Source: Microvirga terricola (GTDB lineage: Bacteria > Pseudomonadota > Alphaproteobacteria > Rhizobiales > Beijerinckiaceae). Taken from it: a DNA stretch of 64,000 nt. Within the stretch, counting starts at the first letter, position 1; the number at the start of each line of letters is the position of its first letter. Location of the stretch: positions 1 to 64,000 of the forward strand of contig NZ_JAATJS010000004.1 in NCBI RefSeq assembly GCF_011777495.1, given 5' to 3'. Below are positions 1 to 64,000 of the stretch, one piece after another. The notes beneath the pieces are model-generated. The model was not told where the DNA came from. It saw nothing but the letters and a program-made list of their open reading frames with translations, and did not search any database. The translations under genes and the position numbers were made by a program.

Positions 1-249
1 CGGCACGATCGACAAGACCACGCTCTACACGCCCTACGGCGCGCCGCTCATCACCACCGGCCCGGACAAGGAAGCCAAGGCCTTCATCGGCGAACGCCTC
101 GACGACGATACCGGCCTGATCTACCTCAACGCGCGCTATTACGACCCCGCGCTCGGGCGCTTCATCTCCCCCGATACGCTCGATCCGACCAAGCCGGGCG
201 TCGGCACCAACCGCTATGCGTACTCGTTCAACGATCCCGTGAATTTGAG
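1..249 (+). repeat. Direct repeat of Rhs core, copy 1 (partner 1810-2058)
   Basis: Bases 1-249 and 1810-2058 are nearly identical with only scattered substitutions, for example AAG against ATG at the GPDK/GPDM codon. Such repeats on either side of tip and immunity genes allow homologous recombination that swaps tips. Confidence 0.9.
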
Positions 250-904
250 GGATCCGGGGGGGAATGCAGCTGACGAAACCGAACCGCCAGGAGAGCCCAG
301 CAAAGCCGAAGCAGGTGGCGGACGCGCCAAGCCCGGGGACAATCAACCTGATGGGAAGCCGAGACCTGGGCCAAATGAGCCTACTGCTTCGAAATCAACC
401 AAAGGTGCTCCGAAAGCGTCTCCGACAGAGGGGCCTGGTGCGCGCAATTCGGCGGGGGGGCTAACGGGAGGGCTCCTCTTTGGCCCGATCCTGGATCTCG
501 CTCGCGCAGTATCGCGCGACTCGCTAAAGGACATAGAAGACGCCAAGCAGCAGCAGAATGCTGCCACCAACAATGTGCTTGGAGAAAAGGCAGGCAACTT
601 AGCAAATCCATTAACCGACGCCGAGAAATCTGGAATGCTCAGGGATGCTGCCCAACAGAAGGGGAATTTCGGTATGGGCAGAGCCAGCCGCGACGAGGCA
701 GAGGAGTTAGGAAAGGCCTGGGTCGGACCTAATTACAGAACGACAAGCAAAGGGTATATGTCCGAAGACGGACTGCGCCAGTATAGAGGTCCATCGGAAA
801 AGCCGAACAGTCCTCTTGCTACAACTGGCTTGCAAGCGAACTTTGAAACCCGAAATCAACCAAGTGGGCCTTGGCAATCGAATGGCCATCTCGATATCGA
901 GTAA
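2..904 (+). CDS. Rhs repeat protein, C-terminal end with toxin tip (partial)
   Basis: The reading frame is open from the window edge, so the N-terminal YD-repeat shell lies outside. Residues 1-83 are the Rhs core end, with the diagnostic run around [17 protein letters not shown] and a DPVN-like end near base 240. The variable tip follows: a linker rich in Pro, Lys and Glu, then about 110 residues with [25 protein letters not shown]-like and [12 protein letters not shown] motifs. I remember similar tips in contact-dependent and Rhs toxins, but cannot name the family or its activity. An Imm8-type gene starts 4 bases after the stop, which supports a toxin role. The ATG at 239 is internal, not the true start. 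Confidence 0.85.
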
Positions 905-907
905 CTC

Positions 908-1270
908 ATGAAGGCACAGTTGAAGGATATCTTTTCTCCGGATGTTGAGCTGGAGACGTATAGCCCTCCAGATCGGCGAGATTTTGCTATATTTGTACAA
1001 CTGTTTGTTGGTCCGGAAGGTGCCGATGGAGCGGATACGTTTAATAGTTGTATTTGTTCGCCTGGGAAAATTGCCGAACTTGTCGCGAGGAAGGGCTATA
1101 TAATAGCTGATCCTCTGTTGATATTTGAGGAATATGATCTGCAGAAGATAAAAGAGGTCATAAATACGTATTGTCAAAGTTGCTCTGGCGAGAATTGGCC
1201 TGAATTGGTGCCTAAATTGCTACGTTTAGGGCGATGGGAATTTGAAGATTACCGTCCCTACCGGAAATAA
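908..1270 (+). CDS. Imm8-type immunity protein
   Basis: This 120-residue protein begins 4 bases after the Rhs toxin stop. The start MKAQLKDIFSPD, the middle VQLFVGPEGADGADTF and the end near LGRWEFEDYR follow the pattern I know for the Imm8 immunity family: MKA-L-SPD, then a GP-GAESF-like strand, and a WEFEDYR end. Such proteins bind and neutralise the toxin tip of the neighbouring polymorphic toxin in the producing cell. The gene is clearly AT-richer than the Rhs core, as is usual for swapped tip/immunity cassettes. The family call is from memory of the motif, not from a search. Confidence 0.8.
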   Translation: MKAQLKDIFSPDVELETYSPPDRRDFAIFVQLFVGPEGADGADTFNSCICSPGKIAELVARKGYIIADPLLIFEEYDLQKIKEVINTYCQSCSGENWPELVPKLLRLGRWEFEDYRPYRK

Positions 1271-1304
1271 AAATTGTTATTGGGGTGATCTAGCCCACCT
1301 TTGT

Positions 1305-2725
1305 GCCATCTCGAAGGTCGTGCTCTCCACCACCTACGATGCTTCGGCAACCTGCTGTCGAACGACGGGACGACGTATGTCTACCCGGCGGCAAAAGCGG
1401 CGCGTCCGCATGCGCCGACGAAGGTGGGGACCTCCGATTACGCTTATGACGCCAACGGCAACCTCACGAGCGGCGGCGGACGCAGCTACACCTGGGACCA
1501 GGAGAACCGTCCGACCAGGATCGAGATGGCGTCGGGCGCCACGAGCGCCTTCGTCTATGCACCGGACGGCACGCGGCTGAAGAAGGTGGTGACGACCGGG
1601 ATCGGGGCGGCGGCGAAGACCGAGACGACCCTGACGCTCGGCGCCGACATCGAGATCCGGCTCGGCACGGCATCCGCGCCGACACCGCTGACGGAATGGC
1701 AGAAATATCCGCATCCGGAGGTGCGCAAGATCGGGCTCGGCGTGCTGCCGAAGGTGGCGGTGCTGCACAAGGACCATCTGAGTTCGGTGCGGGCGATCAG
1801 CAACCGCAGCGGCGCGATCGACAAGACCACGCTCTACACCCCCTACGGCGCGCCGCTCATCACCACCGGCCCGGACATGGAAGCCAAGGCCTTCATCGGC
1901 GAACGCCTCGACGACGACACCGGCCTGATCTACCTCAACGCGCGCTATTACGACCCAGCACTCGGGCGCTTCATCTCCCCCGATACGCTCGACCCGACCA
2001 AACCGGGCGTCGGCACCAACCGCTATGCGTACTCGTTCAACGATCCCGTGAATTTGAGCGACAGGAGCGGGAATGACACGGATGCGATGGGGAACAACTT
2101 TGGTGGCGACGACGCTTTCAAATCTAATGAAGGAAAGCCAGAGCCAAGTGACCCAGTTGGAGGGTGGGTCGCGGAAAAGGTTGAAACAGGAGTAGCGGCT
2201 ATCGGAGACGGACTCGATATAGGGGGCCAGGTGATGTCCGGTATACCGCAGACTGCCGGGCCGGGCCGCCTTAGCATGGAGGCAGGTGCAGGTCTCAAGG
2301 CCGTTGCGGCTGGTATACATGGGGCAAGGCGGGCTGCGCAAGCCGGGCGAGAGATTCGTGCTGAAGCGCAAGCCGCACGCAATGCTGCCAAGGAAGTGGT
2401 CGAAAGCAGTAGGCCACCTAGCTTTACCCCGGAGGGCGCTGGACGCAGGGGAGCCTTGAATGCCGCTAAAGAAGATGCGGGGATTCCTAGGAGTGCTCAA
2501 CCAGATTCTACGGGACCGAATATCAGAGATGGTAAGTTGGAGCCGGGCAGAGTGTATGACTACAGTCAGAAAGATATGCAGGGCCGTCCTATCCCGGGCT
2601 CCGAAGTGCGGATAAGAGACGATACTCGCGGTCACTACTATCCTGATGGCCCGTCGCAGAATCGGGGTCCGCATTTCAATATCGACGTGCCGGGCGAACT
2701 TGGGAAGCGCCACTATGATTACTAA
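1305..2725 (+). pseudogene. Displaced Rhs core fragment with second toxin tip
   Basis: This is an orphan Rhs C-terminal module. It has no N-terminal shell and no credible start; the long frame opens with a TTG at 1301. At 1331-1345 the expected [13 protein letters not shown] reading needs one extra base after GATGC, so the left end also carries a frameshift. From about 1350 it reads as YD repeat and core, including [20 protein letters not shown] and [11 protein letters not shown]. The core ends near 2058. The tip ends with [27 protein letters not shown] and HFN...HYDY, a pattern I associate with HNH/Endo VII-like nuclease tips. The exact family is not certain. It may act only as a donor for recombination into the upstream Rhs gene. 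Confidence 0.75.
1810..2058 (+). repeat. Direct repeat of Rhs core, copy 2 (partner 1-249)
   Basis: It is nearly identical to bases 1-249. Identity ends just after the codons for DPVNL, exactly where the two tips diverge. Confidence 0.9.
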
Positions 2726-3395
2726 CGTCAGGACAGAATTTAAATCCGCCCTTGGTCCAGAATGGACAGGAGGCAGGAAAGGTTCGTCGAAAATTTCGTT
2801 GCTTCGCTATCAAACACCTTTTGGTTCTAACCCTAGCTTGCGAGGTACCGAAGCGTGCGTGGAGGCATTCTATCGAGACTTTCTAAATGACAGCGATGCT
2901 CAAGCTTATCAGCTTTATATTTTCCACTCCGATGGTCATCCCCGGACCCCCTATCAGGAAAAGAGAGCGGCTCTTCCAGGTTGGAAGAAATTTCTGAATC
3001 AGAAAGCCATATTCGGTAACCCAGCGCTAGAAATTCGCGAGCCAACTTTGGATGGCGTTAGAGTTGTCTCCTTGTTTGCTGTTGAACCTATCTCTTTAAA
3101 GCAATACTTCATCGGCTTAGAAGAGGTTGAAAATTCATTCGCCGTCTTTGTGCGGAAAAATACTCTTTCGCTGCAACATGTGATGGCTGATATTTACAAG
3201 TACGCAATGTTTAACGATGATGGAACGTTTTGTTCTCGTATAAATTGGCCGCGTTTAGTCTGCAATGAGGCGCCTAAAATCGTAATCTGTCGCGCTAGGC
3301 TAGCTGATGAAATAAATTCGTATGTTCTAGAGCTATTCATTGGTCACGAGAATAGTACTTTTATGCATACGATAACCAACAAAGCCAGAATCTAA
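2715..3395 (+). CDS. Probable immunity protein for the second Rhs tip
   Basis: This 226-residue protein starts at an ATG that overlaps the last codons of the displaced tip (stop at 2723-2725). That is the usual toxin-immunity coupling. A longer frame opens at 2646, but it would run through the toxin coding sequence, so 2715 is preferred. I do not recognise the family. There is no signal peptide or membrane segment, so a cytosolic protein is expected. Base composition is much AT-richer than in the Rhs core on both sides, which suggests the tip and this gene moved together. The immunity role rests on position alone. Confidence 0.6.
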
Positions 3396-3426
3396 GGCCG
3401 TCGCTGCCTCATTGCACTCCCCCCAC

Positions 3427-3516
3427 AAGTTCGATCCGACCAAGCCAGGCGTCGGCACCAACCGCTATGCATACTCGTTCAACGCCCCGTGAATAAGAGG
3501 GATCCGAGTGGTTAGG
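3427..3516 (+). pseudogene. Rhs core remnant (end of core only)
   Basis: About 90 bases match the end of the Rhs core seen near 187-250 and 1996-2058. They encode [18 protein letters not shown] and then lose a base in the DPVN codons, so the frame breaks into TGA TAA-type stops. No tip follows. It is the scar of a third cassette. Confidence 0.75.
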
Positions 3517-3610
3517 TGATATGCAGATAGGTGCACTCTCAGTGTTTCTCGACCCGTTTCATAACGGCGGCATCGTGCACGTGCACACCATGGACAGAGT
3601 TGGTGCAGGT

Positions 3611-3900
3611 ACCCGCCGGACGGCACGCGATTGAAGAAGAGCGTGACGACCAGCGTCGGCGTGGGGGGCGAAGACTGAGACGACCCTCACGCTTGGCGCC
3701 GACATCGAGATCCGGCTCGGCAGTGCGGAGAAGCCGGGTCCGCTGACGGAATGGCAGAAATATCCGCATCCCGAGGTGTGCAAGATCGGCCTCGGCGTGC
3801 TGCCGAAGGTGGCGGTGCAGCACACGGGCCAGACCAGTTCGGTGCGGGCGATCAGCAACCGCAGCGGCGCGATCGACAAGATCGCGCTCTACACGCCCTG
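3611..3900 (+). pseudogene. Rhs core remnant, frameshifted and cut off
   Basis: The stretch matches the core at about 1558-1844. Near 3660-3680 one base is missing relative to the complete copy and the frame meets TGA; the rest reads on in another frame as [22 protein letters not shown]. Homology stops abruptly after the codons for LYTP at 3900, where unrelated sequence begins. It is a fourth core copy and cannot make an Rhs protein. Confidence 0.8.
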
Positions 3901-4093
3901 CTTTTGTCAGCTTTGTATAGCGCACTTGGAGTGCGGAAGTGAGCGCACCGTTAACGCGCTGACGGGGTCGCCGCAGTATTCTGCGGTGCTCACCTATGGG
4001 CGCGATAAATCAGTCGCTAATAGGAACTATCTCAGTTCCACGCAGTGTGATGGTTATTGTATCGCCTGTGAGACCGACGGGCTTACAGGTACA

Positions 4094-4393
4094 ATGATCA
4101 GTGCGATGGAACTCGCGGCTGAAATGGGAAATTTGCGCGCTCTTGGAAGAGCTTTTGAGAAACTAGATCCCTGGATCAAGCAAACGCGCGATCCTAGAAT
4201 CCTGCGCCGCTTGAGGAATTTGATTGCTTTTTATAACCGCGCGCGAGCAGTCGAAGAAAAATGGGGTGAGGGTGCGACGCTCAACCTTTGCCATCCCGAG
4301 GTGGTCAGTTGGATCATACAAGGCTTAATAGAGCCGCACCGCATCAGGATGGCGAAAGATTTTGCTAAAAGTGGCCCTCACAAGGAAGCTTAG
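4094..4393 (+). CDS. Small hypothetical protein after the broken Rhs core
   Basis: A 99-residue frame starts at ATG 4094 (another in-frame ATG lies at 4106). The frame itself is open back into the Rhs remnant, but translation from there would be a chance fusion. The protein is helical and charged, with no signal peptide and no motif I know. Its place after a truncated Rhs core suggests an orphan immunity or insertion-derived gene. Function is unknown. Confidence 0.4.
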   Translation: MISAMELAAEMGNLRALGRAFEKLDPWIKQTRDPRILRRLRNLIAFYNRARAVEEKWGEGATLNLCHPEVVSWIIQGLIEPHRIRMAKDFAKSGPHKEA

Positions 4394-4659
4394 CCAAGTC
4401 CGAACGAGTCAGATGGATCCTCTGGTTCAAGATCGCTTGATTCCGATTCCGCACGATCAAAAGCTGCCAAAAGCGCGCTATCAGCAGATACGAATTTACC
4501 AACAACACTGCCCGTTGGGTCCAAGAGACGGAAGTTGCCGTTTCTGCGATCTCGTTGAATCGTGAATCCTTTTGGTAGACCTGGGACTGAGATCGCCTCC
4601 CATTCTTCACCCTGAGTATCGTTCTCTTTATCCTGTGTATCGTTCGTAATCCGCGACAT
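4390..4659 (-). CDS. Hypothetical protein, 89 residues
   Basis: The start at 4659 is preceded by GGAAAGGA seven bases upstream, a good ribosome binding site, so the longer frame to 4794 is not used. The protein has an acidic N-terminus (NDTQDKENDTQGEE), a central beta-rich part (PKGFTIQRDRRNGNFRLLDP, then VVGKFVSADSALLAAFDRA) and an acidic tail. The centre looks like a small folded unit that could bind a partner or a nucleic acid. I do not recognise the family. It converges on the gene that ends at 4393, overlapping it by 4 bases. Confidence 0.5.
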   Translation of the reverse strand: MSRITNDTQDKENDTQGEEWEAISVPGLPKGFTIQRDRRNGNFRLLDPTGSVVGKFVSADSALLAAFDRAESESSDLEPEDPSDSFGLG

Positions 4660-4973
4660 TTCGATCCTTTCCGAATTGGAACAGCGGTGTTTTCCTACCG
4701 CGCCAAATTGATGTAGCAGAGTTGATTTTGCCAAGATTATACTGATTGCCGAAGATTCGTCATCGCTGACTCTGGCAATTGTTGCGGGCAGCAACTAACC
4801 AATTAATTTGATGTGCCCTCAAAAGCTTCCAGATTTGCTATCTAGAAACCTGATGCCCGCGTAATGTTCATTGATACGGGGGTCTGCCGCTTCGACTTCA
4901 GTCGTTGACTCTCCAAGGGTTCAACGAAAGAACCCCGGCGCTGAGGGGGTGGTGGGGCTTGGCAGTAAGGAAC

Positions 4974-5498
4974 TCAAGGCTTGCCGAGCCAGCTTTGCCA
5001 ATAGGGTTTGATGCGAGCGGCGTGGGGGTCGGTGTCGACGACTTTGCTGAGATTGTCCCAGCCGCGGACGATTACGTAAAAGGCGGCAATGAGGGCCGTG
5101 TAGAGCGCGAACTGCTCGCTAAGCGCGAGAGATGACGGGAGTTGGATGTAAAGGCGGTTGGCGGCGACGCCAGCAGCAACGGCACCGAAACCGAGCTCGA
5201 TAATGGCATAAAGCGGGCGCATCTTCTGCCGCAGCAAATAGAAAGCTAGGCCGACGAGGATGGCGGTCCAGAAAACGCCATAGGCACCTAGAGCGGCATT
5301 AGACTTCGTGAAGACGGCGCGCAGCGCCAGGTCGAGGTGCCAAGGGAGCTGCAGAGGATTGCTCTCGATCCAGCTAACAAAGAAATAAGAGGGCGGGCCG
5401 AACAGGACGATGCCGATCGCAATGGCTGCAACGGGGTGCGTCTCGGAGAAGGTGCGCCTCGCGTCGCGGCTCAAGATGGTTCGGGCTTTCTGGAACAT
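4974..5498 (-). CDS. Hypothetical four-helix membrane protein
   Basis: The 174 residues contain four hydrophobic stretches, at about 24-44, 72-90, 96-114 and 128-146. A basic N-terminus precedes the first. This is an integral inner-membrane protein without recognisable catalytic residues. A GGTGG sequence lies about ten bases before the start. Its neighbours are accessory genes of unknown function, so context gives no role. Confidence 0.55.
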   Translation of the reverse strand: MFQKARTILSRDARRTFSETHPVAAIAIGIVLFGPPSYFFVSWIESNPLQLPWHLDLALRAVFTKSNAALGAYGVFWTAILVGLAFYLLRQKMRPLYAIIELGFGAVAAGVAANRLYIQLPSSLALSEQFALYTALIAAFYVIVRGWDNLSKVVDTDPHAARIKPYWQSWLGKP

Positions 5499-5686
5499 GG
5501 CATAATTTCCACCAGTGATTGCTGTAGTATTGTTGATTTACGGATCCGGCGCTTCGCGCGCAACGAGTTCCCGGTCGGATGGTAAAAGAGGAGACAATTA
5601 AGGATTTTGAGATTTCAGGGTCTGCTTTGCTTTGGGCTGGCGGTGTCCGCGCAGCCAAAACTGCCTCTTAACGAATCGCGATAGGG

Positions 5687-6790
5687 TTGTATTCTCTAGG
5701 ACAGGACAGCCATGCGCTATCGTTCGCGTCGGGGGCACTCTTGGCTAGACGGCTACGACTCACGAAGTTCCGCGAGCTCTCGCTGGACGATCCTTTTTTC
5801 GACAGTCTCAAAGCCGGGTACGGCGGTTTCCCTGAATGGTTCACGAGTAAGGCCGATGAAGACCTGTATGTCGTCGACGATGACGGCAAGCTCAGCGGCA
5901 TGATCTATCTGAAGCGCGAGGCCGGTCCTATCGCCGACGTCACGCCGCCGTTGCCAGCGGGCACATGGCTGAAGGTCAGCACGCTCAAGATCGAAGGAAA
6001 GGGCACCAAGCTCGGGGAGCGAGTGCTTAAGAAGATCTTCGATGCAGCCCTGGCCGAAGGTGCCGACGGGATCTATGTCACAGTCTTCTCGGTCCATAAG
6101 AAGCTCATCGAGCTCTTCAAACGCTACGGGTTCACCGAGTGCGCCTTCAAAGAAACAGAGGACGGAACCGAGCTTGTCCTGGCCCGCTCGCTCAGGGACA
6201 TGACCGGTGATCTCGTAGCAGACTACCCGTTCATCCATACGGCCGGCCAGAAGGCGTGGCTCCTGGCCGTCTATCCGGAGTATCACTCCAGGCTCTTGCC
6301 GGATTCGATCCTGAACAATGAGCCGCGTGAGATCATCCAGGACGTCTCGCATACGAATACCATCCACAAGATCTATATTGGCAAGCTCGCACTCACGCGA
6401 ATGTCTCCGGGAGATGCGGTGATCCTCTACAGGACTACTGACAGGCAGGGGCATGCCTACTACCGGTCTGTGGTCACGTCAGTTTGCGTCGTGGAGGAGG
6501 TCCGTACGAAGCGGAACTTCGCAGACGTCGATGCCTTTGTAGAATATTGCCGTCAGCACAGCGTCTTTTCTGAAGATGAGCTCCGCGAACAGTTTTTGAC
6601 GTCGCCGCGCTTGTACCTGATCAAGATGACCTATAACGCAGCCTTTGGAAAGCGTTTGACCCGCGGAGCTTTGCTGGATGCGGGGCTTGTCTCGGAGCAA
6701 CCCCGCTGGGACCTGCGCTCGCTTTCTCAACGCCAGCTGCGCGATATCTTGGGTATGGGAAACGTCAATGCGCGTCTTATTGTCGATTAG
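5687..6790 (+). CDS. GNAT acetyltransferase fused to a PUA/EVE-like domain
   Basis: The first half is a GNAT fold: KFRELSLDDPFFDSLKAGY, then a strand pair DLYVVDDDGKLSGMIYLKRE, then LKIEGKGTKLGERVLKKIFDAAL as the acetyl-CoA loop and helix, and FKRYGFTE near residue 145. The second half (about 180-367) resembles PUA/EVE-type domains that read modified bases. It contains MSPGDAVILYRTTD and a strand VVTSVCVVEEV. No ATG is in frame near the start. TTG 5687 opens the frame, and TTG 5741, with GGGGG just upstream, is the better alternative. The ASCH gene starts inside this gene's 3' end. Substrate unknown; an RNA- or nucleotide-linked acetylation is inference. Confidence 0.7.
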   Translation: MYSLGQDSHALSFASGALLARRLRLTKFRELSLDDPFFDSLKAGYGGFPEWFTSKADEDLYVVDDDGKLSGMIYLKREAGPIADVTPPLPAGTWLKVSTLKIEGKGTKLGERVLKKIFDAALAEGADGIYVTVFSVHKKLIELFKRYGFTECAFKETEDGTELVLARSLRDMTGDLVADYPFIHTAGQKAWLLAVYPEYHSRLLPDSILNNEPREIIQDVSHTNTIHKIYIGKLALTRMSPGDAVILYRTTDRQGHAYYRSVVTSVCVVEEVRTKRNFADVDAFVEYCRQHSVFSEDELREQFLTSPRLYLIKMTYNAAFGKRLTRGALLDAGLVSEQPRWDLRSLSQRQLRDILGMGNVNARLIVD

Positions 6791-7187
6791 GCCGGTTCAC
6801 GTCGAGAACATCCTGCAAGGGATCAAGACCTTCGAGTTCAGGCGGAAGATATTCGCGCGCAAGGACGTGCAGACAGTGCTGATCTACTGCACCATGCCGA
6901 TCGGCAAGCTGGTCGGCGAGTTCGACATCGAGGACATCCTGGAGGACGCCCCCGATACCCTGTGGCAGATGACGGAGTGCGGATCCGGCATCAGCAAGGA
7001 GTATTTCGACGAATACTTCAAAGGCCGTGACCGGGCATTCGCCTTGAAGATCGGAGAGGTGCGGCCGTACAAGGAGCATGTCGCCCCCAGCGAGTTGATG
7101 GCCAACTTCACTCCTCCGCAATCCTATATGTACGTTGGTGACAGCCGTCACGAGCGGCTGTCCGGACGTCAGCTGGAGCTATTCTGA
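6768..7187 (+). CDS. ASCH domain protein
   Basis: The start at ATG 6768 lies 23 bases inside the end of the GNAT gene, so the two are translationally coupled. The 139 residues are a single ASCH domain of the PUA-like superfamily. The signature LLSIRPVHVENILQGIKTFEFRRK is split here as LLSIRPVHVENI and GIKTFEFRR (residues 4-26). A GKLVGEFDIEDI strand-helix and a C-terminal LSGRQLELF follow. ASCH domains are thought to bind RNA or modified nucleotides, and some hydrolyse them. The next gene starts 4 bases downstream, so it belongs to a three-gene unit. Confidence 0.8.
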   Translation: MRVLLSIRPVHVENILQGIKTFEFRRKIFARKDVQTVLIYCTMPIGKLVGEFDIEDILEDAPDTLWQMTECGSGISKEYFDEYFKGRDRAFALKIGEVRPYKEHVAPSELMANFTPPQSYMYVGDSRHERLSGRQLELF

Positions 7188-7190
7188 CGA

Positions 7191-7760
7191 ATGCGCGGAG
7201 AGACGATCGTCGTTTTTGGGATCTCGGGGGTCGGCAAGACATCGTCGTGCCTCGCGTTCGTCGCAGAAAACCCGGAGCACCTGCATCTCAGCGCGAGCGA
7301 ACTCTTACGCAGCGCCGCGGCGGCAGATCCCGCTTTGCTACGGATTGCGCCGGCGGACCGGATCCTTGAGAACCAGAGATTGCTGCCTGACGCGCTACAG
7401 GCCCGGCGCGAGGGCCAGTGGCACAGGCCCGTGCTGATCGACGCGCACAGCGTCGTCGACAATGATCGCGAACTCGTGCGCGTCCCCGTCGAGGTGATCC
7501 GGTCTCTCGATCCTGACGGGCTGCTCTTGTTGGAGGAGGCACCGGAAATCATAGCAGCACGCCGTTCGGAACTCGGCTCGCGCCGGCCGGCGCGTTCGAT
7601 CGATCAGATCGTCCATGAGGCCGAGGTCGCGCGCCAAGCCGTGCTCGATTATGCCAAGTATTTAGAACTGCCGCTCGAGGTCATAGATATGGGCGGGAAA
7701 GCCCCTCTCACATTCGAAGGGGCAGTGGCTGCGTTAAAGAACCGAATTCGCAAGCCCTGA
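7191..7760 (+). CDS. P-loop nucleotide kinase-like protein
   Basis: The Walker A motif GISGVGKTS is at residues 10-18. It is followed by HLSASELLR, which resembles the NMP-binding segment of adenylate kinases (HISTGDLLR-like). There is a VLIDAHSVV strand near residue 85 as a Walker B-like element, and an Arg-rich segment RRSELGSRRPARS that could be the lid. At 189 residues it has the length of small NMP kinases. It is the last gene of the GNAT-PUA/ASCH/kinase unit, starting 4 bases after the ASCH stop. A nucleotide or RNA 5'-end kinase is possible. The substrate cannot be told from sequence. Confidence 0.7.
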   Translation: MRGETIVVFGISGVGKTSSCLAFVAENPEHLHLSASELLRSAAAADPALLRIAPADRILENQRLLPDALQARREGQWHRPVLIDAHSVVDNDRELVRVPVEVIRSLDPDGLLLLEEAPEIIAARRSELGSRRPARSIDQIVHEAEVARQAVLDYAKYLELPLEVIDMGGKAPLTFEGAVAALKNRIRKP

Positions 7761-8247
7761 GTGGATTGAGAGGCGTGGAGCGTGGGTCGTTGTACCCCAG
7801 TTCAGCGGCATGTGGGACATAACGCCCGTTCTCCACCGAGGTGAGGTCGAAGCCATACCAGTCGAAGATCCTCTCAAAGGCAGGCAGCTTAGTGGAGCTG
7901 ACGGTCAGATGCGGCTTGTCGACGTCGAGGCAGCGCAGCAGACCGTCGAAGATGCGGACGCCGATGCCCCGGCCTACGTAGGCTGGGGCGACGCGGACCG
8001 TGCAGATCTTGCGCTCGTCAGCCTCCAGCTTGCCGATGCCGAGGCCAGCCAGCCGGCCGTCGCGCTCGATGCGCAGGAGCGTGCGCGTGCCGACCCTCAA
8101 GCCAGGCACGACCTTCATCCTGAACCAGACATCGATCCCTGGATAATCTTCGGAGAGTGGCAGCAAGAAGGCGAGCGCCTCCGCCTCCTCGGGAAGGAGC
8201 TCAAGAGCAGGGGTAGGTATTGGGAGGTGCGGTGCGAGAGCGGTCAC
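7708..8247 (-). CDS. GNAT family acetyltransferase
   Basis: The GTG start at 8247 has AAGGTAA upstream and lies 6 bases after the stop of the membrane-protein gene at 8254, so the two form an operon. The 179 residues show GNAT hallmarks: LAGLGIGKLE strand, TVRVAPAYVGRGIGVRIFDGLL as the acetyl-CoA pyrophosphate loop (R/Q-x-x-G-x-G type) near residue 90, and FDWYGF near 130. Its 3' end overlaps the end of the convergent kinase gene by 53 bases. It is distinct from the GNAT at 5687. Its substrate is unknown. Confidence 0.75.
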   Translation of the reverse strand: MTALAPHLPIPTPALELLPEEAEALAFLLPLSEDYPGIDVWFRMKVVPGLRVGTRTLLRIERDGRLAGLGIGKLEADERKICTVRVAPAYVGRGIGVRIFDGLLRCLDVDKPHLTVSSTKLPAFERIFDWYGFDLTSVENGRYVPHAAELGYNDPRSTPLNPLRACEFGSLTQPLPLRM

Positions 8248-8253
8248 GATGCG

Positions 8254-9348
8254 TTACCTTACCTGATCCGGAGCGGTTGGAGAAGGGGCGTGCTGGTCGG
8301 TTCCGGTGCGTGAAACGTCGGAACCGAGGAATACTAGACCTCCCGCATACTGGAGGCCGGAGGCAACGAGGTTTCCGAACACACCGAATAGAAACGCTAC
8401 GAACAAGTATGCGAGAAGTATCTTAAGGCCGCTCCGGCGCGTCCGGAGTTTCACGAAGGAGGAGAAGTCCGGAATGTTGGCGACGCCCTGTGCCGGCAGC
8501 TTTTTCCAGTGGTAGACCATCATGCCTTTGGGAATGCCGCTCGGCACGTAGTCGTTCCAGATCGGGTGCTCCAAGAGCCTTTTCTTGTGCGATTCGATGT
8601 TGCTCACTGCGAGCTCGGAAACGATCGGTACAGCCGTCAAAAAGGCTATAAGGCTGATCGGGATCTGGCCTTTAGCCTCGTCCTTACGGATTTGTGCCTC
8701 AATCTTTGTCGGCAGCGTTCGAGCCTCGTTTAGCCGGAAATCGAGGTATTCCACCTCTTCGAAGCCGCTCTGGAAGAGATGGTCGGTCGGGTAGATGACG
8801 CTTACGAAAGGATTGTCCTTTCCTTCTCTCATATAAATGCGAAGCCGAAAATATGCCCGCGTATCAGGCCGGAGATTTCGGCAAACAGCCTCGATCGCCG
8901 GGTGAGAGACCGTAATCAAAGTCCCTTCGTCAATCGGTTGAATTTCAAGCTCTGACTGATCGATGCCTGAAGCGGCCGGCATGAAACGGTGAACCCGGCA
9001 AAAAGGGGTTCCGTTCTGTTGCAGTTCGATACTCGCCGGGCCGGGTGGCCCCAGGGAGTTACAGCTCAGCGGCTCGTTAAAGATGCCTTGGGCGACCGAG
9101 GTCTCTTTGAAGTATGGGCCGCAATCCTCAATCGAACTCGGTTCGGCCCTGAACGGCAAGTAGATGCAAAGCTTCTCGAGCGAGGCCGGATGCGTCACCA
9201 TCGCTCCGACTTCCAGGAAGTCACGAACGGCAACGGATTTACGCTGTCTCGTGAACTCGGGATCGCCTGAGATGCGCCAATAGTTGAAATGAGTTTCGAT
9301 CGAGGGAGGCGGTCCACTTTGGTCGTGTATCGCACCCCATAGGGCCAT
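8254..9348 (-). CDS. Hypothetical membrane protein
   Basis: The 364 residues have a long soluble N-terminal part and two hydrophobic segments. One is at about 220-240 (ISLIAFLTAVPIVSELAV), and a longer one is near 310-345 (ILLAYLFVAFLFGVFGNLVA). The C-terminal tail is polar. I chose ATG 9348; a TTG at 9366 would add six residues. It is followed within 6 bases by the GNAT gene. I do not recognise the family. The coupling suggests the GNAT product modifies or assists this membrane protein, but that is inference. Confidence 0.5.
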   Translation of the reverse strand: MALWGAIHDQSGPPPSIETHFNYWRISGDPEFTRQRKSVAVRDFLEVGAMVTHPASLEKLCIYLPFRAEPSSIEDCGPYFKETSVAQGIFNEPLSCNSLGPPGPASIELQQNGTPFCRVHRFMPAASGIDQSELEIQPIDEGTLITVSHPAIEAVCRNLRPDTRAYFRLRIYMREGKDNPFVSVIYPTDHLFQSGFEEVEYLDFRLNEARTLPTKIEAQIRKDEAKGQIPISLIAFLTAVPIVSELAVSNIESHKKRLLEHPIWNDYVPSGIPKGMMVYHWKKLPAQGVANIPDFSSFVKLRTRRSGLKILLAYLFVAFLFGVFGNLVASGLQYAGGLVFLGSDVSRTGTDQHAPSPTAPDQVR

Positions 9349-9366
9349 ACTGCTGCTGAACGACAA

Positions 9367-10068
9367 GATCAGGCTCCAAAAACAACCACCAGTTACAATC
9401 GAGCGCGTTGTTCCTCAAGGGGGGCGAGGGGCTTTTCACACAAAAGTTCTTCTCAGAGAGAAAATTCGATTGGAGTGCAGGCTGGAAACTACGCCGGGAG
9501 GATCAATGGTTCAGTGATATCCCGATCGGGGAGCTATCTTGGGGAAAGCGCTCAAACTCTAATCCTGCTCGTCCAAGCCCATCATGGCTTCGACCTTCGT
9601 GCCCTCATCGGGATCGGTGATCCAATCATAAAGGGCCTCGCGGATGGCGGAGGTAGCCGAGATCATTGCCGCGATTGTCCCGCGGGTACTCTGGACTGCT
9701 CCTCCAATAATTACGGAACTCGCTGAGTTCTCTGATGTTTTGCGTCTCTTCCGCGTCTGAGAGTCGACGGCCCATAATTCGCTCTGGTTAAGGATGCGGC
9801 ACGGCCTTTCGATACGAGGACCACAGTCCGGGAACAGGCGTGCAGAGACCAAGAAGGCAGTCGTGCGGCCATAGCGGTGATTTCGATCGGTCCCTCGTGA
9901 ACCCGATCACGCCATTCGCCAGAATTCTTCTGAATTTTGGAAGCAGAGACGGATACCTCCGGGGCACTTCCTAGATATTCCATAACGCCTAACGGTGGAA
10001 AAGATACCCTTGCGGACGGGAGCATAAGGGCCCAGCCTGGGCAATCGATCAGGCAGGTTCGGTACGCA
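9367..10068. other. Gene-poor stretch between membrane-protein and CoiA-like genes
   Basis: Apart from the weak frame at 9559-9852 I see no gene here. It separates two divergent transcription units, so promoters for both are expected, but no clear motif was found. Confidence 0.4.
9559..9852 (-). CDS. Possible small hypothetical protein
   Basis: A 97-residue frame with a basic central part (DSQTRKRRKTSENSASS) and a C-terminus IREALYDWITDPDEGTKVEAMMG that looks like a folded acidic helix. No clear ribosome binding site and no family recognised. It may be spurious. Confidence 0.25.
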   Translation of the reverse strand: MVSARLFPDCGPRIERPCRILNQSELWAVDSQTRKRRKTSENSASSVIIGGAVQSTRGTIAAMISATSAIREALYDWITDPDEGTKVEAMMGLDEQD

Positions 10069-11988
10069 ATGGATGCAGCCAGGACGGTTGGAGCGCTCAA
10101 ACTTTCGCCGTTGGGCGGGTTCGCTTGCCGTGATGGCCGGGAGAGCCTCGTGTTCGGGGAGCGCTCGGACGGATCGATCGCTCACATCTCCGAGGTGTCC
10201 CGCGGCAGCGCCTGCGATTGCGTATGTCCCGGGTGCGGCGCACCTCTTGTGGCACGGAAAGGGGACCTGAAGGATCACCACTTCGCTCACAAGGGAAGCC
10301 CTGATGGCAGTCCATGCCGGACCGGGCCGGAGACCGCCCTGCACAAATTTGCCAAGGAGGTGCTCGCGGATCGGCTCGAACTCGTCCTTCCGGCGTACGG
10401 ACTGACCGATGGGGAAGAGGAGTGGATCGGTTACGCGGGCGGAGTGTACGCCTTCGATGCGGCTGTGCTGGAGAGCAGGCTAGGCGAGATCATTCCCGAC
10501 GTGATCGTCCGAAAGGGAGATCGCGATCTTCTTGTCGAGTTTCGCGTCACCCACGAATGCGGACCGGAGAAGATTGCACGGATCAAGGCCATGGACATCG
10601 CGACAATCGAAGTGGATCTGTCCGAGTTGCCGCGGGACATCTCCCGGCAAGGGCTGGAGGAGGCCATCCTGAAAATCGCCCCCCGGGATTGGTTGCACAA
10701 CCCGAAGCTTCGCAATGGCGAGGCCTATCTCAATGAGCGTCGCCTGGAGCGACAGAGGGTTTTTCGCGAACGCGCTGCAACACTCCGGAGAGATTATGCG
10801 AAAGCATGTGCCGAGATGCAGGACGACGATATTCCCTGTCGCGCACACGACGAGGCCGCAGCCGACGGTCTTGGACGCGCGGTGGAGATTGAGGTGCCGG
10901 GGTTCGGGTGCTTCCTTGTGCCACCATGTGAGTGGCAGGCAACGATGCTGATGGAAACGATCGAGGCTGTCCTTGCAGGCAAGATGCGGTTCATGACGAC
11001 GCAGGGATTGTTGGGACGGATCGAACGGAAAGGCTGGGTCCGGAAAGGGTTCTCGGGGATAGCGGATACCCTTGCTGCGGCAGTGCGAGCGGAAGGAACG
11101 CAGTTCGCGACGCCTTTAGAGGCCGTCTCTACATGGGTTTCTGTCTTGAGCGAGCTGAGTATCGTCGAGTCTTGGGATTTCAAGGGTCGATGGATACTGA
11201 CGCAGGGTACGCTGCAATCCATTCAGGAGCTCCGCCACCGCCGTGCGCGACCGAACCTCCGGATGGACGAGATCCAAAAGGATGTGAAGAGCGTCCTAAG
11301 CGACCTCCCCGAAGAGGAGCTTGCGGGATTCTCTCTTGACCGATGGGCCGAGGAGCCTCTCCCAGGCAGGGAGTACTCGATCACCGAGGCGGTGCATCTT
11401 GATGGCCCAGAGTTCGACCGCATCCGCACGGAGCTGACGAATATTGATCGCGCAATCCGCTTCAGCCCGAAGATTAATATCGACCTGATGGGGCTGCCGC
11501 TCGCGGGCAAGCTCGCTCGGCGCCTTGAGGAAAAACGGAGGGAGGAGGAAGCCCGGGAGGTCGAGCGCCAGGAGAACGCCCGGCGCGATGCGGACGCACG
11601 TGGGGCCTGGATTATTAGCGATGCCCAGATCGGCCTGGGGATCGAGGGGAACGCTTGGACGGACGCTCCGAACGAGGGACTCGGCGGAAGGTCTCCGGTG
11701 GATGCCGCGCGCGAGAGCGCGGCAGGGCTGGTCGAGGCGACCAAGATCCTCGATGCCCTCTTGAGGCAGCGGGAGACTGATGCCCGCAAAACGCAGGTTG
11801 CGGAGAAGGCGAGAGAGGAACTCCGCAGGAAGGCCGCGAAAGTACACCAAGGCCAATACTTGGATCTCTACTTGAACACTGGGCAGCCGACCCTCGGAGG
11901 CAAGTCCCCCTCGGTCTACAGCGTCGACGAGGCGACGATGAGAAAATGCGTGGAGCTTACCCTCGTGGGTGGAAAACGTCGGCGTTGA
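10069..11988 (+). CDS. CoiA-like nuclease, long form
   Basis: ATG 10069 is preferred over the TTG at 9937, because the CoiA-like domain begins directly after it. Residues 53-74 hold a zinc-finger-like CPGC plus HHFAH, typical of the competence protein CoiA-like family. A restriction-endonuclease-type core follows: IIPDVIV (D144), LLVEF (E157) and RVTH. CoiA-like proteins act on DNA during natural transformation, and many relatives sit on mobile elements. The remaining 430 residues are mostly helical, with a coiled-coil-like Arg/Glu stretch at about 480-520 (LEEKRREEEAREVERQENARR-type). The long extension is unlike the short competence protein, so a separate role, for example in defence, is possible. 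Confidence 0.65.
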   Translation: MDAARTVGALKLSPLGGFACRDGRESLVFGERSDGSIAHISEVSRGSACDCVCPGCGAPLVARKGDLKDHHFAHKGSPDGSPCRTGPETALHKFAKEVLADRLELVLPAYGLTDGEEEWIGYAGGVYAFDAAVLESRLGEIIPDVIVRKGDRDLLVEFRVTHECGPEKIARIKAMDIATIEVDLSELPRDISRQGLEEAILKIAPRDWLHNPKLRNGEAYLNERRLERQRVFRERAATLRRDYAKACAEMQDDDIPCRAHDEAAADGLGRAVEIEVPGFGCFLVPPCEWQATMLMETIEAVLAGKMRFMTTQGLLGRIERKGWVRKGFSGIADTLAAAVRAEGTQFATPLEAVSTWVSVLSELSIVESWDFKGRWILTQGTLQSIQELRHRRARPNLRMDEIQKDVKSVLSDLPEEELAGFSLDRWAEEPLPGREYSITEAVHLDGPEFDRIRTELTNIDRAIRFSPKINIDLMGLPLAGKLARRLEEKRREEEAREVERQENARRDADARGAWIISDAQIGLGIEGNAWTDAPNEGLGGRSPVDAARESAAGLVEATKILDALLRQRETDARKTQVAEKAREELRRKAAKVHQGQYLDLYLNTGQPTLGGKSPSVYSVDEATMRKCVELTLVGGKRRR

Positions 11989-12249
11989 CCCCTGCCGCCC
12001 AATGGCGTTGATCAGGTGACAGGCAAGCTATTTCGCATGGACGGTTGCTGAACTTTCGAGACCGCCTTTTGGGTGAGGCGTACTTTGGCTTCATTTGGGC
12101 GCACTATGGGGCGAATCTGACCAACCTTTGCGAGCGTCCTCACAAAGTATCGGGGACGAAGGGCCCGAACCTATCCTCACGGTGAAATCCAGGGTGGCGC
12201 GTCGGTGCCGCCTTGATGTGGTCAGCAGCACTTGGGGCGAGTTGCTGCT

Positions 12250-12779
12250 TCAAGCCGAGAATCCGCTCCATTCTTTGTCGTCTAGATCAAACCGCAGCCA
12301 AGTATTGCCACGAGCGTGAATGAGAAACCCGCACCATTCATTATCGAGGTCATGCAGATTGAAGAAACTATTGCGAGCCCCGATTGCTACGCCGTTGAAC
12401 TCGGCATCAGCATCGAAAACGAGCCAGAAATTCTCCGCTGGGTGACTGTGAATCCGACAGGTTGGCAATTTAAGTCGAACATATAGAGACCACGAGTGTT
12501 GCTCACGACGTTGGGATTGAGTGAGCTTGACACACGCGGGTTGAGGCTCGACGTGAAGCGCGGGTTCCGGCTTGAGGTCACCCGATAGTTAAGTGAGCTG
12601 GTGACCTGCGGATTGAACGAAGACCTCACACGCGGGTTCAGACTGCTCGTGACCATAGGATTTAAGCTCGATGTGACTCTAGGGTTTAGACTGCTTGTGA
12701 CCCTTGGGTTGAGGCTTGAAATCCGGATTGGGTTCACGCTGCTGGTGACCAAAGGATTTCTGGATGTCGGGATTAGCAT
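12250..12779 (-). pseudogene. Octapeptide-repeat protein with four-fold repeat domain, split by a frameshift
   Basis: The start at 12779 has a strong AGAGGAG five to seven bases upstream. Residues 6-93 are eleven octapeptides of the type SLNPRVTS. The frame then enters GLYMFDLNCQPVGFTVT and runs out at 12387 in a meaningless tail. In the neighbouring frame, ending at 12250, three more copies of the same unit follow: FWLVFDADAEFNGVAI, FFNLHDLDNEWCGFLI and WLRFDLDDKEWSGF. Together they make four FD-x(n)-GF units, like a four-fold beta-flower domain. A -1 shift near CACCCAG (about 12436-12450) joins them. It is either a pseudogene, a sequencing error or programmed frameshifting. Confidence 0.6.
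12501..12764 (-). repeat. 24-bp tandem repeat, 11 units
   Basis: Eleven degenerate 24-base units encode octapeptides with consensus S-L-N-P-R-V-T-S. Synonymous and non-synonymous differences between units show that the array is not a very recent expansion, while the reading frame has been kept across all of it. Confidence 0.8.
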
Positions 12780-13119
12780 TTACTCTCCTCTCAAGTTAAC
12801 GATCAGCGATGGCGCAACCCTACATGGTTCAATCCAGAGTTTCGAGATGGCTAGGGCGCGGTAGCCACCCAAACCATGGCAATCGCTGGGCAGCGGTCGG
12901 TTCCGACTCTCGCGAAACTCCCGATAATGAGAGATTTCGGCAGCCGACTTTCGCAATGTCGCATAGTGAACAACGTGTCGACAGCGGCAGGGCCACTGAA
13001 GTCACGCGTTGATCTGCTCGTCGGGCATAAACGGTCCTTCGGCGAACGGCGCGCGACAGGACGCGGCTTGACTCTCCTAGGTGGTTGTGTTCTCTATTTG
13101 TTCTAATAAGGACACAGCA
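12780..13119. other. Intergenic, divergent promoters expected
   Basis: No credible gene. It lies between the repeat-protein gene on the minus strand and the small plus-strand pair starting at 13120. Confidence 0.4.
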
Positions 13120-13359
13120 ATGGCTCATACGCTCTCCGAGCGTCAGCACGCCGCGCGCGCTGCGGACGAGAACGCACTTTCTTTTGCCGTTTTAGAGTGG
13201 AGCGTTGACGGCAACCATCTGGAACGCGTCCTATCGCGCTTTGCCAACATGCTGGTCGCGCGGGCCACTTTCGAAGAATCCTGCCGCCTATATCCCGGTA
13301 GTTTCGTAACCCTTCAGCATGGTGCGCGGCTTATTTCGATCAAAAGGCCAGACGAATGA
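13120..13359 (+). CDS. Small hypothetical protein
   Basis: ATG 13120 has AAGGA eight bases upstream, which decides the start over an upstream GTG at 13081. The 79 residues are mostly helical (MAHTLSERQHAARAADENAL, then LERVLSRFANMLVARATFEESC) and end in a short beta-like segment. No known motif. Its stop codon overlaps the start of the next gene, so the two are co-translated. Confidence 0.55.
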   Translation: MAHTLSERQHAARAADENALSFAVLEWSVDGNHLERVLSRFANMLVARATFEESCRLYPGSFVTLQHGARLISIKRPDE

Positions 13360-13607
13360 GTGCCGCTTCCGATATTACGGCCATCGCCGATGCCTATCTC
13401 GAGGCTGTAGGCGGCGATGCGGCTGCGGCGCTCCATCTCGCCGTGTCCGATCTGATCGATACCACCGCAGAGGCAGACCTGCGGGCCCGCGCACTCGACC
13501 AATGGGTTTCCCGCGGATACGTGCAGGGGAGGGCGGCCGAGCGTTTGCAACGAATCCGCCAACGGCAGGATGAGTCAGGTGAAGCTGGCGTTAAAGCTGC
13601 CTCGTGA
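13356..13607 (+). CDS. Small hypothetical protein, coupled to the preceding gene
   Basis: It starts with ATGA overlapping the stop of the upstream gene by four bases. The 83 residues are helical, with AIADAYLEAVGGDAAAALHLAVSDL and a basic C-terminus RAAERLQRIRQRQ. The pair has the look of a small regulatory or toxin-antitoxin-like unit, but no family is recognised and nothing shows that function. Confidence 0.5.
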   Translation: MSAASDITAIADAYLEAVGGDAAAALHLAVSDLIDTTAEADLRARALDQWVSRGYVQGRAAERLQRIRQRQDESGEAGVKAAS

Positions 13608-13732
13608 CGTGAGATCGAATGAGTGCCACGAACACTTTCGTGACAGAGAAGGTACGGATGTGTTCGTAAGAGATTGAAAGTTGCTGTCAGGGAACCAGCC
13701 ATCCTAGGTTGGACGGCCCTGCGCTAGCATAT

Positions 13733-13893
13733 CTACGCGAATGGCGCTGCGGCGAGAATGTTCTGACCCTGGACGATGACGTTGCACCAACGCTTGGCCC
13801 GCGTCACGGCATTGTAGAGTAGCCGGCGCTTGTGCTCGACATCCCCGCCGACCTGATGTGGCTCAAACAGCAACGCAGGTCGCAGCCCTCCAC
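13733..13893 (-). pseudogene. Helicase C-terminal remnant (motif VI)
   Basis: Read on the minus strand, the DNA encodes GLRPALLFEPHQVGGDVEH, then KRRLLYNAVTRAKRWCNVIVQ, then GQNILAAAPFA and a stop. LLYNAVTRAKRW is motif VI of superfamily 1 helicases (UvrD/RecD type, usually VAVTRAR/K). No upstream helicase motifs are present, so only the last 50 residues survive. It is a relic of a lost helicase gene, likely from a mobile or defence element. Confidence 0.65.
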
Positions 13894-14234
13894 GCGGCTA
13901 TCACTCCGACCTCGTATTCATGCGGTAGGCGTCACCTGCAATCGGTACAGAGCCTCCCGCGTACCGGCCTGCGAAGGTGATCTCCTCCGCCGCAAATGCG
14001 CCTAGAGAGTGGACTATGTGCAATGCCTACGAACAACATGCCCGTTGGACCGCGTACTGCAAGATGGTGCAGGCGCTCAATCCGCATGGGCGAGAGAAGA
14101 AAGCCCGGTCCGCGCGAGGCGGACGGTCGGGAGTTGGCACTGTGAATTCGAGTTCGTCATGGTTTGAACCTAGCAGTCGGTTTGAGAGAATGGCAATCCT
14201 GCGGAAGCGGTCTCGAACCGCTTTGGAGGAAACC
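13894..14234. other. No gene seen
   Basis: About 340 bases downstream of the minus-strand gene at 14235 and upstream of the helicase remnant. A long plus-strand frame crosses it, but its translation lacks protein-like features and it overlaps better minus-strand candidates. Confidence 0.35.
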
Positions 14235-14717
14235 TTATCGGGCCGTCTTCCAGATCGGCCAGGTGGCGTAACCGATCTCGAGGTTAAGGATGCTAATGGT
14301 CTTCATGCGCATCACGCGAAGCTTAATGGGGGAGCTTGTGTAGTCGAGGATGGCCTCTTGATCAGCGGTGCCCAACGCATCGCGCGCCCACATCTTTCTA
14401 ATAGTGAGCTTGCCCTTGACGTGCTCGACCTCGTATCCGCCGACCTTCCAGACCTTGTGACCGCCGACGAGTACGGTGTCGGCTCGTTCCCCCTCCTCGC
14501 CACCCGGAATGGAGACATTGCCGACCCCGGCCGCGTATCCCTCGGTGCTGTCGGATTTACTCTCACGGGAGAAGATCGTGGTGAACCTTGGAGGCTTACG
14601 GTCCATCGGAATGATCGCGATCAAGCGTTCGGCGTCTCCGTGGTCGAAGTGCTCGCCATCGAATTCGGTCATCCGCTCAATGATGGCGTTCGCTTCCATT
14701 CGAAGGTTGATGTCCAT
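14235..14717 (-). CDS. Hypothetical protein, 160 residues
   Basis: The start at 14717 has GGCGGGAG seven bases upstream. The protein starts MDINLRMEANAIIERMTEFD, has a beta-rich middle (TVLVGGHKVWKVGGYEVEHVKGKLTIRK) and no signal peptide. I do not recognise it. The opposite-strand frame 13977-14861 is longer, but less protein-like. Confidence 0.45.
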   Translation of the reverse strand: MDINLRMEANAIIERMTEFDGEHFDHGDAERLIAIIPMDRKPPRFTTIFSRESKSDSTEGYAAGVGNVSIPGGEEGERADTVLVGGHKVWKVGGYEVEHVKGKLTIRKMWARDALGTADQEAILDYTSSPIKLRVMRMKTISILNLEIGYATWPIWKTAR

Positions 14718-14761
14718 TTTGCTCCCGCCTTTCTCTCCCTCAATCCAATGCCGCTCCTCCG

Positions 14762-14887
14762 TCAGAGACTCGGTCCCATAGATTTACGGAACTCGTTCAT
14801 CCGTTCGGCGACAAGTCGTCGACAGCCTTCCGGGCACCCTCGGGCCCGGCCATCTGGGTGAGATGCATACGCCGGTCCTGACGACAT
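14762..14887 (-). CDS. Possible 41-residue protein
   Basis: A small frame reading MSSGPAYASHPDGRARGCPE, then GCRRLVAERMNEFRKSMGP and a stop. Two cysteines are four residues apart. It lies 44 bases before the gene at 14717, in the same direction. No ribosome binding site is obvious. Confidence 0.25.
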   Translation of the reverse strand: MSSGPAYASHPDGRARGCPEGCRRLVAERMNEFRKSMGPSL

Positions 14888-14957
14888 CCCAAACCACGCT
14901 CGTGCGTTGATAGATGAGATGGTCGCGGTGATGAGCGGACCCTCAGCCGGTGTTGGT

Positions 14958-15077
14958 CTACTTCTCAGTCTGACCCAAAGGCGACCTTCCCGAGGTGCTG
15001 ACGAATAGCGGCTTCGCGCCGCATTTCGGACATTCAGGACGCCACCGGTCCGGCTCGAAAGCAGACTCGCAAGCCAT
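14958..15077 (-). CDS. Possible zinc-ribbon microprotein or gene remnant
   Basis: The 39 residues contain a zinc-ribbon knuckle, PECPKCGAKPLFVST, after MACESAFEPDRWR. Only one CxxC is present, so it would need a partner or be a remnant of a larger protein. Confidence 0.3.
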   Translation of the reverse strand: MACESAFEPDRWRPECPKCGAKPLFVSTSGRSPLGQTEK

Positions 15078-15159
15078 CTTGCTCAGCCACAACTGTTCGA
15101 GCTAATCCGCTACAATCGGCCCCGCAAAGAATTCCGTCCAAAATGACTATTCGACTGGT

Positions 15160-17376
15160 TTAGGCGTCAACGTCATGGAAGATTAAGCCCGCGGCTTCAG
15201 CAGGGGCGACGCTGGATTTTTCCATCGAAGACGGAGTCCACGCCGAGCCATCTGGAGGCTGTTGCCGAGTTTCGAGCTCTTCGATATGGGCATCGATCTC
15301 GGCGTAAAGCTCGTCAAAGGCCTCATCGCACTCGAGCTCGAAATAGGCTTGGGCTGCTTGCAAGTTCTCCTTGAAATCTCGGTACATGCCCACCTCGTCA
15401 TCTGAGGAATAGCGGCCGAATTTGCTGAAAATGCTAGGGATATCGGAGAGCCATTCCGTCCGAAATGCCTCGGTATAATCCACGAACTCGGCGTCTTTGA
15501 AGACCTGCCGGAGTACCTTGTCCGTGAGCGGCTCGGCGTCCAGCCAGGTGATCGAGTGTTTTCGGATGTCCGCAACGATGCTCTGGCGTACCTCCTTCGG
15601 AAGCAAGTCGCACGACGCCAGGGCGGCGATCAGGAGTTTTCCGCTGAGCGTCTGGCCGCCTGCTTGCACCTGGGCGGCCCACTCCAGAATGTCGGGTCGC
15701 GCCTCCAGTATCAGGACGAGAAAGGCTTTTTCGCACCGTGCGCCTAGGAAGGACTTCAACGATTCGTCCAAAGGGCAGGCCTTCAGCCGCGCGACTAGCC
15801 CCGGATAGAGTGCGGGTGGGATGCGGATGCGCCCGTTCTCAGCGGCCTTCGGATGGCACGCCACTTCACCGAGCAGGCGGTCAAGCTTAGCACCATGGGC
15901 GTAGAGCTCCACCAATTCGGGCGAGGCCGAGACCAAGGTGGCGAAGGCGTCGGTTACCGTGGCGTGGCGGAACACCCACCGATCGCCGTCATCCTCCGAT
16001 ATCAACCGGGTAAGGCTGTCGTTGAGGTGCTGCATCGCGCGGGCCAGGTCGGCGGGCTTCACGCCCATGAGACGAGTGACCATCTCGAGCGACGGAGTCG
16101 CCTTGATCGGAGATGGCACTCCGGTTTGCGAATTCAGGAAGATCAGAGCGATCGCAGCGCGGGATGGGTCGTCCAACTGCGCCAGCACCTCGGTCAGGAA
16201 CTCGACCGGGTGCTCCACTAGGCGAGTTAGCCGCTCGTCGCTAATAGCGAGGTTCTTGGTAAAGAGGGGATCGCCAAGCCGGCGGGCGGTTTCCGGTAAG
16301 AAAGCCTTGTTGACCGCGATCGCCGGCAGGAACGGTTTCAGACGTTGGCGCATCTCCTGAGGCTGGACGCGGCGCACGTGATTGTAGAGCATCTGAGCAC
16401 GTTCCTCATCGGAGAGCGCCTGGACATTAACGACGACTTGGCTCTCCTTGAGCAGTGAGAAGGCACTCGTCTTCAAGTGGGGCTTGGCAGCCTCCCAGAT
16501 GTAATTCCGAGATGTGAAGACGATGCGCGCTCCGCCTTCGACGGCGGCGCGCAAGGTGCCCAGCTCGGCGTTCCAGCGGCTCATCCGAGAGGCATCGAAG
16601 TGGTTCGGGCCGAACGCATCATCGACCCAGAGGAACTGCTTTTCGCCTGGGTGCCAGAGGTTCAACTGTTCTGGTGAGTTAATCTTTAAGGCACCCAAGC
16701 AGCCATCGTCGATGGCGCCTAGTGCCAGAATCGCCGCGATCGTAGATTTGCCCGAGGCGGGGTCGCCAAGCAGGATGGCGAAGCCATGCGCCTGCAGCGT
16801 CTTCACGGCGGACCGGTAGGCGTCCGTCGGCACAAAGCAGCTAAGGTCGGACCCCATGGAGTCCAGAATGGCCTTCGCCTGCTTATAGCCATGTCCGGTG
16901 ATGATGTGTGACAGGTCACCGATGCCGTATACGCGTGGCACCAGCATGCGCAACTTGGGGTTCTCGGTCAACTGCTGGACGATCCAGGTTCCGCCGAACG
17001 TACGGCATTTCTTGACGCCCACACCTTCGAAAGCGGCGCAGATTTGGGCGTCGGCCTCACCCGAGACGCCAGCGTTGGTCATAATGATGTAGTCATCTGC
17101 CAGCCCGTCAGCTGCAAGCTTTTCGGCCTTGGGCAACTCGTCTTTCAGGTGTGACAGGGCAAGACTAGCTCCCGGCTTTCCCAAAAACTTGCATTGAATG
17201 GTCGACTTGGCCGGAATTCCATCTAGTCCTTTCCAGCGTCCGAGGAACGCCGCGTCGCGCCCGCCGTCGTTCGATCCGAGAAAAGTCTGCACCGGCCGCT
17301 TTAACACCTCAGCGGCGACGGCAGCGGCCAAGTCCTGGAATGCCTTCCAACCAAGCTTACTAAGGTCGTAGTTCAC
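15160..17376 (-). CDS. Restriction-endonuclease-fold / nSTAND-like NTPase
   Basis: The 738 residues open with an Mrr-like nuclease domain: LGWKAFQDLAAAVAAEVL, GGRD at 38-41 and QCK at 61-63, matching a D...(Q/E)xK active site. A P-loop NTPase domain follows, with Walker A GDPASGKST at 204-212, Walker B LWVDDAFG near 247, and a TSRNY segment near 285 that fits a sensor. This is the layout of the nSTAND3 family. The C-terminal 350 residues are helical, with no repeats I can name; in STAND proteins this part senses the trigger. The protein should be a cytosolic defence nuclease switched on by NTP-dependent oligomerisation. It is divergent to the OLD gene, 166 bases away. Confidence 0.75.
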   Translation of the reverse strand: MNYDLSKLGWKAFQDLAAAVAAEVLKRPVQTFLGSNDGGRDAAFLGRWKGLDGIPAKSTIQCKFLGKPGASLALSHLKDELPKAEKLAADGLADDYIIMTNAGVSGEADAQICAAFEGVGVKKCRTFGGTWIVQQLTENPKLRMLVPRVYGIGDLSHIITGHGYKQAKAILDSMGSDLSCFVPTDAYRSAVKTLQAHGFAILLGDPASGKSTIAAILALGAIDDGCLGALKINSPEQLNLWHPGEKQFLWVDDAFGPNHFDASRMSRWNAELGTLRAAVEGGARIVFTSRNYIWEAAKPHLKTSAFSLLKESQVVVNVQALSDEERAQMLYNHVRRVQPQEMRQRLKPFLPAIAVNKAFLPETARRLGDPLFTKNLAISDERLTRLVEHPVEFLTEVLAQLDDPSRAAIALIFLNSQTGVPSPIKATPSLEMVTRLMGVKPADLARAMQHLNDSLTRLISEDDGDRWVFRHATVTDAFATLVSASPELVELYAHGAKLDRLLGEVACHPKAAENGRIRIPPALYPGLVARLKACPLDESLKSFLGARCEKAFLVLILEARPDILEWAAQVQAGGQTLSGKLLIAALASCDLLPKEVRQSIVADIRKHSITWLDAEPLTDKVLRQVFKDAEFVDYTEAFRTEWLSDIPSIFSKFGRYSSDDEVGMYRDFKENLQAAQAYFELECDEAFDELYAEIDAHIEELETRQQPPDGSAWTPSSMEKSSVAPAEAAGLIFHDVDA

Positions 17377-17542
17377 TATCCCCCACCGCCTCCGTCGATT
17401 TTGGCCGCATACTTCCGCTCAGAGAATGATTCCCAGAAGCGGCATCAAGGTCCTCGCGGATCAAGCTCTTTGGTAGAGCGTGAAAGGCTTTACCTAGCCG
17501 TAGACTCGTAATTTGATGATACTAAGCGCGGGAAGGGGCAAC

Positions 17543-19468
17543 ATGCGTATCAACACCATCCGGATTCAGAACTTCCGGTCGTTCGACGACCTCTCCATTT
17601 CGCTAGAGAATTTTACGTCCCTCGTCGGACCAAACGGGGCGGGAAAGTCAACGATTCTCTGCGCCCTCAATATCTTCTTCAGGGAGATTGATGGAAGCGC
17701 CACCAGTACGACAGATCTGGATGAAGAGGATTTCCACAATCGCGACACTTCCCGTCCGATTGAGATCACAGTCGCGTTTGGCGACCTGAAACCTGAAGCG
17801 CAGACGGAATTCGGGGAATATTACCGGCAGGGCGAACTCATCATCACCGCGAAGGCAACATTCGATCCCATCACGGGGTCAGCGAGTGTCCGTCAGTTTG
17901 GTCAACGCCGGGCGATGGAAGTCTTCAAAGGGTACTTTGAAGCCTACAACGGCGGAAAATCCGCGGCCGACTGCAAGGCTGAGTTCGACAAGATCCGAGC
18001 GGCAGTTCCAGGAGTGACGGCAGCGACTAGCAAGGATGCCATGCGCGACGCACTGCGCGCCTATGAGGAAGCTCACCCGGCAGAATGCGTCCTCATTCCC
18101 AGCGAGGACCAGTTCTATGGGTTCAGCAAAGGGGCCAATCGCCTCGCGAAGCACGTCCAGTGGGTCTACGTTCCTGCCGTTAAGGATGCCACAAAGGAAA
18201 ACGTGGAAGGGAAGAACACGGCCTTGGGGAAGATCCTCGCACGCACGGTTCGCGCCAAGGTGAGGTTCGACGAGGAGATCAACAAGCTCAAGGAGGATGC
18301 GCTCGCCCGCTATCGCGATCTCCTTAAGGAGCAGCAGGGTGCGCTGGACGACATCTCCAAGGCCCTCAGCAAACGGCTAGGCGAATGGGCACACCCAGAA
18401 GCCACAGCCCGTCTATCGTGGGCGGAAGACGTGAAGAAGTCTGTCCAAGTAGAGGAGCCGATCGCGAGATTGTTGGCGGGAGAAGGCGCGTTCGAGGGCG
18501 AACTTGCGCGGTTCGGCCACGGGCTCCAGCGCTCGTATCTGCTGGCCTTGCTTCAGGAATTGGCCGCCGCAGACGATCCTGCTGCTCCCCGCCTGCTTCT
18601 TGGGTGTGAGGAGCCCGAACTCTACCAGCATCCGCCGCAGGCCAGACACCTTGCTACCGTGTTGCAGACGCTTGCCGACCACAATGCCCAGGTCATCGTC
18701 TCGACCCACAGCCCTTATTTTGTCAGCGGCCGATATTTTGAAAGCGTCAGGATGGTGCGCCGGGATGCGGGCAAGAAATGCTCAAACGTGTCGGCGGTGT
18801 CGTTCGATGATTTGGCCGAGAAGCTGTCTGGCATTCTCGGTGAGAAAGTGCTGAAGGCGGATGCCCAAATGGCCAAGTTGCATCAGGCGATGCAGCCTCA
18901 TCTAAATGAGATGTTCTTCGCACCCAAACTCATTTTCGTCGAAGGCCTTGAAGACATTGCGTACATCAATGCCTGGATGATGCTGTCGGGACGTTGGGAA
19001 GAATATCGGCGCTATGGCGCCCATATCGTTCCCACCAATGGAAAAGGCTACATCATCGAGCCACTCGTCGTTGCGGATATGATGGGCATTCCTGCCTTCG
19101 TCCTGTTCGATGCTGACGGAAACAAGACCAACGAGAACGAACGTAAGAAGCACGAAAAAGACAACATAGCCATCGTGACGGCTCTCGGCGGCGACGGCAA
19201 GACGCCATTCCCAACGGATACAGTATGGGAAAAGCATTATGTCCAATGGCCTCACAATTTTGGGGCTACGCTCCGAGCCGAGGTCGATAAGGGTATTTGG
19301 GACACTACGTTCGGGAAGGTTTCAAAAGGTCTCGGTAATCCGGATGGCAGCTTTACCAAAAACCCCATTCATATTGCGCATCATGTTGAACTGCTGATGC
19401 AGGAGAAGGCGATCCCGAAGTCGCTCGAAGAATTGTGCGGGCACTTGCTAGGGTTTTGCGCCAGCTAG
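17543..19468 (+). CDS. OLD family ATP-dependent endonuclease
   Basis: ATG 17543 follows GGAAGGGG at a proper distance; the ATG at 17513 is less likely. The N-terminus MRINTIRIQNFRSFDD and Walker A GPNGAGKST (30-38) begin an SMC/RecF-like ATPase. LLLGCEEPELYQHP and VIVSTHSPYF near residues 350-395 are its Walker B and H-loop. A TOPRIM nuclease domain follows, with FVEGLEDIAYINAW near 470 and VLFDADGNKT near 520. This is a class 1 OLD protein, the stand-alone type known from phage P2 Old and several defence loci. It lies next to the nSTAND-like gene in opposite direction; whether they act jointly is not known. Confidence 0.85.
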   Translation: MRINTIRIQNFRSFDDLSISLENFTSLVGPNGAGKSTILCALNIFFREIDGSATSTTDLDEEDFHNRDTSRPIEITVAFGDLKPEAQTEFGEYYRQGELIITAKATFDPITGSASVRQFGQRRAMEVFKGYFEAYNGGKSAADCKAEFDKIRAAVPGVTAATSKDAMRDALRAYEEAHPAECVLIPSEDQFYGFSKGANRLAKHVQWVYVPAVKDATKENVEGKNTALGKILARTVRAKVRFDEEINKLKEDALARYRDLLKEQQGALDDISKALSKRLGEWAHPEATARLSWAEDVKKSVQVEEPIARLLAGEGAFEGELARFGHGLQRSYLLALLQELAAADDPAAPRLLLGCEEPELYQHPPQARHLATVLQTLADHNAQVIVSTHSPYFVSGRYFESVRMVRRDAGKKCSNVSAVSFDDLAEKLSGILGEKVLKADAQMAKLHQAMQPHLNEMFFAPKLIFVEGLEDIAYINAWMMLSGRWEEYRRYGAHIVPTNGKGYIIEPLVVADMMGIPAFVLFDADGNKTNENERKKHEKDNIAIVTALGGDGKTPFPTDTVWEKHYVQWPHNFGATLRAEVDKGIWDTTFGKVSKGLGNPDGSFTKNPIHIAHHVELLMQEKAIPKSLEELCGHLLGFCAS

Positions 19469-19801
19469 CCCAATCCATGCTCCTGCGCGCAATCGCCTGA
19501 TTCTTGTAACTCATATGACGCGGCGCCTTCTGAAGACGAGCGAGAAGCATTGCTGACATCGTGGTTGAGCTCGAACGAGTAGACTAGAAGTGGACAGATT
19601 GCCTGCGACCCGATGGAGAAGGCCATTCAGTTGTCTGCTTTTCACCTGGCGGTGGCGAATGGCTGTCCGTCTGCTTCCGGCCCCATTCACGACTTTCGAT
19701 GCAATTGTATGAAGGTCAGATACTGGGCACATTCCGGACCCAAGTAAGGTGCTGGAATGCGGCTGCAAGCCAACGGCGGGATATCAGTCGCCCAAAAAGA
19801 A
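19469..19801. other. No gene seen
   Basis: About 330 bases between the OLD gene and the nrdJ terminator. Short frames here have no ribosome binding site and no family features. It marks the edge between accessory and core DNA. Confidence 0.4.
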
Positions 19802-19822
19802 AGGCCGCCCGATGGGCGGCCT
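19802..19822 (-). terminator. Rho-independent terminator of nrdJ
   Basis: A perfect 9-bp stem AGGCCGCCC/GGGCGGCCT with a 3-base loop. On the minus strand it is followed by TTCTTTTT. It lies 79 bases after the nrdJ stop. Confidence 0.85.
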
Positions 19823-19900
19823 CTTGTTAGGACGTTGCGGCAACAGTTGGTCAATTGCGGTAGAACTTTGGGTCACACTTCACGATGACGTGAGGACCTC

Positions 19901-22900
19901 TTACGAACACCCCGTCGTGCTGCCGCACGTATCGCACTTCAAACACGTCCCGTTCCGCACCAGCGTGAAGTTCGCGCATTCGGGGCACGCCTCACCGACA
20001 TAGCCCTTCATTTTCGCTTCTGCGCGCTTGTCGGCGAGGGAGGCTGAGGCTGACGGAGCGGTGAAGCCGAGTTTGGCGATGTCGGCTTCGCCGACCTTGT
20101 CCTCGTGCTCGACGAACTCACCCTTGAGCGCGGTCGCGCCCATGGTGAGGCCCGTGGTGCCGGTGCGCTGGCCGTTGCCTCCGGCGCCGCCGGTGATGAG
20201 CATCAGGCGGTCGGAGTTGCCGCGCACGAAGCCGCGCGAGACGACGGCTGCGGCGGGAGCCGCTTCCGGCGCCTTCGACTGGGCTTCGCCCGCGCCGATG
20301 GTGGTGGGGCCGGCTTCCGAGGCGTCCACGTGGGCGAGGTCGTTGCGGCCGAGATAGGACACGGCCAGCTCGCGGAACACGTAGTCGAGGATCGACGTCG
20401 CGCTCTTGATGCGCTCGTTGCCCTGCACGAAGCCCGCGGGCTCGAAGCGCGTGAAGGTGAAGGCCTCCACGTATTCTTCCAGCGGCACGCCGTATTGCAG
20501 GCCGAGCGAGATGGCGATGGCGAAGTTGTTCATCATCGCACGGAAGGCTGCGCCTTCCTTGTGCATGTCGATGAAGATTTCGCCGAGGCGGCCATCGTCA
20601 TATTCGCCCGTGCGGACATAGACCTTGTGGCCGCCCACAACCGCCTTCTGGGTGTAGCCCTTGCGGCGGTCGGGCATCTTTTCGCGCTCGTGGGCCGCGA
20701 CGACGCGCTCCACGATCTTTTCGACGATGCGCTCGGAGACGTGCGCGGCCTTCGCGGCGGCGGGGACGGCGGAGAGCGCCTCGGCGGCGTCTTCCGCATC
20801 CTCTTCCTCGTCGGCAATGAGCGCGGCGTTGAGCGGCTGCGAGAGCTTGGAGCCGTCGCGGTAGAGCGCGTTCGCCTTCAGCGCCAGCTTCCAGGACAGC
20901 ATGTAGGCGTTCTTGCAGTCCTCGACCGTGGCGTCGTTCGGCATGTTGATGGTCTTGGAGATCGCGCCCGAGATGAAGGGCTGCGCCGCCGCCATCATGC
21001 GGATGTGGCTCTCGACCGAGAGATAACGCTTGCCGATCTTGCCGCAGGGATTGGCGCAATCGAAGACCGCGTAATGCTCGACCTTCAGGTGCGGAGCGCC
21101 TTCGAGAGTCATCGCGCCGCAGATGTGGATGTTCGCGGCTTCCACATCGGCCTTCGAGAAGCCGAGGTGAGAGAGCAGGTCGAAGGACGGATCGTTGAGC
21201 CTGTCCGCCGGGACGTTGAGCGTGCCGGTCAGGAAGTCTTCGCCGATTGTCCACTTGTTGAAGACGAACTTGATGTCGAAGGCGCTCTTCAGGCCCTTCT
21301 CCACCGCCTCGATCTTCTCATCCGTGAAGCCACGTGCCGCAAGCGAGCCCGGGTTGATGGCGGGCGCCTGGCGCATGGAGCCGTGGCCCACCGCGTAAGC
21401 CTCGATCTCGGCGATCTCGGATTCTCGATAGCCCAGCGCGCGCAGCGCATCCGGCACGGCGCGGTTGATGATCTTGAAGTAGCCACCGCCTGCGAGTTTC
21501 TTGAACTTCACGAGAGCGAAGTCGGGCTCGATGCCGGTGGTGTCGCAATCCATCACGAGGCCGATGGTGCCGGTCGGCGCAATCACGGTCGACTGCGCGT
21601 TGCGGTAGCCGTGCTGCTCGCCGAGTTCGAGCGCCTTGTCCCAGGCCGCCTTGGCATGGGTGATAAGGCTCTGATCGGGGCAGGAGGCGTGATCGAGCGG
21701 AACCGGGTTGACCGAGAGACCCTCATAGCCTTCCGACAGACCATGCGCTGCGCGGCGATGGTTGCGGATGACGCGCAGCATGTGTTTCGCGTTCTTGACG
21801 TAGTTCGGGAACGGCCCGAGCTCGCCCGCGATCTCGGCGGAGGTCGCATAGGACACGCCGGTCATGATGGCGGTGAGCGCGCCGCCGAGCGCACGGCCCT
21901 CATCGGAGTCGTAAGGCAGGCCCATGGTCATGAGCAGGCCGCCGATATTCGCGTAGCCGAGGCCGAGCGTGCGGTACTCGTAGGACAGCTCCGCGATTTC
22001 CTTCGACGGGAACTGCGCCATCATCACCGAGATTTCGAGAACGACGGTCCAGAGCCGGCAGGCATGCTCGAACGCATCCGCATCGAAGCGCTTGGCGTCG
22101 CGGTCGAAGAACTGCAGCAGGTTCGCGGAGGCGAGATTGCAGGCCGTGTCGTCCAGGAACATGTATTCCGAGCACGGGTTCGACGCGCGGATGCGGCCAC
22201 CGGCGGGGCTGGTGTGCCAGTCGTTCATGGTGGTGTTGAAGTGCAGGCCCGGATCGGCGGACGCCCAGGCGGCGTAGCCGATCTGCTCCCACAGGTCGCG
22301 GGCTTTCAGGGTCTTGAGAACCTTGCCGTCCTTACGCGCCTTCAGGTGCCAGTCTCCGTCCTTTTCGACCGTGCGCAAGAAGTCGTCGGTGAGCGAGACG
22401 GAGTTGTTGGAGTTCTGACCAGAGACGGTGAGATAGGCTTCCGAGTCCCAATCGGTGTCGTAGATCGGGAAGTCGATATCCGTGTAGCCCTGGCGTGCAA
22501 ACTGGATGACGCGCTTGATGTAGTTGTCCGGGATCATGACCCGGCGCGCCATCTTGATTTCCTTCTTCAGAGCCGGGTTCTTCTCCGGATCGAAGCAGGC
22601 ATCGCCTGGCGCTTCGCAGTTCACGCAGGCTTTCAGAATGGCCTTGAGGTGCTTGTTGGCGAGCTTGGAACCCGCGACGAGGGCCGCGACCTTCTGCTCT
22701 TCCTTCACCTTCCAGTCGATATAGGCCTCGATATCCGGGTGATCGACATCGACCACCACCATCTTGGCCGCGCGGCGCGTGGTGCCGCCGGACTTGATCG
22801 CGCCCGCAGCGCGGTCGCCGATCTTGAGGAAGGACATGAGGCCGGATGAGCGGCCGCCGCCGGAGAGCTTCTCGCCTTCGCCGCGCAGGTTCGAGAAGTT

Positions 22901-23599
22901 CGAGCCGGTGCCGGAGCCGTATTTGAACAGGCGCGCCTCACGAACCCATAGGTCCATGATGCCGCCTTCGTTCACCAGGTCGTCCTCGACGCCCTGGATG
23001 AAGCAGGCATGCGGCTGCGGATGCTCGTAGGACGACTTCGACTTGGTCAGCTTGCCGGTCTTGTAGTCGACATAATAGTGGCCCTGGCCGGGGCCATCGA
23101 TGCCGTAGGCCCAGTGCAGGCCAGTGTTGAACCATTGCGGCGAGTTCGGCGCGACCATCTGGTTGGCGAGCATGAAGCGCAGCTCGTCATAGAAGGCCTG
23201 GGCGTCCTCTTCGGAGGTGAAATAGCCGCCCTTCCAGCCCCAATAGGTCCAGCAGCCGGCGAGGCGGTCAAAAACCTGCTTGGAGGAGATTTCGGAGCCG
23301 TAGCGTTGATCTTCGGGGAGGGAGGCGAGCGCCTCCTCATCCGGCACCGAGCGCCAGAGCCAGGAGGGAACGTCGTTCTCCTCGACCTTCTTCATGCGCG
23401 CAGGCACGCCGGCCTTGCGGAAATACTTTTGCGCCAGAACGTCGGACGCCACCTGGCTCCAGGTCTCCGGAACCTCGATATTCTCAAGCCTGAAGACGAT
23501 CGAGCCGTCCGGGTTGCGGATCTCGCTCGTCGCGAGCCGGAAGGCGAGGGAGGAATAGGGCGAGAGCCCCGATTTCGTATAACGCCGCTCAATCCGCAT
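19901..23599 (-). CDS. nrdJ: Adenosylcobalamin-dependent (class II) ribonucleotide reductase
   Basis: The 1232-residue protein reduces ribonucleotides to deoxyribonucleotides with adenosylcobalamin, without oxygen dependence. The start [18 protein letters not shown] is typical of the alphaproteobacterial form. The active-site N-x-C-x-E motif is NPCSE at 475-479. A cysteine at 200 ([11 protein letters not shown]) fits the first of the redox pair. [11 protein letters not shown] near 235 is the substrate-binding part. An insert with four cysteines ([12 protein letters not shown]) is near 325-336. The C-terminus CPECANF...[14 protein letters not shown] holds a zinc-binding and disulfide-relay segment. 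AAGGA lies eight bases before the start. The gene stands alone, with a long upstream region and its own terminator. Confidence 0.95.
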
Positions 23600-23935
23600 C
23601 AGTCAAATCCTTCGTTTGGAGACAATAAGTCTCCGTGCCGCGATTATGCTTCGCGGCTCCCCAGCCCACACTTTGTTCGACACGCCTTGCGACCCGTTTT
23701 TTTGTGGTCGCCCTACGTTGCTCGTCCGAGTTTCGGCTCTCCGCGGACATCACAAAGCCCACACGGAGCAATTATTCCGTGCGGCTCTGACGCTAGTCCT
23801 AGAGGATGTACGACCGGCCTTGTTCAGGTCGGCAGCCGGTCTCGGATCGGCATGGTCTCAAGCTAGTCGCGTCGAACGCCTTACGTCAAGAACTTGTGTC
23901 GGGTGGAACGGTTCCGAACTAGATATAGTGTCCGT
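23600..23935 (-). promoter_or_regulatory. Structured upstream region of nrdJ
   Basis: About 330 bases upstream of nrdJ carry a string of hairpins: GGAGAC/GTCTCC at 23619-23635, CCGCGA/TCGCGG at 23639-23658, GCGACC/GGTCGC at about 23689-23713, CACGGA/TCCGTG at about 23762-23782, and GACCGGC/GCCGGTC at about 23812-23842. A possible promoter, TTGACG (23884-23889) plus TAGCTT 18 bases on, would give a leader of about 255 bases. I looked for a cobalamin riboswitch and did not find its conserved B12 box or GCCACTG. Confidence 0.45.
23916..23931 (-). promoter_or_regulatory. NrdR-box-like site
   Basis: ACACTATATCTAGTTC on the minus strand is close to the 16-base NrdR box (ACACWATATATWGTGT type), with differences mainly in the right end. 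NrdR represses ribonucleotide reductase genes. Only one good copy was seen, where two are usual, so support is moderate. Confidence 0.4.
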
Positions 23936-24292
23936 CTGTGTAAAATGTGGATAGTTAACTGACGTGTCGCTAACCCTCGGATTCTCCTCTCGAAAATGAA
24001 ATTCGCCCTCTGGAAGTGTGTCTTTTCGACGGCAAAATTAACCATAGGGAAACTATCCAAAAGGAGGGGAAAATTTTTGGATTTTGTAACGTATCGCGGA
24101 GCCGGCTCACGAACCCGGTCTGAAACCGGCTTCGGCCCGAAAGACCGGAAATCTGGGAAAAATGGCATTCCCTTGCGGAATGTGATGCCGGTGAGAATCA
24201 CACTTGGTTTGCGACCCACATCGTGAGGCTGGACTTCCCGCGAGCGTGCGGCCATATTCCGCGCGAATTCACGAACCCCTCTGGCGACAGCG
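23936..24292. other. Intergenic upstream of the NDUFA12 gene
   Basis: No gene is seen. It has two hairpins, CCGGT-CTGAA-ACCGG at about 24115-24129 and an imperfect GGCATTCC/GGAATG-TGATGCC at about 24162-24190. It also has a DnaA-box-like TGTGGATAG at 23946-23954. They may belong to the leader of the downstream gene. Confidence 0.4.
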
Positions 24293-24703
24293 ATGAAACA
24301 GTTTTGGCTTCAGTTCTTCACCTGGTGGAACGGGCAGACCCTCGGGACGCGCTTCTATACGTGGCGCAAGGGCCAGTTCGTCGGGCAGGACGAGTTCGGC
24401 AACACCTATTATCGCGCGCAAGGCCCGCTCATCGACCGCTCGGTCGGGCCGGAACGCCGCTGGGTGATCTATAACGGTGAGGCCGATGCCTCCCGCGTGC
24501 CTCCAGGCTGGCGTGCGTGGCTCTGTCACAATGGCGACGTTCCGCCGAGCGAGGAAGGCTATAAGCCCCATTCGTGGGAGAAGCCGTTCGTTCCGAACAT
24601 GACCGGCACGCCGCAGGCCTATCGCCCCACCGGCTCGCAACTCTCGACCGGCCGCCGTCCCTCGGCCACCGGTGATTATGTTCCGTGGTCGCCTGGACAG
24701 TGA
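24293..24703 (+). CDS. NDUFA12 family NADH:ubiquinone oxidoreductase accessory subunit
   Basis: The 136-residue protein has the family hallmarks: TWWNGQTLGTRFYTWRKG at 11-28, GQDEFGNTYYRA near 31-42, ERRWVIYNGEADASRVP near 58, and W followed by a Pro-rich tail with YVPWSPG. It is a supernumerary subunit of complex I in alphaproteobacteria and mitochondria, located at the matrix or cytoplasmic arm. The start with basic and aromatic residues fits known homologues. The gene stands apart from the nuo operon, as is usual in this class. Confidence 0.92.
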   Translation: MKQFWLQFFTWWNGQTLGTRFYTWRKGQFVGQDEFGNTYYRAQGPLIDRSVGPERRWVIYNGEADASRVPPGWRAWLCHNGDVPPSEEGYKPHSWEKPFVPNMTGTPQAYRPTGSQLSTGRRPSATGDYVPWSPGQ

Positions 24704-24727
24704 TTCCCGGCGCGGCATGGTTGTGAC

Positions 24728-24949
24728 ATGCTGAGTCGCCTTCAGCCACGGGCCTGCGTCGAATGCGGGCTGCCCTATGGCCATACGGATTTCGCCTATC
24801 AGGGCGGAAAAGTCGAAGACGGCCCGGCCTATTGGTCGGACCGGGGCTTGTTATGCTCTCACGCCTGCTCGGTCGCGCACTATGTCCGGCGCGAGAAGGG
24901 GGGCGACCCGATGACGGAGCCCGCGCCCGATCCGTTTGATCAGGATTAG
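24728..24949 (+). CDS. Small Cys-containing hypothetical protein
   Basis: A 73-residue protein with CVECGLPYGH (10-19) and a later LLCSHACSVAHY (41-52) that together could bind one zinc ion. The C-terminus is acidic, DPFDQD. It follows the NDUFA12 gene by 24 bases in the same direction and may be co-transcribed. I do not know a function. Confidence 0.5.
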   Translation: MLSRLQPRACVECGLPYGHTDFAYQGGKVEDGPAYWSDRGLLCSHACSVAHYVRREKGGDPMTEPAPDPFDQD

Positions 24950-24981
24950 CGGTCCGCGGCGCTCTGCCATGAGGCTCTCCC

Positions 24982-25082
24982 TGTCATCCCCGGCCGAAGC
25001 GAAGCGGAAGGGGATCTACGGGGAGCCTCTGCGGATCCGAATGGATCCCCTTTTCGCGCCCTAAAGCACGCCGGGGATGACA
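24982..25082. repeat. REP-like inverted repeat element
   Basis: Outer arms TGTCATCCCCGGC (24982-24994) and GCCGGGGATGACA (25070-25082) are perfect reverse complements. Inner arms around GGGGATC/GATCCCC strengthen the fold. It lies between convergent genes and may stabilise or end transcripts. Confidence 0.7.
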
Positions 25083-25094
25083 AGAGCGTAGGCC

Positions 25095-25862
25095 CTAAAG
25101 CAAAAAGTATCCCTTCGAGAGGCTGGAAACGCCTTTGACGTGAATGGCGAAATCCGCGTTGCCGTCCCCGTTGACGTCGCCGAGTACCATGACGCCGCCT
25201 GACGCCTTTTCGTAACGCAACTCGCCGGCTTTCTTATGGAAGGGATTCTTTCCGATAAAGGTGAATGCCTGGTTCCCCGCGACATTCGTCCTTGCATCGA
25301 TCGAATGCAGATCGATCCTGTCTCGCTGGGCTGTCGAGAAATCATAAATCACATCGCGCCCGGCCGATGAGACCGTGCTGTCGCGGATCGATTTGAATAC
25401 GAAAACGTCGGCGCCGGCACCGCCATAAAGTCTGTCCGCGCCCTGACCGCCTGTCAGCGTGTCGTTGCCGGCAAAACTCTCGAGCTTGTCGTTGTAGCGG
25501 CCGCCCCTGATCTGGTCGTTGCCGGCCAGGGCGGAGGCGAAGACACGGCGATCATCCGAGAGCGAGAGAGTATTGGCAGCGGCGACGAGGGACGGGACGG
25601 AAATGCCCAGGCCGTCAATCGAGCCGACCTTGCTCCCGTTCAAGAACCCCGCGTAGCGGGTCATGACCCCTGCTGTCGGAATGCCGTTGCTGTCATAGGT
25701 GAGGCCTTGGCCCCGGAACTCGTCGCGCGCGTATCCGCTTGTGCCATAATTCACCGCAAACACGGTTGCCGTGCGTGTATAACTGTCGCCATCCAGGAGA
25801 GCGCTCAAATCGAGGATTTTGAAATCGAATCCGAACGGTCCGGACCAGGTCAATGTTGCCAC
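25095..25862 (-). CDS. RTX calcium-binding protein with M10-type C-terminal domain
   Basis: A GTG at 25862 is preferred, with AAGAGG nine bases upstream; the frame opens 14 codons earlier. The 255-residue protein has an N-terminal beta domain starting VATLTWSGPFGFDFKI. RTX nonapeptides follow: AGNDQIRGG, AGNDTLTGGQGADRLYGGAGADVF near 125-155. The C-terminus matches the serralysin C-terminal domain, with IYDFSTAQRDRIDL and FTFIG...GELRYE. It has no protease motif. Such proteins are secreted by type I systems through an uncleaved C-terminal signal and fold on binding calcium outside. No transporter gene is in the window. Confidence 0.8.
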   Translation of the reverse strand: MATLTWSGPFGFDFKILDLSALLDGDSYTRTATVFAVNYGTSGYARDEFRGQGLTYDSNGIPTAGVMTRYAGFLNGSKVGSIDGLGISVPSLVAAANTLSLSDDRRVFASALAGNDQIRGGRYNDKLESFAGNDTLTGGQGADRLYGGAGADVFVFKSIRDSTVSSAGRDVIYDFSTAQRDRIDLHSIDARTNVAGNQAFTFIGKNPFHKKAGELRYEKASGGVMVLGDVNGDGNADFAIHVKGVSSLSKGYFLL

Positions 25863-25998
25863 GTTATATCGCCTCTTAATCCTAACGTTAGGGAATATCA
25901 GCACGGCGAAAACCGTGAATCAACTCCTCGTTGGAAGTACGGACACCGGCGAGACGCACGGTGACTGTCGAGGAGCCGGAAACCTCAGAGCGGGAATT

Positions 25999-26637
25999 TC
26001 ATGGTGCCATTGCCTTTCCATCCTTTGGGGGGTGGAAGAAGGACTGGCGCTGTAACGTGCCGTCGGCAAAGAGCCCGAAGGCCTGGATGACGTATCCTCT
26101 CGGAACCTCGACGTCTCGCGCGACGCCTGAACCTTTCAAGACGCCCCCGCGTTCATCCGGCTCCGGATGGCGATAGGAGCCGCCGTTGCCGAGGCGGCAG
26201 TTCTGGCACCGGATCGGCCCGAGAATTTGCGCACCTACGCCGATTCTGTTTGAGCGGGTCAGCGAGCCGCCGCCGAGCAGGCGAGCGCCGTTCCCGATCT
26301 CGATCACGGCTCCTGCCTCGGCCTTTATCGTGAACCCGCCTTCCTCACCGATTTCCGCCTCCGACCCGACGGAGACCGAGCCGCCATCGGCGACGACCCG
26401 GGTGCCGGGAAAGAGAATCGTGTTCGCGCCGATGGTGAGCGCGCTGCCCAACGCGCTTTGCAGAATCACCTGCGGCCAGAGAATCGCACCTGCTTCCACC
26501 TTGACGCCGCGCGAAATCAGCACGGAGGCCGGGTCCGGCATCACGACGCCCTGCTCGCACAGTGCGACGATCTCCGACAGACTTAAGAAGCCCATGGACC
26601 GGCGTGTGGAGTCGAGCGTCAGGCGGGCGTCGTTCAA
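25999..26637 (-). CDS. Left-handed beta-helix (hexapeptide) protein
   Basis: The 212 residues carry hexapeptide-type turns, including ALTIGANTILFPGTRVVADGGSVSVGSEAEIGEEG and AVIEIGNGARLLGGGSL, here split. This is the fold of LpxA/GlmU-like acyltransferases and of structural polymers. No catalytic histidine motif is obvious, so it may be a binding or scaffold protein. A short helical N-terminus (SMGFLSLSEIVALCEQG) precedes the helix. It is upstream of the RTX gene in the same direction, 136 bases away. Confidence 0.6.
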   Translation of the reverse strand: MNDARLTLDSTRRSMGFLSLSEIVALCEQGVVMPDPASVLISRGVKVEAGAILWPQVILQSALGSALTIGANTILFPGTRVVADGGSVSVGSEAEIGEEGGFTIKAEAGAVIEIGNGARLLGGGSLTRSNRIGVGAQILGPIRCQNCRLGNGGSYRHPEPDERGGVLKGSGVARDVEVPRGYVIQAFGLFADGTLQRQSFFHPPKDGKAMAP

Positions 26638-26672
26638 GGACAGGCTCCTGGTTGAAGGAAGAGAAGTCTAAA

Positions 26673-26805
26673 TTATCGGGCGCGAAAGGCCATGCCTGGC
26701 CGTCTTGCCCTTTTTCCAACATGGTTCGCGTGTTATCGCGTTGCCCGAATGCAAACGCGGCCAGGCATGGCCGGTGGGGATGGCCAAAAAGACTTGGCCC
26801 GATAA
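26673..26805. repeat. Nested long inverted repeat
   Basis: Inner arms GGCCATGCCTGGCCG (26688-26702) and CGGCCAGGCATGGCC (26758-26772) are perfect. Outer arms TTATCGGGC (26673-26681) and GCCCGATAA (26797-26805) are perfect as well. The element sits between two divergent genes, the beta-helix gene and DUF2155. It could form a strong RNA hairpin or be a small non-autonomous element. Confidence 0.75.
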
Positions 26806-26825
26806 ACTTGGCTTGGACGAGCACC

Positions 26826-27425
26826 ATGAATTTCGGATGGATGCGGGCTTTCGTGATGCTCGCAACGATCGTCGGCGGCGCTGGAGCGGCCCATGCGGAC
26901 CGGATCAAGAACCCGACCGCTGTCTTTTCGGGCCTCGACAAGATCACCGGCCGAATCGTGTCCTTCGAGGTCGGGGTCAACGAAACCGTTCAATTCGGCG
27001 CGTTGCAGATGACCGCGCGCGTCTGCTTCACCAAACCGCCGACGGAGAACCCCGAGACGACCTCGTTCGTAGAGGTGGAGGAAGCGGGAACGGACGGCAA
27101 GAGCCGCAAGATCTTTTCGGGTTGGATGTTCGCCTCCAGCCCCGGCCTGCACGGCATCGAGCACCCGGTCTATGACATTTGGCTCGTGGATTGTAAGGGC
27201 GGCACGCAGGTCATCGCGGAGCCCAAGGAGACGGCGGAAGAACCGCCGGTCCAGCAGGACGTGATCCGCCGCCCGGCCGCGCCGCGCCCCGGCGACATCA
27301 TGGCGCCGCCGGCAGGTGCCGCTCCCACGCAGATCGCGCCGCCGCCGCCTGTTACGACAGCTCCCCTGCAACCGCCGGCGCGGCGCCCCGCTCCGCCGCC
27401 GCCCATCATCAACAACAACCGGTAA
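26826..27425 (+). CDS. DUF2155 domain protein
   Basis: ATG 26826 gives a signal peptide (MNFGWMRAFVMLATIVGGAGAAHA, cut after AHA at about 24). The DUF2155 domain follows: NPTAVFSGLDKITGRI, VNETVQFGALQMTARVC, and IFSGWMFASSPGLHGIEHPVYDIWLVDC near 95-122. The C-terminal 70 residues are Pro-rich and disordered. The family is found across alphaproteobacteria as a periplasmic protein of unknown function, often beside aat and accBC, as here. It converges on aat with 9 bases between the stops. Confidence 0.85.
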   Translation: MNFGWMRAFVMLATIVGGAGAAHADRIKNPTAVFSGLDKITGRIVSFEVGVNETVQFGALQMTARVCFTKPPTENPETTSFVEVEEAGTDGKSRKIFSGWMFASSPGLHGIEHPVYDIWLVDCKGGTQVIAEPKETAEEPPVQQDVIRRPAAPRPGDIMAPPAGAAPTQIAPPPPVTTAPLQPPARRPAPPPPIINNNR

Positions 27426-27434
27426 GCGATACGG

Positions 27435-28136
27435 TTAGGGCACGGTCAATTCGGCCAACGCCTGTTCGCCCGTGACGACGGTGCCGTGGGGCCATGCGTC
27501 CCAGTTCGCGTCTTGCTCCATGGCGGCTTGCAGCAACTGTTTGTAGCGGCGACGGGGAACCTCGACCGCGCCGAACTGCGCGAGATGGGGCGTCACGAAT
27601 TGCGTGTCGAGAAGGGTGAAGCCGCCCCGGCGCAGGCGCGCCACGAGATGAACGAGCGCGACCTTCGAGGCATCGCGCTCGGTATGGAACATGCTTTCGC
27701 CGAAGAATGCGCTCCTGAGCCGCACCCCGTAGAGACCGCCGACGAGGCGGTTGTCCAGATACACCTCGACGGTGTGGCAATAGCCGCTATCGAAGAGCGC
27801 GCCGTAAAGCTCACGGATGCGACGGCTGATCCAGGTCCTCTCGCGGTCGAATCCCGGCGCGGCACAGCCCGCGATGACTCCGTCGAAATCCTCATCCACC
27901 CGGACCTCGAAATGGTCCGAGCGCACCGTGCGGGCGAGGCGCTTGCCGATGTGGAATCCGTCGAGGGGAATGATGCCTCGCTCGCGTGGCTCGACCCAGA
28001 ACAGGGATGGATCGTCCGCATCCTCCGCCATGGGGAAGATGCCGGCGGCATAGGCCTTGAGCAGGATCTCCGGCGTTATGTCGATTTGGTCGGCCCTCAT
28101 CACGCCGAAGGTAGCACGCCGTTCGCGTTTGACCAT
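27435..28136 (-). CDS. aat: Leucyl/phenylalanyl-tRNA-protein transferase
   Basis: The enzyme moves Leu or Phe from tRNA to N-terminal Arg or Lys of proteins and so marks them for ClpS/ClpAP. The hallmark [19 protein letters not shown] is at 20-38, followed by [36 protein letters not shown] and FFGESMFH sit in the GNAT-like core near 115-145. ATG 28136 and ATG 28100 are both possible starts, and neither has a clear ribosome binding site. It is the last gene of the aroQ-accB-accC-aat run. Confidence 0.9.
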
Positions 28137-28213
28137 GCCCGGCCAAACTCGAGGTTGGCCAATTTTAGGGACATGGGCGGGATCGCCGCACCGGGCAGCG
28201 ATCCCGAATAGTT

Positions 28214-29569
28214 TTAAGCCTCGTCGAGGCCGCCCGTCTTCAGGAAATTCTCAAGCCAGTGAATGTCGTACTGGCCGTTCTGAATGTCCGGGTTGCGCAC
28301 GAGGGTGCGGAAGAGGGGCAGCGTGGTGTCGATGCCGTCCACCACGAACTCGTCGAGCGCGCGGCGCAGGCGCATGAGGCACTCGTTACGGGTGCGGCCA
28401 TGCACGATGAGCTTGGCGACGAGGGAGTCGTAATGCGGCGGAATGCGGTAGCCCTGATAGGCTGCCGAATCGACGCGTACCCCCAGACCACCCGGCGGGT
28501 GGAAGTAGCTGATCGTGCCGGGCGAGGGGCGGAAGGTCGAGGGATGCTCGGCGTTCACGCGGCACTCGATGGCATGGCCCTCGATCTTGATGTCGCTCTG
28601 CTTAACCGAAAGCGGCGCACCCGCCGCGATGCGGATCTGCTCGTTCACCAGATCGATGCCGGTGATCATCTCCGTCACCGGGTGCTCCACCTGGATGCGG
28701 GTGTTCATTTCGATGAAATAGAACTCGCCATCCTCGTAGAGGAACTCGATGGTGCCGGCGCCGATATATTTCAGCTCCTGCATCGCCTTCGCGACCACGC
28801 CGCCGATGCGCTCGCGCATTTCGACGTTGAGAGCGGGCGAGGGGCCTTCTTCCCAGACCTTCTGGTGGCGGCGCTGCAGCGAGCAGTCACGCTCGCCGAG
28901 ATGGATGGCGTTGCCTTTGCCGTCTCCGAGCACCTGGATCTCGATGTGGCGCGGCTTTTCGAGGTACTTCTCAATATAGACCGCATCGTCGCCGAACGCG
29001 GCCTTGGCCTCGGTCTTGGCGGTCTGCAACGCGTGGACGAGATCGTCCTCATTGCGCGCGACCTTCATGCCGCGTCCGCCACCGCCGGCGGCAGCCTTGA
29101 TGATGACCGGATAGCCGATGTCCTTGGCGACGCGCTTGGCTTCCGCCTCATCGCTGATGCCGCCTTCCGAGCCCGGCACGCAGGGGATGCCGAGACGCTT
29201 CGCGGTGCGCTTGGCCTCGATCTTGTCGCCCATGATACGGATGTGCTCGGCCTTGGGGCCGATGAAGGCGATGCGATGGTGCTCAAGCACCTCGGCGAAG
29301 CGGGCGTTCTCAGAGAGGAAGCCGTAGCCGGGGTGGATCGCATCAGCGCCGGTGATTTCGCAGGCGGCGATCAGAGCCGGGATGTTGAGGTAGCTGTCAC
29401 GGGCCGCCGGCGGGCCGATGCAGACGCTCTCGTCGGCGAGGCGCACATGCATCGCATCCGCATCGGCGGTGGAATGCACCGCGACGGTCGCAATGCCCAG
29501 CTCCTTCGCCGCACGCAGGATGCGCAGAGCGATCTCGCCGCGATTGGCAATGAGGATTTTATCGAACAT
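28214..29569 (-). CDS. accC: Acetyl-CoA carboxylase, biotin carboxylase subunit
   Basis: The 451-residue protein carboxylates the biotin on AccB with ATP and bicarbonate, the first step in fatty acid synthesis. It starts [20 protein letters not shown]. The ATP-grasp glycine-rich loop [12 protein letters not shown] is near 160-171. The [18 protein letters not shown] and [14 protein letters not shown] motifs (about 235-295) build the active site. The length equals the family norm. The start is 5 bases after the accB stop, so the two are translated together. Confidence 0.96.
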
Positions 29570-29574
29570 CGCGC

Positions 29575-30057
29575 TTACTCGATGATCACCAGCGGCTCGC
29601 CGTATTCGACCGGCGTTCCGTCTTCAACGAGGATCGCCGTGACAGTGCCGGCGCGCGGCGCCGTGATCTCGTTGAAGGTCTTCATGGCCTCGACCAGCAG
29701 CAGCTTGTCGCCGGCCTGGACCTTGGAGCCGACCTCAATGAAAGACTTCGCGTCGGGCGAGGGCTTGCGATAGGCGGTGCCGACCATCGGCGAGAGCACG
29801 GCGCCCGGATGAGACGCGGCGGACTTCGCGGAGGGCGCAGCCTCGGTCACGGCGGCCGGCGGCGGCGCGACGACCGGGGCAGGGGCGCTCGCCATAGCGG
29901 GAGCGGCAACCGGAACCGTCACGGTCGCAGTGATAGTGCGCGCCACGCGGATGCGCAGATCGCCCTTCTCCACTTCGATCTCGGTGAGATCGGTGTCGGC
30001 GATCAGGGTCGCCAGCTCACGCACGAGATCGGGATCGAAAGGGTTTTCCTTGGCCAT
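29575..30057 (-). CDS. accB: Acetyl-CoA carboxylase biotin carboxyl carrier protein
   Basis: ATG 30057 follows AGAGGTG at a good distance, so the GTG at 30066 is not needed. The 160-residue protein has an N-terminal helix-rich part, an Ala/Pro-rich linker (about 50-80) and a biotinyl domain with [11 protein letters not shown], whose lysine carries biotin. It shuttles the carboxyl group between AccC and the carboxyltransferase. It lies between aroQ and accC in one transcription unit. Confidence 0.95.
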
Positions 30058-30083
30058 GTGGCTCACCTCTTATTTCTGAGGAA

Positions 30084-30551
30084 CTAATGCTTGGAAGGAT
30101 TGGGCCGCTGCGCGCGTTCAACCATCACGCGGTGGACCGCGTCCAGGCCGAGCAGGTAGCTCATGGGCCCGAAACCGCAGATCACCCCCACGCAGACGGG
30201 TGCAATGAACGAGCGATGGCGGAAGCCTTCGCGAGCGTGAACGTTTGAAAGATGGATCTCGACCGTCGGGGCGCCACTGCCTGCAATGGCATCCCGCAAG
30301 GCGATCGAGGTGTGGGTATAGGCTCCGGCATTGATGACGATGCCAGCGCCCTGCGCTCCGGCTTCCTGAATCCAGTCGACCAGCTGCCCTTCGTGGTTCG
30401 ATTGGCGGAAGGCGATGGATGCACCGAGTGCCTCCGCCTTGTCGCGCACGAGCTTTTCGATCTCCGGCAGCGTGACGCTGCCGTAAATCTGAGGCTCGCG
30501 GCGGCCGAGCATATTGAGGTTCGGCCCGTTAAGGACGTGGACGGTGATCAT
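30084..30551 (-). CDS. aroQ: 3-dehydroquinate dehydratase, type II
   Basis: The 155-residue enzyme turns 3-dehydroquinate into 3-dehydroshikimate. Motifs are [19 protein letters not shown] (7-25, with the catalytic Tyr in the flexible loop), [32 protein letters not shown], and [17 protein letters not shown] with the catalytic histidine. The length is standard for the dodecameric type II enzyme. It is first in the aroQ-accB-accC-aat run, 26 bases before accB. Confidence 0.95.
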
Positions 30552-30725
30552 CGCGAAAGGAGCATTCCGATGGCCCCGGGAACCGGGGCGGATAGGCCGT
30601 CTTAGCCAAAAGGAAACCGGGGGGAAAGGGGAAAACCATGGCTTTCCAAAGCTTGGCCTTCCTCTTCCCTAGGGAAACGGCCCCGAAATTACCACCGGAA
30701 GCGATGCTCGCGTGACAGGATTCGC

Positions 30726-31502
30726 TCAGCAGTTGGCCTTGCCGCACTGGCGAACATTGGCGACCACCTGCTTCAGCGGCTCGATGCCCACAGCGCCGGG
30801 AATGACCTCGTCGCCGATGATGAAGGCGGGGGTGCCGGTCAGGCCCAGCTTGTCGCCGAGGCCCATGTTTTCCTGAAGGGCGGCGCGCACGTCGGGGCTT
30901 TCCATGTCCTTCTGGAGCCGGGCGATGTCGAGGCCCATGTCCTTGGCAACGGCGATGGCCCGCTCGCCATTCACCCGGCCCTTGCTGTCCATGACCTTGA
31001 AGTGGAAGTCGAACAACTTGTCGCCCTGAAGCTGGTTGCGGGCGGCGAGCGCCACGCGGCTGGCCTCGACCGAATCCGGGCCGAGGACGGGGAAGTCCTT
31101 CAGAACCACGCGCAGCTTGGGGTCGTTTTTCACCAGCGTCTTCACGTCGCCCAGCGCCCGTTTGCAGTAGCCGCAATTGTAATCGAAGAACTCGACCAGC
31201 GTGACATCGCCCGACGGGTTGCCGACGATGAAGGAGTGAGGGGCGTTCAGAAGCGTCTGCCGCGTCTCCTTCAGGGCCCCGGCCTGGGCCACGCGTTGCG
31301 CCTCGGCCTGCCGCTTTTCCAACTCGCCGATGACCTCCTGGAGAACCTCTGGATTCTTTATGAGATAGTCGCGGACGATCTCGCCGATGGCCTGACGCTG
31401 CTGGTCGTTGAAGACCGCATTCTGCGCCATCGCCGAGGGGGCGAGGGCCAGCGCGCCGAGAAGGGCGACGGTCCGGCAGGATTTGAGAAGCGAGAGGCGC
31501 AT
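30726..31502 (-). CDS. DsbA family thiol:disulfide protein
   Basis: ATG 31502 has AAAGGA upstream and gives a signal peptide (MRLSLLKSCRTVALLGALA, cut after AMAQ at about 28). A helical segment with dimerisation-like residues (NDQQRQAIGEIVRDYLIKNP) comes before the thioredoxin fold. The active site is NCGYCKRA with a CGYC motif near residue 120. The cis-proline segment is GTPAFIIGDEVIPGA near 225. This is the DsbA/DsbG-like form with an N-terminal extension (ScsC/BdbD type), acting in the periplasm on disulfide formation or isomerisation. The stop lies 174 bases before aroQ. Confidence 0.85.
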   Translation of the reverse strand: MRLSLLKSCRTVALLGALALAPSAMAQNAVFNDQQRQAIGEIVRDYLIKNPEVLQEVIGELEKRQAEAQRVAQAGALKETRQTLLNAPHSFIVGNPSGDVTLVEFFDYNCGYCKRALGDVKTLVKNDPKLRVVLKDFPVLGPDSVEASRVALAARNQLQGDKLFDFHFKVMDSKGRVNGERAIAVAKDMGLDIARLQKDMESPDVRAALQENMGLGDKLGLTGTPAFIIGDEVIPGAVGIEPLKQVVANVRQCGKANC

Positions 31503-31754
31503 GGTCGGTCCTTTGTTCGAAATTTTCTTCAATTTTGCTTCGTAAGGCGTTGATAAAACGCGCCTTTGCGACTTTCGATGCCTTGCGATACGCGTTTCGC
31601 GCCATCGATCATCATTTTATAGCGAGCACCGTTTGCAAAATTGTGTCCTCGGGGTGCGAGTTAGCCGGTTGGGGCGCGTCCGGTCAATTCACGGGTTCGT
31701 TGGCGTCCATGAACCCGCTTGAGGCCAGCGGTCCAAGACGATACGAGCCATTGC

Positions 31755-32936
31755 ATGACAAAATCAGTGACCGATCTCCCCTTGCCCCATCTCGCGCGCC
31801 GCGTGGAGCGCGTCGCGTCCTTCCTGGCCATGGACGTGTTGAGCGCCGCCGCCGCGAAGGAAAGGCGGGGGGACAGCGTGATCCATATGGAGGTCGGCCA
31901 GCCCTCCGCGCCTGCGCCGCGCGCTGCCCGCGAGGCGGCGAAGGCCGCGCTGGATGCGGGCCGCATCGGTTATACGGAAGCGCTCGGCATCGCGCCGCTG
32001 CGCGAGCGGATCGCCCGGCACTATCGCGACGCCTATGGGGTGAGCCTCGCGCCGGAGCGGGTCATCGTGACGACAGGCTCCTCGGCGGGCTTCGTGCTGG
32101 CCTTTTTGAGCCTCTTCGATGCGGGCCAGCGCGTCGCGATCACGGCGCCGGGCTATCCGGCCTATCGCAACATTTTGGAAGCGCTCGGCATCGAGCCGGT
32201 CATCATTCCGCTGACGAAGGCGGATGGGTGGATCATGACAGCCCGGGCCATCGAGAGGGCCCACGCGGAAAAGCCGCTCCACGGCATTCTCGCCATGAGC
32301 CCGGCGAATCCGTCCGGTACCATGATCGGGCAAAAGGCACTCGCCGAACTCGGCGCGACGTGCCGCAGGCTCGGCCTATGGTTCGTCTCGGACGAGATTT
32401 ATCACGGCCTGACCTATAACGAGCCGGCCACGACGGCCCTGTCGTCGGACGACGACGCCATCGTCATCAATTCGTTCTCCAAATACTACTGCATGACCGG
32501 CTGGCGCATCGGCTGGATCATGGTGCCGGAGCGTCTCGTGCGCCCCATCGAGCGGCTGGCCCAAAACCTCTACATTTCGCCGCCTTATCTCTCGCAGGTC
32601 GCGGCGCTTGCGGCCTTTGACGCCACGGAGGAGCTGGAGGCGGTCAAAGCCGGCTATGCCCGCAACCGCGCCTATCTTCTCGAAGAGCTGCCCCGCATCG
32701 GCATCACCGAGATGCACCCGGTCGACGGCGCCTTCTACATCTACGCCGACATCGCCCGCTTCACGAACGATTCCATCGGCTTCTCCAAGCGCATGCTGGA
32801 AGAGGCAGGCGTGGCCGCGACCCCCGGCCTCGATTTCGATCCCATCGAAGGTGCGCACTACCTGCGCCTGTCCTTCGCAGGCTCCGAAAACGATTGCCGT
32901 GAGACGGTCGCCCGGCTGGCGGCTTGGTTGAAGTAG
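31755..32936 (+). CDS. PLP-dependent class I/II aminotransferase
   Basis: ATG 31755 is preferred to an upstream frame opening at 31719. The 393 residues have the fold type I layout: MEVGQPSAPAP near 45, TTGSSAGFVLAFLSLFDAG, ITAPGYPAYRN near 135, SPANPSGTMI near 180, and DEIYHGLTY near 215. The PLP lysine is in NSFSKYYCMTGWRIGW (Lys 243). The C-terminal LRLSFAGSEN holds the carboxylate-binding arginine. It resembles the aspartate aminotransferase-like subgroup. The amino acid substrate cannot be told from sequence. It diverges from the dsbA-like gene. Confidence 0.88.
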   Translation: MTKSVTDLPLPHLARRVERVASFLAMDVLSAAAAKERRGDSVIHMEVGQPSAPAPRAAREAAKAALDAGRIGYTEALGIAPLRERIARHYRDAYGVSLAPERVIVTTGSSAGFVLAFLSLFDAGQRVAITAPGYPAYRNILEALGIEPVIIPLTKADGWIMTARAIERAHAEKPLHGILAMSPANPSGTMIGQKALAELGATCRRLGLWFVSDEIYHGLTYNEPATTALSSDDDAIVINSFSKYYCMTGWRIGWIMVPERLVRPIERLAQNLYISPPYLSQVAALAAFDATEELEAVKAGYARNRAYLLEELPRIGITEMHPVDGAFYIYADIARFTNDSIGFSKRMLEEAGVAATPGLDFDPIEGAHYLRLSFAGSENDCRETVARLAAWLK

Positions 32937-33066
32937 GCCCGAGACCTTAGACCACGAAGAAATCGCTGGCGATCAGCTTTGCTGGCGATCTTGATGAGCT
33001 CCGGCCGGCTTGTACCGGGTGCGGAGCCATCGGCGCCGTAGATCCCTTTCTTGGAAGCGCAAAAGC

Positions 33067-33093
33067 AAATGGCCGGGACAAGCCCGGCCATTT
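33067..33093. terminator. Hairpin terminator between aminotransferase and rne
   Basis: An 11-bp stem AAATGGCCGGG/CCCGGCCATTT with loop ACAAG, with T-rich flanks on both strands. It lies 22 bases after the rne stop and can serve both convergent genes. Its loop matches the scattered ACAAG/CTTGT repeats. Confidence 0.75.
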
Positions 33094-33114
33094 CTTATTC
33101 TCGAACTGTTGCGA

Positions 33115-35712
33115 TTACTCGCCGCTCAACACCGACTTGGCCTTTGACCACCAGCCGGCCCGCTTCGGGCGGTCGGGGTCGACGGGTGTCAGGACGACGG
33201 CGACCGGCTCGGGCTCCGGGATGACGGGAGCAGGCGCCACGGGAGCTTCCTCAGCGACCGGGGCAGGAGCGGGTGTAGGCTCAGGGGCTGCGGGCCGCTC
33301 CGCTGCTTTCACGGGAGCCTCTTCCGGGCTGCCAATGGCCTCAGCCAAAGCCGCTTCCACGGCCTCGACGCTCGGGCCGACGAAACCTTCCTCGACCGCG
33401 AACTCGACCAGCGATTCCTCGCGGCCACGGCCACGGCCGCCGCGACGGCCCCGGCGGCGACGGCGTCCGCTGCCTTCGCCTGCAGGCTCGGCGGCTTCAG
33501 CGGCCTCAGCGCCTTCAGCAGCAACGGGCTCCTCGCCCTCGGCGGCCTCTTCGCCGGCCTCGGCCTCTTCACCGCCCTCGGGGGCGCCTTCACCGGCCTC
33601 CCGGTCGCGGCCGCGACGGCGGCGACGGCGGCGACGACGGCGACCCCCGCCTTCGCCTTCGCCTTCTTCGGCGCGCTCCTCGTTGGCCCGCGCTTCCTCG
33701 ACGGCCTCTTCCTCGGTCTCTTCGATCTCGGCCTCGACTTCGTCCGGCGGCAGGATCGCGTCGATCTGGATGCCGGTGACGGCGGCTTTGTGCTCCAGCC
33801 GCAGGGCGGGCTCGCCGCGGTCGATGGCGAAAGTCGTCGTGCCGGTCAGGCTGTCATCGGGAACGATGGCAATTGCCACGCCGAACCGGGTTTCGAGATC
33901 GCGCAGGTGAACGCGCTTCTGGTTGAGGATGTAGAACGCCGCCTCCATCCGGGTCCGGACGATGAGGTTGTAGCCCGCGTTCTTGATGAGCGTTTCCTCA
34001 ATCGAGCGCAGCACGTGCAGCGCGACGGACGGCGTCGAGCGCACGGTGCCGATGCCGGCGCAATGCGGGCAGGGGACGGAGGAGGATTCGAGCACGCCGG
34101 TGCGGATGCGCTGGCGCGACATTTCGAGAAGACCGAAGGGCGAGATGCGGCCCACCTGGATGCGCGCGCGGTCGTTCTTCAGGCACTCGTTCAGCTTCTT
34201 CTCGACGGCGCGGTTGTTGCGCTTTTCTTCCATGTCGATGAAGTCGATGACCACGAGGCCCGCAAGGTCGCGCAGGCGCAGCTGGCGTGCGATTTCTTCC
34301 GCTGCTTCGAGGTTTGTGCGCAGCGCTGTGTCTTCGATGTTGTGCTCGCGCGTCGAGCGGCCCGAGTTCACGTCGATGGAAACGAGCGCTTCCGTCGGGT
34401 TGATGACGAGATAGCCGCCCGATTTCAGTGTGACGTGGTTCGAGAACATCGCGTCGAGCTGCGCTTCGACACCATACTTCGCGAAGAGCGGCTGCTGGTC
34501 GCGATAGGGCTGGACGATCTTGGCATGGCTCGGCATGAGCATGCGCATGAAGTCCTTGGCCTCGCGATAGCCGTCCTCGCCGGAAACGAGAACGTCGTCG
34601 ATGTCCTTGTTGTAGAGGTCGCGGATGGCGCGCTTGATGAGCGAGCCTTCCTCATAGACCAGAGCGGGAGCCGAGGAGTTGAGCGTCAGCTCGCGCACGC
34701 TCTCCCACATACGCATCAGATATTCGTAGTCTCGCTTGATTTCCGGCTTGGTGCGGGAGGCACCGGCCGTGCGCAGGATGATGCCCATTCCCTCCGGAAC
34801 CTCGAGCTCCTGGGCGATTTCCTTCAGGCGCTTGCGGTCGGCGGCGTTGGTGATCTTGCGGGAAATGCCGCCGCCCCGGCCCGTATTGGGCATGAGCACG
34901 GAATAACGGCCCGCGAGCGACAGGTAGGTGGTCAGGGCCGCGCCCTTGTTGCCGCGCTCTTCCTTGACGACCTGGACCAGCAGCACCTGGCGACGCTTAA
35001 TGACTTCCTGGATCTTGTACTGCTTGCGCGGGGTGCGCGGGCGCTGGGGAAGATCGTCCGCCACGTCGCTGCCGCCGAGCTGCTCGACGATGTCTTCCTC
35101 GCCGTGCTCGTCGTCTTCACCATGGTCATCCTCGCCATGGTCGCCGTCCTCGTGCTCCTCGGCGGGAGCAGCCTTGCTCTCGGTCGCTTCCTCGTCGGAG
35201 TCGGCCTCTTCGGAAACCTCCTCACCCTGGACCAGCTCAAGCGTTTCGCCGGACAGCACGATCTCCGTGGTCTCGCCGGCCTCCTCGCCGTCAGCGGGAG
35301 CGGCGGCCTCTTCGGAGCCGGCCTCGGCTTCGGAGGAGGTGACCGTCTCGGCGCTCCGAGCGCGCTTCGAGGCGCCGCGGCGGCGGTTGCGGCGGCGCTC
35401 TTCCTCGCGCTCTTCCTCGGCCTGAGCCTCGGCCTCGGCCTCGAGAAGAGCCTGTCGGTCGGCGACCGGGATCTGGTAGTAATCGGGATGGATTTCGCTG
35501 AATGCGAGGAAGCCGTGGCGGTTTCCGCCATATTCGACGAACGCGGCCTGGAGGGACGGTTCGACCCGCGTCACTTTCGCGAGATAGATATTGCCGCGTA
35601 ACTGCTTCCGGTTAGCGGATTCGAAGTCGAATTCTTCGACCTTCTGACCACGCACCACCACGACCCGGGTTTCTTCCGGGTGGGAGGCATCGATAAGCAT
35701 CTTGTTTGCCAT
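33115..35712 (-). CDS. rne: Ribonuclease E
   Basis: ATG 35712 is used; the frame opens 23 codons earlier without a ribosome binding site. The 865-residue protein starts MANKMLIDASHPEETRVVVV, the family start. The S1 domain lies around 35-120, with a long acidic insert of about 150 residues (Glu/Asp-rich) within it, typical of alphaproteobacteria. The catalytic DNase I-like part includes VVIDFIDMEEKRNN, with metal-binding aspartates, and the zinc-link is CPHC near 540. After about 640 there is a disordered scaffold: Glu-rich, then an Arg-rich stretch of more than ten arginines for RNA binding, then a Pro/Ala tail. It is the core endonuclease of mRNA decay and rRNA processing. Confidence 0.95.
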   Translation of the reverse strand: MANKMLIDASHPEETRVVVVRGQKVEEFDFESANRKQLRGNIYLAKVTRVEPSLQAAFVEYGGNRHGFLAFSEIHPDYYQIPVADRQALLEAEAEAQAEEEREEERRRNRRRGASKRARSAETVTSSEAEAGSEEAAAPADGEEAGETTEIVLSGETLELVQGEEVSEEADSDEEATESKAAPAEEHEDGDHGEDDHGEDDEHGEEDIVEQLGGSDVADDLPQRPRTPRKQYKIQEVIKRRQVLLVQVVKEERGNKGAALTTYLSLAGRYSVLMPNTGRGGGISRKITNAADRKRLKEIAQELEVPEGMGIILRTAGASRTKPEIKRDYEYLMRMWESVRELTLNSSAPALVYEEGSLIKRAIRDLYNKDIDDVLVSGEDGYREAKDFMRMLMPSHAKIVQPYRDQQPLFAKYGVEAQLDAMFSNHVTLKSGGYLVINPTEALVSIDVNSGRSTREHNIEDTALRTNLEAAEEIARQLRLRDLAGLVVIDFIDMEEKRNNRAVEKKLNECLKNDRARIQVGRISPFGLLEMSRQRIRTGVLESSSVPCPHCAGIGTVRSTPSVALHVLRSIEETLIKNAGYNLIVRTRMEAAFYILNQKRVHLRDLETRFGVAIAIVPDDSLTGTTTFAIDRGEPALRLEHKAAVTGIQIDAILPPDEVEAEIEETEEEAVEEARANEERAEEGEGEGGGRRRRRRRRRRGRDREAGEGAPEGGEEAEAGEEAAEGEEPVAAEGAEAAEAAEPAGEGSGRRRRRGRRGGRGRGREESLVEFAVEEGFVGPSVEAVEAALAEAIGSPEEAPVKAAERPAAPEPTPAPAPVAEEAPVAPAPVIPEPEPVAVVLTPVDPDRPKRAGWWSKAKSVLSGE

Positions 35713-36318
35713 GTTGGACTCTCGACATGGCGACCGAGGGCAGGATCTGAGGCAGGAGCCGCGTTGAGGACGGGCGGCCACGCCGCGAAAGCGCGCGGCG
35801 GGCTGAAATTGCGTTCGGATTGCTGTCGATCGCCATCGTGCGCCTCATTGGGGCGCATTCTGGGTTAAACGGGGCCGACGCCATGCCGGGTTGAGCGGAA
35901 CATGAGCGGGCGCGAAACCGATCGCGCAAATCGAACGGCGCTTTGACGAGAGTCAGATCTGACTTCGCTTGCGCAACCATTCAACGACGGCCCTTTCGAA
36001 AGCGATGAGCCGGATAACCGGCCACCGGTATTTTCGCGATGAAACATCGCACTTTGAGCCTGTCCGCGAGCCTGTAGAGGGTGACGGGGGTCCTGAGGAT
36101 CGGTCAACACAACCGTCTCCTCGGACCCGCCGTCAGATTCGGCCATGCCGGACGGGGTCCTCATCATTACAGATTGAACGGGGCATTTGGCAAGCCGCTG
36201 GGACACTGTGCCTTCATTGCAACAGTGTCCAGGTAAACGCTCCGTCGCGCATGAGGCTTCATTAACCAAGCGCGACCTATGAGATAGGAGGGCGCTTGGA
36301 AACAGCCAGCGATCGGGA
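35713..36318. promoter_or_regulatory. Long divergent intergenic region of rne and amidase
   Basis: About 600 bases without a gene separate rne from the divergent amidase gene. Long leaders are typical for rne, whose product controls its own mRNA. A strong hairpin lies in the middle (listed on its own). I found no clear promoter boxes. Confidence 0.5.
36082..36135. ncRNA. Stable hairpin in the rne/amidase intergenic region
   Basis: Paired blocks run TGACGG/CCGTCA, GGGTCC/GGACCC, GAGGA/TCCTC and CGGT/ACCG, around a CAACACA loop, with only single-base bulges or short mismatches. This gives about 21 base pairs. No T-run follows on either strand, so it is not a plain terminator. It lies about 370 bases upstream of the rne start and may be a cis-acting target for RNase E. 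Confidence 0.45.
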
Positions 36319-37563
36319 ATGCGTATTTCGCCCTTCATAAGCCTTATACGGCTTTGCCTTGTGGCCACACTCGCGCTGGCGGGCAGCGGGATCGCGCGGG
36401 CGGCTGGGCCGGAGGCCAAGGGCGATAAGGCAGTGGCTATCGCAGTGGCGGTCGATGTCGAGGCTGCCAAGACCCGCTTGAAGGTCACGCTGTCGAAGCC
36501 CGTCGCTGCCAAGGCCTATCTGATGGAACGTCCCGACCGGGTGATCGTGGACCTGCCCGAGGTGGCGTTCCACCTTCCCGCTGAGACGGGGCGCAAACGG
36601 GAAGGGCTGATAGCGTCCTACCGCTACGGTCTTTTCGCTCCCGGTCGGTCGCGGATGGTTGTCGACCTGTCGCAACCGGCTGTCGTGTCCGCTGTCCGGG
36701 TCGACCAGAACGCTCCCAGTGGAGCGCTTCTGACCATCGAATTGACGAAGGTGGAGCGGGACGAGTTCCGCCGCGCCGCTTCGGAGAGTTCTCCTCAGGC
36801 CGCCAAGCAGGCCGCCGCGGAACCGGCGATCTCCAAGGATGCCAAGGACACGCGGCCCGTCATCATGATCGATCCTGGCCATGGCGGCGTCGATCCGGGC
36901 GCTGCGGCGCTGACCGGCATGGTCGAGAAGGATCTGGTCCTCTCCTTTGCCCAGCAATTGAAGAAGAAGCTCGAGGCGCAGGGGCATTACCGCGTTCTGA
37001 TGACCCGCGATCAGGACGTCTTCATTTCGCTTGGCGATCGGGTTCGGACCGCGCGGGCGGCGAAGGCCGATCTTTTCATCTCGATCCATGCCGACTCGAT
37101 CTCCGGCGGCCAGGATGTGCGGGGTCTGACGGTCTATACCGGCGCGGAGCGCGCCTCGGACGCCGATTCCGCGAAGCTGGCGGACCGGGAAAACAAGGCG
37201 GACGCCATCGCGGGCGTGGAATCCGGGGATGCGGCGGACGATGTCATGGATATCCTCCAGGAACTGACCTTGCGGGAAACTCGGAGTTTCTCGCACGGCT
37301 TCGCGAACCGGCTGGTGGGGGAGCTGGACTCCATCGCCCGGCTCAACAAGAACCCGAGGCGTGAGGCGGGTTTCAGGGTGTTGAGGGCGCACGACGTGCC
37401 GTCCGTGCTGGTGGAGCTGGGCTATCTGTCGAGCAAGCAGGACCTGGACCAGCTCATGTCGGACGAGTGGCGCGGCAAGATGATCTCGGCCATGGCGGTC
37501 GCTGTGGAAAGATTTTTTTCCACGCGGCTTGCTCGTCAGGGTCCCGCCGCAGTTTTACCATAG
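36319..37563 (+). CDS. amiC: N-acetylmuramoyl-L-alanine amidase
   Basis: The 414 residues begin with a signal peptide (about 1-30, ending SGIARA). An AMIN domain follows (about 45-145) that holds the enzyme at the septum or the wall. The amidase_3 domain runs from about 180: VIMIDPGHGGVDPGA with the first zinc histidine, then the zinc Glu region, DLFISIHADS with the second histidine, and VLVELGYLSSKQDLDQL with the catalytic Glu. The enzyme cuts the amide between MurNAc and L-Ala and helps daughter cells separate. The gene ends 147 bases before the PBP1A gene in the same direction. AmiA/B/C cannot be told apart from this alone. Confidence 0.88.
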   Translation: MRISPFISLIRLCLVATLALAGSGIARAAGPEAKGDKAVAIAVAVDVEAAKTRLKVTLSKPVAAKAYLMERPDRVIVDLPEVAFHLPAETGRKREGLIASYRYGLFAPGRSRMVVDLSQPAVVSAVRVDQNAPSGALLTIELTKVERDEFRRAASESSPQAAKQAAAEPAISKDAKDTRPVIMIDPGHGGVDPGAAALTGMVEKDLVLSFAQQLKKKLEAQGHYRVLMTRDQDVFISLGDRVRTARAAKADLFISIHADSISGGQDVRGLTVYTGAERASDADSAKLADRENKADAIAGVESGDAADDVMDILQELTLRETRSFSHGFANRLVGELDSIARLNKNPRREAGFRVLRAHDVPSVLVELGYLSSKQDLDQLMSDEWRGKMISAMAVAVERFFSTRLARQGPAAVLP

Positions 37564-37710
37564 ATAGAGTGTGGATAGCCGTGGCGGGGACGTGATTCCT
37601 CCGCTAACAGGGCGATAAGGACGGATGTCCCGATTGCCCTCCAACCCAGATCGGCGTTTGCAGATCAGCATAACCGTGCGCCGCCGGCGCCGATAACGGA
37701 ATACCTACGG

Positions 37711-40161
37711 ATGCGCTTCGTCCTACGATTCTTCGGTTTCCTGTTCAGCGTCGGGGCGATCTGCTTCCTGATCGGCGCCCTCGGGCTGGCCTATGGCTAC
37801 TGGATGTACTCGAAGGATCTGCCGGATCACGCGCAGCTCGCGAACTACGAGCCGCCGATCATGACGCGCGTTCATGCGTCGGATGGTAGCCTGATTGCCG
37901 AATATGCTCGCGAGCGCCGCCTCTATGTGCCGATCCAGGCGATCCCCAAGCTGGTCGTTGCCGCGTTTCTGTCGGCGGAAGACAAGAACTTCTACAAGCA
38001 CCCGGGCATCGACCCGGAAGGCATCGTGCGCGCCATCGTCGCGAACCTCCGATCCGGTGGCAAACAGGGCGCTTCGACGATCACCCAGCAGGTGGCCAAG
38101 AACTTTCTTGTCGGCAACGAGCGGAGTTACGAGCGCAAGATCCGCGAGGCGCTGATTGCCCTGAGGATGGAGTCGACCTTCTCGAAGGACAAGATTCTTG
38201 AGCTCTACCTGAACGAGATTTTCCTCGGGACACTTACCCCCGGGCGCAACCTGCACGGCGTCGCGGCCGCGGCTCTCGATTATTTCGGCAAGTCCGTCCA
38301 CGAACTGAGCCTGTCCGAGGTGGCTTATATCGCCGCGCTGCCCAAGGGGCCCAACAATTACCATCCGTTCCGCCAGCGCCAGGCGGCGGTCGAGCGTCGC
38401 AACTGGGTGATCGACCGCATGGCCGAGAACGGCTACGTCTCGCGCCAGGACGCCGATGCGGCCAAGAAGACGCCGCTCGGGGTCAACCCGCGCGTTGTCT
38501 CGCCCAACAGCATTGCGTCCGGCTATTTCGCCGAAGGCGTGCGCCGCGACATCGCGGAGCGCTACGGCGAGCAGAAGCTCTATGAAGGCGGCCTGCTGAT
38601 CCGTTCGACCCTTGACCCGAAGATGCAGGCTATGGCCCGCAAGGCGCTGGTCGACGGCCTCGTGCGCTTTGACGAGGCACGGGGATGGCGCGGCTCTCAC
38701 CACAAGCTCGATCTGACCGCCCGCGAATGGGGTCTGGCTCTCGCCGAAATGCCGGCCCCGGCCGATGTGCAGCCCTGGCGCATGGCCGTGGTGTTGGAAG
38801 TCTCGGGCGGGCGCGCCCGCATCGGCCTCCAGCCCAAGAAGGAGGCCTCGGGTCAGGTCTCGCGCGACCGCGAAACCGGCTTCGTCACAGCAGACGGCGT
38901 GAAGTGGACGCGCCGCCCGGTTGAAAAGGCCGTGTCGGTCGGCGACGTGGTGTATGTGGATCTGCTCGACGCGAAGAACGCGCAGTTCCGCCTGCGCCAG
39001 ATCCCCGAGATTTCGGGCGCCATCGTCGCCATGGACCCCTATACGGGCCGCGTGCACGCCATGGTCGGCGGCTTCTCCTTCGACCAGAGCGAGTTCAACC
39101 GCGCGACGCAAGCGATGCGTCAGCCCGGCTCCTCGTTCAAGCCCATCGTCTATGCCACGGCCCTCGACAACGGCTACACCTCGTCGAGCCAGATCTTGGA
39201 CGCACCCTTCGTCCTCGACATGGGGCCGGGGCAGGCGGCCTGGGCGCCGTCGAACTATGATGGCAAGTCGGCGGGCCTGCGCACCCTGCGCTATGGCATC
39301 GAGCATTCGAAGAACCTGATGACGGTGCGCCTGGCGAACGAGGTCGGCATGCCCTCTATCGTCGAATATGCCCGCCGTTTTGGTGTCTATGACGACATGC
39401 TGCCGCTGCTCTCCATGTCGCTCGGCGCGGGCGAAACGACCGTCATGCGCATGACGGCCGCCTATTCCATGTTCGTGAACGGCGGGCGGCGCATCAAGCC
39501 TACCCTGATCGACCAGATTCAGGACCGTACCGGCAAGACCATCTACCGGCACGACGACCGCAAGTGCTCCGCTTGCGACGTGAATCAATGGGACGGTGGC
39601 GCCGCGCCCAAGCTGATCGACAGCCGCGAGCAGGTGCTCGACCCGCTGACTGCCTATCAGATGACCTCGATCCTCGAGGGCGTCGTGCAACGCGGCACCG
39701 CGCAGAGCGTCAAGGCGGTCGGCAAGCCGCTCGCCGGCAAGACCGGCACGACCAACGACGCGAAGGACGTGTGGTTCGTCGGCTTCTCGCCGGACCTCGC
39801 AGTCGGCGTGTTCCTCGGCTACGACAAGCCGCAATCGCTCGGCAGCGCCGCGACGGCGGGCCAATATGCGGCTCCCGTGTTCCGCGATTTCATGCAGCTG
39901 GCGTTGAAGGACAAGCCTGCGACGCCGTTCCGCGTGCCGGCCGGCATCAAGCTCATCCGCGTCAACGCCTCCACCGGCACCCGCGCCGGGGCAGGCGAAG
40001 GCGGTGGCGTCATCGTCGAGGCGTTCAAGCCGGGCACCGGCCCGCCGGAGACCTACAACCCGGTTGAGATCGATCCGGCGACGGGTATGCCGGTGGGGCC
40101 GCAGACCGGTATGCCTCCGGGACCGCAGGCAGTCGGCGCGGGCACCGGCGGATTGTATTAG
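37711..40161 (+). CDS. mrcA: Penicillin-binding protein 1A
   Basis: The 816-residue bifunctional enzyme polymerises glycan strands and crosslinks peptides. Residues 8-30 are the membrane anchor. The glycosyltransferase domain has AFLSAEDKNFYKHPGID (catalytic Glu) near 88-104 and GASTITQQVAKNFL near 130. The transpeptidase has QPGSSFKPIVYAT (Ser-x-x-Lys), HSKNLMT (SKN) and GKTGTTNDAKDVWFVG (KTG) near 470-690. An OB-like insert is between the two. The C-terminal 60 residues are Gly/Pro-rich. It follows the amidase gene, so two wall genes stand together. Confidence 0.95.
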   Translation: MRFVLRFFGFLFSVGAICFLIGALGLAYGYWMYSKDLPDHAQLANYEPPIMTRVHASDGSLIAEYARERRLYVPIQAIPKLVVAAFLSAEDKNFYKHPGIDPEGIVRAIVANLRSGGKQGASTITQQVAKNFLVGNERSYERKIREALIALRMESTFSKDKILELYLNEIFLGTLTPGRNLHGVAAAALDYFGKSVHELSLSEVAYIAALPKGPNNYHPFRQRQAAVERRNWVIDRMAENGYVSRQDADAAKKTPLGVNPRVVSPNSIASGYFAEGVRRDIAERYGEQKLYEGGLLIRSTLDPKMQAMARKALVDGLVRFDEARGWRGSHHKLDLTAREWGLALAEMPAPADVQPWRMAVVLEVSGGRARIGLQPKKEASGQVSRDRETGFVTADGVKWTRRPVEKAVSVGDVVYVDLLDAKNAQFRLRQIPEISGAIVAMDPYTGRVHAMVGGFSFDQSEFNRATQAMRQPGSSFKPIVYATALDNGYTSSSQILDAPFVLDMGPGQAAWAPSNYDGKSAGLRTLRYGIEHSKNLMTVRLANEVGMPSIVEYARRFGVYDDMLPLLSMSLGAGETTVMRMTAAYSMFVNGGRRIKPTLIDQIQDRTGKTIYRHDDRKCSACDVNQWDGGAAPKLIDSREQVLDPLTAYQMTSILEGVVQRGTAQSVKAVGKPLAGKTGTTNDAKDVWFVGFSPDLAVGVFLGYDKPQSLGSAATAGQYAAPVFRDFMQLALKDKPATPFRVPAGIKLIRVNASTGTRAGAGEGGGVIVEAFKPGTGPPETYNPVEIDPATGMPVGPQTGMPPGPQAVGAGTGGLY

Positions 40162-40166
40162 CCGTC

Positions 40167-40188
40167 ACGCCTCCCATATGGGAGGCGT
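40167..40188. terminator. Palindromic hairpin after PBP1A
   Basis: A 22-base perfect palindrome, ACGCCTCCCATATGGGAGGCGT, five bases after the stop. No T-run follows, so it is a weak terminator or an mRNA 3' end stabiliser. Confidence 0.5.
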
Positions 40189-40323
40189 CCTCCAAAAGCT
40201 CGCAGATGCGCGACCGCGACGTTATCGTCGCGGTTTTGCGTCCATGCGGCGGACGGCTCCTTTACACCCGGCGGCGCTCCCCTTAAGACGCCGCTTCACA
40301 TGAGATGGGCCTGAATCAGAACC

Positions 40324-41452
40324 ATGCGCGCCGAAATCCAACACCTCGTAGATGAGACCAAGCAGTCAGTCGGGCTGCTGAGGAGGCATCTTTGACTGGG
40401 ATACTGCCCAGCGACGCCTCGCCGAACTGAATTCCTTCACCGAAAATCCCGACTTCTGGAACGATGCCGACGTCGCGCAGAAGGTCATGCGCGAGCGCAC
40501 CGCGCTGGAAGACCAGATCACCGCCATCAAGCGTCTGGAGCAGGAGCTTGACGATGCGATCACGCTGATCGAACTCGGCGAGGTCGAGGACGACGCGGAC
40601 ACTGTCAAGGAAGGCGAGGACGTGATCCGCGCCTTGCAGGACGAGGCGGCGCGCCGTCAGGTCGAGACACTGCTCTCTGGCGAAGCGGATACGAACGACA
40701 CCTATCTCGAAGTGCATTCCGGCGCGGGCGGCACAGAGAGCCAGGATTGGGCCTCGATGCTTCAGCGCATGTATGCCCGCTGGGGCGAGCGGCGGAAGTA
40801 CAAGGTCGAGCTTCTCGAAATCACCGACGGCGAAGAGGCCGGCATCAAGAGCGCTACGCTCCTGATCAAAGGCCACAACGCTTATGGCTGGCTCAAGACC
40901 GAGTCCGGCGTGCACCGCTTGGTGCGCATCTCGCCTTACGACTCGAACGCGCGCCGTCACACGAGCTTTGCCTCCGTGTGGGTCTATCCGGTCGTTGATG
41001 ACCGCATCGACATCGAGATCAAGGAATCCGATTGCCGGATCGATACGTTCCGCTCCTCCGGCGCAGGCGGCCAGCACGTCAACACGACGGACTCGGCGGT
41101 GCGCATCACCCACATTCCGAGTGGCATTGTCGTGGCCTGCCAGCAGGAGCGCTCCCAGCACAAGAACCGGGCGACTGCTTGGAACATGCTGCGCGCGCGC
41201 CTCTACGAAGCCGAGCTGAAAAAGCGCGAAGAGAAGGCTAACGCGGAGGCCGCCTCCAAGACCGAAATCGGCTGGGGCCACCAGATCCGTTCCTACGTGC
41301 TGCAGCCCTATCAGCTCGTGAAGGACCTGCGCACAGGCCACCAGTCGACAAGCCCGCAGGATGTGCTCGACGGCGAGCTCGATCCCTTCATCGAGGCGTC
41401 GCTCGCGCATCGCGTCTATGGCGGTGCCGACGCGGTCGAGGATATCGATTAA
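40324..41452 (+). CDS. prfB: Peptide chain release factor 2 with programmed +1 frameshift
   Basis: The reading is ATG 40324 to CTT 40390-40392, then a +1 step over T 40393, and GAC 40394 onward to 41452, about 375 residues. The shift site is CTT TGA C. An internal AGGAGG lies at 40381-40386, three bases before CTT. RF2 itself reads the UGA, so low RF2 favours the shift: classic autoregulation. Downstream are [14 protein letters not shown] with the catalytic GGQ further on ([19 protein letters not shown]), and [10 protein letters not shown]2 ends translation at UGA and UAA. The sequence after 40487 alone would miss the first part. Confidence 0.95.
40381..40396 (+). promoter_or_regulatory. prfB: prfB recoding site
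   Basis: AGGAGG (40381-40386), a CAT codon, then CTT TGA C. The Shine-Dalgarno-like element at this short distance pushes the ribosome forward by one base. The reading frame on either side encodes the RF2 sequence, LLRRHL then DWDTAQRRL. Confidence 0.95.
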
Positions 41453-41456
41453 AACG

Positions 41457-41486
41457 AAAAGGCCCACTCGATCGAGTGGGCCTTTT
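41457..41486. terminator. Bidirectional terminator of prfB and the M10 gene
   Basis: AAAAGGCCCACTCGA and its perfect mirror TCGAGTGGGCCTTTT, with a T-run on either strand. It lies five bases after the prfB stop and 20 bases after the stop of the convergent protease gene. Confidence 0.9.
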
Positions 41487-41505
41487 TAGTTGCAGGTGTC
41501 AGAGT

Positions 41506-43737
41506 TCAGACGACGAGAATGTCGCTGTAGGTGACCGTCGACTCTCCTAGGAGTTTCACAAAAATCACAGCTGCTGCTGCGCCAGTTCCGTCCCGATCAT
41601 AGGAGAGAGTGCGCGTTTCTGGATCGAAGAGAATCCGGTCATCTGCATCCATCGCGCTCTTTGTGGCTGAGAACGCATTTGCGCTCAACTCGCCCTTGGC
41701 GATATAGCCGAAGATCTCCGAAGACAGGACGATCTTGTCCTTTCCCCCACTTTCGAAGTCCACGATCTGGTCGACGTCGTTGAAGCTACCGAGCCAGGCA
41801 TCAAAAACGAACTGATCGTTGCCATGGCCTCCTTGCAGGACATCACTGCCGTATCGGCCGCTTAAGGTGTCGTTGCCGTCTCCGCCCTGCAAAACGTCCG
41901 CGCCGCTTCCACCGCTCAAAGAGTCGTTGCCGATGCCGCCGTATAAAGTGTCATCGTCGTGTCCGCCGTCCAAGGTGTCATCGCCGTCGTCGCCCTGCAG
42001 GACGTCAGCTAAGGCGTCACCGCTCAGAGTGTCGTTGCCGATGCCGCCGTATAGAGTGTCGTTGCCGTATCCACCGTCCAAGGTGTCATCGCCGTGTCCG
42101 CCGTCCAAGCTGTCATCGCCGTCGTCGCCACCGTTCAGGACATCGTTGCCTACACTTCCTTGCAGGGTATCATTGCCTGATCCACCGTCCAAAGTGTCGT
42201 TGTCATCGCCGCCTTGCAAGTCGTCCGCGCCGCTTCCACCGCCCAAGGAGTCGTTACCGATGTAGCCATACAAAGTGTCGTCGCTGTATCCGCCGTCCAA
42301 GCTGTCGTTGCCCTCACCGCCCTGTAAGATATCAATGCCGTATCCACCGCTCAGGGTATCGTCACCGTATCCGCCATCCAAGCTGTCGTTGCCATCATCG
42401 CCCTGCAAGACGTCGGCGCCGTATCCGCCGCTCAGGGTGTCGTCGTCGTATCCACCGTCCAGGTTGTCGTTATCGTCGCCGCCCTGCAAGATGTCCTTGC
42501 CGTCTCCTCCGGTCAGGATATCGTTGCCTGCGCCTCCCCACAGAGTGTCGTTTCCGTATCCGCCGTCCAGTTTGTCGTTGCCGATGTCTCCATAAAGAGT
42601 GTCATCGTCATCTCCGCCGTCCAAGGTGTCGTTGCCGTCACCGCCCTTCAGGGTGTCGTTGCCGATTTCGCCCTGGAGGACATCGTCGTCGAAGTCTCCG
42701 TACAGGATGTCGACGCCATACCCGCCGCTGAGGGCGTCGTTGCCTGCACCTCCCCGTAGGGTGTCATTGCCATCCCCACCGTTCAAACTGTCGTTACCGC
42801 CGTCGCCCTGTAAGGCATCCTTGCCGGCCCCGCCGTCCAATTTGTCGTTGCCTGTGCCTCCGTGCAGCCTGTCGTCGCCGTATCCGCCTCTCAGAACATC
42901 ATTGCCGACGCCACCGTAAAGGATGTCGTTGCCGTCGCTGCCGCTCAGGAAGTCATTGCCATCCTCTCCGTAAAGAATGTCGTTGCCGTCGAAACCGTAG
43001 ATCTTGTCATTGTCACGACCGCCTTTGATGATGTCCTTGACGGCGACGCCATAGATGACGTCCGCCTTGCTCTTGCCGATCTGGGTCAAGGTTTGCTTGG
43101 CATGGCTCCAGCTCCACTTCGCAACCTGCTTCCCATCTCGCGACGGACTGCCGTAGAGGGCTCGGATCGCCTGGATGTCCAGCGAGCCGAGGCCGGCCGA
43201 CTGCATATCGATGTCGCCTCCCGTGTAGCTCATCACGGTGTAATTCACGTGATCGAGATCCGACCTCAACAATTGCTTGTTGTGGTCCATCCTGTGAAAG
43301 GGGTGTTTGAGGCCGAGCGCATGGCCGATCTCATGAAGCAGAATGTAAAGTTTAAACGGCTGATACTGTGAAAATTCAGTACGATACCGAGAATTCATAT
43401 AGATATTGCCGCCGCTGGCGTCCCGAACCAGTCCCTCATCGGAAGTGTCCTGGGAGAGTTCCGGAAATTCCGCCCGGGCGCTGAAGGATCCCCATTCCCA
43501 TCTCCACTGAAACTTTAGCTCGGCATCTTTCCCTTTGACCTCGATAAAACGGATTCCACTGGCATCCCCCCACATCTTCAGGGCGGTGCGCGCCGTGGCC
43601 ACATCTGCGCTGTCGAATTTCTCCGAGCTCCACAGACTATTGAATGTATAGGTGAGAAATACCGGCTGCTTATTGAGCTTGAGAGTAGGCAGCGAGTTCC
43701 AGCTTTGACCGGAAAGGATGGCTTTGTAGTCGGACAT
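41506..43737 (-). CDS. Serralysin-like M10 metalloprotease with long RTX array
   Basis: The 743-residue protein has the zinc motif HEIGHALGLKH (135-145) and the Met-turn YTVMSYTG (Met 169), which mark an M10B metzincin. From about 235 to 650 it has more than forty RTX nonapeptides (GGxGxDxLx), far more than the usual serralysin. They bind calcium in a parallel beta-roll. The C-terminus (about 650-743) ends in hydrophobic LGESTVTYSDILVV, the uncleaved type I secretion signal. It should be secreted and digest host or environmental proteins. No transporter genes are nearby. Confidence 0.9.
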   Translation of the reverse strand: MSDYKAILSGQSWNSLPTLKLNKQPVFLTYTFNSLWSSEKFDSADVATARTALKMWGDASGIRFIEVKGKDAELKFQWRWEWGSFSARAEFPELSQDTSDEGLVRDASGGNIYMNSRYRTEFSQYQPFKLYILLHEIGHALGLKHPFHRMDHNKQLLRSDLDHVNYTVMSYTGGDIDMQSAGLGSLDIQAIRALYGSPSRDGKQVAKWSWSHAKQTLTQIGKSKADVIYGVAVKDIIKGGRDNDKIYGFDGNDILYGEDGNDFLSGSDGNDILYGGVGNDVLRGGYGDDRLHGGTGNDKLDGGAGKDALQGDGGNDSLNGGDGNDTLRGGAGNDALSGGYGVDILYGDFDDDVLQGEIGNDTLKGGDGNDTLDGGDDDDTLYGDIGNDKLDGGYGNDTLWGGAGNDILTGGDGKDILQGGDDNDNLDGGYDDDTLSGGYGADVLQGDDGNDSLDGGYGDDTLSGGYGIDILQGGEGNDSLDGGYSDDTLYGYIGNDSLGGGSGADDLQGGDDNDTLDGGSGNDTLQGSVGNDVLNGGDDGDDSLDGGHGDDTLDGGYGNDTLYGGIGNDTLSGDALADVLQGDDGDDTLDGGHDDDTLYGGIGNDSLSGGSGADVLQGGDGNDTLSGRYGSDVLQGGHGNDQFVFDAWLGSFNDVDQIVDFESGGKDKIVLSSEIFGYIAKGELSANAFSATKSAMDADDRILFDPETRTLSYDRDGTGAAAAVIFVKLLGESTVTYSDILVV
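41790..43035 (-). repeat. RTX-coding tandem repeats, 27-bp family
   Basis: About 1.2 kb of degenerate 27-base units, one nonapeptide each. Many also occur as longer blocks that repeat every few units (for example GGYGDDTLSGGYG and DGGYGNDTLYGG phrases), suggesting recent expansion by duplication or slippage. Confidence 0.85.
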
Positions 43738-43831
43738 AGGAGAACACAGGTTATAAGGTTATAACCTGTAGTATTCGAAGCCTGAGAAAGTTTCAACCAA
43801 GAGGCGATGCCCGATCTTCGCCAACCTCAGT

Positions 43832-44296
43832 TCAGAGCGCCTTTGCTGCTGCCAGCACTTCTTCCGCGTGGCCCGGCACCTTCACCTTGTTCCAGACCCT
43901 CACGATCTTGCCCTCGTGGTCGATCAAGACCGTGGTGCGCTCGACGCCCATATATTTGCGTCCGTACATGCTCTTTTCGACCCATACGCCATAGGCCTGG
44001 AGCATGGTCTTCTCCTCGTCGGAGGCGAGGTCGAATTCGAGGCCGTATTTGGTGCGGAACTTGTCGTGGCTCTTCAGGCCGTCGGGCGAGACGCCGATGA
44101 TCTCGGTACCGGCAGAGGCGAAGTTCTTCCGCAACGCCTGGAAGTCCTGCGCCTCTTTCGTGCAGCCAGTAGTGTCGTCCTTGGGGTAAAAATAAAGGAC
44201 AACCTTCCTGCCTTTGAAGTTATCCAACGTAATGTTCCTCCCGTCCGTCCCGGGCAGCGAGAATTGGGGGGCTTTCGTTCCAACGGCCAAAGTCAT
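43832..44296 (-). CDS. bcp: Thioredoxin-dependent peroxiredoxin, Bcp/PrxQ type
   Basis: ATG 44296 follows AAGGAAGG, which decides it over the frame start at 44335. The 154 residues hold [36 protein letters not shown] with the peroxidatic Cys near 45, and [21 protein letters not shown] near 75. No Cys follows five residues after the first, so it may be a 1-Cys variant of PrxQ. It reduces organic peroxides and H2O2 in the cytosol. Transcribed leftward, away from the AsmA-like gene. Confidence 0.9.
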
Positions 44297-44451
44297 TGTT
44301 CGCCTTCCTTTCGACGGAATGTCGTGGTTGAGCACGCGCGCCCGCGGCCGAAAGTGATGGTCGCGAGGGGCATCGGAGGGGTAAGGTCCCGCTCAACTGA
44401 TTCCCGTACTGCCGAAATAGTTCAAGAACCGGGCCGCCCTACGTCACAAGA

Positions 44452-47400
44452 ATGAAGCCAATTCTTCGCACCACGCCCGCCCGGCGCGATCCGGGCAAGC
44501 GAAGCGCCCTCGGGCGTGTGCTTCGTGGTGCTCTCTATCTGAAGCTTGGCATCGTTCTTCTCGTCGTCATTGGGCTGGGCCTACTCTACCTTCGGCTGAG
44601 CGCGGGGCCCATGAGCTTCGGTCGTCTGCCCGAGCGCGTTGCGGATGCGATTGCCGCACGCATCGGTCCCGGCTGGACGGTGACTCTGCGCAATACAGCC
44701 CTTGAGCTACATGGTGGCTCACCCGCTCTGCGGGCGAACGGCCTCGACATTCGCGGCCCCGGCGGGGATCTCGTTCTGCGCGCCCCTTATGCGACCGTCA
44801 GTGTGGATGGCCTCTCGCTCCTGATCGGCAATTTGCAGCCGAAGTCCGTTGAGTTCCGCGATCCGCAATTGCGCCTGCTCGTCAACCGGGACGGCTCGCT
44901 GACTTTCTCTCCTGTGCCGAGCGAGGCGGGGGATGCCTCGGCCGCTGCGGCGCAACCTGTTCCGACATCGAGCTCTGAGCCGTCTCCCAAACGCGACTTC
45001 AACGGCCCTTCGCAGGTCTCGGGCGCTGTCGGATCTCTGTTCGAATTCGTCGTCGGCCCCAAGAGCATTCTGCAATCGCTTGGCCGCGCGCAGCTGACCA
45101 ATGCGAGCCTCGTCTTCATTGATGCGGACCAGCGCGAGCGGGGGCGATTCACGCGTGTGGATGCGACCTTCGACTGGACGGAGAAAGGCGGGCGTCATTT
45201 CGAGGCGACACTCGACGGACCGCAGGGCGACTGGCAGGTCAGCGGCGATGCCGAGGCGGACGGGAAGGGTGGCTACCACGCCACCGTCATCGCGGACAGC
45301 GCACCGATCCAGGATATTCTACTCATCACCGGCCTGTCGGCCATTCCCGCAACGACGGACCTCGACTTCTCGGGCCGTGTCGATGCCGCCTTTGCCGATG
45401 GCCGCGTGATCGAGTTGAAAGCCCGGCTCGACGGCAACGCGGGAAGCATTCGCATCGACGATCCGGATACGTCGCCTCTCGCCATCGAGGGGGCGCAGAT
45501 CCTGGTCGCCTGGGACGAGGCGAGCAAATCGCTCGATCTGCAAAATCTCGAGCTGAAGGGCGGCGGCACGCATGTGCGCCTGCAAGGCCGGCTCGCGACG
45601 CCTTCTGAGACGGAAAGCTGGAAGCTCTCGCTCAAAGGCAAGGATGCGATGCTGTCGCCCGCGTCCACTGCCGACAAGCCTGTGAGCGTCAGCGACATTG
45701 CAGCGGAGTTCGCTGGACCCGACGGCGTCACCATCAAATCCTTGAGCCTGCGCGGGCCGGACCTCTCCCTCGACATCACGGGGCAACTTGGCGGTGCAGC
45801 CGACCCTCGCAGCCTGAATCTCGCTGTGCACAGCGAGAAGACCGACATGCGCTCGGTGTTGCGGATCTGGCCGGAGGCGGTTGCCCCGTCGGTGCGCAAG
45901 TTCCTCATGCGCAGTCTCAAGAGCGGGATGCTTGAATCCATCGCGCTCAAAGTCGGGCTGACCGGCGCCGACCTGGCGAAGGCCGTGTCCGGCGAGCCGA
46001 TCCCCGACGACGCGCTCAAGATCGACTTCGCAATCTCGCAAGGCGTCTTACGCGTGTCGGAGGCCTTGCCGCCGTTGTCGCGCCTCGACGTTTCTGGAAC
46101 CGTGACGGGCACCAAGGCCTTTCTCCGGGCGCCTGTCGGGCGTGTCGACATGAACGAGCGCAGCCTGAACGCCTCCGATGGCACGTTCATCCTCGACAAT
46201 TATTGGAAGGACGATGCGCTCGCGCGCATCGATTTCCGCCTCTTCGGCGGCGCCGATGGACTTGGGGCTCTGCTGCAGACGCCCGCGATTAAGCAAATCG
46301 CCGGGTTCGATCTCGACCCGGCAGCGATGAAGGGCAAGACCGATCTGAAGGTCGGCATCGGCCTTGCCGTCAACCATGTGCCCGCCTTCGCGGACCTGCC
46401 GCTCACCGTCAACGGAACCACCAGCGATTTGAGCGTCGACAAGGTCTTTGGGAAGGACCGCCTGGAGGGGGCGAACCTCGCGATCGTCTATGATCGCGGC
46501 AACCTTTCGATCAAGGGCGACGGCAAGCTCGCGGGCGGGCCGGCGACCATCGATGTTCAGCAAACGCCGCAAGGCGGTGAAGCCAACATCTCGCTGGTGC
46601 TCGACGATGCGGCCCGCGCCAAGAAGGGCCTGTCCTTCGGCTCACAGCTGACCGGCGTCCTCCCGCTGCGGGTGAGCATGCCGCTCGGCAAGTCGGCGAA
46701 ACCCGGCATGCGCGTCGAGACCGATCTGACGAAAGTTGCCGTGGACCAGCTGATCCCCGGTTGGGTCAAGCCCGCGGGAAAACCCGGCAAGCTCTCCTTC
46801 ACGCTCATCTCCGGCCCCTCGGACGAGCTCCGCGATCTGCAACTCGACGCCGGCGTGGTGCAATTGCGCGGAACGGCCACGCTGTCGAGCGACGGCGCCC
46901 TCGACAAGGCGGACCTTTCGACCTTCAAGATCTCTGCCGGCGACGAAATGCGCGCGCAGCTCGAGCGGGTGAATGGGGCTTACAAAGTCACCGTGCGCGG
47001 CAATGTCGGCGATGCGCGGCCTTTCACCAAGTTGGGTGGCTCGTCATCTGCGGCGCCGGCACGCGGTTCGGCTTCCCAGCGCGACAGCAAGGATTTCGAC
47101 CTTGATCTCGCACTCAACATTCTGACGGGTTTCAATGACGAGGCCATCACCAACGCCTCGCTCAAAATGTCGATGCGCAAGGACAGCATCCGCCAGCTCG
47201 ACATGAAGGGTCGTCTGGGCGCGAGCAACATCGCCGCGAAAACGCTCTCGCAGAGCGCTGGAAATCCGGTGATCGTGCTGCAGGCGGAAGATGGCGGCGC
47301 GCTGCTTCGTTTCCTCGACATCTACCGCCGCATGTCGGGCGGCGAACTCCTCGTGCAGATAGCGACGGGCGATGGCCCACAGGCCGGTATTCTGACGCTG

Positions 47401-47910
47401 CACGACTTCACCTTGAATAACGAGCCCGCGCTGCGTCGCATCATCCCCACGCAGTCTCAGCTCGTGTCCGGACTGGATCGCTCAGGGAATGCCCAAGCCG
47501 TCCGCGTCGACGTCAACGAGGTCACGTTCGCGAAGGCCCGGTTCGACTTCACGAAGGCGGCGGGCCGCCTCGAGTTCAAGGATGCTGCCATTTTCGGGAG
47601 TCAGATCGGCTTCACGCTCGGCGGCTCCATCGACTATTGGCGTGACCGTCTCGATATTTCGGGAACGTTCGTCCCCGCTTACGGGCTGAACAACGCTTTT
47701 GCCCAGGTGCCGCTCGTCGGCAGGCTGCTCGGCGGCGGGCAATATGAGGGGCTGTTCGCGGTGAACTTCCGCGTCGTGGGGCCGATGGCGTCGCCCACGC
47801 TCACAGTCAATCCTCTCTCCGCCGTGGCTCCCGGCTTCCTGCGCAAGCTCTTTGGAGTCGGCGGGGGGGAGGTGCAGACGAGTCCGGCGCCTGCGGCGCC
47901 GGAACGTTGA
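44452..47910 (+). CDS. AsmA-like protein (DUF3971)
   Basis: The 1152-residue protein has one membrane helix (about 28-48, LKLGIVLLVVIGLGLLYLRL) and a long periplasmic body. The body shows repeating beta motifs, typical of the AsmA/YhdP/TamB group of bridge-like proteins. Parts resembling DUF3971 occur between about 340 and 700. The C-terminus contains a region like AsmA_2 (FDFTKAAGRLEFKDAAIFG), with Asn-Asn-Ala-Phe-Ala-Gln-Val-Pro-Leu near 1085. Such proteins carry phospholipids from the inner to the outer membrane. It is divergent to bcp. Confidence 0.8.
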   Translation: MKPILRTTPARRDPGKRSALGRVLRGALYLKLGIVLLVVIGLGLLYLRLSAGPMSFGRLPERVADAIAARIGPGWTVTLRNTALELHGGSPALRANGLDIRGPGGDLVLRAPYATVSVDGLSLLIGNLQPKSVEFRDPQLRLLVNRDGSLTFSPVPSEAGDASAAAAQPVPTSSSEPSPKRDFNGPSQVSGAVGSLFEFVVGPKSILQSLGRAQLTNASLVFIDADQRERGRFTRVDATFDWTEKGGRHFEATLDGPQGDWQVSGDAEADGKGGYHATVIADSAPIQDILLITGLSAIPATTDLDFSGRVDAAFADGRVIELKARLDGNAGSIRIDDPDTSPLAIEGAQILVAWDEASKSLDLQNLELKGGGTHVRLQGRLATPSETESWKLSLKGKDAMLSPASTADKPVSVSDIAAEFAGPDGVTIKSLSLRGPDLSLDITGQLGGAADPRSLNLAVHSEKTDMRSVLRIWPEAVAPSVRKFLMRSLKSGMLESIALKVGLTGADLAKAVSGEPIPDDALKIDFAISQGVLRVSEALPPLSRLDVSGTVTGTKAFLRAPVGRVDMNERSLNASDGTFILDNYWKDDALARIDFRLFGGADGLGALLQTPAIKQIAGFDLDPAAMKGKTDLKVGIGLAVNHVPAFADLPLTVNGTTSDLSVDKVFGKDRLEGANLAIVYDRGNLSIKGDGKLAGGPATIDVQQTPQGGEANISLVLDDAARAKKGLSFGSQLTGVLPLRVSMPLGKSAKPGMRVETDLTKVAVDQLIPGWVKPAGKPGKLSFTLISGPSDELRDLQLDAGVVQLRGTATLSSDGALDKADLSTFKISAGDEMRAQLERVNGAYKVTVRGNVGDARPFTKLGGSSSAAPARGSASQRDSKDFDLDLALNILTGFNDEAITNASLKMSMRKDSIRQLDMKGRLGASNIAAKTLSQSAGNPVIVLQAEDGGALLRFLDIYRRMSGGELLVQIATGDGPQAGILTLHDFTLNNEPALRRIIPTQSQLVSGLDRSGNAQAVRVDVNEVTFAKARFDFTKAAGRLEFKDAAIFGSQIGFTLGGSIDYWRDRLDISGTFVPAYGLNNAFAQVPLVGRLLGGGQYEGLFAVNFRVVGPMASPTLTVNPLSAVAPGFLRKLFGVGGGEVQTSPAPAAPER

Positions 47911-47927
47911 TTGAAGAGGAAGCTGCC

Positions 47928-48131
47928 TTATTGCTTCGCGAGGTCGATATCGGGCGTGTAGTCGCCTTCGACCTCTTTCACCAACGCTTGGCCGCAGATG
48001 ACGCGCTTTTTCTCTTCGCTGTATGTCAGGGTTGGGTTGCCATAGAGCTCCCAACCGGCATTGAGAGCAGCGGTCACGCGCTCACAGAAGCTCGCGTCGT
48101 CAGGCCCGGTAAAATAGCGAAAGAGTTTCAT
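47928..48131 (-). CDS. DUF1737 domain protein
   Basis: ATG 48131 has GGAG six bases upstream. The 67-residue protein starts MKLFRYFTGPDD and has WELYGNPTLTYSEEKKRVICGQALVKE. This is the DUF1737 pattern: a small beta-alpha-beta unit found in many proteobacteria without a known role. It converges on the AsmA-like gene with 17 bases between the stops. Confidence 0.75.
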   Translation of the reverse strand: MKLFRYFTGPDDASFCERVTAALNAGWELYGNPTLTYSEEKKRVICGQALVKEVEGDYTPDIDLAKQ

Positions 48132-48205
48132 CAGAGGCTCCATAGAAACAAAGTTTCACGAAGCCTCGCTGTGTCTCAAATCGTGCTGACCGTGTCAAGT
48201 TGTGT

Positions 48206-49468
48206 CTAAACCGGCCGCAGCAGGACGTGCCGCTTCTTGCCGAAGGAGAGCTTGATCACGCCCTCTGCCGTGAGGTCGGTCAGCTTGAGCACGCCGCGGT
48301 CGTCGGTGACGGTCTGGTCATTCACCTTCAAACCGCCGCTCTTCACCTGCCGGCGCGCCTCACTGGTGGAGGGAACGAGCTTCGCATATTCCGGTCCGAA
48401 GGCAGTGAGCACACCAAGTCCCGCTTCAAGAAGCGCATTGGCGATTTCGACCGTCGGCAGGCTCTCTGCTAGCGCACCTTGCTCAAAGGTCTTGCGGGCG
48501 GTCTCTGCGGCGAGTTCAGCAGCTTCCCGGCCATGGACGAGGGCCGTCGCCTCGGTGGCCAGAACCTTCTTCGCCTCGTTGATCTCCGCGCCCTGAAGCG
48601 CCTCGAGCCGGGCGATCTCGTCCATTGGCAGGATGGTGAAGAGTTTGAGGAAGCGGTTCACGTCCGCATCCTCGGTGTTGCGCCAGAACTGCCAGTAATC
48701 GTAGGCGCTCAGCATATCGGCGTTGAGCCAGACCGCGCCGGAGGCGGTCTTGCCCATCTTCGCACCCGACGCCGTGGTCAGCAGCGGGCAGGTGACGGCG
48801 TAAAGCTGCCCGGTGCCCTGGCGGCGGCCGAGGTCGATGCCGTTGACGATGTTGCCCCACTGATCGGAGCCGCCCATCTGCAGCACGCAGCCATAGCGCT
48901 TGTGCAACTCCACGAAGTCGTAGGCCTGGAGGATCATGTAGTTGAATTCCAGGAACGACAGTTCGTGCTCGCGCTCCAGACGCAGCTTGACGCTGTCGAA
49001 GGCGAGCATGCGGTTGACCGAGAAGTGTCGCCCGACATCGCGCAGGAACTCGATATAGTTGAGGGTCGTCAGCCATTCGGCATTGTCGACCATGATCGCG
49101 TCGACCTTACCCTCGCCGAAGCCGATGAAGCGTGAGAAGACGCCCTTGATGCTGGTCTTGTTGGCCCCGATCTGCTCGACGGTCAGGAGCTTGCGGCTCT
49201 CGTCCTTGCCGGAGGGGTCGCCTACCCGGGTCGTGCCGCCGCCCATGAGGGCGATGGGCTTGCCGGCACCGGTTTTTTGCAGCCAGTGCAACATCATGAT
49301 CGAGAGCAGGTGGCCCACATGCAGCGAGGGGCCGGTGCAGTCATAGCCCACATAGGTCGTCAGCCGGCCTTCGAGAGCCGCGGAATCGATGCCCTCGAAG
49401 TCGGACGTCTGGTGGATGAAGCCCCGCTCGGTGAGCACTCTTAGAAAATCGGATTTCGGCGCGTTCAT
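48206..49468 (-). CDS. tyrS: Tyrosyl-tRNA synthetase
   Basis: ATG 49468 has GAGAG upstream; the frame opens 22 codons earlier. The 420-residue class I synthetase shows the HIGH-like PSLHVGHL near 55 and the KMSKS-like [10 protein letters not shown] near 235. [10 protein letters not shown] at the N-terminal side and [25 protein letters not shown] near 175-200 build the tyrosine pocket. The C-terminal S4 RNA-binding domain (about 355-420) contains [16 protein letters not shown]. It charges tRNA-Tyr in the cytosol. Confidence 0.96.
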
Positions 49469-49663
49469 CGCGGCTCTCGTCTCTTTCAAGGATTGTTCAC
49501 AGGGGCGTTTAGCAGCTTCCCTGGGAGATTTCACCCTTGAGATTTCGGATGTCTGACAGGGCCTGGGAGGCCCGCTGTCGAGGTTGTGGTTAGGAAAGTG
49601 TTGACAGGCGCCTCTGCCGGTAGGTTATATGTGTAATGGTATTTCATGCTTTTGGGGGGTCCC

Positions 49664-51745
49664 ATGTGTTACGCCTGCGTCGCTGAAGCCCAAGGTGGTT
49701 CCTGGGCGAGTTTTGATCCTTACAGCTACGGCGACCAGGCAGAGGACCCGTCCCAAGCCTATGCCGAAGAGGCCTGGAACCTGGCCGGTCATAGCTCACC
49801 GGTGTGGTATAGCTCGGTTTGGAGCTGGTTCTCCAACAATGTCTCGGCGGCCCCCCTCTGGGGATTTTCGGCTGCGGCGACCCTGCTTCCCTACACGTCG
49901 TTCGGGAGGTCGAAGTACTACGCTCCCACCTACATCGATCGGGATACGCTGTCTGTTTTCTCGGGCTCTCAATGGAACAACAATAAGCTGACCTACAGCT
50001 TCACGGATTCCCGCTGGGACTACGAGTGGATCAACCCCAGTGCTTCCGGATTCACTCCAGTCTCGTTCGGGACGGAGCAGAGCATCCGCCATATCCTGGA
50101 AGGTTATAGTCCCAATTATGACCGGCCGCGCATGGGCCTCACCTCGGTGGAATCGTTCACCAATCTCACGATCGACTATGCCGGCAGAGATGGCGCTGAC
50201 CTTCAGGTCGCCGGGTTCAATCCCGGTCAGATCATCAATCGCAGCCATGGTTATTACCCGGGCGTTCCAGTCTACGGCGGCGATCTCTGGTTGCAGTACG
50301 GAAAGGACGATCCTTTGCCGGGATCGTATCAGTATTTCCTTTTCCTGCACGAGATGGGTCATACGCTCGGGATGAAGCATTCGCATGAGGCGGCCGGCGT
50401 GCTGCCCGCGATGAGCTCGTGGCATGATTCTACGGAATATACCGTGATGTCGTACAACGATCAGGGTATGTATCCGCAGACCTACATGATGTACGACATC
50501 GCAGCGCTTCAGGAGATGTATGGCGCGGATTTCACGACCAATAGCGGCAACACCGTTTATAAGTGGAATCCGTATAACGGCGAGACATACGTCAACGGCG
50601 TCAGCCAAGGCGCAACGAAGGACAGCAAGATCTTCCTGACCGTCTGGGACGGCGGCGGCGTCGATACCTACGATTTTTCGGCCTATACGGGCTATACGGA
50701 AGTTGATTTGGCTCCCGGCGGGTATTCGATGTTCTCGCCATACCAGCGTGCTCAGAAGAGTGGCTTCGCGGGTTATGCGGGCGGCAACGTCTATAACGCT
50801 CTCCAATACCACGGAGACAGCCGTTCGCTGATCGAGAATGCCATTGGCGGTTCGTGGGCGGATCATATTCGCGGCAATCAGGCCAACAATATGCTGACCG
50901 GCAACGCCGGCAACGATTCCCTGTTTGGCTTGGACGGCAACGATACGCTTTACGGCGGCGTCGGCGACGATCTGCTGGATGACAAGAGCCCGTGGGCCAA
51001 TAGCACTTACGTCTACGGCAAAGATCTCATGGACGGCGGCGCCGGGAACGACCGCATTTACGGCCGCTTTGGCAACGACACCCTCTATGGCGGCGACGGT
51101 AACGACACCATTGATGCCGGTGAGGACAACGACCTCATCTATGGCGGTGCCGGTCACGACTACGTTGTCGGCGGGACGGGTGCTGACTCGATCTACGGCG
51201 ACGCCGGCAATGACATACTCTATGGCCAATCCGGCAACGACACGCTCGATGGCGGGCTCGGGAATGATACCGTTGACGGCGGAGACCATGACGACATCGT
51301 CTATGGCCGTGACGGCAATGACCTGATCCTGGGCGGAGGCGGTCAGGATTATCTGTTCGGTATGGAAGGGAACGACACCGTCTATGGTGGTGACGGAAAC
51401 GACTACATCTACGGCTATACCGGAACCGATGCGCTCTTCGGCGATGCCGGTGACGATATCCTGATTGCCGACGGCTACGGCTCGCGCCTGACCGGCGGGA
51501 CAGGCAACGACACCTTCTGGATCATAAACTCGGCACAGTCCGCGGTGATCACGGACTTTGCGGCAGGTTGGGGCGTGACCGATCGGGTCCAGTTCTCCTC
51601 TAGTCTGTTCTCGAGCTTCTTCGCCGTGATGGCTTCGGCCTATCAGAGTGGGACAGACGTGGTCATCGCGAAGGATGGAATGAGCGTAACGCTGAGCAAC
51701 ATGCTTCTGAGCAAGCTCGTAGCGGATGACTTCGCCTTCATTTAA
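49664..51745 (+). CDS. M10 serralysin-like metalloprotease with RTX repeats
   Basis: ATG 49664 is preceded by GGGGGG; an ATG at 49646 in frame is also possible. The 693-residue protein has the zinc motif HEMGHTLGMKH (229-239) and the Met-turn YTVMSYND (Met 262). RTX nonapeptides (GNDTLYGGVGDDLL type) run from about 420 to 600. The C-terminal domain (about 600-693) resembles the serralysin secretion domain: FWIINSAQSAVITDFAAG. It differs from the protease at 41506 in having a long N-terminal part and fewer repeats. Secretion should use a type I system located elsewhere. Confidence 0.88.
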   Translation: MCYACVAEAQGGSWASFDPYSYGDQAEDPSQAYAEEAWNLAGHSSPVWYSSVWSWFSNNVSAAPLWGFSAAATLLPYTSFGRSKYYAPTYIDRDTLSVFSGSQWNNNKLTYSFTDSRWDYEWINPSASGFTPVSFGTEQSIRHILEGYSPNYDRPRMGLTSVESFTNLTIDYAGRDGADLQVAGFNPGQIINRSHGYYPGVPVYGGDLWLQYGKDDPLPGSYQYFLFLHEMGHTLGMKHSHEAAGVLPAMSSWHDSTEYTVMSYNDQGMYPQTYMMYDIAALQEMYGADFTTNSGNTVYKWNPYNGETYVNGVSQGATKDSKIFLTVWDGGGVDTYDFSAYTGYTEVDLAPGGYSMFSPYQRAQKSGFAGYAGGNVYNALQYHGDSRSLIENAIGGSWADHIRGNQANNMLTGNAGNDSLFGLDGNDTLYGGVGDDLLDDKSPWANSTYVYGKDLMDGGAGNDRIYGRFGNDTLYGGDGNDTIDAGEDNDLIYGGAGHDYVVGGTGADSIYGDAGNDILYGQSGNDTLDGGLGNDTVDGGDHDDIVYGRDGNDLILGGGGQDYLFGMEGNDTVYGGDGNDYIYGYTGTDALFGDAGDDILIADGYGSRLTGGTGNDTFWIINSAQSAVITDFAAGWGVTDRVQFSSSLFSSFFAVMASAYQSGTDVVIAKDGMSVTLSNMLLSKLVADDFAFI

Positions 51746-51773
51746 GTTTCGGCGGAAGAGCAGGCTTAAAACA

Positions 51774-51799
51774 AAAGGCCGGTCCTAGGACCGGCCTTT
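51774..51799. terminator. Bidirectional terminator
   Basis: AAAGGCCGGTCCT and its mirror AGGACCGGCCTTT form a 13-bp palindromic stem, with flanking A- and T-runs. It separates the convergent protease and hydrolase genes. Confidence 0.88.
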
Positions 51800-51821
51800 C
51801 TGCATCAGCAACGAAGGGAAA

Positions 51822-52478
51822 TCAGGCTGCTTCCTCGACCGAGCCGAGGCGCTTGTCGAGGTACTCGTCGACCGCGATCATCAGCTCGTCGACCTTGCCG
51901 TCGAAGAAATGGTTAGCGCCGTCGACCACCGCGTGCTCGAGCTTCACGCCCTTCTGGGTTTTGACCTTCTCGATGACGCTGACGACGTCCTTCACCGGGG
52001 CGACGCGGTCCTCTGAGCCGTGCACGAACAGGCCGGAGGACGGGCAGGGGGCCAGGAACGAGAAATCGTAGCGGTTGGCCATGGCGGCAATGGAGATGAA
52101 GCCCTCGACCTCCGGACGGCGCATCAGGAGCTGCATGCCGATCCAGGCGCCGAAGGAGACGCCGGCGATCCAGCAGGCGCGGGCGTCCGGGTTGACTGCC
52201 TGGGCCCAGTCAAGCGCGGCGGCGGCATCGGACAGCTCGCCCTGGCCGTGGTCGAACGCGCCCTGGCTGCGGCCCACGCCACGGAAGTTGAAACGCAGAA
52301 CCGAGAAGCCGCGGTTCGCGAAGTCATAGAAAAGGTTATAAACGATCTGGTTGTTCATCGTGCCGCCGAACTGGGGGTGCGGATGCAGGATGATGGCAAT
52401 GGGTGCGCCTTTCTCTTTGGCGGGCTGGTAACGCCCCTCAATGCGACCGGCGGGACCCGTAAAGACGACCTCAGGCAT
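51822..52478 (-). CDS. Alpha/beta hydrolase
   Basis: The 218-residue protein has IILHPHPQFGGTMNNQIVYN (oxyanion region) near 30-50, the nucleophile elbow GVSFGAW near 105, HGSEDRVAPV with the acid near 150, and DGANHFFDG with the catalytic His near 185. These are the three catalytic positions of the dienelactone-hydrolase-like group. No signal peptide, so cytosolic. The substrate is unknown. It diverges from the suf operon. Confidence 0.85.
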   Translation of the reverse strand: MPEVVFTGPAGRIEGRYQPAKEKGAPIAIILHPHPQFGGTMNNQIVYNLFYDFANRGFSVLRFNFRGVGRSQGAFDHGQGELSDAAAALDWAQAVNPDARACWIAGVSFGAWIGMQLLMRRPEVEGFISIAAMANRYDFSFLAPCPSSGLFVHGSEDRVAPVKDVVSVIEKVKTQKGVKLEHAVVDGANHFFDGKVDELMIAVDEYLDKRLGSVEEAA

Positions 52479-52561
52479 GAATGCGAACCTCTTCTCAACC
52501 TCTCCGCTCAGGAGAGGGAAAACACGACAGCCTTGATTTTCGGCCGCGGAATTCTTGAAAT

Positions 52562-52584
52562 GACTTTAGAGCTATTCTAAAGTC
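52562..52584 (+). promoter_or_regulatory. Irr (ICE)-type operator upstream of the suf operon
   Basis: GACTTTAGA-GCTAT-TCTAAAGTC is a perfect inverted repeat with 9-base arms. Its core (52565-52581) fits the iron control element TTTAGAA-nnn-TTCTAAA bound by the Irr regulator in Rhizobiales in all but one or two places. It lies about 125 bases before the first suf gene. Irr acts at low iron and senses haem, so the operon should respond to iron status. Confidence 0.75.
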
Positions 52585-52708
52585 CTGCCCCTCAGGCGCT
52601 CCGGCCGGCCATCGGCCATTCGGGCGCGAACTGATATGATGTGGTGGCTGTGCTTTAGCACGGCAACCAGGGGCGATTGCAAGGATTTCGTGAGGCAGGG
52701 CGGTAGAG

Positions 52709-53881
52709 GTGGCAAGAAGTCGGCGCACATATCTCGACCATAACGCGACTTCGCCCTTGCGGCCCGAGGTTGCGGAGGTGGTGGCGCGCGCGCTCCAGCT
52801 TCTCGGAAACCCCTCATCGGTCCATGCCGAGGGCCGCGCCGCGCGGTCGGAAATCGAGAGCGCGCGAGAAAAGGTCGCCCGGCTCGTCGGTGCGCGTGCC
52901 AAGAACGTGATCTTCACGAGCGGGGGCACTGAGGCCAGCAACCTGGCCTTAAGCCCGTCGTTCCGCCGCCTGGGGCAACAGGGCGCAGCACGCCTTCTCA
53001 TGGGCGCGACGGAGCATCCTTGCGTGCTCAACGGCCACCGCTTCCCGTCAGAGGCGGCCGAGGCCATCCCGGTCGATGCAAACGGCGTCATCGATCTGGC
53101 TTGGTTGAAAGGGCGTCTTGAGCAGATGGGCGAGGGGCGGGCGCTGGTCTCCGTCCAGCTTGCCAATAACGAAACCGGCGTCCTGCAGCCGGTCGGTGAG
53201 GCGGCGGCGCTCGTTCACGCCCGTGGCGGGTTGATCCATACCGACGCGGTGCAGGCGGCGGGCAAGGTCCCGGTCGATATCACGATGCTCGGCGTCGATG
53301 CGCTGACCCTCTCGGCCCACAAGCTCGGCGGGCCGAAGGGCATTGGTGCGCTGGTGCTCGCCTCCGACCAGTTCGAGATTGCCGACCGGCTGATCCGGGG
53401 CGGTGGGCAAGAGAAGGGGAACCGCGCCGGCACGGAGAACGTGGCGGCCATCGCCGGCTTCGGCGCTGCTGCGGAGATCGCCCTTGCAACCTTGAGTGAG
53501 GAGGCTGCCCGTCTGCGGGCGCTTCGTGATGAAGCTGAGGCGCAACTGCGCTGCATCGCGCCCGAGGCAATTGTGATCGCTGCAAGCGCTGAGCGGTTGC
53601 CTAATACCTTCGCCTTTGCCATACCCGCCCTCAAGGCGGAAACGGCGCTGATCGCCTTCGATCTGGAGGGAATTGCCCTTTCCTCCGGCTCGGCTTGCTC
53701 CTCGGGCAAGGTCAAGCGGTCGCATGTGCTCGATGCCATGGGTATCGAGCCCGCCCTCGCGGAGGGCGTTTTGCGTGTGAGTTTGGGGTGGACGACCACA
53801 AAAGAAGACGTGGTCCGCTTTGCGGAAGCGTGCGAAAAGGTGGTCTCTACCTTATATAAGCGGAAGGCGAGCGCGGCCTGA
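52709..53881 (+). CDS. Cysteine desulfurase, IscS/NifS type
   Basis: The 390-residue PLP enzyme takes sulfur from cysteine for Fe-S clusters. It starts at TYLDHNATSPLRPEV. The PLP lysine is in LSAHKLGGPKG (about 210), and the catalytic Cys loop is SSGSACSSGKVKRSHVL near 330. GNRAGTENVAAIAGFG is the conserved substrate segment. It is the first gene of the suf run, 70 bases before sufB. A second desulfurase, SufS, is at the other end of the same run. Confidence 0.9.
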   Translation: MARSRRTYLDHNATSPLRPEVAEVVARALQLLGNPSSVHAEGRAARSEIESAREKVARLVGARAKNVIFTSGGTEASNLALSPSFRRLGQQGAARLLMGATEHPCVLNGHRFPSEAAEAIPVDANGVIDLAWLKGRLEQMGEGRALVSVQLANNETGVLQPVGEAAALVHARGGLIHTDAVQAAGKVPVDITMLGVDALTLSAHKLGGPKGIGALVLASDQFEIADRLIRGGGQEKGNRAGTENVAAIAGFGAAAEIALATLSEEAARLRALRDEAEAQLRCIAPEAIVIAASAERLPNTFAFAIPALKAETALIAFDLEGIALSSGSACSSGKVKRSHVLDAMGIEPALAEGVLRVSLGWTTTKEDVVRFAEACEKVVSTLYKRKASAA

Positions 53882-53951
53882 AAAGGCTACGTTGGCATTT
53901 CCAATGTCATCAACCCGCGGTCCTTGAAACCGTGAGCGGTGGGAGAGACAG

Positions 53952-55424
<1,473 letters not shown>

Positions 55425-55442
55425 TCAAAGTCAAAGACGGGG

Positions 55443-55520
55443 ATGCCCGGGACAAGCCCGGGCATGACGCGAAACCTCCAAGGCCCGTCATGGCCGGACT
55501 TGATCCGGCCATCCACGCCT
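55443..55520. repeat. REP-like hairpin pair between sufB and sufC
   Basis: Two stem-loops, ATGCCCGGG-ACAAG-CCCGGGCAT (55443-55465) and ATGGCCGGA-CTTGA-TCCGGCCAT (55490-55512). The loops resemble the hairpins at 33067, 57619 and 62134. In an operon such elements can protect upstream mRNA and lower downstream expression. Confidence 0.8.
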
Positions 55521-55539
55521 CAAGAAACGGAATACTCAG

Positions 55540-56292
55540 ATGCTCGAAATCAAGAACCTCGTGGTCCAGATCGAGGACAAGCGCATTCTCAACGGCCTCA
55601 ATCTCACGGTGAACAACGGCGAGGTCGCCGCCATCATGGGGCCGAACGGCTCCGGCAAATCCACCTTGTCCTACGTGATCGCCGGCAAGGAGGACTATGA
55701 AGTCCTCGACGGTGAGATCATCCTCGACGGGCAGAACCTTTTGGAGATGGAGCCGGATCAGCGCGCGGCAGCGGGTGTGTTCCTTGCCTTCCAGTACCCG
55801 CTGGAAATCCCGGGCGTCGCCTCGATGACCTTCCTGAAGGCTGCCATGAACGCGCAGCGCAAGTCGCGCGGGCAGGACGAGTTGAGCACGCCGGATTTCA
55901 TCAAGCGCGTGAATGCGGCAGCCGCCAAGCTCGAAATTCCGAAGGACATGCTGAAGCGCGCGCTCAACGTCGGCTTTTCGGGCGGTGAGAAGAAGCGCAT
56001 GGAAATCCTCCAGATGGCGCTTCTTGAGCCGACTTTCTGCATCCTCGACGAGACGGATTCCGGCCTCGACATTGACGCGCTGCGCATCGTGTCCGAGGGC
56101 GTGAATGCACTGCGGTCGCCTGATCGCTCGTTCCTCGTCATCACCCACTATCAGCGCCTGTTGAACCACATTGTGCCGGATACCGTGCACGTCATGTCGG
56201 CGGGTCGCGTCGTGAAGTCGGGCGGCAAGGAGCTGGCGCTCGAACTCGAGGCCAACGGCTACGCCGATTACCGCGAGAGCGAGGCTGCCTGA
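55540..56292 (+). CDS. sufC: Fe-S cluster assembly ATPase SufC
   Basis: The 250-residue ABC-type ATPase drives conformational change in SufBCD. Walker A is GPNGSGKST (about 35-43), the signature is [13 protein letters not shown] near 148, Walker B is [15 protein letters not shown], and the switch is VITHYQRLL. It starts 115 bases after sufB and ends one base before sufD. Confidence 0.96.
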
Positions 56293-56293
56293 G

Positions 56294-57607
56294 ATGGCCG
56301 GGGTCACTTTGATGAAGACGCCGGCCGAGACAGGGCTGGTGCAGGCCTTCGAGACGGTGAAGGCGACGTTGCCGGGCGACGTCGAGTCCCGCGCGCAGGC
56401 CTTCGAGCTTTTCGAACGCAACGGCCTGCCGCATCGCCGGGTCGAGGAGTTCAAGTACACGGATCTCCGTGCGCTGATGCGCGAAGTCGCGCCTTTCGCC
56501 AAGGTGCCTTCCGCCGACGAGGCGAAGACGGCTTTGCGGGACGCGAAGGCGCTGGCGGAGATCAATGCGCTGCAAGTCCCCTTCGTGAACGGCCACTTCG
56601 TTCGCGACGCGGTCGATTTCAAGAACCTGCCCGAGGGCGTCGAAATCGTACCGCTGGCGGAAGCGCTTGCGAGCGGCCATGATTGGCTGACCCGCCTGAG
56701 CCCGGTGGAATGGGCGCGGCAGAACCCGGTCTATCAGCTCAACTCGTCCTTCATGGCCGATGGGGTGATGATCCGCATCGTCGGGCAGGTGACGACGCCG
56801 GTTCATCTGCGCTTCGTCACATCGAGCGCGTCCGCCGTCGCCACCGCGACCCGCGTGCTCGTGCTCATCGAAGACGGCGCTTCGGTGAAGCTCCTCGAGA
56901 CCCACGAGAGCACGAACGGCGTGAGCCACCAGCCTAACGATGTGGTGGAGCTGATCGCGGGCGACCAGACCAATGTCCATCATGTCCGCGTCAATGCGGA
57001 AGGCGATCAGGCGCTCGCGCTTTCGACCTTCGCGGTAAAGATCGGGGCGGAGGCGTCCTTCAACAGCATCAACGTCGTGGCCGGTTCTGCCACATCACGC
57101 CATCAGGTTTTCGCCATTCTCAACGGCGAGAACACGAAGGCGCAGATCAACGGCGCGACGATGCTCAAGGGTCGCCAGCACGGCGACTCCACGCTCGTCG
57201 TCGAACACGCCGCGCCCCATTGTGAGAGCCGCGAGCTGTTCAAGACCGTGGTCGATAATGAGGCGACCGGCGTGTTCCAGGGCAAGATCATCGTTCCGCA
57301 TCACGCACAGAAGACCGACGGCCGCATGATGTCGGCGGCGCTTCTGCTCGCCGACGGCGCGGCCATGAACAACAAGCCGGAACTCGAAATCTTCGCTGAC
57401 GACGTGCAGTGCGCGCACGGTGCGACCTGCGGCCAGCTCGATGAGGATCTTCTGTTCTACCTCATGGCACGGGGCATCCCGAAGAAGGAGGCCGAGAGCC
57501 TTCTGATTCAAGCGTTCCTGGGCGAGGCCATCGAGTTCGTCGACAATGAGGACGTGCGAGAGGCGCTTGTTCACACGGTCGAGGAGTGGCTGAAGGCGAG
57601 AACATAG
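56294..57607 (+). CDS. sufD: Fe-S cluster assembly protein SufD
   Basis: The 437-residue paralogue of SufB completes SufBC2D. It has FERNGLPHRRVEEFKYTDLRAL near 38-60, a beta-helix core, and the C-terminal QCAHGATCGQLDEDLLFYLMARGIPKKEAESLLIQAF with the conserved HGAT segment. The ATG is one base after the sufC stop, so translation is coupled. It lacks enzymatic motifs, as expected. Confidence 0.95.
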   Translation: MAGVTLMKTPAETGLVQAFETVKATLPGDVESRAQAFELFERNGLPHRRVEEFKYTDLRALMREVAPFAKVPSADEAKTALRDAKALAEINALQVPFVNGHFVRDAVDFKNLPEGVEIVPLAEALASGHDWLTRLSPVEWARQNPVYQLNSSFMADGVMIRIVGQVTTPVHLRFVTSSASAVATATRVLVLIEDGASVKLLETHESTNGVSHQPNDVVELIAGDQTNVHHVRVNAEGDQALALSTFAVKIGAEASFNSINVVAGSATSRHQVFAILNGENTKAQINGATMLKGRQHGDSTLVVEHAAPHCESRELFKTVVDNEATGVFQGKIIVPHHAQKTDGRMMSAALLLADGAAMNNKPELEIFADDVQCAHGATCGQLDEDLLFYLMARGIPKKEAESLLIQAFLGEAIEFVDNEDVREALVHTVEEWLKART

Positions 57608-57618
57608 GCTCCTTCGTC

Positions 57619-57712
57619 ATGGCCGGCCTTGATCCGGCCATCCACGTCTTCCGCGCCGGCGCGAAGCAAAGGTGTGGATGCCAGGCACAAGGCCGGGTAC
57701 GACGGCTGAGAA
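57619..57712. repeat. REP-like hairpin between sufD and sufS
   Basis: ATGGCCGG/CCGGCCAT stem at 57619-57641, with a CCTTGAT loop; a second GC-rich imperfect part reaches to about 57712. It belongs to the same family as the element between sufB and sufC. Confidence 0.75.
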
Positions 57713-57723
57713 ATGGTGAGACG

Positions 57724-58959
57724 ATGAATGCACCCATGAAGCCCTACGACGTCGAAGCCATTCGGGCGCAGTTTCCGATCCTGTCGCAACAGGTTTATGG
57801 CAAGCCGCTCGTCTATCTCGACAACGCCGCATCGGCGCAGAAACCGCGCGCGGTGATCGACGCCATGGTCAACACCATGGAGACGGGCTACGCAAACGTC
57901 CATCGCGGCCTGCACTTCATGGCGAATGCCGCGACCGAGTCCTTCGAACGCGCTCGCGAGACCGTGCGGGCGTTTCTCAATGCGGAGAGCGTGAACGAGA
58001 TCATCTTCACGAAATCGGCGACCGAAGCCTACAACCTCGTGGCGGACTCCTTCGGTCGTATGGCGATCGGGGAGGGGGACGAGATCATCCTCTCCATCAT
58101 GGAGCACCATTCCAACATCGTGCCCTGGCATTACCTGCGCGAGCGGAAAGGTGCGGTGATCAAGTGGGCTCCGGTGGACGACGAGGGCAATTTCCTCGTC
58201 GAGGAATATGAAAAGCTCTTCACGCCGCGCACCAAGATCGTCGCCATGACGCACATGTCCAATGTGCTCGGCACCGTGACGCCGATGAAGGAGATCATCC
58301 GCATTGCTCATGGCCATGGCGTTCCAGTGCTCGTGGACGGCGCACAGGGCGCCGTGCATCTCGATGTGGACGTGCGCGATCTCGACGCCGATTTCTATGT
58401 GCTCACCGGCCACAAGGTTTATGGCCCCACCGGCATCGGCGTTCTCTACGGCAAGCGCAAGTGGCTGGAGAAGATGCCACCTTATCAGGGTGGTGGCGAG
58501 ATGATCCGCGAGGTGACCGTCGATACGGTGACCTATAATGAGCCGCCTCATCGTTTCGAGGCGGGGACGCCCGCCATCATCGAAGCAGTCGGGCTCGATG
58601 CGGCCCTGCGCTTCATGATGGAACTGGGCCGCGACAACATCCGCGCCCATGAGAAGGCCTTGTCGGATTACGCCCATCAGCGGCTGGGCGCCATGAACTC
58701 GATCCGCATCTTCGGCCGCGCCAAGGGCAAGGGGGCGATCATCGCCTTCGAGATGAAGAACGCTCACGCCCATGACGTGGCGACCATCATCGACCGGCAG
58801 GGTGTGGCGGTGCGCGCCGGCACCCATTGCGCCATGCCGCTCCTGACCCGCTTCGGCACGACCTCCACGTGCCGCGCGTCATTCGGACTCTACAACACCA
58901 TGGAAGAAGTGGATAAACTGGTCGATGCCTTGCAGAAGGCCGAGGCCCTGTTTGCTTGA
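57724..58959 (+). CDS. sufS: Cysteine desulfurase SufS
   Basis: ATG 57724 is chosen; the frame is open back into the end of sufD. The 411-residue PLP enzyme has VYLDNAASAQKP (about 30), LTGHKVYGPTGIGVLYG with the PLP lysine near 230, and the active Cys in VRAGTHCAMPLLTRFG near 365. It passes persulfide to the SufBCD scaffold through a carrier. It differs from the IscS-type gene at the front of the operon. Confidence 0.94.
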   Translation: MNAPMKPYDVEAIRAQFPILSQQVYGKPLVYLDNAASAQKPRAVIDAMVNTMETGYANVHRGLHFMANAATESFERARETVRAFLNAESVNEIIFTKSATEAYNLVADSFGRMAIGEGDEIILSIMEHHSNIVPWHYLRERKGAVIKWAPVDDEGNFLVEEYEKLFTPRTKIVAMTHMSNVLGTVTPMKEIIRIAHGHGVPVLVDGAQGAVHLDVDVRDLDADFYVLTGHKVYGPTGIGVLYGKRKWLEKMPPYQGGGEMIREVTVDTVTYNEPPHRFEAGTPAIIEAVGLDAALRFMMELGRDNIRAHEKALSDYAHQRLGAMNSIRIFGRAKGKGAIIAFEMKNAHAHDVATIIDRQGVAVRAGTHCAMPLLTRFGTTSTCRASFGLYNTMEEVDKLVDALQKAEALFA

Positions 58960-58971
58960 GGATATGAACCT

Positions 58972-59355
58972 GTGAACGCCGCCAATCCCATCAACGAGGC
59001 GCCCAACGCGCCGCAGGTCTCGCCCAGCTCCACAATCCCGCCGGAAGAGCTGGACCGGATGACGGATGACATCATCGCGGCCCTCAAGACCGTTTACGAC
59101 CCCGAAATCCCGTCCGATATCTACGAACTCGGCCTCATCTACCGCGTCGATATCGACGACGACCGCAATGTCGCCATCGACATGACCCTGACCGCCCCCG
59201 GCTGCCCGGTGGCGGGCGAAATGCCGGGATGGGTCGAGAACGCAGTGTCGGCTGTCCAAGGCGTGCAGGGCGTGAAGGTCAACATGGTCTTCGACCCGCC
59301 CTGGGATCAGAGCCGCATGTCCGACGAGGCGAGAGTAGCCCTCGATATGTGGTAG
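58972..59355 (+). CDS. sufT: SUF system assembly protein SufT (DUF59/MIP18)
   Basis: A GTG start at 58972 has GAGGATATG upstream. The 127-residue protein holds the MIP18 domain: IIAALKTVYDPEIPSDIYELGLIY (about 34-57), VAIDMTLTAPGCPVAGEMPGWV with the conserved Cys, and the end VVFDPPWDQSRMSDEAR-like. It acts late, in moving or fitting clusters into targets. It is 12 bases after sufS and is followed by a terminator. Confidence 0.92.
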   Translation: MNAANPINEAPNAPQVSPSSTIPPEELDRMTDDIIAALKTVYDPEIPSDIYELGLIYRVDIDDDRNVAIDMTLTAPGCPVAGEMPGWVENAVSAVQGVQGVKVNMVFDPPWDQSRMSDEARVALDMW

Positions 59356-59363
59356 GAGTTTCA

Positions 59364-59392
59364 AAGGGCTGTGCTTAAGGGCACGGCCCTTT
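59364..59392. terminator. Terminator between sufT and the KefB-like gene
   Basis: An AAAGGGC...GCCCTTT stem with a short mismatch, around TGTGCTTAAGGGCACG, followed by TCTCTTTT. It fits both convergent genes. Confidence 0.8.
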
Positions 59393-59397
59393 CTCTT

Positions 59398-61137
59398 TTA
59401 TGAGGCCGCGGCGGTTGCCGCGTCGGGATCTTCCAGATCCGGCGAGACGGGCGGCTTCTCGACGTCGTCCTTGGGCATGGCCGCCACCATGCCGCGCGCG
59501 ATTTCCTGCTCGCCCATGATCACGCGCGATGCGCCGTATTTGTCGAGGTGGTCGCGCTCAGCAGCGGAATGCGCGCGCCCGATGATGAGCAGGGACGGGT
59601 TGATGGTGCGGGCCTGCTCCACGACCGAACCGCTCTCGAACGCGTCCGGGATGGCGACGAGAAGGCAGCGCGCCTGCCCGATATGCGCAGCGGCGGCAAT
59701 ATCGGGGTTAGCCGCATTGCCGATGATGGTCTCGACGCCGAGCTCCTTGAGTTCCGAAACCTTGTCCTTGTTGCTGTCGATGACGAGGAAAGGCATCTTG
59801 GCTGCAAGAAGCTTGGCGCTGATGAACTTGCCGACACGTCCGTGGCCGACGAGGACGACATGGTTCGTCAGCGACGTATGGGGAATAGGCTCCCAGGTCG
59901 GCGCGATAGGCTCGGCCTCCGATGCGGCCTCCGGCTTGGCGGCGACTTCCGCTTCCTTCCTGGCGAACCAGCGGTCGAGCAGCGTGAACAGGAACGGGTT
60001 GACCAGGATCGAAAGGATCGCGCCCGCCAGAATGAGATCGCGGGCGCGCTCGGGGAGAATGTGAAGCCCCACGCCGAGGCCTGCGAGGATGAAGGAGAAC
60101 TCGCCGATCTGCGCCAGGCTCGCGGCGATGGTCAGTGCCGTCGATTTCGGGTGGCCGAAGAAGCGCACGATGGCGAGCGCCGCCAGTGACTTGCCGACGA
60201 CGATAATGAGGAGGGTCGCCAGCACCGGCCCGAAATCGCGGATGAGGATCGTCGGGTCGAACAGCATGCCGACCGAGATGAAGAAAAGAACCGCGAAGGC
60301 GTCGCGAAGCGGCAGTGTTTCCGATGCGGCCTGATGGCTGAGTTCCGACTCGCTTAAGACCATGCCGGCAAAGAACGCGCCGAGCGCGAAGGACACGCCG
60401 AACAGAACCGCCGCGCCATAAGCCACACCCAGCGCGATCGCCAGGACCGAGAGGCGGAACAATTCGCGCGAGCCGGTGTGGGCGACGAAATGAAGAATCC
60501 ACGGGATCACCCGGCGGCCGACCATGAGCATGATGGCGACGAAGGCGGTGACCTTGCCGAGCGTGAGAGCAAGTGACGTCCAGACTGTCGTTGCATCCGC
60601 CGTTTCATTGGCCAAGGCATTGGCGATGGCGGGCAGCAGCACGAGGGTCAGCACCATCGCCAGATCTTCGACGATGAGCCAGCCGACGGCGATATGGCCG
60701 CGCTCCGTGTCGACGAGGCGGCGCTCCTGCAACGCGCGCAAGAGCACGACGGTACTTGCGACCGAGAGCGCAAGGCCGAACACGACGCCCGCGCCAATGC
60801 TCCAGCCCATCAGCCACGCGAGTCCCATGCCCAACAGCGTGGCGCTGGCGATCTGCACAATGGCGCCCGGAATCGCGATGGCTTTGACGGAGAGCAGGTC
60901 CTTCAAGGAAAAGTGAAGGCCGACGCCGAACATCAGCAGGATCACGCCGATCTCGGCGAGCTGATTGGCAAGGCTCTGGTCCGCCACGTAACCGGGCGTG
61001 AAGGGGCCGCAAAGCACGCCCGCCAAAAGGTAGCCGACGAGAGGCGAGATGCGGAAACGGTGCGCTAAAGCGCCGAGAGCAAATGCCAGAACGAGGCCGA
61101 TCACAATCGTCGAAATCAGCGGCGTGTGATGCGGCAT
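59398..61137 (-). CDS. KefB/YbaL-type cation:proton antiporter with RCK domain
   Basis: The 579-residue protein has about twelve membrane helices (1-385) of the CPA2 group, beginning PLISTIVIGLVLAFALGALAHRF. A Rossmann TrkA-N (RCK) domain follows: NHVVLVGHGRVGKFISAKLL near 425-445, with GVETIIGNAANPDI. The C-terminus is short and acidic. The layout matches YbaL rather than KefB/KefC with their ancillary proteins. It exchanges K+ or Na+ for protons. It is placed between sufT and sufA on the opposite strand. Confidence 0.88.
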   Translation of the reverse strand: MPHHTPLISTIVIGLVLAFALGALAHRFRISPLVGYLLAGVLCGPFTPGYVADQSLANQLAEIGVILLMFGVGLHFSLKDLLSVKAIAIPGAIVQIASATLLGMGLAWLMGWSIGAGVVFGLALSVASTVVLLRALQERRLVDTERGHIAVGWLIVEDLAMVLTLVLLPAIANALANETADATTVWTSLALTLGKVTAFVAIMLMVGRRVIPWILHFVAHTGSRELFRLSVLAIALGVAYGAAVLFGVSFALGAFFAGMVLSESELSHQAASETLPLRDAFAVLFFISVGMLFDPTILIRDFGPVLATLLIIVVGKSLAALAIVRFFGHPKSTALTIAASLAQIGEFSFILAGLGVGLHILPERARDLILAGAILSILVNPFLFTLLDRWFARKEAEVAAKPEAASEAEPIAPTWEPIPHTSLTNHVVLVGHGRVGKFISAKLLAAKMPFLVIDSNKDKVSELKELGVETIIGNAANPDIAAAAHIGQARCLLVAIPDAFESGSVVEQARTINPSLLIIGRAHSAAERDHLDKYGASRVIMGEQEIARGMVAAMPKDDVEKPPVSPDLEDPDAATAAAS

Positions 61138-61313
61138 CGGCTCTCCTTCGCGTTGGGTAATCGTTCCCTTTAAATTGGAAAACCGCCTACCGCGTCAACC
61201 GAAGCGTCGCCAATCGGCCAATAAATCTCGACCTTTGGGTCCCCATATCCTATCTTGAAGGCAACGCACTCGTTCTGCCCGGGCCTTGAACCCGGCCGTC
61301 AGGAGAGAGATTC

Positions 61314-61691
61314 ATGGCTTTACCCGGTTTCAAGGTCGTCACCTTGACCGACGCGGCGGCAAACCGCGTCAAGAGCATCATCGAAAAGGTGGATCGCCCA
61401 ATCGTGGGCGTTCGCGTGGGCGTCAAGAACGGCGGCTGCGCGGGCATGTCCTATACGATGGAATATGCCGAGAGCATTTCCCCGCTCGACGAGGTGGTCG
61501 AGGACAAGGGCGTGACGGTTCTGGTCGATCCCAAGGCCGTGCTTTTCCTGCTCGGCACGGAGATGGACTTTCAGACCACCAAGATGTCCTCGCAGTTCGT
61601 GTTCAACAATCCCAACCAGACCTCGGCCTGCGGCTGCGGCGAATCCGTCGCCATCACCCCCGCGACGCCCGGCGAACTTCAATCGGCCTGA
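61314..61691 (+). CDS. sufA: A-type Fe-S carrier SufA/HesB family
   Basis: The 125-residue protein has VKSIIEKVDRPIVGVRVGVKNGGCAGMSYTMEY with the first conserved Cys (about 42), and SACGCGESV with the second and third near the end. These three bind the cluster. GAGAGA lies before the start. It takes clusters from the scaffold to targets. It is away from the main suf genes by 1.9 kb and starts a unit with the TfoX-like gene. Confidence 0.92.
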   Translation: MALPGFKVVTLTDAAANRVKSIIEKVDRPIVGVRVGVKNGGCAGMSYTMEYAESISPLDEVVEDKGVTVLVDPKAVLFLLGTEMDFQTTKMSSQFVFNNPNQTSACGCGESVAITPATPGELQSA

Positions 61692-61697
61692 TCGCGG

Positions 61698-62063
61698 ATG
61701 GACGCGGATACGATTCGGGACATCTTTCGGAGCGTCGATCTCCTGCGCATCCGGAGGATGTTCGGAGGGCAGGGCATTTATCAGGGCGACGTGATGTTCG
61801 CCCTGGAAGCCGGTGGTGAGCTGTATCTGAAGACGGATACAGAGACGGTCGAGACCTTCCGCAGCATCAATTCCAGACCCTTCGTCTACACCGCCCATAA
61901 CGGCCGGGCGATGGAGACGAGCTATTGGCTCATGCCGGATGCCTGTCTGGATGACGAGGACGAGGCGGCCCGCTTCGCCTTGCTCGCCCTCCAGGCCGCG
62001 CGCCGTGCGCAGGCGGCGAAGCCGGCCAAGGCGCGGGCGAAGCCAGCGAAGAAGCGCGCCTGA
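61698..62063 (+). CDS. TfoX N-terminal domain protein
   Basis: The 121-residue protein holds the TfoX_N fold: LLRIRRMFGGQGIYQGDVMFALEAGGELYLKTD (17-50, split) and NGRAMETSYWLMPD. The C-terminus is Lys/Ala-rich and would suit DNA or membrane contact. In Vibrio, TfoX controls competence. In alphaproteobacteria the role is unknown. It starts 7 bases after sufA and is probably co-transcribed. Confidence 0.85.
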   Translation: MDADTIRDIFRSVDLLRIRRMFGGQGIYQGDVMFALEAGGELYLKTDTETVETFRSINSRPFVYTAHNGRAMETSYWLMPDACLDDEDEAARFALLALQAARRAQAAKPAKARAKPAKKRA

Positions 62064-62079
62064 TAGGTTGCCAACCTTT

Positions 62080-62162
62080 GTCATGACGGGGCTTGTCCCG
62101 GCCATCTCGAACATGGACGTGAAAGAAATCGGGATCACCGGGACAAGCCCGGTGATGACAAG
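62080..62162. repeat. REP-like hairpin element
   Basis: Two stems: ATCACCGGG-ACAAG-CCCGGTGAT (62134-62156) perfect, and an imperfect ATGAC-GGGG-CTTGT-CCCG one at about 62092-62105. It lies between the convergent tfoX-like and EamA genes. Confidence 0.78.
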
Positions 62163-62195
62163 GTTGAGGCTGACGGGCCGCTACGGTCTGGCTGC

Positions 62196-63056
62196 TCAAG
62201 CGAAGCGCTTCGCACCCGCCACGCAAAGCACAACGAAGCCTGTCACTGCGATCATCGTCCAAGCAACCGGCTCATGGAGCAGCAGGCCCGCCAGGGTCAG
62301 GCCGAAGAAGGGTTGGAGCAGTTGCAGCTGCCCGACGCCCGCGATGCCTCCGAGTGCGAGGCCGCGATACCAGAAGATGAAGCCCACCAGCATGCTGAAG
62401 ATCGAGACGTAGGCGAGCCCGAGCCAAGCTGGAATGCCGATCCCGTTCCAGGAATCCGGCATCGTGACCAGCGTCAGGATCGCCATCATCGGCAGCGCCA
62501 GAAGCAGCGCCCATGAGATGACCTGCCAGCCGCCGAGCCGTCGGGAGAGCGTCGCTCCTTCGGCATAGCCAAGTCCGCAAACCACGATGGCGGCGATCAT
62601 CAGCAGATCGCCCGTCAACGAGCCGCCGCCGCTGGTGACAAAGGCAAAGCCCGCCACCGTTGCAGCGCCGAGGCACGAGAACAGCCAGAAGGCCGGCTTT
62701 GGCCTCTCGCCGCCGCGCAGGACTCCAAAGATCGCTGTCGCGAGTGGCAGCAGACCGATGAAGACGATGGAATGCGCCGAGGTGATGTGCTGGAGCGCAA
62801 GCGCCGTCAGAAGCGGAAAGCCGACCACAACGCCGAGCGCGACGATTGCAAGCGAGCCAAGATCGCCGCGCGCAGGCCTTGCCTGCCGGAGCGCGATGAG
62901 GAGGGTTGCTGCAAGAAGCGTCGCGATGACCGCACGGGCCGAGGTCAGAAACAAAGGCGAGAAGTCACCGACGGCGACCCGCGTCGCCGGCAGAGAGCCG
63001 CTGAAGATGACGACACCCAAGAGGCCGCTGCCCCATCCGTCCGTTGTCCGATCCAT
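62196..63056 (-). CDS. EamA family transporter (drug/metabolite transporter)
   Basis: The 286-residue protein has ten predicted membrane helices in two EamA halves: the first about 10-135 (FSGSLPATRVAVGDFSPLFLTSARAVIA), the second about 150-285 with Trp/Gly-rich starts (SWALLLALPMMAIL). It lies in the inner membrane and exports small metabolites, amino acids or drugs. The substrate cannot be told from sequence. Confidence 0.88.
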   Translation of the reverse strand: MDRTTDGWGSGLLGVVIFSGSLPATRVAVGDFSPLFLTSARAVIATLLAATLLIALRQARPARGDLGSLAIVALGVVVGFPLLTALALQHITSAHSIVFIGLLPLATAIFGVLRGGERPKPAFWLFSCLGAATVAGFAFVTSGGGSLTGDLLMIAAIVVCGLGYAEGATLSRRLGGWQVISWALLLALPMMAILTLVTMPDSWNGIGIPAWLGLAYVSIFSMLVGFIFWYRGLALGGIAGVGQLQLLQPFFGLTLAGLLLHEPVAWTMIAVTGFVVLCVAGAKRFA

Positions 63057-63180
63057 GCTGCCTCGCTTTCTATGGGCCGACCCTAGAAAGCCGAGGTGGC
63101 TACCGCAAGTACGTGGAGGAATTGCGCGGGCGTCTTCGACTTCTCCATCGCGGGATGTCGAGTGCGAAGTGATAAGCTCC

Positions 63181-63735
63181 TCACTTGCGCGCCGTGGCCT
63201 CGATCCAGTCGGCGAAGGCCTTCACGAAATTCGCCAGGAAGGTGCGCGTGCCCTCGTTGACCAGCTTGCCGCTGTCGTCGAGGAGCGTCGTGACGTGGCC
63301 GATATAGGCCTCGGGCTGCGGCATGGCGGGGACGTTGAGGAAGACGAGCGATTGGCGCAGGTGGTGATTGGAGCCGAACCCTCCCACCGCGCCGGGCGAG
63401 ACGCTGACGACCGCTCCCGGCTTCCCATCCCACGCATTCTGGCCGTAGGGGCGCGAGCCGACATCGATGGCGTTCTTGAGCGCGGCGGGCATCGAGCGGT
63501 TATATTCGGGCGTGACGAACAGAACCGCGTCGGCGGCGCGGATAGCCTGGCGCAGCGCGATCCAGGCTTCGGGCGGGGAGGCGTCTTCGTCCTGGTTGTA
63601 GAACGGCACATGGCCGATCTCGACGAACGTCAGATTCAGGCCCTCGGGCGCGAGTTCGCCCAAGGACTTCGCGATCTTGCGGGTGAAGGACTCTTTGCGA
63701 AGGCTGCCGACGAAAACCGCAACCGAACGTGCCAT
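63181..63735 (-). CDS. NADPH-dependent FMN reductase
   Basis: ATG 63735 fits the family start MARSVAVFVGSLRKESFTRK, where the flavin phosphate binds (SLRKES). The 184-residue flavodoxin-like protein has VLFVTPEYNRSMPAALKNAIDVGSRP near 75-100, the family signature, and GAVGGFGSNHHLRQSL. It passes electrons from NADPH to quinones, azo dyes or metals in the cytosol (ChrR/YieF type). The frame opens 40 codons earlier without protein-like sequence. Confidence 0.9.
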   Translation of the reverse strand: MARSVAVFVGSLRKESFTRKIAKSLGELAPEGLNLTFVEIGHVPFYNQDEDASPPEAWIALRQAIRAADAVLFVTPEYNRSMPAALKNAIDVGSRPYGQNAWDGKPGAVVSVSPGAVGGFGSNHHLRQSLVFLNVPAMPQPEAYIGHVTTLLDDSGKLVNEGTRTFLANFVKAFADWIEATARK

Positions 63736-63805
63736 GACATGATCCCCGAAACGCCGCTTGTGGCTTCGGGGATTCTGTCGCCCCACGGGGTGAAGGCAAG
63801 CGTTC

Positions 63806-64000
63806 CTATTTGGCTTTCTTGATCGCGACGGGCCGGAGCAGGAAGGCCGGGACATGATCGCCGAGGCCGATCACCGGGGCCTCCGCTTCCTCGTGCCGCG
63901 AGCGATCCCGGCCTGCTTTCTTTTCTCTGCCTTCATGGGCGCGCTGGGGCGCGCGCTCTTCGCGTTGGGGCGCGCGCTCCTCTCGCTGAGGTGCGCGCTC
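63806..64000 (-). CDS. Probable DEAD-box RNA helicase, C-terminal end (partial)
   Basis: The frame runs to the window edge and gives the last 64 residues. It has the repeated heptad-like unit ERAPQRE (three copies at the edge), then a basic part and the end IGLGDHVPAFLLRPVAIKKA. Such Arg/Glu-rich tails and a GDHVPAF-type end are what I remember from alphaproteobacterial RhlE-like helicases. The helicase core lies outside, so the call rests on the tail alone. Confidence 0.45.
   Translation of the reverse strand, partial: ERAPQREERAPQREERAPQRAHEGREKKAGRDRSRHEEAEAPVIGLGDHVPAFLLRPVAIKKAK

Follow-up and report, generated by a model that had tools for sequence, protein, structure and literature searches.

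The window analysed here, a stretch of 64,000 nucleotides of Microvirga terricola DNA (contig NZ_JAATJS010000004.1), harbours five closely linked genes, A to E, encoding a GNAT protein with an EVE part (A), an ASCH protein (B), an adenylate-kinase-like P-loop protein (C), a stand-alone GNAT protein (D) and a protein with a predicted membrane anchor (E). It is judged an even chance that these genes form a conflict module, spread by horizontal transfer, that is centred on the GNAT-EVE/ASCH pair, resembles toxin-antitoxin systems and works as proposed below. The three-gene core is already known; its extension by D and E was not found in print. A sequence-only reading of the window had put forward A, B and C facing D as a candidate new system. 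These four genes are real, and the combination of a GNAT protein with a PUA-superfamily (EVE) part, an ASCH protein and an adenylate-kinase-like P-loop protein is indeed a recurrent multi-gene unit: the three families are found together in unrelated genomes, which is not explained by chance. The unit had been taken to end at 8247; gene E, linked as tightly as D, also belongs to it. The belief that no such system had been described was mistaken, as the core appears in Bell et al. 2020 (PMC7641849), the A-B pair corresponds to PADLOC candidate PDC-M11 and a homologous pair carries the labels GevT/GevA. The claim that the unit lies in a defence-rich island held in part: two PADLOC-matching proteins are encoded close by, whereas 10 other ORFs of the island have no PADLOC match.

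Gene A (5741..6790, plus strand) encodes a GNAT-EVE protein of 349 amino acids, a homologue of PDC-M11A and GevT. Comparison with homologues favours the TTG at 5741 as its start over the earlier in-frame TTG at 5687, from which it had originally been read. Gene B (6768..7187, plus strand), encoding an ASCH protein of 139 amino acids homologous to PDC-M11B and GevA, overlaps A by 23 bases (6768..6790, plus strand), exactly as first reported. The length of this overlap is conserved: of the 110 same-strand A-B pairs counted, 97 overlap by exactly 23 bases and 10 by 29 bases. Redundant loci (L016-L021, L030-L033 and L053-L055, the window's own copies included) were removed before this count, as were pairs on opposite strands, those separated by over 200 bases (B-A-C order) and those in which the start of B could not be recognised. 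In two viral loci B lies on the opposite strand from A. Gene C (7191..7760, plus strand), for an AAA_17 P-loop protein of 189 amino acids, follows B after 3 bases and not after the 4 bases first given. Between C and D there is no gap at all: these convergent genes overlap tail to tail by 53 bases (7708..7760, read from the sequence), and an overlap of 6-74 bases was present in all 9 relatives measured. Gene D (7708..8247, minus strand; 179 amino acids) is separated by 6 bases from gene E (8254..9366, minus strand), which encodes a beta-rich protein of 370 amino acids with a predicted C-terminal membrane helix and without a named family.

Protein A matched PDC-M11A of PADLOC at 7e-125 over residues 23-367 of the 367-residue reading from 5687, and shares 46.3% identity with the protein that carries the GevT label in Escherichia phage PhiR47_2. 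Its GNAT domain was recognized by Pfam (PF00583, 1.2e-4), and in the structural model (pLDDT 85.4) the GNAT fold comprises residues 1-154. Pfam made no EVE call in the window's own protein A; in alignment A2, 11 of 38 relatives matched PF01878 (EVE; Pfam, E <= 0.01). Since the structure matches listed for A cover the GNAT part, the assignment of an EVE domain rests on Pfam matches in relatives, a product name and the published description. According to Pfam and the model, a PIN domain is absent from the window's A, which begins with the GNAT fold; among eight longer A proteins tested, six gave a weak PIN_3 match ahead of the GNAT part, all under the Pfam cut-off. The acetyl-CoA loop of A (GxGTKLGE) has Lys/Arg at position 90, which we read as the site of the Gly that normally opens the GNAT loop motif, and acetyltransferase activity of A is therefore not assured.

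Protein B scored 20.8 bits against the Pfam ASCH family, just below the cut-off of 21.2 bits, matched PDC-M11B at 1.8e-45 and is about 54% identical to GevA of PhiR47_2. Its closest solved relatives are the entries of ZmASCH (5GUQ, 5GUS, 5Y6B and 5Y6C; profile E 3.6e-28), a protein of the same family. In the available part of its description ZmASCH was found to bind nucleic acids and to cleave single-stranded RNA in vitro, an activity termed weak by its authors, and no cleavage of DNA was seen (PMC5615036). The equivalents of ZmASCH Tyr47 and Ser128 are invariant in all 18 aligned members of the B family, whereas the position of Lys53 is occupied by Gly in 14 of the 18, the window's B included, and by Lys or Arg in 4. 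ASCH was the only family matched by the window's B in Pfam, NCBIfam and PADLOC, and no helix-turn-helix (HTH) or ribbon-helix-helix (RHH) was matched in Pfam. Of the B proteins run against Pfam, that of locus L026 alone has an HTH ahead of ASCH (4e-9). Two other ideas about B were discarded. Comparison with YqfB-type ac4C amidohydrolases (K21, T24, R26), made by motif spacing and not by alignment to YqfB, showed that K20 and R25 are kept and that the proposed Thr nucleophile is replaced by Glu23 in 18 of 18 members. A profile link of B to the C-terminal part of A reached a probability of 3.5 and was set aside.

Protein C belongs to the AAA_17 family (Pfam, 1.1e-13), with the P-loop G/K, D84 and H86 invariant in all 18 aligned members, and archaeal adenylate kinases are among its best solved relatives. 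The sequence-only reading had named a housekeeping kinase as an outcome that would speak against the unit; C was rejected as such an enzyme, as it scored 48.4 bits against PRK04040 (adenylate kinase; equivalog cut-off 155) and is itself the only C match in its genome. Protein D scored 23 bits against the Pfam GNAT family, just below the cut-off of 23.6 bits, and matched PDC-M11A weakly (1.3e-5). An hhalign comparison of its profile with that of A (E 6.2e-6, probability 85) shows D to be a relative of A's GNAT domain. For protein E, nothing in Pfam, NCBIfam or PADLOC exceeded the cut-off, and it had no relative by sequence in the PDB, no match among viral structures at E <= 0.001 and no match in phage records; distant E genes do occur in viral contigs. 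A hydrophobic C-terminal segment is found in 116 of the 120 E homologues listed (120 of 174), among them the window's E. When the model of E (pLDDT 90.6) is set against the N-terminal domains of Ost1/ribophorin I and M1 aminopeptidases, identity is ~10% and Foldseek TM-scores are ~0.3; an arrangement may be held in common, with no evidence for a common function.

The arrangement of A-B-C facing D-E was found again in Sphingobium, Brytella, Rhizobium and Ochrobactrum. It is present in 5 of the 15 loci of the homologue set. Of 397 genomes from the order, 3 carry it (that of the window among them), and 5 encode close homologues of A (E below 1e-100). All five genes, in differing orders, are also found on plasmids of Pseudomonas, Nitrosophilus and Paenibacillus (L043, L044 and L045) and, in other orders, in viral contigs L067 and L070. 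Chance clustering was rejected on account of this recurrence across phyla. Plasmid records with E all hold A within 4 kb (7/7), against a background of 33 A records among 72,556. The distances of A and E homologues are correlated (0.70 for 46 pairs; shuffle maximum 0.18); the pairing was a proxy via record length, 46 lengths being common to lists that drew on 120 of 950 A homologues, with part of the candidates scored, and 120 of 174 E homologues. Two genomes with E that came up separately already belonged to the sample of 397.

The spread of the module is sporadic and horizontal, on mobile elements. Its homes are prophages, phage records and plasmids. Integrase genes accompany it in three loci: in L005 and L037 they lie immediately upstream of A, in L038 no more than 5 kb from the unit. 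In prophage Lj965 (L049) four tRNA genes are located directly upstream of the A-B pair. A link to tRNA via neighbouring genes was rejected: among 31 other loci only L002, L006, L008 and L037 hold tRNA/tmRNA genes, none of them within 1 kb; the window contains no such genes.

Operons of (PIN)-GNAT-EVE, ASCH and AAA_17 proteins are known from the work of Bell, Wolf and Koonin, who predicted a toxin-antitoxin function (Bell et al. 2020; PMC7641849). The available part of that paper reports prophage and restriction-modification neighbours, with AAA_17 frequent and PIN optional. The window shares with these operons the GNAT-EVE fusion, ASCH and AAA_17, and differs from them by the absence of PIN and the presence of convergent D and membrane-anchored E; neither a second GNAT nor a membrane protein is mentioned in the part of the paper available (PMC7641849). 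The available parts of PMC12704722, PMC10853773 and PMC12707154 hold nothing further on the A-B-C operon. With regard to PDC-M11, A and B match its two parts strongly, whereas C and E match none. In phage PhiR47_2 (PV340567) the homologous pair, labelled GevT toxin and GevA antitoxin, lies directly downstream of cI with the gene order and 23-base overlap of the window, but this locus consists of two genes only, C, D and E not being detected there. A literature search retrieved no paper on PDC-M11 or GevT/GevA and, apart from ZmASCH, no experiments on proteins of the A to E families. GNAT toxins of the TacT/AtaT type acetylate charged tRNA and have a partner with an RHH/HTH DNA-binding domain. 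Like these, A and B combine an acetyltransferase with a small partner; unlike them, A has a fused EVE part and its partner is an ASCH protein without HTH/RHH match in Pfam.

In the working proposed here, A would bind RNA via its EVE domain and transfer an acetyl group onto it, most probably onto the amino group that a charged tRNA or a modified base offers. RNA as the target is suggested by the weak PIN_3 matches in longer relatives of A and by the cutting of single-stranded RNA by ZmASCH. Acetylation by A, acting as the toxin, would halt translation once infection has freed A, and the module may serve in phage defence. B, presumably made by translational coupling over the 23-base overlap, would be the antitoxin, silencing A by binding either its RNA or A itself. 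C, as an accessory that binds nucleotides, may sense or change a nucleotide or an RNA end, and D may modulate or replace A. E would anchor the complex at the inner membrane, where it may convey the signal or the damage.

Several other readings were weighed. The variant L035 (genome G175) has B-C facing D-E and no A match anywhere in the genome, and does not fit with A as the only toxin. It would be the minimal, D-driven form of a membrane-tethered two-writer system, in which the related GNAT proteins A and D acetylate RNA or one another, with effects that oppose each other or combine, B and C set the threshold, and tail-anchored E is an unrecognised membrane effector or sensor fired by phage disturbance; this arrangement is considered rather unlikely. 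L035 would also be accounted for if B were the effector, cleaving single-stranded RNA like ZmASCH and regulated by A and D through acetylation. The kinship with ZmASCH and the invariant Tyr47/Ser128 equivalents agree with such a role; the low activity of ZmASCH itself, the Gly at the Lys53 position and the antitoxin label of the ASCH protein in PV340567 do not, and it is regarded as quite improbable. HsdR near L035, together with the HTH of L026, fits with a DNA-modification or self-marking system, in which A acetylates an amino group of a DNA base, B recognizes the mark or brings in a partner and C contributes to the synthesis of a precursor. Acetylation of a DNA base was proposed by Iyer et al. 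2013, as cited by Bell et al., who cited HTH-ASCH and HsdS-ASCH fusions as an argument for the binding of modified DNA by ASCH (PMC7641849, available part). The weak PIN matches and the action of ZmASCH on single-stranded RNA and not on DNA favour RNA, however; in addition, the window's B has no HTH match and no other modification enzyme is found among the five genes. This explanation is held to be unlikely.

The last alternative concerns the extent of the system: A and B, with or without C, may be the whole of it, and D-E a separate two-gene cargo often carried on common mobile elements. In the homologue set 10 of 15 loci are without D or E, some of them ending at contig edges; where the sequence extends 3.5 kb or more to both sides of A, as it does in 10 of these loci, the five-gene complement is present in 4. 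Viral copies (best 80 of 143, many near-identical) consist of A-B only in 60 of 80, and in 42 of the 48 with as much flanking sequence. Given so many copies of A-B or A-B-C only, C, D and E are dispensable for the basic pair, and the silence of the available part of Bell et al. on a second GNAT and a membrane protein points the same way. On the other hand, D and E accompany A, B and C in different phyla even where the gene order is shuffled, the plasmid matches of E all occur with A, and D is related to the GNAT of A. Moreover, in 7 viral loci (best 80 of 143) D is missing and E directly precedes A-B; in L042 and L046 E, likewise without D, directly follows A-B or A-C. The cargo explanation is thought quite unlikely.

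The GNAT-EVE/ASCH pair has been predicted since at least 2020, and no mechanism for it was found in the literature consulted. E represents a family, with a predicted membrane anchor and without a named domain, that was retrieved only beside A when plasmids were searched by E alone. If D and E are parts of the system, its larger form is not fully covered by descriptions of two or three genes, and the alphaproteobacterial five-gene set offers a well-delimited locus for drop-out tests.

All four genes of the sequence-only reading are present in the window as it described them, small corrections aside. A GNAT-EVE protein (A; 5741-6790, +; 349 aa in the database copy) is followed by an ASCH protein (B; 6768-7187, +) and an adenylate-kinase-like AAA_17 P-loop protein (C; 7191-7760, +), which face a stand-alone GNAT (D; 7708-8247, -). 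The genes of the claimed layout stood, with the start of A moved to TTG 5741, favoured by homologues, the B-C gap set at 3 bases, and the 3' ends of C and D overlapping by 53 bases. Six bases beyond D lies a fifth gene, E (8254-9366, -), encoding a beta-rich protein with a predicted C-terminal membrane helix. Genes A to E are a recurrent, genuine unit. Among 15 genomic loci holding a close homologue of A, A-B-C faces D-E in five (L001-L005), the others showing A-B-C (3), C-A-B (1), A-B (5) or A alone (1); all five genes are present in 4 of the 10 loci with at least 3.5 kb on either side of A.

An order-wide search found A matches in 13 of 397 genomes, with the full set in three (the window, L037 and L038) and A-B (1), A alone (1), a longer A (7) or a weak GNAT match (1) in the remainder. 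Six of the seven longer-A loci are arranged B-A-C. At the remaining one, L028, AAA_17 shares a reading frame with A; this single open frame (784-2457) begins with PIN-like and GNAT sequence, ends with AAA_17 and lacks EVE, as though a deletion had joined A to C. E matched in 5 of the 397 genomes, with the full set in three; the match in G099 is a fragment full of stops. Genome G175 harbours B-C facing D-E (L035; 5231-7923 and 9427-12309) near a type I HsdR gene, and no match to A was found anywhere in this genome. Given this A-less locus, B, C, D and E may function without A. In a phylum-wide sample of 398 genomes, A occurred in 12 and E in two; both E-bearing genomes, which also have A, belonged to the order-wide sample too.

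Homologues of A were found in 33 of 72,556 plasmid records, 16 of 50,697 phage records and 143 viral-contig loci. All five genes occur on plasmids of Pseudomonas (C-A-B-D facing E), Nitrosophilus (E-D-A-C facing B) and Paenibacillus (C-A-B-E-D). The gene order is B-A-C-E, A being long, on a Paracoccus plasmid, and A-B-E on a plasmid of Rhizobium sp. NXC24. A plasmid search with E only gave 7 records, all on the A list with A at most 4 kb away. The best 80 of the 143 viral loci comprise A-B (60), A-B with C (11), E-A-B (7) and all five (2); among the 48 of these with 3.5 kb either side, 42 have A-B only. The basic pair does not depend on C, D and E, as the large number of A-B-only copies shows. 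A further search of viral contigs, with E, gave two loci, each of which has E next to B, C and D; one contig stops straight after B, with A not seen, and the other is that of L067. Distances of A and E correlate at 0.70 over 46 contig-matched pairs (shuffle maximum 0.18, 2,000 shuffles), part of which reflects common species history. D and E are likely members of the system, the chief addition to the first reading.

The A/B overlap is exactly 23 bases in 97 of 110 same-strand pairs counted, from an archaeal prophage to Bacillota, Bacteroidota and Pseudomonadota, a count inflated by near-identical prophages, and 29 bases in 10. Both frames encode recurrent residues, and thus sequence constraint besides translational coupling may keep the overlap. 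It is absent from L095 and L123 because B and C lie on the strand opposite to A. The convergent genes C and D share 6-74 bases at their 3' ends in all nine relatives measured.

By PADLOC profile, A and B are PDC-M11A and PDC-M11B. In the Escherichia phage PhiR47_2 record a homologous pair, named GevT toxin and GevA antitoxin, lies immediately downstream of cI, the position of rexAB in lambda; it occurs in 274 of 5,426 E. coli genomes (at least 99% identity), always chromosomally. A GNAT-EVE/ASCH pair was also seen directly downstream of four tRNA genes in prophage Lj965 (L049 5301-5983), and in prophage psiM100 (L052 3089-5881) the record's 'inserted fragment IFa' contains most of an A homologue. 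The available text of Bell, Wolf and Koonin (2020; PMC7641849) describes (PIN)-GNAT-EVE fusions with ASCH, often with AAA_17, as predicted toxin-antitoxin systems neighbouring prophage and restriction-modification genes, none of the modules having been characterised experimentally by 2020. The claim that no described system has this make-up therefore fails for the three-gene core, given these operons, PDC-M11 and the GevT/GevA label.

Integrase genes are found immediately upstream of A at two loci (L005 and L037) and no more than 5 kb from the unit at a third (L038). In the window, an nSTAND3 NTPase (15160-17376, -; nSTAND3 4.3e-39; PADLOC candidate PDC-S73 1.8e-28 over the first 334 residues) and an OLD-family ATPase-TOPRIM protein (17513-19468, +; closest to the PADLOC models Old and AriA, with AAA_15 and OLD-like TOPRIM matches in Pfam) both start within 10 kb of E. 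Ten other island ORFs had no PADLOC match. A 683-aa protein (9937-11988, +) gave a CoiA N-terminal-like match on the very edge of the Pfam cut-off and no PADLOC match. The class II ribonucleotide reductase (19904-23599) is taken as where the ordinary chromosome begins. Outside the island lie RTX calcium-binding repeat proteins with M10-peptidase-like regions (41506-43737 and 25095-25904, -).

On the simplest interpretation, the unit would be a toxin-antitoxin-like conflict module in which A acts as an RNA acetyltransferase and B restrains it. RNA would be the favoured target because of the PIN_3 matches N-terminal to GNAT in six of eight longer A proteins tested, weak and below cut-off, and the ssRNA activity reported for the ASCH relative ZmASCH in the available part of PMC5615036. 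Of the ZmASCH residues, B conserves Tyr and Ser but not Lys; the Thr nucleophile of the ac4C amidohydrolase YqfB (PMC6972931, as available) is missing from B as well, so that RNA binding is the likelier role of B than deacetylation. The A-E unit is a variant, not found described in print, of a known but little-tested kind.
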